A stretch of 34,836 nt of DNA from Desulfobacterales bacterium (GTDB lineage: Bacteria > Desulfobacterota > Desulfobacteria > Desulfobacterales > Desulfosalsimonadaceae): positions 1 through 34,836 of the forward strand of contig JAGYOX010000020.1 in NCBI GenBank assembly GCA_018399235.1, in the 5' to 3' direction. Each line of letters opens with the position of its first letter. The first letter of the stretch is position 1. The notes under the pieces are model-generated. The model worked only from the letters and a program-made list of their open reading frames with translations, was not told the origin of the DNA and did not search any database. This document shows, in pieces, positions 1 through 34,836 of this stretch. Made by a program: the position numbers and the translations under genes.

Positions 1-237
1 CCATAAAAGTTACTTTCTTCAAAAATACTTAAGCAGCAGAAATCATTTCTACAAAACAGTGTATGTTAACCTATGTTTGCTACAAGATACTTTGTTTGTA
101 AATAAAAAATAATGTTCACGCCTATTGACAGTGTTTTATTTTTTTAGTAGTTAAAAAGAGATTTTATTTCCATAAACCTTTGACACATCTGAAATTATGA
201 CGCCTTATCCATATCAGTCTCATCTCTGGAGGGAAAA
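1..237. other. AT-rich leader upstream of the metF/hdrA operon
   Basis: No gene was found in this stretch. It is clearly more AT-rich than the coding DNA that follows. It contains two perfect TTGACA hexamers (125-130 and 180-185), a short inverted repeat AGAAAT-C-ATTTCT at 38-50, and a strong ribosome binding site (GGAGG, about 227-231) for the first gene. It is most likely the promoter and control region of the downstream operon. Confidence 0.5.
180..208 (+). promoter_or_regulatory. possible sigma70-type promoter for the metF/hdrA operon
   Basis: TTGACA at 180-185 is a perfect -35 match. A 17-nt spacer leads to CCTTAT at 203-208, which matches only three of six -10 positions. A second TTGACA at 125-130 has an even weaker -10 (TAGTTA, 148-153). 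The position, 30-110 nt before the metF start, suits a promoter, but the -10 elements are poor, so the call is tentative. Confidence 0.3.
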
Positions 238-1110
238 ATGCAGTTGAAACGTAAACTCGAGGCCGGAGAATTTACTCTTCTTGCTGAAATTGAACCCCCA
301 AAGGGCGTTGACGTATCCGCCATGATAGGCAACGCCGCAAAGGTTAAGGAGGATATCACCGCATTTGTCATCCCCGAGATGAGCAACGCCGTGATGCGAA
401 TGAGCGCCTTGGGATCGGCGATGATGCTGCAGAACAAGCGGATGGAAACAGTAATGCAGGTATGCTGCCGCGACCGTAACCGCATTGCCCTCCAGGCGGA
501 CCTTCTGGCTGCCTATGCTTGCGGCATCGAAAATATAATGGCGGTTACCGGCGAAGATCCCAGCTATGGGGACCACCATCAAGCGGCCGCAGTATATGAC
601 ATAACCATCGACGATCTGCTCGTCGCAATTAATGAACTGCAGGCGGGAAGGGACATGGCCGGCATTGAACTGGATGGGAAGCCGGAATTTTTTGTCGGTG
701 CCACGGCCAATGCCGGGCTTTCCGGTAATGAACTGGATCGGGAGGTTGATGCCGCCAAACAAAAAATTGATGCCGGCGTCCGTTTCCTGATCACCCCGCC
801 GGTCTTTGTACCGGAGGCGATTGAACCGTTTATCGAAAAATTAGATTCCCGTGATGTTTTTATTATACCTACAGTTGTATTGTTGAAATCAGTGGGCATG
901 GCCCGTTACATGGCCCGAAATATGCCCAACGTTTTCATTCCTGATGAACTGATCAAGCGAATCCAGAAGGCACCGGATAAGACAAAGGAATGTACCCTTG
1001 TCGCTACGGAAACGGTCAGAGCACTTAAGGCCGGTCAATTCAGCGGCGCCATGATTGCGACCATAGGTTGGGAAAACAAACTTCCCGATATCATCTACGG
1101 CATTAAATGA
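238..1110 (+). CDS. methylenetetrahydrofolate reductase family protein (MetF paralogue 1)
   Basis: A 290-residue TIM-barrel flavoprotein of the MetF family, which interconverts methylene- and methyl-tetrahydrofolate. The N-terminal EIEPP places Glu17 where E. coli MetF has catalytic Glu28 (in SFEFFPP). [11 protein letters not shown] is the family's conserved strand-loop and recurs as VTRDRNRIAIQ in the second copy downstream. At the position of E. coli Asp120 (LRGD) this protein reads TGED, so Glu106 appears to replace the Asp, whereas the other copy keeps SGD. The ATG at 238 follows GGAGGGAAAA, an excellent ribosome binding site. It is the first gene of an operon, 16 nt before hdrA. I infer a reductase role or a divergent paralogue acting on a related C1 carrier; which one cannot be decided from sequence alone. 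Confidence 0.85.
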
Positions 1111-1126
1111 GCTAGGAGCATCGCCA

Positions 1127-4100
1127 ATGACACAGCATTCGGCAAATGAAAAAAACGGCCAGACATTCGGATCGGTAATGGTGGTCGGCGGCGGCATCGC
1201 CGGCATGCAGTCCGCCCTTGATCTGGCCAATTCCGGATACTATGTTTACCTGCTTGAAAAATCGTCAGCCATTGGCGGAATGATGTCACAGCTTGACAAA
1301 ACATTCCCCACAAATGACTGTGCCATGTGAATCATCTCGCCAAAACTGGTCGAGGTCGGCCGGCACTTAAACATTGAACTAAAAACCGGGACGGAAATCA
1401 TGGGTTTGGAAGGCGAGCCGGGTCATTTCATGGCCCACGTGCGCCAAGAGCCCAGATACATTGATCCATCAAAATGCACCAGCTGCGGGGAGTGCACCAA
1501 GGTTTGTCCCATCGAGTTGCCCAATGAATACGACGAGGGGCTTTCTACCCGCAAAGCCATTTATAAAAAGTACCCCCAGGCCATCCCCGGCGCTTTCGCC
1601 ATCAGCAAACGGGGGACAGCGCCGTGCAAGGCCACCTGCCCCGCCCATGTCAGCATCCAGGGTTACATCGCCCTTATACGGGAAAAAAAATATGAGGAAG
1701 CCCTAAAGCTGTTTAAACAGGACCACCCGTTTCCCGGCATCTGCGGCCGGGTCTGCCATCATCCTTGTGAGGGGATCTGCACCCGGGGCGACTATGACGA
1801 GCCCTTAGCCATCCGCGAGCTTCACCGGTTTTTGGCGGACTGGGAAAGCAGCCAGGACAAACCTTATGTGCCGGAGATCCCGGAAGAGAGGGATGAAAAA
1901 ATCGCTATCATCGGCTCGGGGCCGGCCGGACTTTCCGCCGCCTATTTTTTGAGGCGTGAGGGATATTCGGTCACTGTTTTCGAAAAACTCCCGGTGAAAG
2001 GCGGCATGATGGCCGTTGGGATTCCGGAATACCGACTTCCCAGGGATATTCTGACAAACGAAATCAAGGTGATCGAGGAAATGGGGGTCACCATAAAGAC
2101 CGGGGTTTCTTTTGGCGAGGATATTACGTTGGACAGCCTAAAGGCCGATGGATATGCCGCTGTTTTTCTGGGCATCGGCCTGCACGGCGGCCGCAGCCTG
2201 GGCGTGGAAAACGAGGATGCGGAAGGGGTTCTCCAGGGGGTTGACTTTCTGCGGAATACGGCAATGGGCGAAGAGGTTGCCATTGGCAAGGATGTCCTGG
2301 TCATCGGGGGCGGCAACGTAGCCATTGATGTTGCGCTTACCGCCAAACGCAAAGGGGCGGAGAACGTAAAAATGGTCTGCCTGGAAACCCGCGAGGAAAT
2401 GCCGGCCTGGGAGCATGAAATCCGGGAAGCCCTTGAGAGCGAAATCGACATCGTCAACAGTTTCGGCCCCAAATCCTTTTTTATCGATAAAAACAACCGG
2501 TTCTCCGGCATCGAGTTTAAAACCTGCACGGCCGTTTTTGATGAAAACGGCCGTTTTTCTCCTCAATATGACGAAGATGCCTGCCAGTCGTTTTTCGGCG
2601 ACACGGTGGTCATCGCCATCGGCCAAAAAGCCGAACTCACCGGTATCACTGAACAAAACATTACCGTTTCCAAACCCGGCGGTCTTGAGGCCGATCCGGT
2701 GACGCTGCAGACGCCTATTGAATGGATATTCGCCGGCGGGGATGCGTTCTATGGCCCCAAGTCCGTAGTTGAGGCGGTCGCCTGCGGCAAGGAGGCCGCA
2801 GAAAGCATTTGCCGTTATATTGACGGCAAGGATCTTTACAAGGGCCGTGAAAAGGATTGGACGTATGAAAAGCCGGATGTGATTGATGAACCCCATAAAC
2901 CGCGCATACCGGTACGCTGTCTGGAGCCGGAGGCCCGGGAGTGCAACTTCCTTGAAGTCTCATTCGGATACGATGAATCCGAAGCCCAGGCCGAAGCCGA
3001 ACGCTGCCTGAAATGCGGCATTTGCTCGGAGTGCTATCAGTGTGTGGACGCCTGCCTGGCCCAAGCCATCGATCACAGCCAAACAGCCATTGAGGAGGAT
3101 CTAGAGGTAGGGTCGGTCGTTCTCTGCCCTGGCAACGAAGTTTTCGATCCGTCCACCCTTGAGGATATCTATCATTATAAAAGCAACCCAGATGTGGTCA
3201 CCAGCCTTGAGTTCGAAAGGTTTTTAAGCGCATCCGGGCCGACCATGGGACACTTGGTGCGGCCGTCGGATCATAGGGAGCCGAAAAAAATCGCCTGGCT
3301 TCAGTGCATCGGCTCAAGGGACACCAATAGATGCGGCAATGGCTACTGCTCTTCGGTCTGTTGCATGTATGCGATAAAAGAGGCCATAATCGCCAAGGAG
3401 CATTCCAAGGACGAGCTGGATGCGGTTATCTTCAACATGGATATCCGGACGTTTGGCAAGGATTATGAAAGATATTATTTAAGGGCGAAGGATGAAGTAG
3501 GTGTCCGGTTTGAGAAAGCCCGGGTCCATACCATTGATGAGATAGGGGATTCCGGAAGCCTGAAGCTTCGCTATGCTAAAGAAAACGGCGAACTGGCGGA
3601 AGAAGAATTCGACATGGTGGTACTTTCTGTCGGTATGCAGGTCTCGTCTTCCACTATTGAAAACGCCAGGCGGTTGGGAATCGATCTGGATCAGTATAAC
3701 TTTGCCGTCACCTCGCCCTTTGAACCGGTTTCCACCAGTCGACCGGGCGTTTTTGCCTGCGGCGTATTCCAGGGCCCGAAGGACATTCCGAGTTCGGTCA
3801 CCGAAGCCAGTGCGGCTGCCTGCGCCGCCGGCAGAAACCTTGCCGATGGCCGTTTTACAAGGACAAAAACTTTTGAAATCCCGGAAGAAATTGATGTGGA
3901 AGGACAGGAGCCGCGTATCGGGGTTTTTGTATGCGACTGTGGCATCAATATTGCCGGGGTTGTGGATGTTCCGGCGGTGCGAAAATATGCTGAGACCCTG
4001 CCGTATGTGGTCTATGCGGGCGAAAATCTCTTCACCTGCAGCCAGGACGCCCAGGACCAAATGAAGGAGACCCTGAGGGAACACAATATTAACCGCGTGG

Positions 4101-5578
4101 TGGTCTCGTCCTGCACACCGAAAACCCATGAACCGATATTCATGGATACCCTTGAAAAATGCGGGCTCAACAAATACCTCTTTGAAATGGCCAATATCCG
4201 TAATCAGGACTCCTGGGTGCACCCGAATGACCCTGAAAAAGCCACTCAAAAAGCCAAGGAGCTGGTACGAATGTCGGTTGCCCGCGCTACATACTTGAAG
4301 CCTCTTAAAGAACGCCAGATTCCGGTCACCCGAAGGGCATTGGTGATCGGCGGCGGGGTTGCCGGGATGAATGCCGCCTTGGGTATTGCCGACGAGGGCT
4401 ACGAGGTTGTTCTCGTGGAAAAAGAGGCTGAACTCGGCGGTCTTTGCAACCGGCTGACAAAAACCATAGAAGGCGCTGATATAAAAGCCTATATTGCAGA
4501 GGTGGGCGAGCGAGTCAAAAATCATAAAAATATCCAGGTGTTGACCAATTCCTTGATCGTCGACTTTTCAGGATTCAAGGGTAACTTCACCACCGAGGTG
4601 CTCGTCGGTCCGGGGATGTATGAACGGAAAATCGATCACGGTGTCGTGATCGTGGCGACCGGCGCCAACGAATACCGTCCCAAGGAGTATCTGTATGGAG
4701 AAAACCCCCATGTTCTCACCCAGATTGAATTGGCAGAAAAACTGGAAAATGGTGATGTCGAAAAACTTGATCAAGTGGTTATGATTCAATGCGTTGGCTC
4801 CAGGAACGAAGAAAACCCGAACTGTTCGCGCATCTGCTGCCAAAGCGCGATTAAAAACGCCATCCATATCAAAAAATTAAACCCGATTGCCCAAGTCTAC
4901 ATCCTCAACCGTGATATCCGAACCTATGGACGGCTCGAAGACTATTACACGGAAGCCAGAAAGTTGGGAGTCATCTTTTCCCGGTTCGATCCTGAAACCC
5001 TGCCAGAGGTTTCTTCTACAGACAACGGCGTATCCGTTACCTTCCATGACCATATTCTGGATCGCGACATCACCGTAGACGCCGATATTTTAGCGTTGAG
5101 CACCGGGATGCGGGCGGCCGACACAGAAGAACTCGCCTCGATCATGAAGTTGGGTAGAAACCCTGAGAACTACTTCATTGAAGCCCATGTTAAGCTACGC
5201 CCGGTAGATTTAGAAACCGAAGGAATTTTTGTCTGCGGCACCGCCCACAGCCCGCAACTGATCTCCGAATCCATTTCCCAGGCATTTGCCGCAGCTTCGA
5301 GGGCCACTACCTTCCTGGTGCAGCCGCACTTAACCCTAAGCGCTGTGACAGCCAAGGTGGACCCGGATAAATGTGCGGCCTGCCTGGTATGTGTTCGCAC
5401 CTGCCCCTACGGGGTGCCGCGCATTAACGAGGAAGGGGTCAGCGAAATTGATGACGCCCTTTGCCAGGGATGCGGCGCCTGCGCCGCGGAATGCCCGGCC
5501 AAGGCAATTGAACTATGCTGGTATGAAGACCAGCAGCTGTTAAGCAAAGTTGATGCGTTATTGGAGGATATACTATGA
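1127..5578 (+). CDS. hdrA: selenocysteine-containing HdrA-like flavoprotein with inserted GltD-like NAD(P)H module
   Basis: A 1483-residue iron-sulfur flavoprotein if TGA 1328-1330 is read as selenocysteine 68. The frame is open on both sides, and the flanking residues ([18 protein letters not shown]) match the HdrA motif where other homologues have Cys. Order of parts: FAD Rossmann ([10 protein letters not shown], about 24); [4Fe-4S] Cys117/120/123/127; a Fer4_20/GltD region (CKATCP, about 165; [13 protein letters not shown], about 258; second Rossmann [11 protein letters not shown], about 390); [14 protein letters not shown] (about 627); rest of HdrA module 1; a second HdrA module from about 930 with its own FAD site ([11 protein letters not shown], about 1068); two C-terminal [4Fe-4S] motifs (about 1415 and 1445). 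HdrA is the bifurcating flavin subunit of heterodisulfide reductase-type complexes. The GltD part suggests NAD(P)H as partner. The stop overlaps the mvhD start (ATGA). Cytoplasmic. No hdrB or hdrC is nearby. Confidence 0.93.
1328..1363 (+). promoter_or_regulatory. selenocysteine UGA codon plus candidate SECIS hairpin in hdrA
   Basis: TGA 1328-1330 is followed 15 nt later by a hairpin: arms CTGGTC (1346-1351) and GGCCGG (1358-1363), six pairs including two G-U, and a six-base loop GAGGTC. Bacterial SECIS elements sit just downstream of the UGA inside the coding sequence and carry a G near the loop start. The loop GGTC resembles the AGGUCU loop of E. coli fdhF. The fold was made by eye. Confidence 0.65.
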
Positions 5579-6006
5579 ACGAGGATTTCGAACCCATCAT
5601 TCTCGCGTTCTGCTGCAACTACTGAGGGTATCCCGCTGCGGACCTGGCAGGTTCGATGCGACTCAATTACCCGACCAGCCTCCGGATTATCCGGGTGCCA
5701 TGCTCCGGAAAGGTGGATATCATCCACATCCTTCGCGCCTTTGAGAAGGGGGCGGACGGAGTTTGCGTGTTCAGCTGCATGGACGGCGACTGCCATTTTA
5801 AAACCGGAAATTTCCGGGCCAGAAAGCGGGTGGAACAGGCCCAAAAATTGCTGGACACCATAGGCACCGGCGGCGAACGGTTGAAGATGTACAGCCTGGG
5901 CTCCGGCGATGGACCGCCTTTTGCCAAATACGCCACGGAGATGCATGAAAAAATAAAGGAGCTGGGTCCCAATCCAATCAAAAAGCATAAAAAGAATGCG
6001 GCATAA
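5575..6006 (+). CDS. mvhD: selenocysteine-containing MvhD family iron-sulfur protein
   Basis: A 143-residue protein of the MvhD/HdrD-delta family, the small iron-sulfur subunit that passes electrons to HdrA in Mvh hydrogenase and related complexes. The ATG at 5575 overlaps the hdrA stop and follows GGAGG (5563-5567). The N-terminal motif FCCNY-U-GYPAADLAG corresponds to the family motif FCCNWC..AGADLAG, with in-frame TGA (5623-5625) as selenocysteine 17. A conventional start after the TGA (5656) would delete the whole Cys motif. Further family marks are RIIRVPCSGKVD and GVCVFSCMDGDCHF, with Cys that probably ligate the cluster. The lysine-rich C-terminus (KKHKKNAA) is complete. Position between hdrA and metV argues for a role as electron bridge within a methylene-H4folate reductase complex. 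Cytoplasmic. Confidence 0.93.
5623..5655 (+). promoter_or_regulatory. selenocysteine UGA codon plus candidate SECIS hairpin in mvhD
   Basis: TGA 5623-5625 is followed 13 nt later by a hairpin: CGGACCT (5639-5645) pairs with AGGTTCG (5649-5655), seven pairs including one G-U, around a GGC tip. Opening the last pair gives the loop TGGCA. Spacing and GG in the loop fit a bacterial SECIS element. Read by eye, not folded computationally. Confidence 0.6.
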
Positions 6007-6033
6007 AATAGATTATAAATAGTGAGGTCATCC

Positions 6034-6702
6034 ATGATTATCGCCGAGAAAAAACCCATCGAAGAGATTATCGGATATATCGATGACTGTGAAAAACTCC
6101 TGATCCTGGGATGCAATGAATGCGTCACGGTCTGTGAAGCGGGCGGGAAAAAAGAAGTCGGTGTTTTGGCCTCCGCCCTTAGAATGTATTTCCTAAACCA
6201 GGGCAGAGAGGTTAAAATTGATGAAATTACGCTGGAAAGGCAGTGTGATCACGAATACCTGGAGGAGATTCGGGATGTGGCCGACCAGTATGATGCCATC
6301 GTATCCCTTGCCTGCGGCGTCGGGGTCCAGTTTTTGGCTGAAAAATATCATTCCCAACGCGTATATCCGGGAGTTAACACCTGTTTCCTGGGGGCTACGG
6401 AGGAACGCGGCCGATGGACCGAGCGCTGCCAAGCCTGTGGTACCTGTATTCTGGCGTATACAGGCGGCATATGCCCGATCGCCCGCTGCGCCAAAAGACT
6501 TTTAAACGGTCCCTGCGGCGGCTCCAGCAACGGCAAATGTGAAATCAACCCGGAGCTGGACTGTGCCTGGCAGCTAATCATAGATCGATTGAAAGCCTTG
6601 GGAAGACTGGAGGATTATGAAAAGCTTTTGGAAATAAAGGACTGGTCTACAGACAGGGCCGGCGGACCCCGCAAAGTTGTCAGGGAGGATATACAAATAT
6701 GA
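6034..6702 (+). CDS. metV: MetV-type zinc/iron-sulfur subunit of methylenetetrahydrofolate reductase
   Basis: A 222-residue cysteine-rich protein of the MetV family, the partner of short MetF in acetogens and other Wood-Ljungdahl bacteria. It has an N-terminal cluster Cys19, Cys27, Cys30, Cys34 (LGCNECVTVC) and a dense C-terminal set: Cys132, 135, 138, 147, 152, 161, 169 and 177, including the hallmark LNGPCGG. Known MetV proteins carry [4Fe-4S] clusters that feed electrons to the MetF flavin. I chose ATG 6034 because GTGAGG (6022-6027) sits at ribosome-binding distance; an in-frame GTG at 6022 lies within that site. It lies 27 nt after mvhD, and its stop overlaps the next metF start (ATGA), which suggests coupled translation of MetV and MetF. 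Cytoplasmic. Confidence 0.9.
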   Translation: MIIAEKKPIEEIIGYIDDCEKLLILGCNECVTVCEAGGKKEVGVLASALRMYFLNQGREVKIDEITLERQCDHEYLEEIRDVADQYDAIVSLACGVGVQFLAEKYHSQRVYPGVNTCFLGATEERGRWTERCQACGTCILAYTGGICPIARCAKRLLNGPCGGSSNGKCEINPELDCAWQLIIDRLKALGRLEDYEKLLEIKDWSTDRAGGPRKVVREDIQI

Positions 6703-7631
6703 GTGATACAGCGCGGAGTAGACTGCACAGGATGTTATTGGAAGGCCACTTGGCTGTCACTTCGGAATGCGGACCGCCCCGCGGCAGTGACGCCGAATCG
6801 ATCAAAAAAAAGGCGGAGATGATAAAAGATTATGTTGATGCCGTAAACATAACGGACAACCAGACATCCGTTACCCGGCTCTGCAGCATGGCGGCCTGTA
6901 TCCATTTAAAACTCATGGGGGTTGAACCAGTGCTTCAAATGGTAACCCGGGATCGCAACAGGATTGCCATTCAAAGCGACATCCTGGGGGCGGCCTCCTT
7001 TGATATCCCAAACATGCTCTGTCTGTCCGGTGATCACCAGAGCTTTGGCGACTGTCCTCAGGGGCAGAACGTTCATGACATCGACTCCATGCAGCTAATC
7101 CAGACCGTCCGCCTGATGCGGGATGAAGGTAAATTCCTGGGCGGTGCGGAAATCAACCGGCCGCCGAATATGTTCGTGGGTGCGGCCGCCAATCCGTTCG
7201 CCGATCCGTTTGAGATCCGGGTGCCGAGGTTGGCTAAAAAAGTGGCTGCCGGCGCGGAATTTATTCAAACCCAGTGCATTTACAATCTGGACAAGTTTGA
7301 AGAATGGATGAAAGGCGTCTGCGACCGCGGGCTTCATGAGAAAGTTTACATACTGGCAGGGGTCACGCCCTTTAAATCCGCCGGCATGGCCAAATTCATG
7401 AAAAACCGGGTGCCGGGCATGGATGTACCCGATGAGGTAGTCAAACGAATGGCGGATACCCCTAAGGAAAAGCAACCCGAAGAAGGCATCAATATCTGCA
7501 TCGAGAGCATCGAACGGCTAAAAACCATCAAAGGGGTTAGCGGATTTCATATCATGGCTATTGAATGGGAGCAAAAGGTTCCGGAAATCGTTGAACGCGC
7601 CGAATTGTATCCGCGGCCGAAAATAGATTGA
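6699..7631 (+). CDS. metF: methylenetetrahydrofolate reductase (MetF paralogue 2)
   Basis: A 310-residue MetF flavoprotein, the catalytic subunit that converts 5,10-methylene-H4folate to 5-methyl-H4folate, or the reverse when organic carbon is oxidised through the Wood-Ljungdahl pathway. SECGPP gives Glu23 at the E. coli Glu28 position, and LSGDHQ gives Asp112 at the Asp120 position, so both key acids are present. FVGAAANPF and the repeated TRDRNRIAIQ region are typical of the family. Unlike E. coli MetF it has no NADH partner of its own here; the translationally coupled MetV just upstream, with MvhD and HdrA, probably supplies electrons. The start is well set by AGGGAGG upstream and ATGA overlap with metV. 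I regard this copy as the main reductase because it is directly coupled to metV. Confidence 0.92.
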   Translation: MSDTARSRLHRMLLEGHLAVTSECGPPRGSDAESIKKKAEMIKDYVDAVNITDNQTSVTRLCSMAACIHLKLMGVEPVLQMVTRDRNRIAIQSDILGAASFDIPNMLCLSGDHQSFGDCPQGQNVHDIDSMQLIQTVRLMRDEGKFLGGAEINRPPNMFVGAAANPFADPFEIRVPRLAKKVAAGAEFIQTQCIYNLDKFEEWMKGVCDRGLHEKVYILAGVTPFKSAGMAKFMKNRVPGMDVPDEVVKRMADTPKEKQPEEGINICIESIERLKTIKGVSGFHIMAIEWEQKVPEIVERAELYPRPKID

Positions 7632-7719
7632 TTCATTCAAGAATATTTTATAGAATAAAACCAAAACAAACAGCCCGAGGTATCAATCTCAGACATCTGG
7701 AGTGAAAAGGAGGAAAAAG

Positions 7720-8112
7720 ATGTCCGATAAAAAAAGAATTCTTGTTGTTGATGATGAACCGGATTTTGTCTCGATTGTGAAAAAGAACCTCGAAAAAGCT
7801 GGCTTTGACGTTGAAGTCGCCTATGACGGCGTTGAAGGCATGGATAAGGTCAAGGAAAGCCCGCCGGACGCGATCGTTCTGGATGTAATGATGCCTGAAA
7901 AGGATGGCTATAAAGTCTGCTCTGAATTAAAAAGGGATGAGAAATACGCCGATATTCCGATTCTCCTATTAACGGCCGTTGCTGATCATGTTTCTTCCAC
8001 CCGGTATTCCCATTATGACGGCATGAGCACGGAGGCTGATGACTATCTGCCCAAACCCGCATCGGCTGATGATATACTGGATTCTGTAAAAAGTTTGCTA
8101 AATATGACATAG
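7720..8112 (+). CDS. single-domain CheY-like response regulator
   Basis: A 130-residue receiver domain with nothing attached. Asp11 and Asp12 form the acidic pocket, Asp55 (VLDVMMPEKDG) is the phospho-acceptor, Thr85 and Lys112 (PKP) complete the active site. The Thr-to-Lys spacing is 27 residues against 22 in CheY, because of a longer loop before TEADDYLPKP, so the signalling face differs from classic CheY. ATG 7720 follows AAGGAGG (7707-7713). It sits 88 nt after metF on the same strand, so it may be in the same operon. With no output domain it must act by protein contact or as a phosphorelay step. The kinases at 9098-12116 are possible partners, but this is only inferred from proximity. 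Confidence 0.9.
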   Translation: MSDKKRILVVDDEPDFVSIVKKNLEKAGFDVEVAYDGVEGMDKVKESPPDAIVLDVMMPEKDGYKVCSELKRDEKYADIPILLLTAVADHVSSTRYSHYDGMSTEADDYLPKPASADDILDSVKSLLNMT

Positions 8113-8130
8113 TATCAAACAAGTTTGATA
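8113..8130. repeat. short inverted repeat after the response regulator gene
   Basis: TATCAAAC (8113-8120) and GTTTGATA (8123-8130) are exact inverted copies separated by AA, beginning right after the stop codon. As RNA it would form a seven-pair stem with a CAAG loop. It is AT-rich and not followed by a good T-tract, so it may be a weak terminator, an RNA 3'-end structure, or an operator for aroE. Confidence 0.45.
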
Positions 8131-8264
8131 TTTAAAAAATCACCCGTCGATCGATTTCGCCGTTGGAGAGGTGGCCGACGCATATACTCCAGCGGCTTTA
8201 TCTTTTAAATATTGTTACTGGACTCAATTATAAAGGCGCTTCCCGATACTGCCGGGTAATTCCT

Positions 8265-9101
8265 ATGTCCCATACAGACCACCAATCCTATCGGGTTTTT
8301 TGCATCATCAGCGATCACCGGGTCTTTGCATCCAAATCGCCAACCGTATTTAACCGGGTGATGAAAAAGGCCGGCCTTAATGCGACGTATGTCCCGTTTC
8401 AAGTCGAAGCGAAATACCTCGGAGAGGCGGTGCGAAGTCTCAAAATATTGAATATCGCCGGCGCCAATATCGCCGTGCCCTATAAAGAGGCGGTGATCCC
8501 ATACATTGATGTGCTATCGGAAAGCGCCAACATTATTGGTGCCATCAATACCATTGCCATGAACGGAGACCAGTTAAAGGGTTACAATACCAACGCCATA
8601 GGCATCATGGATGCGCTGGAGGATATCGGATTTAACCCGGCAGGCAAAAAGGCGCTGATTCTGGGGGCCGGCGGGGCGGCAAAGGCCGTGGCTTTTGTAT
8701 TGAAATGGCTAAAAGCGGAACAAATATATATTGCCGCTCGAAACGCTCCCAAAACCCGAAATGTCGCCAGTCGGGTGCGGGGCACGCCCATATCACTCGA
8801 TGATTTGGCTAATGATTCGGTTCCTGCCCATATCATTATCAACGCCACCACGGTTTCGAGCTTGGCAGAGTCCCAGGAAATGTCTGAGCTGGCCCAGAAA
8901 ATGAATGTCCCGGGGTGTGAACTGATCTTTGATTTAAACTACGGCCGAGAACCGAATATATGGAAAACATTGTCAAAAGATTATGACGTCCGGTTCATGG
9001 ACGGATTGTCGACCCTTATCCATCAGGCGCGAAACAGCTTAGCCCTCTGGACCGGTGTTGATGTGAAGGCAGAGGATTTTAAAAACGCACTGGCCGATTA
9101 G
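8265..9101 (+). CDS. aroE: shikimate dehydrogenase-like protein (AroE family, altered active site)
   Basis: A 278-residue protein with the full AroE fold: N-terminal substrate domain (ASKSPTVFN, GANIAVPYKE, GAINTI) and a Rossmann domain (LGAGGAAKAVAF), ending with MDGLSTLIHQARNSLALWTG. AroE reduces 3-dehydroshikimate with NADPH in chorismate synthesis. Against E. coli AroE, Ser14, Ser16, Lys65, Asn86 and Gln244 are kept (the lysine is Lys74 here), but Thr61 is Ala70 and the catalytic Asp102 is Asn110 (GYNTNAIG in place of NTDG). The codons GCC 8472-8474 and AAC 8592-8594 are unambiguous. It may be a slow or repurposed enzyme. I chose ATG 8265 (MSHTDHQSYR) over an in-frame TTG at 8163 since it gives the usual family length. 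The stop overlaps the opposing kinase stop by 4 nt. Confidence 0.82.
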   Translation: MSHTDHQSYRVFCIISDHRVFASKSPTVFNRVMKKAGLNATYVPFQVEAKYLGEAVRSLKILNIAGANIAVPYKEAVIPYIDVLSESANIIGAINTIAMNGDQLKGYNTNAIGIMDALEDIGFNPAGKKALILGAGGAAKAVAFVLKWLKAEQIYIAARNAPKTRNVASRVRGTPISLDDLANDSVPAHIIINATTVSSLAESQEMSELAQKMNVPGCELIFDLNYGREPNIWKTLSKDYDVRFMDGLSTLIHQARNSLALWTGVDVKAEDFKNALAD

Positions 9102-10633
9102 GCATCATCCGCACTTCCTTGACCCGTTCCAGCCGCCGTCTCCATTGGCAGGAAAACCGTAAATACCGAGCCGCTGCCGGGTTGACTCTCAATCTCAATT
9201 TTTCCGCCCATACTATCCACCAGCCCTTTAACAATGGGCAAGCCAAGCCCTGTTCCGGTAATATGGCGCGTATTTTTGTCTTTCACCCGGTAAAACCGTT
9301 CAAAAATTTTCTCCTGATGTCTTTGCTCAATGCCGAATCCGGTGTCTGAGACGGCCACTTTTATTTGGTGATCCACGGTTTCTATGGAAACTGTTATTTC
9401 CCCACCTGCCGGAGTATAATTGATGGCATTCGTCACCAGATTACCGAATATGCTTTCCAATGCCATAGGATCGGCAGTGATCTCCGGAATATCCTTCCCA
9501 CCGCTTTGAAAGGTCAGCGACTGGCCATTTGCCGATGCCCGGCTGCCCAAAAAATCAACGATACTTGAGAGCAATTCGGTAATCTGGACCGGCTTTTTGT
9601 TCTCGGCCAGTGAACCGGCCTCGATCCGTGAAAGATCCAGCAAATCACTGATCAGCGAAATCAACGCATTGGTCTTTTCCTTGGCGCGCTCAATAATGTC
9701 GTGATCCACCTCTGCCCCTTCAAGCGCCATGTCCTTTAAAACTGTTGCCAGTTGTTCATGAATGGTTGACAGGGGGGACCGGAGTTCGTGGGAAACCTTG
9801 GCCACAAACTCGGATTTTAGCTGATCAAGCATTTTAAGACTTGTGATATTGGAAAGGGTAACTACTGCCCCCATGCATTCGTTTTTTTCATTCATAACCG
9901 GCCGTCCACGGGAAAGCAGATATTTATTCCCGGAAACGCATAATTCATAGGTGGGAACCTCGCCCTCAGTACCATGATCGCCGGTAGAAATCTTCCTGAC
10001 AAACCGGCAGAATCCATCGTCGGCCACGCACGCGTCAATCAACTCGCCGGGGCCTGGATCCGATGACAGCTCTATGCTTTGCATAAAAGCCGGGTTCTTC
10101 AGAACCACTTCGCCTTCCGTGTTTGTGACGACAACGCCGATGGGGAGGGTCTCAATAATGGTACGCGTCCGGCTTTTTTCCCGGTCCAGATCTATTAATG
10201 TCCTTTCCCGCTCCGCCTGAAGTTTTTCAGCTTCCCGGGAAAGCCGGATTTTTTCAATGGCGCGGTTGACGACAATTTTTAGATGATCCGGCTCAAAGGG
10301 CTTTGGGATAAAATCATACGCCCCCTGTTTCATCGCGTCTATGGCGGTTTCAATAGTTGCATAACCGGTAATGATAATGACCACAATCCGTTCATCAATT
10401 TCCCGGATGCGCTGGTGAAGCTCCATGCCGTCCATTCCAGGCATTTTCAAATCCAGAATGGCAATTGAAATCACATCGCTCTTTAAAATATCCAGCGCCT
10501 CTTCACCATTCTGGGCGGTCGCAACCTCACAGCCCACACGGTTCAATACCCGCTGCACCCCATCCCGTATACTGCGCTCGTCATCAACAACCAGAATTTT
10601 GTATTCAGCCAACGATTCAGCCAATTTTTTCAT
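9098..10633 (-). CDS. receiver-PAS-histidine kinase hybrid protein
   Basis: A 511-residue cytoplasmic signalling protein: N-terminal receiver (residues about 12-130; acidic pair Asp17/Asp18, phospho-acceptor Asp61 in LDLKMPGMDG, PKP at 110-112), a coiled-coil linker (about 125-155), a PAS domain (about 155-265), then HisKA with His282 (KVSHELRSPL) and HATPase_c (N-box NLVTNAINY, DTGFGI, GTGLGLPIVKG). ATG 10633 is preceded by GAGGAGAG. It overlaps the upstream kinase gene by 17 nt, so the two are translationally coupled and likely work together, the first kinase phosphorylating this receiver. No membrane segment or DNA-binding domain is present. The input signal is unknown. The 3' end overlaps the aroE stop. 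Confidence 0.9.
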   Translation of the reverse strand: MKKLAESLAEYKILVVDDERSIRDGVQRVLNRVGCEVATAQNGEEALDILKSDVISIAILDLKMPGMDGMELHQRIREIDERIVVIIITGYATIETAIDAMKQGAYDFIPKPFEPDHLKIVVNRAIEKIRLSREAEKLQAERERTLIDLDREKSRTRTIIETLPIGVVVTNTEGEVVLKNPAFMQSIELSSDPGPGELIDACVADDGFCRFVRKISTGDHGTEGEVPTYELCVSGNKYLLSRGRPVMNEKNECMGAVVTLSNITSLKMLDQLKSEFVAKVSHELRSPLSTIHEQLATVLKDMALEGAEVDHDIIERAKEKTNALISLISDLLDLSRIEAGSLAENKKPVQITELLSSIVDFLGSRASANGQSLTFQSGGKDIPEITADPMALESIFGNLVTNAINYTPAGGEITVSIETVDHQIKVAVSDTGFGIEQRHQEKIFERFYRVKDKNTRHITGTGLGLPIVKGLVDSMGGKIEIESQPGSGSVFTVFLPMETAAGTGQGSADDA

Positions 10634-12116
10634 CTCTCCTCGTCTGTTCCATCCCCGGCAGTTCAATATGAAATGTGGTTCCCTCATCGACTTTGCTTTC
10701 CGCCCGGATAGTGCCGCCATGACTTTCAAGAATACCATATACCATACTCAACCCCAAGCCGGTTCCCCTACCCTGTTCCTTGGTAGTGTAAAATGGCTCA
10801 AAAATGTGGGGCAATACATCATCCGGGATACCCGAGCCCGTATCGGCGATCTCAATACAGACAGCGCTTTTTTGCGCCTCATACCAGGTTTTAATACTCA
10901 AAACGCCTTTCCCTTCCAATGCATCCGCTCCGTTTAAAATAATATTCATGAACACATGGTTTAACTGCTGGGCATCACCGCTTATATAGGGCAGATTATC
11001 CGCAAGCGACTTTTCTATCTTGATGTTGTGAAATATGGATTGGTCCTCAAGCAAAAATATGGTGCGGCTGATGATCTCATTGATATCCTGCGGTTTCATC
11101 TCCTGATCGGTCTGTCGGGCAAACTCTAGCAGCTCCTTTACTGTTTCCTTGGCCCGTTCCGCATCTTCCAATACCCGGGTCAGGTCTGCCGTAGCCTCCT
11201 CAGGCAGGTCATATTCATCCATCACAAGTTTTGTATACAAAATGATCCCACTTAACGGATTGTTCAGCTGATGGGCCACCCCTGCCGCCATTTTGCCAAG
11301 GGATGCCATTTTCTCCGCCTGGAGCAACTGCACCTGTGTATTTTCCAATTCCTTCTGTATTCTGATTTCATCCCTGCGATCATGAAAGAACCCGATTGTT
11401 GCCACTTTATTACCGTTTGCGTCATAGACGATAGAGGCATTCAAACTGATGGGGATGAGTTCCCCGTCTTTACGCTTCCCATTGATATGGTATCCTTTTA
11501 GTTTACCAACCCCGCCGTATTCCTCGCTCATCAGCATCCGCATCACCTCCCGGGCTCCGTCGCCTGGATAGACATCCCGGATGGTTATCTCATTCATTGC
11601 CTCTCCAACCGTATATCCAACGATTTGCTCGGCGGCTTCGTTGAAAATCAGTATCCGGCCGGTGAGGTCTGAGGCAATCACTGCATCAACAGCACTGTTT
11701 AGCAAATTACGAAGGAAGGCATTGGACTGCAGCCTTTTTTCTTCCATATTCTTTAACGCCGGCAAATCAAAATCAAGCATCACCAAAGCTTCAACCTCAT
11801 CCCCCTTGTATATGGGATAGGAAAACAGACATAACGTTTCCTCAGAATCTTTTGAATTGTCCCAGTGATCGTAGCGCAGCGATGATTTGCCGGTGCGCAT
11901 CACTTCACCCGCCGGACAATTGGCACAAGGGCGGCTCCGGCCAAGCAAAGCCTCGTGGCAGGGCCGACCAATCAAATCCGGCGGATTATCCTTCATGGCG
12001 GTGTCGTTTGCGGCTAAAATTTTATACTCGGGTGATATGATAACGATTCTCCTGTTGAATGCATCAATGGCATCCAGCAAGTATTGTTGCTCGTTTTTTT
12101 TGCGGTTGGCTGCCAT
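10617..12116 (-). CDS. PAS-PAS sensor histidine kinase with N-terminal Cys motif
   Basis: A 499-residue soluble sensor kinase. A first PAS-like domain (about 10-120) carries Cys53-His54, Cys64 and Cys67 (RPCHEALLGRSRPCANCP), a motif that could hold a metal, haem or redox switch. A second PAS (about 135-250; IVGYTVGEAMNEI) follows, then a helical linker, HisKA with His282 (GVAHQLNNPLSG, the HxLNNPL type) and HATPase_c with DTGSGIPDD and GRGTGLGLSM. The NNP type of H-box is common in NtrB- and ZraS-like kinases that partner NtrC-family regulators, but none is encoded here. Its 3' end overlaps the next kinase by 17 nt. The start ATG at 12116 has only a modest ribosome binding site (GGAAA). Intracellular redox or ligand sensing is inferred. 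Confidence 0.9.
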   Translation of the reverse strand: MAANRKKNEQQYLLDAIDAFNRRIVIISPEYKILAANDTAMKDNPPDLIGRPCHEALLGRSRPCANCPAGEVMRTGKSSLRYDHWDNSKDSEETLCLFSYPIYKGDEVEALVMLDFDLPALKNMEEKRLQSNAFLRNLLNSAVDAVIASDLTGRILIFNEAAEQIVGYTVGEAMNEITIRDVYPGDGAREVMRMLMSEEYGGVGKLKGYHINGKRKDGELIPISLNASIVYDANGNKVATIGFFHDRRDEIRIQKELENTQVQLLQAEKMASLGKMAAGVAHQLNNPLSGIILYTKLVMDEYDLPEEATADLTRVLEDAERAKETVKELLEFARQTDQEMKPQDINEIISRTIFLLEDQSIFHNIKIEKSLADNLPYISGDAQQLNHVFMNIILNGADALEGKGVLSIKTWYEAQKSAVCIEIADTGSGIPDDVLPHIFEPFYTTKEQGRGTGLGLSMVYGILESHGGTIRAESKVDEGTTFHIELPGMEQTRRDEKIG

Positions 12117-12362
12117 ACTGAGTTTCCTAATGGTTGGGGGTTGTCTAACAGGCTGCTAGGTGAATGAAGATATCTTATGAAACAGCGTTAGTCAAGCAGA
12201 ACCCTGTCCAGGAAAACCGCAAATGCATATCTGTAAGCCCCCAAGACGGCTCATGACACAAAATATTTCTGTTGCAAGGGCTTTTGAATACATGATATCC
12301 GAAGTGACAAGACCCGTGACGGACTAAACAGTTGTTTATCGATAGGATACCCTTGGGGAACA
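12117..12362. other. divergent intergenic region between kinase pair and waaA
   Basis: No gene was found in these 246 nt. They separate the minus-strand kinase operon from the plus-strand waaA operon and must hold both promoters, but no convincing -35/-10 pair was seen. A ribosome binding site TTGGGGAA precedes waaA. Confidence 0.5.
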
Positions 12363-13652
12363 ATGCAGAAATTTCCATTTGCCTTGTATAATATGGGATG
12401 GCGATTGGCCATACCGCTCCTTAGATTAAATCCCCGCCTAAAAGACGGATATGCGGCTCGCATGATGAGGGAGCCGCTACATGGACCGGTCGACATTTGG
12501 ATTCAGGCGGCATCGGCCGGAGAGGCTTACCTCGCCGTTTCCCTGTTGGAAGCCATGCCGACGACTAACAGGAAGTTCAAGATACTGGTCAGCACCAATA
12601 CCCGGCAGGGCATGGAAATTCTGGAAAAAGCCAGGGCTGAGATAAAGACCCAAGCGCCTCAACTTAATATGGAGCTGACATTTTTTCCATTTGATAAACC
12701 GTCCATAATGGAATCGGTGGTCCGGCAGATTAATCCCCGGGTAATGGTATTGCTGGAAACCGAATTATGGCCGGGGCTTTTATCCGTATTACATAAATAT
12801 GGCTGCAAAATATTTGTTATAAACGCCCGAATGACACCTAAGAGCCTAAAAAGATACCGGATGCTTCCCAACCTCTGGAAAAAACTGGCGCCGGACCGGG
12901 TGCTTGCCATATCCAGGGCCGATGCAGACCGTTTTGCCGAACTCTTCGGTCGCGAAACCGTCGAAGTCATGCCGAACATGAAGTTCGAGCGGGTCAGCCT
13001 GAGTGACTCGCTTAATGACAAAGGCCGCGGTCTTAATGGGCTGCTTCCCCAACAGACCCACTTTCTGGTGCTAGGCTCCGTCAGGCAGGAAGAAGAATCA
13101 GATATCCTAAAAATGATCGGGAAGATTAAAAGCCATTTTCCCGATCTTATTATCGCTCTTTTCCCACGCCATATGCATCGACTGAACGCCTGGCGACAAC
13201 ATCTTGAAAAAATAAAAAGAAACTGGATATACCGGTCTTCCCTTTCAAATGAACCGGTCAAAGAGGGAACCATTATATTATGGGATACATTTGGCGAGTT
13301 GAGTGCGGCTTACGCCATAGCCACGGCGGTTTTTGTGGGGGGTAGTCTGGCGCCATTAGGGGGGCAGAATTTTCTGGAACCTTTAATCCACGGCGTAATT
13401 CCGGTCATCGGACCGTCATGGGAGAACTTCGCCTGGGTCGAAGAAGGCCTTTTCTCTTTAGGGTTGGTACGGAAAACAAGAAACTGGCAGACGGCGGCCG
13501 CGGAATTAATCAACCTGATTGACAACCCACCGCCCCGGAAAGAGATCCAGGGCATGGCCGCGGACTATATAAAGAAAAGAAAGGGAGGGGCGGAGCAGGC
13601 ATGCCGGCTGATCATGCAAACGCTTAACTCCCAATCAACGGGCCAGGCATGA
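12363..13652 (+). CDS. waaA: 3-deoxy-D-manno-octulosonic acid (Kdo) transferase
   Basis: A 429-residue GT-B glycosyltransferase that adds Kdo from CMP-Kdo to lipid IVA on the inner face of the cytoplasmic membrane. The family's QAASAGE motif is present, with the catalytic base Glu54. The C-terminal half carries LGSVRQEEES, LFPRH and the nucleotide-binding GGSLAPLGGQNFLEP loop with the invariant Glu. A short hydrophobic, basic N-terminus (ALYNMGWRLAIPLLRLNP) fits membrane association. Length is normal (about 420-430). Whether it adds one, two or more Kdo units cannot be read from sequence. It is followed by kdsB with a 4-nt overlap, so donor supply and transfer are coupled. Confidence 0.95.
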   Translation: MQKFPFALYNMGWRLAIPLLRLNPRLKDGYAARMMREPLHGPVDIWIQAASAGEAYLAVSLLEAMPTTNRKFKILVSTNTRQGMEILEKARAEIKTQAPQLNMELTFFPFDKPSIMESVVRQINPRVMVLLETELWPGLLSVLHKYGCKIFVINARMTPKSLKRYRMLPNLWKKLAPDRVLAISRADADRFAELFGRETVEVMPNMKFERVSLSDSLNDKGRGLNGLLPQQTHFLVLGSVRQEEESDILKMIGKIKSHFPDLIIALFPRHMHRLNAWRQHLEKIKRNWIYRSSLSNEPVKEGTIILWDTFGELSAAYAIATAVFVGGSLAPLGGQNFLEPLIHGVIPVIGPSWENFAWVEEGLFSLGLVRKTRNWQTAAAELINLIDNPPPRKEIQGMAADYIKKRKGGAEQACRLIMQTLNSQSTGQA

Positions 13653-14416
13653 TGGCAGATAAACCGAACTGCTACGGCATTATTCCGGCAAGGTACGCCT
13701 CAACCCGTTTTCCGGGAAAGCCTTTGGCTGATATTTGCGGAAAACCCATGTTTTGGCATGTATACCACCGGGCCAAACAGTGTCCTGATATCTCAGATGT
13801 TTATCTCGCGACAGATGACGAACGGATTGTTGAAGCGGCGAAAAGCCTGGATGTCCCGGTCACTATCACCCGCATCGACCACGCCAGCGGAACAGACCGG
13901 GTATTTGAAGCCGCGACAAAATTAAACATAAGTATCAACGATGTGGTGATCAATATCCAGGGGGATGAGCCGGTATTAAACCCCATGATACTGTCCGAGT
14001 TAGTCCGGCCTTTCGCGAATCCGAGTATTTGTGTCACCACGCCGGTCCGACCGATCGATCCGGAAAGTGCCGAAAGCCCGGACCGGGTAAAAGTCGTATT
14101 TACGCCCAAAAACGAGGCATTATATTTTTCCCGCGCCCGGATCCCCTTTGCCAGGAAAACAGGGACAGAAAAATTTTACGGCCATATCGGCATGTATGCG
14201 TTCCGAATGTCCGCACTGGCAAAATTTGTCTCGCTTCCGCCCGGGCGGATTGAAACCATAGAAAAACTCGAGCAACTGCGCCTGCTTGAAAACAAAATTC
14301 CGGTTCACGTCGTCATCACGGATCATGAAAGCCTGAGCGTGGACCGGCCAGAGGACCTTGAAGCGGTTGTCCGATATCTTGCCCGCAGCCAGAACCAAAA
14401 TTTAAATCATACTTGA
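13649..14416 (+). CDS. kdsB: 3-deoxy-manno-octulosonate cytidylyltransferase (CMP-Kdo synthetase)
   Basis: A 255-residue cytoplasmic enzyme that activates Kdo with CTP to give CMP-Kdo, the donor used by WaaA. The nucleotide-binding start IIPARYASTRFPGKPL is diagnostic, followed by ATDDERI, DHASGTDR and NIQGDEPV with the metal-binding Asp, and the C-terminal SVDRPEDL. Length matches E. coli KdsB (about 248). Two Met codons stand in tandem at 13649 and 13652; the first overlaps the waaA stop (ATGA). It belongs to a three-gene unit waaA-kdsB-methyltransferase. Confidence 0.96.
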   Translation: MMADKPNCYGIIPARYASTRFPGKPLADICGKPMFWHVYHRAKQCPDISDVYLATDDERIVEAAKSLDVPVTITRIDHASGTDRVFEAATKLNISINDVVINIQGDEPVLNPMILSELVRPFANPSICVTTPVRPIDPESAESPDRVKVVFTPKNEALYFSRARIPFARKTGTEKFYGHIGMYAFRMSALAKFVSLPPGRIETIEKLEQLRLLENKIPVHVVITDHESLSVDRPEDLEAVVRYLARSQNQNLNHT

Positions 14417-14426
14417 AGGAAAAAAT

Positions 14427-15008
14427 ATGGCGCTTCATCTGATTAACGATCTTTTCAATAACGAAAACGTCCGGTCCGTATTCTTAAAACTCAGATACCC
14501 GTTATTTATCCTACTGCTGGTGCTCCTGCTGACGCAGATCAAACCCTGTTGGTTCATTCCGGGGCTTATTGTCTCGATATTGGGTGAATTATTCCAGGTA
14601 TGGTGTTTTTCAACCATTAAAACCAAAAAAAAACTCACCCGGGTCGGTCCCTACATGCTCATGCGCAACCCCATGTATATCGGTCGATTCTTTCTTATAT
14701 TCGGCGTGTTGATGATGACCGGCAATCCCTGGATACTTATCGGCTTTACCATCCTTTACTACTTCTATATGGTCAACCGGGTCAGGCGGGAAGAAAAAAC
14801 CCTAAGCCGAATATTCGGTGAGGAATATGAGAAATACTGTCAAACGGTAAACCGCTATATTCCCAGATTAAAAAACGTCCAGCCCCAAAAATTATTCGCC
14901 GTCTCATCAGAGAGCTTTTTTCAAAACAATGCCCATTGGAATATACTTCTGGTCGTATTCTGCTATATCGTATTGTTCTGTGCGACTTTTATCTGGCCGG
15001 TCGCGTAG
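14427..15008 (+). CDS. isoprenylcysteine/phospholipid methyltransferase-like membrane protein
   Basis: A 193-residue integral membrane protein with four or five hydrophobic segments (about 25-42, 46-62, 84-100, 102-120 and 170-190). The core GPYMLMRNPMYIGRFFLIFG plus the C-terminal REEKTLSRIFGEEYEKYCQTVNRYIPR is the hallmark of the ICMT/PEMT superfamily: the GPY/RNPMY stretch and the Glu-rich end bind S-adenosylmethionine and substrate. The exact acceptor is unknown. The context, after waaA-kdsB and facing lpxK, suggests a lipid or LPS-related substrate, but this is only guilt by association. GAAGGAAAA precedes ATG 14427, 10 nt after kdsB. Its last 20 nt overlap the 3' end of lpxK on the other strand. 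The extra hydrophobic C-terminal helix after the catalytic motif is a small oddity. Confidence 0.8.
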   Translation: MALHLINDLFNNENVRSVFLKLRYPLFILLLVLLLTQIKPCWFIPGLIVSILGELFQVWCFSTIKTKKKLTRVGPYMLMRNPMYIGRFFLIFGVLMMTGNPWILIGFTILYYFYMVNRVRREEKTLSRIFGEEYEKYCQTVNRYIPRLKNVQPQKLFAVSSESFFQNNAHWNILLVVFCYIVLFCATFIWPVA

Positions 15009-16122
15009 GTTCTATTAACTGGTTGATATAATTCATTAATGGTTCCCGATCACCGCGGAAATCCATTTGTATCCCGACGACAGCCATATCTACCGGCGTT
15101 TTCATGCGACCATGGATCCGGGCATAATCTTTTTGTGTGGTAACCACACAATCAACTGATAAATGTTTGGCGCGTTTAAAAACCTGATTTAAATCGGTCG
15201 CAGAATAGTCAAAATGATCCGGGAATTCAAAAAAATCCACCAGTTGTGCAGGGGCTTCCGTAATCATCCGTTTAAATTCTGTGTTTCTGGCAATCCCGGA
15301 AAATCCCAAAACCCGTTGATTTTTTAGGGGGTCGAGATCATTTGGATGGTTGTTGGCCGCGATACTAACAGGCATTTCTTCGTTGGCCTTCACAATGCCG
15401 CATAAAAATGGTTGATTAACCGACCGAAAAGTTGGTGTATGGGGCAAGGCCTCCGATATTTTGGCTTCAAGCATCGAGTCTGGATAGTCTGCCCGCGTCA
15501 TCACGATGGCATCAGCCCGCGCCAGAGCCGCCAGAGGTTCCCGCAAAATCCCCCTGGGCAACAGATAACGGTTCCCGAATCCAACGGTGGCATCCACCAA
15601 TACAAAATCAATATCCCGGTATAGCCGGCGATGCTGAAAGGCATCATCTAAAATAATGACATCCGGAGAAAACGTGGCTATTGCTGTCTTGCCGATTGTG
15701 TAGCGATCCGCCCCCACGAGAAAAGGAATATGCGTCAAATACGAGGCCATCATGAACGGCTCATCCCCCGCCTGTTCCGGACCCATCAAAATGTTTTCGC
15801 CGTCACTGACCACACCGCCTGTTTTTTCCATTTGGCCCTTGTACCCCCGGCTGATGACCGCCGGGGAATACCCATAATCCCGGAGCATTTGCGCCAGATA
15901 CATTGTCATGGGCGTCTTGCCGCTGCCGCCGACCGTCAGGTTGCCAACGGATATGACCCGGCATGGGAGGCGATACTCATGCAGCACGCCGCTTTCATAT
16001 CCTTTGGCCCGAAGACGGCTACCTGCGTCATATATGCCGGATAAAAAATACAGTCCCTTTTCCAATACCGTCCGGTTCTGCCGGGCATCATTTTTCATGC
16101 ATGCCTGAATCCGGGCCGACAT
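14989..16122 (-). CDS. lpxK: tetraacyldisaccharide 4'-kinase
   Basis: A 377-residue monotopic membrane kinase that phosphorylates the 4' position of the lipid A disaccharide to make lipid IVA, the acceptor for WaaA across the convergent junction. The P-loop (NLTVGGSGKTP, about 61-71) and the catalytic LDDAFQHRR (E. coli TDDGLQH, with Asp99) are clear, as is LLPRGILREP. It is about 50 residues longer than E. coli LpxK (328), mainly at the N-terminus and middle. Start choice is uncertain: ATG 16122 has AGGGG at a somewhat long distance, while an in-frame TTG at 16158 would overlap lptG by 8 nt and add 12 residues. It is the last gene of the long outer-membrane operon. Confidence 0.93.
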   Translation of the reverse strand: MSARIQACMKNDARQNRTVLEKGLYFLSGIYDAGSRLRAKGYESGVLHEYRLPCRVISVGNLTVGGSGKTPMTMYLAQMLRDYGYSPAVISRGYKGQMEKTGGVVSDGENILMGPEQAGDEPFMMASYLTHIPFLVGADRYTIGKTAIATFSPDVIILDDAFQHRRLYRDIDFVLVDATVGFGNRYLLPRGILREPLAALARADAIVMTRADYPDSMLEAKISEALPHTPTFRSVNQPFLCGIVKANEEMPVSIAANNHPNDLDPLKNQRVLGFSGIARNTEFKRMITEAPAQLVDFFEFPDHFDYSATDLNQVFKRAKHLSVDCVVTTQKDYARIHGRMKTPVDMAVVGIQMDFRGDREPLMNYINQLIEPTRPAR

Positions 16123-16150
16123 TGATTCTAAAACCCCTGCACGATTTTTA

Positions 16151-17227
16151 CTACTCAAGATTTAACACCATGAAACCGGCGATACAGATAAAAATCAAAT
16201 TTGCCATCCATGCAGCCAGCATAGGGGGCAGAATCTCCCCATAGCCGAGCGACAGACAAAAACTGTATAAAGACCAATATACAAAAGCGGTAACAATACC
16301 ATAGGCAAAGCTGACGGCCATGCCCTCCCGCGTTTTTCCCCTCAACGCAATGGCGGACCCGACTATACACATAATCAAACAGACGGCCGGAAACGCCGTC
16401 TTTGCATACAAATCAACTTTGTATTGGGTCGCATCATAGCCATTGCGCTCTACTTGATAGATATAGTTCCGCAACCTAGAAAAATTCATTTCTTCTGCGG
16501 ATTTGGCCACCCGCTTCAAATCATCGGGCGTCAACGGCAAATCAACCGTTTTCTCATCATAGAACGCGCTGTCGGGGTTGCCCTCCACGCCGTCAAAATG
16601 CTGAACCATGGCTGAAAAAAATGTCCATTGCCCGTTTTTATAGACGCCTTTCTGAGCATCGATGCGCCGGCTCAGATGAAATTCACCATCAAAAACCATC
16701 GTGCTGACGCCGTAAATAATGTTTTCTGCCGGATGGAAATACTGAATATGGGTTATGCCCCGATGGTGCCGAAGCCATATGTTTTTTTCCTTGGATGTCA
16801 CCATCTGCCTGCTGCCGGATTTTCCTTCCTCCAGTTGGAACGCCCGGCCGATCGTAATAGGAACCAAGGCTTCTGAAAAAATAAACAGCCCTGCACTTAA
16901 AACCAAGCCGATGACCATGACAGGAATCAGCAGGTATTTCAAACTCACACCGGAACTCTTGAGCGCAACCACCTCGTTGTTTTTTGACATTAACCCGAAT
17001 ACGACCAAAACGCCCAGCAATACCGCCACCGGCGTTATCTGGGAGATAATCAGCGGCACCTTGTAAACAAAAAAGAGCACCATTTGGATGGGCTGCAATT
17101 CGGCCTCAATCAAATTATCCATCTTGCCAAATACATCGATGGAAAGGTAGATTGCTATCACCATTACCATCACAATGCCAAAAAACTTAAAAAACATTCG
17201 GGTAATATAACGGTGAATGATGGGCAT
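16151..17227 (-). CDS. lptG: LPS export ABC transporter permease LptG
   Basis: A 358-residue YjgP/YjgQ-family permease. With LptF it forms the transmembrane part of the LptB2FG complex that extracts LPS from the inner membrane and pushes it into the periplasmic Lpt bridge. There are three N-terminal membrane helices (about 13-33, 48-80, 98-120), a periplasmic beta-jellyroll (about 130-265) and three C-terminal helices (about 270-355). NNEVVALKSSGVSL is the conserved coupling-helix region that docks on the ATPase LptB. I call it LptG and the upstream one LptF by order and by general likeness; the two paralogues are hard to separate by eye. lptB, lptA and lptC are not in the window. It is 7 nt after lptF. 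Confidence 0.92.
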   Translation of the reverse strand: MPIIHRYITRMFFKFFGIVMVMVIAIYLSIDVFGKMDNLIEAELQPIQMVLFFVYKVPLIISQITPVAVLLGVLVVFGLMSKNNEVVALKSSGVSLKYLLIPVMVIGLVLSAGLFIFSEALVPITIGRAFQLEEGKSGSRQMVTSKEKNIWLRHHRGITHIQYFHPAENIIYGVSTMVFDGEFHLSRRIDAQKGVYKNGQWTFFSAMVQHFDGVEGNPDSAFYDEKTVDLPLTPDDLKRVAKSAEEMNFSRLRNYIYQVERNGYDATQYKVDLYAKTAFPAVCLIMCIVGSAIALRGKTREGMAVSFAYGIVTAFVYWSLYSFCLSLGYGEILPPMLAAWMANLIFICIAGFMVLNLE

Positions 17228-17234
17228 AAGAATT

Positions 17235-18386
17235 TCAGTGCTTGAATACTCTAAAAAATTGAAACCGTATCATCGGTCTGTCGTTTGCCACTCTGATGAG
17301 AAGGTAGATGCCGCCCAATCCCATAACTATATTGGGCGCCCACATACCGATCGCCGGCGGATAAATACCGGTTTCCCCAAAGACGATACCACCGGAGAGC
17401 ATGACATAGTACAATAAAAAAGCAAACAATCCGATCCCGAGACCGGCGGAACGCCGGGTTGAGACTGACCCAATTCCCAACGGCACCGCCAGTATGGCCA
17501 GGGCAAGACTGGCGACCGGAATGGAAAATTTTTTATGAAATTCCATCAATACGGAATAATAGCGTGAGGTGTCCTCCTTTTTTCCGCTCAGATAACTGTT
17601 GATTTCAGAAAGGGTCATTTCCTTTTCATCTTTCTTTCCATCCTTGATATCAGCCAATGCGTTTTTAAAGTCCAACCGCAGGTCATACGTATCAAAACGG
17701 ATGGTATGCGCGGAATGATCCGCCAGATCCACCTGATTAATAGTGCCGTCATAAAGCCTTAATATGAGAGTATATTCATTTGCCCCGGCAAACATATACC
17801 CCTCTGGCGCCACAACAGTGCTGCTTATGTCGGCTTTGCGCTGATCCTCGATAAAAATGTCTTCCAGTGTCTTATTTTTCAGGTTGATATGATTCACATA
17901 AAATGTAACTCCTTCAAAACTATCGTTAAACTGCTTTTCTTTGAGTCCGACATTGAAATTGGAGCGAGCAACGTCAAGGGCCAGAATTTTAGATGCATTG
18001 CTACCCCAGGGCATTCCATAAATCGCCATAAATCCGGTTAATCCCGCGCAGATGAGCCCAAAAATCAAGACGGGCGGCAACAACTGGTAAAGGCTGACGC
18101 CCCCGGCTTTTAGTGCGACGATCTCGTTATCGCCGGACATCCGCAAAAACGTAAGGAGGACGCTCATCATGACGGACATGGGAATAATATAGACTAGAAA
18201 ATAAGGCATGGAATAAAGCAGCATCAGCATAAACGCCACGAAGCTGACCTGATAGTTGACAATCATGTTTGTAATCTCAAGAATCTGTTCCATCAAAAAA
18301 ATAAATGAAAAAAACACCAGATTGATCACAAACGGCGGGATAAATTCCCGTAACAGGTATCGATGGATGATCGAATTAGATTTCAT
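17235..18386 (-). CDS. lptF: LPS export ABC transporter permease LptF
   Basis: A 383-residue YjgP/YjgQ-family permease, half of the LptFG transmembrane pair for LPS extraction. MKSNSIIHRYLLREFIPPF is a typical LptF start; helices lie at about 17-37, 47-78 and 97-120, the periplasmic domain at about 125-280 and the last three helices at about 285-365. DNEIVALKAGGVSL is the coupling helix and matches the same region in LptG. ATG 18386 lies 14 nt after msbA, so flipping (MsbA) and extraction (LptFG) are co-expressed. There is no sign of damage or unusual composition. Confidence 0.93.
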   Translation of the reverse strand: MKSNSIIHRYLLREFIPPFVINLVFFSFIFLMEQILEITNMIVNYQVSFVAFMLMLLYSMPYFLVYIIPMSVMMSVLLTFLRMSGDNEIVALKAGGVSLYQLLPPVLIFGLICAGLTGFMAIYGMPWGSNASKILALDVARSNFNVGLKEKQFNDSFEGVTFYVNHINLKNKTLEDIFIEDQRKADISSTVVAPEGYMFAGANEYTLILRLYDGTINQVDLADHSAHTIRFDTYDLRLDFKNALADIKDGKKDEKEMTLSEINSYLSGKKEDTSRYYSVLMEFHKKFSIPVASLALAILAVPLGIGSVSTRRSAGLGIGLFAFLLYYVMLSGGIVFGETGIYPPAIGMWAPNIVMGLGGIYLLIRVANDRPMIRFQFFRVFKH

Positions 18387-18400
18387 GATGGGATTTTACC

Positions 18401-20188
18401 CTATGCCATCGCCCCCTGTACTGAAGAAGCGCCGGCCTGGGTCTCAGTGAACTGAACTTTATAGAGTCTATAATACTCGCCTTTACGGGCAAGCAGTTCC
18501 GAATGCGCTCCTTTTTCAACGATACGTCCCCCCGCCAGTACGATAATACGGTTGGCGTAATGAACCGTAGACAGACGATGGGCAATGACAAATGAGGTGC
18601 GGCCTTTCATGAGGTTTTCCAATGCCTTTTGGACCAAACGCTCCGATTCGGTGTCCAAGGCGGCGGTGGCTTCGTCGAGAATCAAAATCGGGGCGTCCTT
18701 TAACAGCGCCCGGGCAATACACATCCGCTGCTTTTGTCCCCCGGAAAGCCGGTTGCCAAGCTCCCCAATATTCGTATCGAATCCTTTGGGCAGCGATTGA
18801 ACAAAACTAAGAATATATGCCGCTTCAGCGGCTTCTTCAATTTCTTTCTCCGACGCCTCCAGGTTGCCATACGCGATATTGGCCCGGATCGTATCATTAA
18901 AAAGAATCGGTTCCTGGGTAACAATGGCGATTTCCTTGCGAAGATTGGCAATGGCGATATTTCGGATATCAATCCCGTCGATTTTAATTGCTCCGCCGGT
19001 GACGTCATAGAATCGGGGAACCAGATTGACGAGTGTGGTTTTTCCCCCGCCGCTGGCACCGACAATGGCCAAAATTTCACCCGGTTCCACCGTCAAACCG
19101 ATATTTTCTAAAACCGTTTCCTCCCCGTCATAGGAAAAGGAAACATTATCAAATTCAATCCGGTGAACTCGCCGCGGCAACAGCACCGGTTCTTTTGGTT
19201 CCTCAATATCCGATTCGGTTTCCAAAACTTCAAATACACGATCCGCTGCGGCAAGTCCTTGCTGGGCCGTATTGTTTAATTTACTTAGCTTCTTGACAGG
19301 CGGATAGAGAAGCATCACAGCCGTCATAAAAGAAAAAAACGTGCCGGGTGTTGAAGACCCATCAATGACCTTGTGACCGCCATACAAGATAACCAGGGCT
19401 ATGCCTACACCGCCAAAAATTTCCATTACCGGAGAGGTCAGCGCCCTGGCCCGAAGTGATTTGACGGCAAACCGGAAAACCTTTTGATTTTTTCGAAAAA
19501 AGTTCTGCTTTTCATAGGCTTCCATGCCAAAAGCTTTTACAATTTTATTGCCGGAAAATTTTTCATGAAGAAATGCGTTTAAATCCCCCATGGATTCCTG
19601 GCCGCGGGTGGAAAACCTTCGTATGCGGCGGCCGAACTCGACGACCGGAAAAAATGCCACAGGCAATACAACCATAGCGATTAACGCAAGCTTCCAATCC
19701 CGATAAAAAATTACGCCGATCAAGCCAAGGATGGTGAAAATATCTCTAAGCCCGCCGGTTACCGCCCGTGACACCATATTTTTTATAACACTGACATCAT
19801 ATGTAATCCTTGACATTAATACGCCGGTTCGCTGGTCTAAAAAAAAGGACAGCGGCAAATCGCTGATCTTGTTATACAGGCTGTCACGCAACTGTTTGAT
19901 GATTCTCTCGCCCACATAATGCATTAAAAAATCCTGGCCGTACATCGCGGCTCCCCGCAACAGATAAATGATAATGATCAAGCTCGGCATGAGTTTGAGC
20001 ATAAATTCGTTTTTATTCAAAAAAACGTCATCAAGCACGGGTTTGACAATAAATGCGGTGGCCGAAGTGGTGGCCGCCCCAAGCAACATGCAGATCATCG
20101 CCAGTATAAGTCTTACCCACTCTCCCTTAACATAGGCGATCAGTTCCTGATTCCGTTTCTGGATAATTTTTTTTCGGCTTTTCTGCAT
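18401..20188 (-). CDS. msbA: lipid A export ATP-binding/permease protein MsbA
   Basis: A 595-residue half-size ABC exporter that flips core-lipid A from the inner to the outer leaflet of the cytoplasmic membrane. It has six membrane helices in residues about 25-320, then the ATPase: Walker A GASGGGKTTL, Q-loop VTQEP, signature LSGGQKQR, Walker B ILILDEATAALD and the H-loop IAHRLS. Length and layout equal E. coli MsbA (582). In this family close paralogues export peptides or drugs, but placement between lpxB and lptF makes a lipid A flippase the clear choice. The gene follows lpxB by 23 nt. Confidence 0.94.
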   Translation of the reverse strand: MQKSRKKIIQKRNQELIAYVKGEWVRLILAMICMLLGAATTSATAFIVKPVLDDVFLNKNEFMLKLMPSLIIIIYLLRGAAMYGQDFLMHYVGERIIKQLRDSLYNKISDLPLSFFLDQRTGVLMSRITYDVSVIKNMVSRAVTGGLRDIFTILGLIGVIFYRDWKLALIAMVVLPVAFFPVVEFGRRIRRFSTRGQESMGDLNAFLHEKFSGNKIVKAFGMEAYEKQNFFRKNQKVFRFAVKSLRARALTSPVMEIFGGVGIALVILYGGHKVIDGSSTPGTFFSFMTAVMLLYPPVKKLSKLNNTAQQGLAAADRVFEVLETESDIEEPKEPVLLPRRVHRIEFDNVSFSYDGEETVLENIGLTVEPGEILAIVGASGGGKTTLVNLVPRFYDVTGGAIKIDGIDIRNIAIANLRKEIAIVTQEPILFNDTIRANIAYGNLEASEKEIEEAAEAAYILSFVQSLPKGFDTNIGELGNRLSGGQKQRMCIARALLKDAPILILDEATAALDTESERLVQKALENLMKGRTSFVIAHRLSTVHYANRIIVLAGGRIVEKGAHSELLARKGEYYRLYKVQFTETQAGASSVQGAMA

Positions 20189-20211
20189 CTATTTAAACCC
20201 TGCAGGTCTTC

Positions 20212-21363
20212 CTATTTGACATTATCTGAGAGCATTTTAAAGGCAATGTCGGCCGTTCGTTCGGAGGCACCGGGACTGCCCAGTCGATTACGCACGGATT
20301 TCAATTTCTGCCGGATACTGTTCAGCCGTTCGGGATTGTTTAAAATTTCCACAGCCTCACGGGCAATGTTTGCCGGATTAGCATCCGCCTGGATCAATTC
20401 CGGGACAATGCGCTCGCCGGCGATGATGTTGACCAATCCGATATGGTCCACATTCACCAAGGCCTCTCCCAATCGATAGCTGAGGGCTGAGACCCGGTAT
20501 ATAATTACCATGGGAACGCCAAATATAGCTGTTTCTAGAGTAACTGTGCCAGATGCAGCCAAAACGAGTGCGCTTTTTTTAAATACCTGACGGACTTCCC
20601 CCGTGATTCGGTCGATGCGACAGCCTTGCATATACGGCCTGATAAATTGATCCGCCCATTCCCGATCAATCCCCGGTGCAATGGAAATCAAAAACCGGAC
20701 GTCAGGAAAAACCTCCTGAATCCAGGTAGCCGCCGCAAGCATCACAGGGAGATTTTTTTCAATTTCACTTCGCCGAGATCCCGGTAATATGCCGATGGCC
20801 AGGGCGTTGTTATTATCATCTTCATTGACTAACGCCTGCTCCTCATAATAATCCAGCAGCGGATGCCCCACAAAGGTTGCCTGAATATTATGATTTCGGT
20901 AGTAATCTTCCTCAAACGGCAGAATCACAGCCATTTGATCAACATATTGCCTGATTTTTTCGACGCGCCCGGACCGCCATGCCCAGATCTGCGGGCTGAT
21001 ATAATACAACACCGGCACGCCTTGGTTTTTAGCAAGCTTTGCAATATGAAGGTTAAAATCCGGAAAATCGATAAGTATGATCAAATCCGGGTGCAACCCA
21101 TTAAATATTTTTTTGATTGCCGATATCCCGCTGAAAACTTTCGGTATCTTTGATATGACTTCGGTAATGCCCACCACTGAAAGTTCATGAGCCTCCACCA
21201 AGAGCCGCACGCCTTCGGCTTTCAAACGCTCGCCCCCAATACCGCAGAAAAACATATGCTCATCCTTTTTCCGCATGGCGCGAACCAGATGGGCTCCATG
21301 AAAATCCCCGGATGTTTCACCGGCTATGATCACAATACATTTCGGGGTTTCATCACCGATCAT
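20212..21363 (-). CDS. lpxB: lipid A disaccharide synthase
   Basis: A 383-residue GT-B glycosyltransferase that joins UDP-2,3-diacylglucosamine and lipid X into the tetra-acyl disaccharide phosphate. IAGETSGDFHGAHL is the canonical N-terminus; YYISPQIWAWRSGR, ILPGSRRSEI and LAASGTVTLETAIFGVPMVIIYR are diagnostic family blocks. The protein is a peripheral inner-membrane enzyme. ATG 21363 is preferred; an in-frame GTG at 21369 immediately follows the stop of the upstream dehydrogenase and would add two residues. LpxI, which makes its lipid X substrate, is two genes upstream. Confidence 0.96.
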   Translation of the reverse strand: MIGDETPKCIVIIAGETSGDFHGAHLVRAMRKKDEHMFFCGIGGERLKAEGVRLLVEAHELSVVGITEVISKIPKVFSGISAIKKIFNGLHPDLIILIDFPDFNLHIAKLAKNQGVPVLYYISPQIWAWRSGRVEKIRQYVDQMAVILPFEEDYYRNHNIQATFVGHPLLDYYEEQALVNEDDNNNALAIGILPGSRRSEIEKNLPVMLAAATWIQEVFPDVRFLISIAPGIDREWADQFIRPYMQGCRIDRITGEVRQVFKKSALVLAASGTVTLETAIFGVPMVIIYRVSALSYRLGEALVNVDHIGLVNIIAGERIVPELIQADANPANIAREAVEILNNPERLNSIRQKLKSVRNRLGSPGASERTADIAFKMLSDNVK

Positions 21364-21369
21364 GACCAC

Positions 21370-22326
21370 CTATTCCATAAACTGACGGCTTGATTCCTTG
21401 ATTTGCCGGGTAATACTTAACGCAATGTTTAATGCCTCCCGCCCCATTTGACCCGAGACCTCGGGGTTACCGCGCTTATCCACGACATCTAGAAATGAGC
21501 GGATTTCATTTTGCAATGCATCCCCTTGCTCAAAACTGCGTTCCTCCATCTGCATACCCGGTACCGGCGAGTTCTTGCCGTTTTCGCCGGGCCAGATATG
21601 AATAATGGAGCGGTTGGCAAAATCCAGCGATAAATATCCATCTTTTTGGAACAACCGGATTTTGCGTTCATTTTTACTTGAAATCCGACTGGCCGTAACA
21701 TTTGCCACCGCCCCGTTTTCAAACTCCAGATGGGCGTTTGCAATATCCACATGCTCTGACACCACGGGCGCGCCCATGGCATGGGAATAGGACAGCCCAG
21801 ATCTAACAAAATTTAATATAATATCAATATCATGTATCATCAAATCCAGAACGACGCTGACATCCGTCCCCCTTTCATGATACAGGCTCAGCCGATTGGA
21901 TTCAATAAACATTGGATTTTTGATGATATCCTTTACTTCCATGACCGCCGGATTAAATCTTTCCAAATGCCCGACCTGCAATATAAGTCCTCGTTTTTCA
22001 GCGATATCGATTAACTCATCCGCCTCGGAGATTGTCATTGTGATCGGCTTCTCAATCAGCACATCGATACCGCTTTCAAGAAATGCCTTGGCAATTTTAT
22101 AGTGATCGGGCGTGGGAACGGCGATACTCACCGCATCTACACGGCCAAAAAGTTCGCGGTAATCAGTAAAAGCTTGGGTCCCATGCTTTTTTGCAATCTG
22201 CCCGGCTTGGTCTTTGTCGATATCTACAACAGCGATTAATTCTGCAAGATCGGCATCGGCATATTTCTCCGCATGAAACTTACCCAGATAACCAACGCCG
22301 ACAACGCCGGCCCGAATTCTTTCCAT
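21370..22326 (-). CDS. Gfo/Idh/MocA-family NAD(P)-dependent sugar dehydrogenase in the lpx operon
   Basis: A 318-residue oxidoreductase: an N-terminal Rossmann fold (GVVGVGYLGKFHAEKY, with VVDID for the adenosine ribose) and the family's catalytic pair Glu92-Lys93-Pro94 and the DLMIHDID block (Asp161, His165). Family members oxidise or reduce sugar carbons, often on UDP-sugars. Its place between lpxI and lpxB implies a UDP-GlcNAc-type substrate. In Acidithiobacillus ferrooxidans the related GnnA oxidises UDP-GlcNAc at C3, and the aminotransferase GnnB then makes UDP-GlcNAc3N for amide-linked lipid A. No gnnB is in this window, so the GnnA role is a hypothesis. Alternatives are other UDP-sugar or inositol-like oxidations. 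It is 49 nt after lpxI and 6 nt before lpxB. AAAGGAT precedes its ATG. Confidence 0.88.
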   Translation of the reverse strand: MERIRAGVVGVGYLGKFHAEKYADADLAELIAVVDIDKDQAGQIAKKHGTQAFTDYRELFGRVDAVSIAVPTPDHYKIAKAFLESGIDVLIEKPITMTISEADELIDIAEKRGLILQVGHLERFNPAVMEVKDIIKNPMFIESNRLSLYHERGTDVSVVLDLMIHDIDIILNFVRSGLSYSHAMGAPVVSEHVDIANAHLEFENGAVANVTASRISSKNERKIRLFQKDGYLSLDFANRSIIHIWPGENGKNSPVPGMQMEERSFEQGDALQNEIRSFLDVVDKRGNPEVSGQMGREALNIALSITRQIKESSRQFME

Positions 22327-22375
22327 TAGATAATCCTTTGACGCGACTTATATTAAAGAAGCAAAAGAACTGCCA

Positions 22376-23200
22376 TTAATCGTCGGAACGATTCAGCGCA
22401 ACAATTGAAATTTTCCATCGATCAGCCAAATCGACCATTTCCGCCTGATCAAAAACCAACGATTTCCCCGCTTCGATAGCAAGCACCGAAGCCCCCGACT
22501 CATGCATGGTTCTGATGGTTTCTGAGCCAACCGCCGGGATATCAAAGCGGAAGTCCTGAATCGGTTTGCAGACTTTTACAACCACTGCGTTGCCGCTTGT
22601 CAACCGGCCGCCGCGACGAATGGTGCTGTCCGTACCGTCAATAGCCTCAACCGCCAATACCGATCCGTTGGAGACGACGACACACTGGCCGATATCGAGT
22701 TTGCCAATGGCTTTCGCCATTTTCCAACCCATCTCAATGTCAGGCTGCTCCTCTTTTTTGGGTTTGCGCTTTGTCCAGCAGCCTTCCTGGGCCAGTAATT
22801 CGGGGAGTAAAAACGTTGATGGCCGGATGTAGATGCCCTCATCCTCCAGGGCTTTGGCAAAAACCCGCAGCACCCGGTCATCATGGGTATTTTGCCGCAT
22901 TCCGGCATATAAAGAAATGGCCTTGATATCCGGACGGACCTCGGTAATCGATCCCGGCTTTTTGATTGCCCCGATCATGACCGCATCTGTTATCTGATGT
23001 CGTTTAAAAAATTTAATCAGCCGCTTGATCTGCCCGATATATATGGTCTCTACAACCTCAACGCTATCAGCTAATGCCGGATCGGTTTCATTAACATATC
23101 CAATCGCATAAACCTGGTATCCTTTTTCTTTGGCTTTTTGAGAAAAGATCAGCGGGAAAGGACCGCTTCCAGCAATCAAACCGATACGTTGTTGCGTCAT
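22376..23200 (-). CDS. lpxI: UDP-2,3-diacylglucosamine pyrophosphatase LpxI
   Basis: A 274-residue protein of the LpxI (DUF1009) family, which hydrolyses UDP-2,3-diacylglucosamine to lipid X and UMP; it replaces LpxH in alpha-proteobacteria and many other groups. The N-terminus GLIAGSGPFPLIFSQKAK and the C-terminal block RFDIPAVGSETI are diagnostic, with Asp220 matching the catalytic Asp225 of Caulobacter LpxI. SLYAGMRQNTHDDRVLR and VVSNGSVLAVEAIDGTD are further conserved blocks. No lpxH is visible here. It follows lpxA by 11 nt and precedes the Gfo/Idh gene, keeping the pathway order lpxA...lpxI...lpxB. Peripheral cytoplasmic membrane enzyme. Confidence 0.95.
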   Translation of the reverse strand: MTQQRIGLIAGSGPFPLIFSQKAKEKGYQVYAIGYVNETDPALADSVEVVETIYIGQIKRLIKFFKRHQITDAVMIGAIKKPGSITEVRPDIKAISLYAGMRQNTHDDRVLRVFAKALEDEGIYIRPSTFLLPELLAQEGCWTKRKPKKEEQPDIEMGWKMAKAIGKLDIGQCVVVSNGSVLAVEAIDGTDSTIRRGGRLTSGNAVVVKVCKPIQDFRFDIPAVGSETIRTMHESGASVLAIEAGKSLVFDQAEMVDLADRWKISIVALNRSDD

Positions 23201-23211
23201 TTTTTTTAAAG

Positions 23212-23982
23212 CTACCTTGTAATCCCCCGCTCGGTGGATTTGATAAAATTAACCAGAGTTAAGACTTCAGGAGTATTTTCAACCTCCGCGAGGACCCTTT
23301 CCAATGCTTCATTAACCGTCAGGCCAATTCGGAAAATGATTCGGTATGCCTTCTTCAAATTGGATAATGTATTTGCAGAAAACCCATGGCGCTTGAGTCC
23401 CACTTTGTTCAACCCGTGAAGTGTGGCGCGGTCGCCGGCAGCGATGACATATGGAGGAATATCCTTGACGACTGCAGATTTACCGCCGACATAGCCGTAA
23501 TCGCCGATTCGAACAAACTGATGGATCGCCACCAATCCCCCGATAATGACATAATCCCCAATTGTAATATGCCCGGCAAGGGTAGCGTTATTGGCAAGAA
23601 TGACGCCTCTTCCGGTTTTACAATCATGGGCGATATGGGTATAGGCCATTAAAAAATTATCCTCCCCGACTTCGGTGACCCCGCCGCCGAATTCCGTGCC
23701 CCGGTTCAACGTCGCAAATTCCCTGATAATCGTATTTCGGCCGATCTTGAGATAGGTTTTTTCCCCCTTAAACCTGACTGCCTGGGGCACCGCCCCGATT
23801 GACGCATATTGAAAGATTTGACATCCCGGCCCGATTTCAACATAAGGATCTATGGTCACATGGGGGCCGATAACACAATTTGAACCGATCGATACATTAT
23901 CCCGGATAATGGTATAAGGCCCTACCTCTACCGTATCATCAATTTCAGCCCCTGAATCCACAATTGCCGTTGGATGTATCAT
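23212..23982 (-). CDS. lpxA: UDP-N-acetylglucosamine O-acyltransferase
   Basis: A 256-residue left-handed beta-helix protein (trimeric hexapeptide repeats) that moves an acyl chain from ACP to the 3 position of UDP-GlcNAc, the first step of lipid A synthesis. Catalytic His119 lies in HIAHDC (E. coli His125). In HQFVRIGDYGYVGG the second Gly (Gly167) matches E. coli Gly173 of the acyl-chain ruler, which would allow a long chain near C14; this is inference from alignment by eye. GVPQ-like AVPQ keeps the sugar-contacting Gln66. Whether it accepts UDP-GlcNAc or UDP-GlcNAc3N is of interest because of the neighbouring dehydrogenase. Start ATG overlaps the fabZ stop (ATGA). Confidence 0.96.
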   Translation of the reverse strand: MIHPTAIVDSGAEIDDTVEVGPYTIIRDNVSIGSNCVIGPHVTIDPYVEIGPGCQIFQYASIGAVPQAVRFKGEKTYLKIGRNTIIREFATLNRGTEFGGGVTEVGEDNFLMAYTHIAHDCKTGRGVILANNATLAGHITIGDYVIIGGLVAIHQFVRIGDYGYVGGKSAVVKDIPPYVIAAGDRATLHGLNKVGLKRHGFSANTLSNLKKAYRIIFRIGLTVNEALERVLAEVENTPEVLTLVNFIKSTERGITR

Positions 23983-24422
23983 TGGTCTCCTCCGATTAAC
24001 GCCATAAGTTTCGCTTGGGCAACCCGATTTTTTTCGACAAACGCATTGCCGGACATTTTAATAACGCCTGGCCGCCGTTTCCTGATTTCAACCCTGAATA
24101 TCAACTGATCTCCCGGTAATACCGGATTTCTGAACCTTGCCCCATCAATGCCGGCAAAACATACCTGGTTCTTGTCCACATCAGGCAGGGTTTCGTATAA
24201 AAGCAAAGCACCGCTTTGCACCATCCCTTCTATAATCAAAACCCCGGGCATAATCGGCTTATGAGGGAAATGGCCCTGAAAAAACGGCTCGTTGATGGAT
24301 ACATTTTTTAGGGTAACGATTTTTTCATTCGGTATCACCTCCAGCACCCGATCGACAAAAATAAAAGGATACCGGTGCGGAAGCACCGAAAAAATTTTCT
24401 GGGTGTCATATGCCGTCGTCAT
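23979..24422 (-). CDS. fabZ: 3-hydroxyacyl-[acyl-carrier-protein] dehydratase FabZ
   Basis: A 147-residue hot-dog fold dehydratase of type II fatty acid synthesis. Catalytic His is in LPHRYPFIFVDRV, and the Glu in FPHKPIMPGVLIIEGMVQ; both are canonical. It draws on the same 3-hydroxyacyl-ACP pool that LpxA and LpxD use, which explains its usual place in lpx operons. ATG 24422 (MTTAYDTQKI) is preferred over an in-frame TTG at 24443, because it gives the family length and has AGGG upstream. It overlaps lpxA by 4 nt. Cytoplasmic. Confidence 0.95.
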   Translation of the reverse strand: MTTAYDTQKIFSVLPHRYPFIFVDRVLEVIPNEKIVTLKNVSINEPFFQGHFPHKPIMPGVLIIEGMVQSGALLLYETLPDVDKNQVCFAGIDGARFRNPVLPGDQLIFRVEIRKRRPGVIKMSGNAFVEKNRVAQAKLMALIGGDQ

Positions 24423-24452
24423 CTTCTGAAACCCTGAAATCAATCGATTCGA

Positions 24453-25496
24453 TTAACTGTTGTCGGCCTTCCCATTGCCGCTCATTTTTTTTACCATGGA
24501 CTCCAATTTATCCAACCGCTTCTTTATCTCCGGCAACCGCGGGATAATCCGGTTTACCTTAAGCCATTGCCGATGCGGCATTTCCGGAGTCCCAGAGACG
24601 ACCTGGCCCTCGGCTACGGAACGGGAAATCCCCGCCTGGGGACCTATGGTTGCGTAATCACCGATTTTGATATGCCCGGAAATACCCGCCTGCCCGGCAA
24701 GAGTAACGTTTTTACCAATACTGGTGCTGCCGGCGATACCGACCTGGGCAACAATAAGGGTATTTTCACCAACGGTAACATTATGGCCGATATGAACCTG
24801 ATTGTCGGTTTTCACTCCCTTCTGAATCCACGTCTTGCCAAAAGTCGCCCGGTCAATTGTATTGCATGCCCCGATTTCAACATCATCGTCGATTTGCACA
24901 ACCCCAACCTGCGGGATTTTAAAATGACTATCGCCTTCCTGTACAAACCCATAGCCATCACTTCCTATAACCGATCCTGAATGGATAATCACCCGACAGC
25001 CAATCCGACAGTTGTCCAGGATGGTTACGTTTGGATAAACTTCCGTATCATCTCCGACTGTCACATTGTCACCAACAACTACGCCTGGATGAAGACATAC
25101 CCGGTCCCCTATGGTGATATTGTCCCCGATCACAACGGAATAACCGATCGACACATTCTGGCCGGACTCAAAATTAGCTCCGATACACGCTTTTGGGCTG
25201 ATCCCGGCAACCGGTTGGGATTTTGGGAAAAATAGCTGCAAAGCCCTTGCAAATGTCAAACGGGGGGATTTTGAGTATACCAGATTTACCGAAACGGAAG
25301 GGGTAAAACTCCGTGGGACGATAATCGCTCCGGCATTAGAGCCTTCTATTTGTTTGAGGGTTTTTGCGCTATCGGCAAATGTCAGGTCAGTTTTGCCGGC
25401 GGCATCAAAGGGAGCAACGCCGCTTATGACCTTATGCGCATCCCCGGCAATATCCCCGCCGATGATTTCGACCAGTTCGGCAAGCGATATTTCCAT
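24453..25496 (-). CDS. lpxD: UDP-3-O-acylglucosamine N-acyltransferase
   Basis: A 347-residue enzyme that adds the second, N-linked 3-hydroxyacyl chain to UDP-3-O-acyl-glucosamine. An N-terminal uridine-binding domain (about 1-100; NLVYSKSPRLTFARALQLFF) is followed by a left-handed beta-helix of hexapeptide repeats (about 105-310). GSDGYGFV and KTDNQVHIGHNV, with the catalytic His in IGHNV, are diagnostic. A C-terminal helix (about 320-340; LPEIKKRLDKLESMVKKM) is the ACP-recruiting arm. ATG 25496 lies 1 nt after the ompH stop and follows GGGGA, so I prefer it to an upstream in-frame start (25532) inside ompH. Confidence 0.95.
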   Translation of the reverse strand: MEISLAELVEIIGGDIAGDAHKVISGVAPFDAAGKTDLTFADSAKTLKQIEGSNAGAIIVPRSFTPSVSVNLVYSKSPRLTFARALQLFFPKSQPVAGISPKACIGANFESGQNVSIGYSVVIGDNITIGDRVCLHPGVVVGDNVTVGDDTEVYPNVTILDNCRIGCRVIIHSGSVIGSDGYGFVQEGDSHFKIPQVGVVQIDDDVEIGACNTIDRATFGKTWIQKGVKTDNQVHIGHNVTVGENTLIVAQVGIAGSTSIGKNVTLAGQAGISGHIKIGDYATIGPQAGISRSVAEGQVVSGTPEMPHRQWLKVNRIIPRLPEIKKRLDKLESMVKKMSGNGKADNS

Positions 25497-25497
25497 G

Positions 25498-26025
25498 TCA
25501 ATTCCCCGAATAGCTCTCATTATATTTTGCAATCAGCTTATCCGTTATATCAATGGAGTTGGGGTAATAGAGTGCCGCTCCCTTTTCGATAATGAGCAGA
25601 TATCCTTCGTTTTTGCCGATTTCCTCAGCCAGTCCAAAAACATCGGTTTGCAATTTTTCAAGCAGTTTACCTTCAATTTCACGCAACTGTGATTGATATT
25701 TTTTCTGTTTGGACTGAAAATCATATTTTTTAATATCCAGTTCACGCTGTTTTTCCTCGCGTTTTTTCCTGCTCATCACCATTGCCTCCCGGCTCAGCTT
25801 TTCATTAAGTTCTTCTATTTCGTTGCCGAGGGCACGGATATCGGTTTCCATTTCACGCCCCTTTTCCTGAAGCTGGGCCTGAATATCTTTACCGGCTTCG
25901 GATTCGGTCAGAATCCGCTGCAAATCCACAACGCCGATCTTTGCTATATCCGCTGCAAATGACGGACAGGTAAACATTACAATTGTTGCGATACATGCAA
26001 AAATGGTAACAGATGCGCGCATCAT
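25498..26025 (-). CDS. skp: periplasmic chaperone OmpH/Skp
   Basis: A 175-residue secreted chaperone that binds unfolded outer-membrane proteins on their way to BamA. A Sec signal peptide spans about 1-24 (hydrophobic stretch, likely cut after PSFA). IGVVDLQRIL is the family's first strand; residues about 48-125 form the long charged coiled-coil tentacles (repeated Glu/Lys/Arg, SKQKKYQSQLREIEGKL), and a short beta-rich end follows. Two Met codons (26025 and 26022) both sit within reach of GGGGG (26031-26035). The gene lies between bamA and lpxD as in many Gram-negative bacteria. Confidence 0.93.
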   Translation of the reverse strand: MMRASVTIFACIATIVMFTCPSFAADIAKIGVVDLQRILTESEAGKDIQAQLQEKGREMETDIRALGNEIEELNEKLSREAMVMSRKKREEKQRELDIKKYDFQSKQKKYQSQLREIEGKLLEKLQTDVFGLAEEIGKNEGYLLIIEKGAALYYPNSIDITDKLIAKYNESYSGN

Positions 26026-26055
26026 ATAACCCCCTTATATTATATATTTTTCAAA

Positions 26056-28290
26056 TCAAAAAACATTGCCCATGGAAAACTCCCATCGCCCGCTATCCTC
26101 GTCATCCTCTTTATCTATAATATTGCCGCGTTCCAGACGAAGCGGTCCCATGGGAGAGTACCAGCGGATACCGTAACCCCAGCTCTCCCTTAAGTTATTC
26201 AGTTCAATCGGCCCATCGTCATAGGCATTACCTGTGTCATAAAAAATAAGTCCAACCAGGCCCTGATCCGGCAACAAAGGAATGATATACTCTACGTTTA
26301 ACTGAACGTATTTTTCACCGCCGATGTCATTGCCTTCATCATCAACCGGACTGACATCCCGCCAGTCAAATCCGCGCAAAGAATTTATCCCCCCCAGATA
26401 AAAACGTTCCCAGTCAGGCAGAACCTTCCCTGAGCTTTCAGCAACATATCCGATCTCCCCGTGCAAAAACCCAACGGTTTTCCAAATCAACGGAAAATAC
26501 CAGCCGGTTTCAGCCGTTACTTTTGTAAAGCCGATATCACCGCCAATGCCTGCATATTCAACCGTCAACCGATGCCTTGACCCTTCCGAGGGGTTGAACT
26601 GCCTGTTTCTGGAATCATAGATCACGCTTGTACTCACACTGCTTTCAACATACTCCTCTTCATAGATAAAGTACCTGTAAGCGGCATCAACATCCTCAAT
26701 ATTACTCACATCATAGGAATATTGAATATATGCGCGGGTGTAGTCAAAAATCTCGTATCCAAACTGAATAGAAGCGCCCCGGCTGTCCCGGGTGTATTCA
26801 TCATAATCGCGCTCCCACTTGTTGGCCGCAATTCTCATAGAAAGCGGGATATCATACATCCAGGGTTCTGTAAAACTAACATCATACTGATGGCTATCAC
26901 CGCCCGCCATAACCCTTAAATCCAGACGCTGCCCCCGGCCGAACAGGTTTCTTTCAGTTATGGAGGCCATCACATACGCACTGTCAATTGCGCTATAGCC
27001 CCCGCCAAAGCTGAATGTCCCCGTAGGCTTTTCCTCCACCTCTATATTTAGAACCATCTGATCGGGGGCGCTCCCTTGCTGCCGTCTGACCTTGACATCC
27101 TTGAAATAATCCAACCGGTATAAATCCCGGACGCTTTTTTTTAGTCCGGAGCTGCTGTATTTTTCACCCTCGTATACTTCAAGCTCCCGACGAATAACCT
27201 TGTCCCGCGTTTTTGTGTTGCCTTCAATAACGATTTTTTCAAAATACACCGGTTGATTTTTTTTGATATGAAATACGAGGTCAATCTCCCGGATATCCTC
27301 CTGCTTTTGAATCTCCGGCGCAATATCGGCCCTGGCGTAACCCTCATCCGCATACAGATCCGAAAGATTCATCACATCCTGGCGAATGGCCTTGCGGTTG
27401 AAATATTCCTCTTTAGGGCTAAGAAGTTTCTCATTCAGCTTTTCCGCTTGCTGGATAAGATCCCCGGACAGGGTGACTTCACCCATTTTAAACCGCTCGC
27501 CCTCTTCAATCTTTATTTCGATATAAATCCAGTTTTCCTTGTATATAACCTCGGGCTCGGCAATACGGGCTTCGGCATATCCATTATTATGATAAAAATC
27601 TGAAAGCTTGATGATATCCTGACTCAGGGCTTCCGAATCCAGCTCCCCCGAACCCGTCAACCAGGAAAAAAACCCCTTTTCCGATGTCTTCATCTCTTTT
27701 TTAAGCTTCTTGTCATCAAATGCCCGGTTGCCCTCGAATCGAATCTCCCGAATCCGAAGCTTTTTGCCTTCCTCAATATAAAATTCCAGGTTGGCCTGGT
27801 TTTGCTCCAATTCCTTGATTTTATAAGTGACCTTGACATTATGGTAATGCTTTTCCTTGTATAGCGTTTCAATTTGTTTGATATTTCGTTTGATACGAAA
27901 TACATTAAGGATTGAACCACTTGTAATATCAATATTTTCTTTTATTTTCGCGTCCTCATACACATGGTTGCCCGAGACTTCAATGAGGCGTATGGTTGGT
28001 TTCTCCTTGACATAAAAAATAACAATTTTGCCGTCAGGCTCGGTTTCGGTTTCCACCCGGACATCATCGAAATATCCCATGGAAAATATGGCCTCCAAAT
28101 CCCTGGAAAGCCGGTCCTCATCATATTCACTGCCGGCGCGGGTCTCGATCACCCGAAGAATTGCATCATCTTCAATCCTCTGATTGCCTTCAACCTGAAT
28201 ATCTTTCACCATTATGGATGCTGACGCGATAACGGCTATCAAAGTTACACAGACAAAAAGCGCCGAAACTAAAAGAAGCTGTCTTTGCAT
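26056..28290 (-). CDS. bamA: outer membrane protein assembly factor BamA
   Basis: A 744-residue Omp85 protein, the core of the machine that folds beta-barrel proteins into the outer membrane. An N-terminal signal sequence (about 1-24) precedes MVKDIQVEGNQRI, the start of POTRA 1; five POTRA repeats fill about 25-345 (recurring motifs such as IRFEGNRAF and IVIEGNTKT). The C-terminal barrel (about 400-744) includes the conserved LRGF loop motif (NSLRGFDWRD, the VRGF/IRGF equivalent) and ends in an aromatic Phe (GNVF), the usual barrel recognition signal. It is shorter than E. coli BamA (810). Located 6 nt after lolD and 30 nt before ompH. Confidence 0.96.
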   Translation of the reverse strand: MQRQLLLVSALFVCVTLIAVIASASIMVKDIQVEGNQRIEDDAILRVIETRAGSEYDEDRLSRDLEAIFSMGYFDDVRVETETEPDGKIVIFYVKEKPTIRLIEVSGNHVYEDAKIKENIDITSGSILNVFRIKRNIKQIETLYKEKHYHNVKVTYKIKELEQNQANLEFYIEEGKKLRIREIRFEGNRAFDDKKLKKEMKTSEKGFFSWLTGSGELDSEALSQDIIKLSDFYHNNGYAEARIAEPEVIYKENWIYIEIKIEEGERFKMGEVTLSGDLIQQAEKLNEKLLSPKEEYFNRKAIRQDVMNLSDLYADEGYARADIAPEIQKQEDIREIDLVFHIKKNQPVYFEKIVIEGNTKTRDKVIRRELEVYEGEKYSSSGLKKSVRDLYRLDYFKDVKVRRQQGSAPDQMVLNIEVEEKPTGTFSFGGGYSAIDSAYVMASITERNLFGRGQRLDLRVMAGGDSHQYDVSFTEPWMYDIPLSMRIAANKWERDYDEYTRDSRGASIQFGYEIFDYTRAYIQYSYDVSNIEDVDAAYRYFIYEEEYVESSVSTSVIYDSRNRQFNPSEGSRHRLTVEYAGIGGDIGFTKVTAETGWYFPLIWKTVGFLHGEIGYVAESSGKVLPDWERFYLGGINSLRGFDWRDVSPVDDEGNDIGGEKYVQLNVEYIIPLLPDQGLVGLIFYDTGNAYDDGPIELNNLRESWGYGIRWYSPMGPLRLERGNIIDKEDDEDSGRWEFSMGNVF

Positions 28291-28296
28291 CTAACC

Positions 28297-29031
28297 TCAC
28301 TTTAGATCCACCAGTTTACCATCGGCGAGAGTCAATTGGCGTTGCATGTAATCCGCCAAATGAAGATTGTGGGTAACCACCACGATGGTCATGCCAAACT
28401 CTTTATTCAATTCAAGCAACAAGTCATGTATCTGTTTGCTGTTCTTTTTGTCAAGGTTGCCCGTAGGTTCATCCGCCAGCAATATCTCAGGTCTTAACAC
28501 AAGCGCACGGGCCAGGGCTACCCGCTGCTGCTCTCCACCGGACAACTGTGATACCCGGTGCTGCAACCGATGCCCTAACCCCACGCGCATCAGAATTTCC
28601 TCTGCCGTATTTCTGATATCCTTTTTTTTCAAACGGTTAATCAATCCAGGCATCATGACATTTTCAAGCGCAGTAAACTCCTCAAGCAGGTAGTGAAATT
28701 GAAATACAAATCCCATGATGCTATTCCGGAACGCGGCCAGCCGGGCACTGTCAAACTGGCTGATATCCATTCCATTATAAATAATCTTCCCCTGATCCAG
28801 AGGCTCAAGGGTTCCCAAAACATGCAAAAATGTCGACTTGCCAATGCCGGATTCCCCTAAAATGGCAATGGTTTCGCCTGCATGGATATCAAAGGAGAGG
28901 TTGTTTAAAATTTCTATTACCGTGCCGCTGCTATTAAATTGCTTGGATATCGCCTCAAGACGGATGAGCGGCGAGCCGGTTTCAGGCGGCGATATTTGCA
29001 TCTTCCGGTGTCCCTGTCCATTTTTATCCAT
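28297..29031 (-). CDS. lolD: lipoprotein-releasing ABC transporter ATP-binding protein LolD
   Basis: A 244-residue ABC ATPase that powers release of lipoproteins from the inner membrane for transfer to LolA. Walker A GESGIGKST, signature LSGGEQQRVALARAL, Walker B ILLADEPTGNLD, and the switch His in VVVTHN are all present; this MacB/LolD-type signature with TGNLDKKNS is typical of the group. ATG 29031 follows GAGG and overlaps the lolC/E stop by 8 nt; a later ATG at 29001 is possible, and an upstream TTG at 29046 is less likely. Adjacent lolC/E supplies the permease. Cytoplasmic face of the inner membrane. Confidence 0.93.
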   Translation of the reverse strand: MDKNGQGHRKMQISPPETGSPLIRLEAISKQFNSSGTVIEILNNLSFDIHAGETIAILGESGIGKSTFLHVLGTLEPLDQGKIIYNGMDISQFDSARLAAFRNSIMGFVFQFHYLLEEFTALENVMMPGLINRLKKKDIRNTAEEILMRVGLGHRLQHRVSQLSGGEQQRVALARALVLRPEILLADEPTGNLDKKNSKQIHDLLLELNKEFGMTIVVVTHNLHLADYMQRQLTLADGKLVDLK

Positions 29032-30259
29032 AACGCAGCGCCTCAACAGGGTTTAATCGCGAAGCTTTATAAGCGGGATAAATCGTTGAAAGAAAACAGA
29101 TGCCCATCGCAGCCGCAACAATGATGATTACATCGAGCACGGCCAGTTCTACCGGCAATGTGGTAAAATAGTAAACATCTCCCGGCAATTCAATAAACTT
29201 ATAGTGCTTCAAAAGGATGCAGCCGCCAATACCCATCACCGTGCCCAACACAGTTCCGATGGCTCCGATGACAGTGCCTTTGAAAACAAAAATCTTGCGG
29301 ATACTTCGATGGGTCGCGCCCATAGCTTTTAATATGGCGATATCCCGGGTTTTCCCCATTACCATCATGATCAGGGTGCTCGCAATATTAAATGCCGCAA
29401 CCAGAATAATCAGGGTCAGAATGATAAACATGGCCTTCTTTTCGAGTTTCAGGGCTGAAAAAAAATTCCGGTTCATCTGCATCCAGTCTGTCGTCCAATA
29501 CGGAAAACCCATATTGTCGGCAATTTGGCCTGAGATTTCATCGGCCGCATAAATATCAGTTATACGTACGCCGATACCGGTAGCCGCATCTCCAATCTTC
29601 AATAATTCCTGGGCAGTCTGGATGTGAATATACGCAAGGGAGGCATCATACTCATAAAAACCAGACTCAAAAGTACCGGTAACCTTAAACCGTTTCATTG
29701 TCGGCATATGTCCGATGGGGGACATCATGCCGCGGGGCGATATTAGATAAACCATGGTGCCCGTTCCAACTCCAAGCTTGGCCGCAAGCTCATTGCCGAG
29801 GATGATTCCCGGCACCCGGATTTCGCCGTCGATCTTCTGCTGGGGGTTTAATTTTTGAGCAAGCATTTCCCTGTCAAAGCCTTTTACCGGGTTGCCCTTG
29901 GCTTCAGGATCAAGGCCGCGCAAAACAGCGCCGGACAAACCGGATGAGGATCGAAGCATCACCTGTGTATAGACAAAGGGGGCTGCAGACATCACCCGGG
30001 GCGTTTCCTCCAGAGTTCGTATAACTTTCTGATAATTCTCAATCGAGCCATTGTGAGATCTGACAATGATATGCGATTCAACGCCCAATATCTGGTTTTT
30101 AAAATAGGACTCCGCGCCTGACATAACGGCAATAACAATAATCAGTGCCATAACGCCTACGGTTACCCCGGCAACAGAGAGAAAGGTAATAAAAGAAATA
30201 AACGCCTGCTTCTGCCTGGATCTAAGGTAGCGCGCACCTATGAAATATTCAAAAGCCAT
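29024..30259 (-). CDS. lolC: lipoprotein-releasing ABC transporter permease LolC/LolE
   Basis: A 411-residue FtsX/MacB-type permease with the LolC/E layout: the start FEYFIGARYLRSRQKQAFISFITFLSVAGVTVGVMAL breaks into an amphipathic region and first helix (about 20-47), a large periplasmic domain (about 48-265) and three C-terminal helices (about 275-300, 320-350, 370-395), ending YPAYKASRLNPVEALRYG. It extracts mature lipoproteins. Only one permease gene is present, so this lineage probably uses a homodimer (the single LolF-type arrangement) with LolD; LolC and LolE cannot be told apart here. It is 21 nt after lysS. Confidence 0.9.
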   Translation of the reverse strand: MAFEYFIGARYLRSRQKQAFISFITFLSVAGVTVGVMALIIVIAVMSGAESYFKNQILGVESHIIVRSHNGSIENYQKVIRTLEETPRVMSAAPFVYTQVMLRSSSGLSGAVLRGLDPEAKGNPVKGFDREMLAQKLNPQQKIDGEIRVPGIILGNELAAKLGVGTGTMVYLISPRGMMSPIGHMPTMKRFKVTGTFESGFYEYDASLAYIHIQTAQELLKIGDAATGIGVRITDIYAADEISGQIADNMGFPYWTTDWMQMNRNFFSALKLEKKAMFIILTLIILVAAFNIASTLIMMVMGKTRDIAILKAMGATHRSIRKIFVFKGTVIGAIGTVLGTVMGIGGCILLKHYKFIELPGDVYYFTTLPVELAVLDVIIIVAAAMGICFLSTIYPAYKASRLNPVEALRYG

Positions 30260-30280
30260 CTATGTAATCCACAAGATTAA

Positions 30281-31780
30281 TTAATACTTATCCACCGGCC
30301 TCATATGCGGAAACAGAATAACTTCCCGGATTGACGCCGAATTAGTTAAAAGCATGGCCAACCGATCAATACCCACCCCTTCTCCGGCTGTCGGGGGCAT
30401 CCCGTATTCCAGGGCATGTATATAATCCTCATCGAACATGAGCGTTTCATCGCTTTCCTCTGATTTGTTTTTGAGCTGCTGAAGGAACCTGTCTCTTTGG
30501 TCGACCGGATCATTTAATTCAGAAAAACCATTGGCTATTTCCCGTCCCGCGATAAACAGTTCAAATCGATCGGTGATGTTCGGATTCTCCTTGTTCCGGC
30601 GTGAAAGCGGGGAGACTTCAACCGGATAACCGGTAATAAATGTCGGCTGTTGTAGTTTAGGCTCTACCAAAACGTCAAAAATTTTGGTCATCAATTTGCC
30701 AATGCCGACCGATCGCCCTGTTTCAACAGACGTCAATGAAATGCCGTTGTCTGTGGCGAATGCCTCCAGTTTTTCGCGGTCCTGCAAAAATTCAGGAGGT
30801 ACACCCCCAATACTCGAAAGCGCATCCTCAAGGATGAGACGCCTCCAAGGACCGTTAAAATCGATTATATCTCCCTGGTATTCCACCTTCACGTCTCCAC
30901 AAACCGCTGCTGCTGAACGCTTAACCATTTCTTCGGTCAAATCCATCAAGTCTTCAAACGTCGCATACGCCTGATAGAATTCAAGCATGGTAAATTCGGG
31001 ATTATGCTGCGTTGAGATACCTTCATTTCTGAAATTGCGATTGATTTCAAACACCCGTTCAAAACCGCCGGTGACCAGCCGTTTCAAATATAGTTCCGGC
31101 GCAATACGCAGGTATAAATCCATGTCCAACGCATTGTGATAGGTCTTAAAAGGCCTTGCCTCAGCGCCTCCCGGAATAGGCTGCATCATCGGGGTTTCAA
31201 CTTCAAGATAGTCCCTGTCTATTAAGAACTGCCGGATGGTTTTTATCAGTAAACTGCGTTTTAAAAAAACATCCCGAATTTCCGGATTCATGATGAGATC
31301 CAGGTAGCGCTGCCGAAATCTTTTCTCCGGATCTCTCAACCCATGAAACTTTTCGGGCAAGGGCCTAAGGGATTTAGAGAGCAACTTGATCTCATTTGCC
31401 AGGAGTGTCCATTCCCCTGTCTTTGTTTGGAACATGCCGCCTACAAGCCCGATAAAATCGCCCACGTCAAGTTGTTTAAACAAGGCATACGATTCACTAC
31501 CCACTTCATCCTGTCTTATATAGGACTGCAACTGGCCGGTCCGATCCCTCAAACGGATAAATGCGGATTTTCCGAACCGGTTAATCGCCATAATGCGCCC
31601 AGCCGCACTAAAAATTGGGGCTTCAGGACGTATCTGATCGGAATCAGCATCTATAAGTGACAGGATATCCCTTACCGTATGGGAAACAAAGAAGTCATTC
31701 GGATATAATTCAACACCCGTCTCTTTAAGTGACCGGGCCTTCTCATGCCTTTTTTTAATAATATCTTTTGCCTGTTCCAT
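30281..31780 (-). CDS. lysS: lysyl-tRNA synthetase, class II
   Basis: A 499-residue class II synthetase that charges tRNA-Lys. The N-terminal OB-fold for anticodon binding (about 60-150; AAGRIMAINRFGKSAFIRLRD) is followed by motif 1, motif 2 (FRNEGISTQHNPEFTMLE) and motif 3 (GEGVGIDRLAML). ATG 31780 is preceded by AGGAG at the right distance; an open frame extends 33 codons further upstream but lacks family similarity. The length is as usual (about 490-505). It is the first gene of the outer-membrane operon, linking lipoprotein and LPS biogenesis with a growth-related gene; lysS next to lolCD is also seen in other Desulfobacterota to my knowledge. Confidence 0.96.
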   Translation of the reverse strand: MEQAKDIIKKRHEKARSLKETGVELYPNDFFVSHTVRDILSLIDADSDQIRPEAPIFSAAGRIMAINRFGKSAFIRLRDRTGQLQSYIRQDEVGSESYALFKQLDVGDFIGLVGGMFQTKTGEWTLLANEIKLLSKSLRPLPEKFHGLRDPEKRFRQRYLDLIMNPEIRDVFLKRSLLIKTIRQFLIDRDYLEVETPMMQPIPGGAEARPFKTYHNALDMDLYLRIAPELYLKRLVTGGFERVFEINRNFRNEGISTQHNPEFTMLEFYQAYATFEDLMDLTEEMVKRSAAAVCGDVKVEYQGDIIDFNGPWRRLILEDALSSIGGVPPEFLQDREKLEAFATDNGISLTSVETGRSVGIGKLMTKIFDVLVEPKLQQPTFITGYPVEVSPLSRRNKENPNITDRFELFIAGREIANGFSELNDPVDQRDRFLQQLKNKSEESDETLMFDEDYIHALEYGMPPTAGEGVGIDRLAMLLTNSASIREVILFPHMRPVDKY

Positions 31781-32030
31781 TGATCTCCTGAAAACCTTAC
31801 GGTTAATCGCATGGCGTTGTCTTTGCCGTGCGAGTTTTGATTGAGTTTCAAATGCACAACCCGAGCTACCCCATCCCAAAGGTTTTTTTTTCTAAAGACT
31901 CAAAAATGCGTCTCCCATCCTCCCTTGTTAAACGGCTTGCTATCCCATTTACCGGTTAGTGTCAAGATTTACTTGCGATGGTGCCTATGACTAATTATTG
32001 GAAAAAATATTAAATCTGATGGATTAAGGG
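31781..32030. other. intergenic region between pilS and lysS
   Basis: No gene was found in these 250 nt. It holds the likely lysS-operon promoter (31937-31965) and a T-run on the plus strand (about 31882-31891) without a stem. No clear terminator for pilS was seen. Confidence 0.5.
31937..31965 (-). promoter_or_regulatory. candidate sigma70 promoter for the lysS-lol-bamA-lpx-lpt operon
   Basis: On the minus strand TTGACA (31965-31960) is a perfect -35 box; a 17-nt spacer leads to TAGCAA (31942-31937), a three-of-six -10 match. Transcription would start near 31930, giving a leader of about 150 nt before lysS. The -35 and spacing are good, the -10 is weak. Confidence 0.4.
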
Positions 32031-33359
32031 TTATGAGGAGGGATTTTCCAAAGCTGGGGACGTGCCGACAAGCGGCAGTTTGACGGTGAATGTGCTGCCT
32101 TGCGCGGGTACGCTCTGCACATCGATCAAGCCGTTATATGAGGTTAGAATCCGCTGAACAATAGATAGCCCCAGGCCGGTCCCTTTGGCTTTTCTTGTAA
32201 AAAACGGATCAAAAATAGACTGCTGAATCTCCTCAGACATACCACAACCGTTATCTGAAATGGTAATACAGGCATACTTGTCGTCCTGGGCATACAATCG
32301 GATATCAACCTGCCCCTGCTTTTCTGTAGCCTCAACCGCATTCAAAAGAAGGTTCCAAACAACCTGGCGAAAGTGTTCCGGGTCGATCTCAACCTGGATA
32401 TTTCCCTCAATGCTTTTTCTGATTTCCGGTTTCTGTTGATAATTACCCGTTTCAAACTGTTTAAGAATCTCACGGATCTCCCGATCGAGTGAAACAATCT
32501 TTTTATTGCCCGGCTGAGGTCTGGCAAACATTAAAAATTCATTCACCAGTGAACTGATGCGGTCCGATTCCCTTAGTACGATCCCCATTAATCGGGCATG
32601 ATCACCGTTATGAGCAACTTCTTCTTTTAAAACCTGAATCGCCCCGTTTATAGCAGCCAGGGGATTTTTTATTTCATGGGCCAAGCCGGAGGCCATTTCT
32701 CCGATTGCCGCTAGCTTTTCCACCCGTTGTACTTGCACTTCCATGGCCCATAAATCATGTTTTGCCTGCTTTTCCTGTTCTGAGAGATAACCGGCCAAAA
32801 AAGCGACGGCAAAACAGGCGGCGATGGACATCAAGAGTTTAAAAATCACATAATTCCAGTCATAGTTTGACATCAAGAAGTCGGGTGCCGCATTAAAGGG
32901 ATGAATAATGCCATAATATTCAAGATCCACCATGATCCCATACTGGATGCTGCATAAAACGGCAGTAACCATACCGCCTTTCCGAAAAAGAACCATGCTG
33001 GCATAAATGATGACAAGAATATAAAGGAATGAAAATATGCTTGAAAAGCTGCCGGTAAGAAAAATGATGCCGGTTACAAGAATCGTATCAATGATAATCT
33101 GGACATACCCCAATACCAACAGCACAAACAGCCGGCGGGTTAACAGCAGGATGGCGGTGTAGATAATTGAAAGAAAAATGGCAATGCCGGCTATGGCATT
33201 CAGAAAAAACAGCGGAGGGGTGAAAAATGTCTGATGCTCCCGAATTCCAGCAAATGTCGCTGATGCCAAAAGCACAAAGGCAAACAGCACCCGAAAAAAA
33301 ATTAACCATTTCAGTCTTCGGTGCTGATCGAATTCAGGGGTATTTTTTTTAAAAACCAT
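32031..33359 (-). CDS. pilS: PilS-like membrane sensor histidine kinase
   Basis: A 442-residue kinase with six hydrophobic segments in about 17-190, the layout of PilS, which controls type IV pilus genes through the sigma-54 activator PilR. Then come HisKA with His228 (GLAHEIKNPLAAI), the N-box (NLLLNAVEA) and G-boxes (DNGCGMS, GTGLGLSIV) of HATPase_c. No PAS domain is obvious between the helices and HisKA, unlike Pseudomonas PilS. It follows pilC by 19 nt, which supports the pilus link, but no pilR follows; the next gene is lysS. The start at 33359 has no good ribosome binding site, so coupling to pilC is possible. The signal is unknown; in the family it can be pilin in the membrane. Confidence 0.85.
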   Translation of the reverse strand: MVFKKNTPEFDQHRRLKWLIFFRVLFAFVLLASATFAGIREHQTFFTPPLFFLNAIAGIAIFLSIIYTAILLLTRRLFVLLVLGYVQIIIDTILVTGIIFLTGSFSSIFSFLYILVIIYASMVLFRKGGMVTAVLCSIQYGIMVDLEYYGIIHPFNAAPDFLMSNYDWNYVIFKLLMSIAACFAVAFLAGYLSEQEKQAKHDLWAMEVQVQRVEKLAAIGEMASGLAHEIKNPLAAINGAIQVLKEEVAHNGDHARLMGIVLRESDRISSLVNEFLMFARPQPGNKKIVSLDREIREILKQFETGNYQQKPEIRKSIEGNIQVEIDPEHFRQVVWNLLLNAVEATEKQGQVDIRLYAQDDKYACITISDNGCGMSEEIQQSIFDPFFTRKAKGTGLGLSIVQRILTSYNGLIDVQSVPAQGSTFTVKLPLVGTSPALENPSS

Positions 33360-33378
33360 TTAAACAGCGGATTGACTC

Positions 33379-34584
33379 TTATAGATTACCCGCCATTTTA
33401 AATATCGGAAGATACATGGCAATAACCAGTCCGCCTATGGTGACGCCAAGAAAAACCAGCATAAACGGTTCAATTAATGCTGTCATATTATCAACTGCCT
33501 GATCAACTTCCTCTTCATAAAAATCGGCAATCTTTTCCATCATGGCGTCTATGGCACCGGTGGATTCCCCCACTGCAATCATCTGGCAGACCATGGGCGG
33601 GAAAACCCCAGTTTCCGACAAGGGGTCTGCAATGGTCTGCCCTTCAGCAATACCGGACCGTACATGATAGATCGCTTTTTCAACAGTTTTATTGTCAGCG
33701 GTCTTTGCAACAATATCCAATGCTTCTAAAATCGCCACCCCGCTGGCCAACATGGTCCCCATGGTACGGGTAAACCTTGCCACTGCTGATTTTCTGATCA
33801 GAATGCCTATTACCGGCATCTTCAACATCAGGTCATCGATAACCTCCCGTCCCTTTTCAGTCTTGTAAAACCGCCGAAAGGCGAAAATAAATAGCACCAA
33901 GCCTATAATAATCCATAGGATATTGCCTTTCACAAATTCACTCAAATGGACAACAGCTTGGGTCGGCGCCGGAAGTGCCCCCCCCATCGTGGAAAACATT
34001 TCCTGGAACACCGGGATAACAAAGACCAGAATGACAGCCACGACCACTATGGCGATAATGATGGTAACAATCGGATAGGTCATGGCCCCCTTGATCTGGG
34101 CCTTTAATCTAGCTGCTTTCTCCATATAGGCCGAAAGGCGGCGCAAAATAACATCCAGGATACCACCCGCCTCGCCGGCAGCCACCATGTTGACAAACAA
34201 GGCGTCAAACTGCTTGGGGTATTTTTTTAAAGCTTCAGCCAGCGTCTCCCCGCCTTCCACGGATCCCTTGATATCCTTCAACATTTTCTTAAATGTAGGG
34301 TTTTCCTGCTGAGACTGCAGAATATCAAGGCACTGAATAATGGGCAGGCCTGCATCAATCATGGTGGAAAACTGCCGGGCAAAAACAATGACATCCTGCT
34401 CTTTAACCGTGGGCTGTAAAAACGAAACATTCTCGAAAAGATCTTTTGGCTTTTTTTTAACTTTCTCTGGTGTAATCCCCTGCCTTTGAAGCCTTGTACG
34501 CACTTCTTGCTCAGTGGAAGCCTCCATTTCCCCTTTTGTGGCCGCATTATTTCTTCCCCGGCCCCGCCATTGATAAACCGGCAT
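33379..34584 (-). CDS. pilC: type IV pilus inner-membrane platform protein PilC (GspF family)
   Basis: A 401-residue T2SSF protein, the inner-membrane platform on which the PilB and PilT motors act to build or retract the pilus. It starts with the typical MPVYQWRGRGRNN, has two homologous cytoplasmic GspF domains (about 65-190 and 270-390; FARQFSTMIDAGLPIIQCLDIL and FTRTMGTMLASGVAILEALDIV), each followed by GE.GG/ST.G motifs (AAGEAGGILD, AVGESTGAID), and three membrane helices (about 168-195, 215-240, 370-395). AGGGGGG precedes ATG 34584. A GspF of type II secretion is the alternative, but pilS downstream favours a pilus. The pilB/pilT genes would lie beyond the right edge. Confidence 0.92.
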   Translation of the reverse strand: MPVYQWRGRGRNNAATKGEMEASTEQEVRTRLQRQGITPEKVKKKPKDLFENVSFLQPTVKEQDVIVFARQFSTMIDAGLPIIQCLDILQSQQENPTFKKMLKDIKGSVEGGETLAEALKKYPKQFDALFVNMVAAGEAGGILDVILRRLSAYMEKAARLKAQIKGAMTYPIVTIIIAIVVVAVILVFVIPVFQEMFSTMGGALPAPTQAVVHLSEFVKGNILWIIIGLVLFIFAFRRFYKTEKGREVIDDLMLKMPVIGILIRKSAVARFTRTMGTMLASGVAILEALDIVAKTADNKTVEKAIYHVRSGIAEGQTIADPLSETGVFPPMVCQMIAVGESTGAIDAMMEKIADFYEEEVDQAVDNMTALIEPFMLVFLGVTIGGLVIAMYLPIFKMAGNL

Positions 34585-34836
34585 GTTCCCCCCTATTCGT
34601 GGTTAATGAGAATGGATAGCAGACCTCTAATGACAAAATCATCATCTGATAAAAGGCGATATAGAATAATATTCGTGTATTCGTGAAATGGTATGTCCAA
34701 CATGTTTGTTGTACAATGTCCTGTTACCGGGTTTTAATGATACATAGATTTGGTTTAGATGTCTACCACAAACACTTCTCAATTACAAATAAATTCAAAC
34801 GCCAATATTGACAGTCTCGTAAAAAGTCGATTTTGA
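34585..34836. other. AT-rich non-coding region upstream of pilC
   Basis: No gene was found in this stretch. It includes a cluster of short symmetric sequences at 34693-34721 and, at the very end, TCGTAAAAAGTCG, which may be part of a dispersed intergenic repeat. It probably carries the pilC promoter unless the gene is expressed from further right. Confidence 0.4.
34688..34721 (-). promoter_or_regulatory. possible pilC promoter/operator with repeated ATGTCC
   Basis: ATGTCC occurs twice as a direct repeat (34693-34698 and 34716-34721, 23 nt apart, about two helix turns). Between them is an inverted repeat CAACA/TGTTG (34698-34702 and 34707-34711). On the minus strand TTGTAC (34716-34711), 17 nt, TACCAT (34693-34688) makes a weak promoter match across the same stretch. 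This suits a regulator site, but it is only pattern evidence. Confidence 0.25.

Follow-up and report, generated by a model that had tools for sequence, protein, structure and literature searches.

An lpx-operon gnnA and an unlinked aminotransferase candidate point to probable amide-linked lipid A in a Desulfobacterales bacterium

Introduction

Acyl chains bound through an amide resist alkali and many esterases, and they alter the way in which host receptors view lipid A. In Campylobacter jejuni, loss of gnnA/gnnB raises the activation of TLR4 (PMC8036547, excerpt), and the chemistry of the GnnA/GnnB pair is described in excerpts of three articles (PMC8036547, PMC3342949, PMC5644692). Lipid A containing GlcN3N is reported for Legionella and Campylobacter (PMC7956469, excerpt). 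The gnnA and gnnB genes of M. loti lie apart from each other (PMC5644692, excerpt); an unlinked pair is therefore not new, and a gnnB beside gnnA is not required. The lipid A of D. desulfuricans reportedly has a glucosamine disaccharide that carries chains in ester as well as in amide linkage (PMC3354558, excerpt), and the abstract and the results text of that paper disagree on which of the acyloxyacyl residues are bound as esters and which as amides.

The chemistry is thus familiar from other bacteria, and its probable spread through the Desulfobacterota appears to have been little noticed. A literature search, with most subscription papers outside its reach, found no publication on gnnA in this phylum. 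The following sections concentrate on a stretch of 34,836 nucleotides from a Desulfobacterales bacterium, denoted here as the window, on the genome from which it derives, and on related loci in the same order and phylum.

The gnnA Gene and the lpx Operon

The gene of interest is an open reading frame with an ATG start on the minus strand (Table 1), and the plus strand of the same interval is rich in stop codons. Its product matches PF01408 with 112.5 bits, which identifies it as a Gfo/Idh/MocA protein, the sole PF01408 protein found in the genome. In an alignment of 20 sequences, the window protein included, the residues of both motifs, Glu-Lys-Pro and Asp-Leu-Met-Ile-His-Asp (DLMIHD), are invariant except Leu162. 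An earlier reading made from the sequence only had described a Gfo/Idh dehydrogenase with these motifs intact, placed between lpxI and lpxB; both statements hold, and lpxB directly abuts gnnA. The same reading had seen no aminotransferase in the window. The five full-length DegT proteins of the genome, run against the window by tblastn, gave nothing below E = 0.36, so that this claim is correct for the DegT family.

The neighboring genes were named by Pfam/NCBIfam profile matches. They follow the order lpxD-fabZ-lpxA-lpxI-gnnA-lpxB-msbA, then lptF, lptG, and lpxK. With the NCBIfam model, lpxI scores 145 bits, below the cut-off of 400. Elsewhere in the window (238-7631), a cluster encodes a pair of methylenetetrahydrofolate-reductase domains along with an MTHFR C-terminal protein and an FAD/Fe-S oxidoreductase of 1392 aa.

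Table 1. Position and annotation of gnnA and neighboring genes in the window.
Gene	Coordinates	Strand	Product	Remarks
kdtA/waaA-like	12363-13652	+	Kdo transferase	divergent from lpx operon
kdsB	13649-14416	+		divergent from lpx operon
lpxK	14989..16158	-	tetraacyldisaccharide 4'-kinase	
lptG	16151-17227	-	LPS export permease	
lptF	17235-18386	-	LPS export permease	
msbA	18401..20188	-	lipid A export ABC transporter	618 bits, above cut-off
lpxB	20212..21369	-	lipid-A-disaccharide synthase	308 bits, above NCBIfam cut-off
gnnA	21370..22326	-	predicted Gfo/Idh/MocA UDP-GlcNAc 3-dehydrogenase	318 aa; E92-K93-P94, D161-x-x-x-H165-D166
lpxI	22376..23200	-	UDP-2,3-diacylglucosamine diphosphatase	Pfam LpxI_N and LpxI_C above cut-off
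lpxA	23212..23982	-		only LpxA found in genome
fabZ	23979..24443	-	3-hydroxyacyl-ACP dehydratase	Pfam/NCBIfam
lpxD	24453..25532	-	UDP-3-O-acylglucosamine N-acyltransferase	Pfam/NCBIfam

Relationship to Characterized GnnA

Among solved structures, the top match of the window protein is 7bvj, with 206.6 bits (runner-up, 73.7 bits), whose title in the fold search reads GnnA from Acidithiobacillus ferrooxidans; the two proteins are 36% identical across the whole length. The window protein was modelled by AlphaFold (pLDDT 93.9), and a Foldseek comparison of the model with known folds gave a TM of 0.92 and an rmsd of 1.8 to 7bvj, against a TM of 0.80 for the runner-up by E-value and of 0.80-0.87, with larger rmsd, for the remaining Gfo/Idh entries among the matches listed. 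The best NCBIfam model is NF040723, an archaeal UDP-GlcNAc 3-dehydrogenase, at 222.9 bits (cut-off, 450), and no bacterial GnnA model came up among the NCBIfam matches of the window protein.

A FastTree phylogeny of 121 proteins, in which the comparison outside the GnnA set consists of only four other Gfo/Idh proteins, sets the 117 leaves of that set, the window protein and 7bvj included, apart from the rest by a long branch (length 1.38). The tree was rerooted and its root-branch support of 0.18 may belong to another branch; reliance is placed on the branch length and on the bit scores, which against the window protein amount to 210-414 for the 115 other members of the set and to 71-87 for the four other proteins. 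The suggestion of a possible GnnA, for which a phylogeny against GnnA had been proposed as a check, is thus borne out by bit score, tree, and fold alike: the window protein groups with the A. ferrooxidans enzyme and apart from the four other Gfo/Idh proteins. On this homology, the gene is assigned with high confidence as a putative gnnA.

A Candidate GnnB Outside the Operon

The genome, assembled to 3.47 Mb in 299 contigs and 92.8% complete, encodes five full-length DegT proteins and shows five weaker partial matches. A genome search for gnnB had also been proposed from the sequence, and it yielded a good candidate outside the window: DegT2 (contig C92:61-1257), far from the lpx operon. Its gene precedes bioF, bioD, and bioA; in relatives (L042, L043, L044, L045, L047, L055) it follows dnaE, in some of them after a small intervening gene (the dnaE and bio gene names were verified on L044 and L012 only). 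DegT2 orthologues are found in 28 of the 40 genomes of the order set, its own included, and the 27 others are 62-81% identical to it. Lys194, which we take to be the PLP lysine, is invariant in 15 sequences.

The fold nearest to the DegT2 model (pLDDT 91.5) is that of the Archaeoglobus sugar transaminase 7b0d, followed by QdtB, DesV, WbpE, Pcryo_0616, and WlaRG, with C4 enzymes such as ArnB ranking lower. The five that follow 7b0d are C3 aminotransferases of sugar nucleotides. WbpE and Pcryo_0616 aminate C3 of a UDP-3-keto-GlcNAc derivative, in its glucuronic acid form, for the O-antigen.

For comparison with DegTs encoded next to gnnA, 80 gnnA loci from genomes of many phyla were surveyed, a DegT being counted as linked if full, less than 400 bases from gnnA, and on the same strand. 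Such a gene is present in 28 loci; for all 28, DegT2 is the best of the five DegTs of the genome, at about 39-45% identity. In a quick tree with SH-aLRT supports, the first clade (99) comprises DegT2, its relatives from the order, and some DegTs of other phyla; the linked GnnBs make up a second (99), and WbpE with two Legionella DegTs a third (100). These clades join as a superclade of 3-keto-sugar aminotransferases (94) in a three-way fork without resolved order. QdtB, DesV, 7b0d, and the four other DegTs of the genome, among them DegT5, a WecE by model score, fall outside.

The neighborhoods of DegT2-like genes beyond the order are varied: none of 20 regions sought there (one, from G213, belongs to the order) has lpx operon genes beside the DegT gene. 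In G093 and G064, two members of a single family, a hexapeptide (NeuD-like) acetyltransferase adjoins the DegT2-clade gene (L219:8584-9258 and L220:8096-8701), an arrangement as in pathways for 3-acetamido/O-antigen sugars.

DegT2 is regarded as the likely GnnB on account of its phylogeny, its phyletic pattern, and the single Gfo/Idh enzyme of the genome. Judged from these comparisons, a GnnB partner unlinked to gnnA is very probably present. Less expected is the placement of this GnnB candidate in an orphan clade of its own.

Distribution in the Order and the Phylum

GnnA is present in 35 of the 40 genomes of the order set, the genome under study included. The lpx neighbors of gnnA recur in 25 loci of this and related genomes, in three of which (L019, L031, L035) gnnA or one neighbor was unresolved by the simple ORF method. 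The phylum was sampled with 198 genomes chosen for spread, completeness of at least 95% being requested for all except the genome under study, and 169 of them carry GnnA. Forty of these were hand-picked for spread over families and their loci inspected: in all 40, one or more of lpxA, lpxB, lpxD, and lpxI lies within 5 kb of gnnA on its strand, lpxB being such a neighbor in 39, and a DegT is also nearby in four. This generality of the arrangement is likewise less expected. In a deltaproteobacterial MAG (L083:5090-8536), gnnA is separated from lpxB, inside the lpx operon, by a Gabija-like defence pair, of which GajA scores 745 bits and GajB is divided between two ORFs.

LpxA is present in 19 of the 29 phylum genomes devoid of GnnA, and lpxI runs directly into lpxB in the three GnnA-less loci checked for gene order (L230, L231, L236). 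The other ten have no LpxA match either (G116, G138, G159, G178, G197, G215, G232, G249, G141, G148); the first eight, G116 to G249, come from one family, f52, and may lack LPS.

The co-occurrence of GnnA with the candidate aminotransferase was followed through the same sample. Among the matches listed, a DegT sharing 51% identity or more with DegT2 occurs in 53 phylum genomes, all of which have GnnA, and in none of the 29 GnnA-less genomes (Fisher test, 6.6e-5, kinship uncorrected); 51 of the 53 were taken from hand-typed rows and two, G132 and G202, from the GnnA table. Side-by-side gnnA and DegT genes were seen in 13 phylum genomes among the matches listed, these DegTs showing 42-50% identity. 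The two groups of genomes do not overlap (chance, 0.006, kinship uncorrected, among the matches listed), which looks like a single function filled by one or the other of two gene lineages, the DegT2-like and the gnnA-adjacent DegTs. The majority of the phylum genomes with GnnA fall in neither group, showing no close DegT2 and no adjacent DegT among the matches listed. In three cases (L108 of Desulfogranum marinum DSM 2058, i.e. G044:C165; G094:C1; G120:C15), gnnA and a DegT2-like gene share one contig, about 38-39 kb apart.

Within the order set, nine of the 35 GnnA-bearing genomes are without DegT2 at 62% identity or above. A search for dnaE in seven of the nine showed that the match stops at base 3 of the contig in G007, G016, and G017, that G020 has none, and that G024 has a distant homologue only. 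Since these five assemblies break off at the locus or lack it, the absence of DegT2 from them was dropped as evidence against the pairing. In G030 and G034, dnaE is present and DegT2 absent; together with G031 and G035, which likewise have GnnA without DegT2, they make four members of the order that count against easy generalisation. G034 and G035 carry WbpE-clade DegTs (L151, L155). The reverse, DegT2 without a GnnA match, was encountered in G005 (60% complete) and G023 (85%).

LpxA and Its Sugar Pocket

The LpxA of L. interrogans is amine-selective. Apart from the LpxA of the window, the genome yields two other matches of 29-32% identity, one of them lpxD, and thus holds a single LpxA. It keeps all catalytic His residues, His119 corresponding to E. 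coli His125. In E. coli LpxA, the GlcNAc pocket includes Asp74 and Lys76, and the pocket Asp is listed for all seven LpxA orthologues, L. interrogans included (PMC7072397, excerpt). In the window protein, they are replaced by Ala68 and Arg70, respectively.

Asp74 is lost in eight of 36 LpxAs from GnnA-bearing genomes (window included) vs. none of 19 from GnnA-less genomes (p 0.04, uncorrected). Ala or Ser occupies this column in the window protein and in the six other GnnA-bearing members of the order in the set. G195, of the same order and without gnnA, keeps Asp74; its LpxA falls inside the clade of the order, with the exact place weakly supported. The loss in this order may be a single event. 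For this reason, and since L. interrogans keeps the Asp, the loss of Asp74 as a mark of a preference for UDP-GlcNAc3N is a lead, not proof.

The alignment columns that differ between the same 36 and 19 LpxAs were also ranked, and five exceeded a threshold set by shuffling, with kinship disregarded. Of these, the window protein departs clearly from the majority of GnnA-bearing genomes at one, column 96, and has the second commonest letter at column 89. Two candidate markers were dropped: Tyr at E. coli column 120, also found in LpxAs of GnnA-less genomes and in 4eqy, and Val at column 200, common in GnnA-less genomes too. For the latter column, the L. interrogans residue given is Val195 (PMC7072397, Table 1, excerpt).

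Proposed Pathway and Alternative Readings

We consider it probable that GnnA and an unlinked GnnB, DegT2, make UDP-GlcNAc3N, from which LpxA forms an amide, leading to amide-linked lipid A. By homology to A. ferrooxidans GnnA, the window enzyme would oxidise the 3''-OH of UDP-GlcNAc with NAD+ to a 3-keto sugar; DegT2 would then add an amino group at C3, yielding UDP-GlcNAc3N, and the single LpxA would acylate the C3 amine. LpxC, LpxD, LpxI, LpxB, and LpxK would continue as usual. The predicted lipid A would contain GlcN3N as both sugars, with its four primary chains amide-linked. The case for the steps predicted from homology is strong, and beyond them we infer the substrates, the preference of LpxA, and the structure of the lipid A.

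LpxA could also take UDP-GlcNAc beside the UDP-GlcNAc3N made by GnnA and DegT2, resulting in a mixed or hybrid lipid A, perhaps in a condition-dependent manner. Such an outcome, seen as GlcN/GlcN3N backbones in Campylobacter (PMC7956469, excerpt) and Capnocytophaga (PMC3342949, excerpt) and compatible with the full set of catalytic His residues in LpxA, is unlikely here: the Capnocytophaga case is explained by two LpxA genes (PMC3342949, excerpt), so that the one found in this genome makes a fixed backbone of that kind less likely, and the LpxA sugar pocket of this order differs at Asp74. It is decidedly unlikely, too, that another of the four DegTs or an unassembled one acts as GnnB in place of DegT2, which would leave the lipid A outcome unchanged. 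The incomplete and fragmented assembly leaves room for it, and DegT2 stands outside the linked-GnnB clade; however, the remaining four DegTs fall outside the whole superclade, with DegT5 scoring as WecE, and DegT2 is kept over the order like a core gene.

It is very improbable that UDP-GlcNAc3N is destined for a 3-acetamido sugar of the core or O-antigen, with placement in the lpx operon serving co-regulation only. WbpE, of the nearest characterized clade to DegT2, does act in O-antigen assembly, and the NeuD-like acetyltransferase in G093 and G064 would suit such a route, but the operon position is kept in all 40 inspected phylum loci, and other taxa repeat the order gnnA-gnnB-lpxB, in many cases behind lpxA, unlike the variable O-antigen loci. 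Moreover, no second Gfo/Idh protein that could play the role of WbpB was found in the genome; given the single PF01408 protein, the assembly offers DegT2 no other Gfo/Idh partner. Scarcely credible is a generic or vestigial Gfo/Idh enzyme without relation to UDP-GlcNAc: the family is broad and the archaeal model reaches 223 of 450 bits, yet the motifs are intact, the protein is conserved in 35 of 40 order genomes, and GnnA is the nearest relative by sequence and fold.

Beyond the pathway by GnnA and DegT2 in this organism, a wider reading is put forward tentatively, with doubt slightly outweighing belief: GlcN3N lipid A would be ancestral and common in the Desulfobacterota, with an unrecognised third GnnB clade encoded away from the lpx genes in many lineages and with an LpxA devoid of Asp74 in this order, where the otherwise fixed residue would have been lost as the enzyme grew dependent on the amino sugar. 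The ester-bound glucosamine lipid A reported for D. desulfuricans, compared by chemistry alone, speaks against a phylum-wide rule.

Significance and Comparison With Known Systems

If gnnA marks amide-linked lipid A across these anaerobes, a basic outer-membrane property of many sulfate and metal reducers would become predictable from genomes. For genomes in which gnnA has no gnnB next to it, the DegT2 clade offers a definite candidate for the part of the pathway that is missing there.

The window GnnA shares its fold, the invariant Lys, and the His/Asp motifs with A. ferrooxidans GnnA (7bvj, 7bvk) and differs from that entry in that the gnnB candidate is not beside gnnA. In the gnnA-gnnB-lpxB clusters of Geobacteraceae, Methylococcaceae, Thioalkalivibrio, and Limnohabitans, gnnA occupies the same slot before lpxB, whereas their DegT adjoins gnnA and belongs to another clade than the DegT encoded elsewhere in the organism studied here. 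WbpE of P. aeruginosa is a member of the DegT2 superclade; with Pcryo_0616, it is near DegT2 by fold at 35-36% identity. The gene order of Legionella resembles that of the window, with gnnA beside lpxB, no adjoining DegT, and a DegT elsewhere in the genome, but the DegT of Legionella groups with WbpE and not with DegT2.
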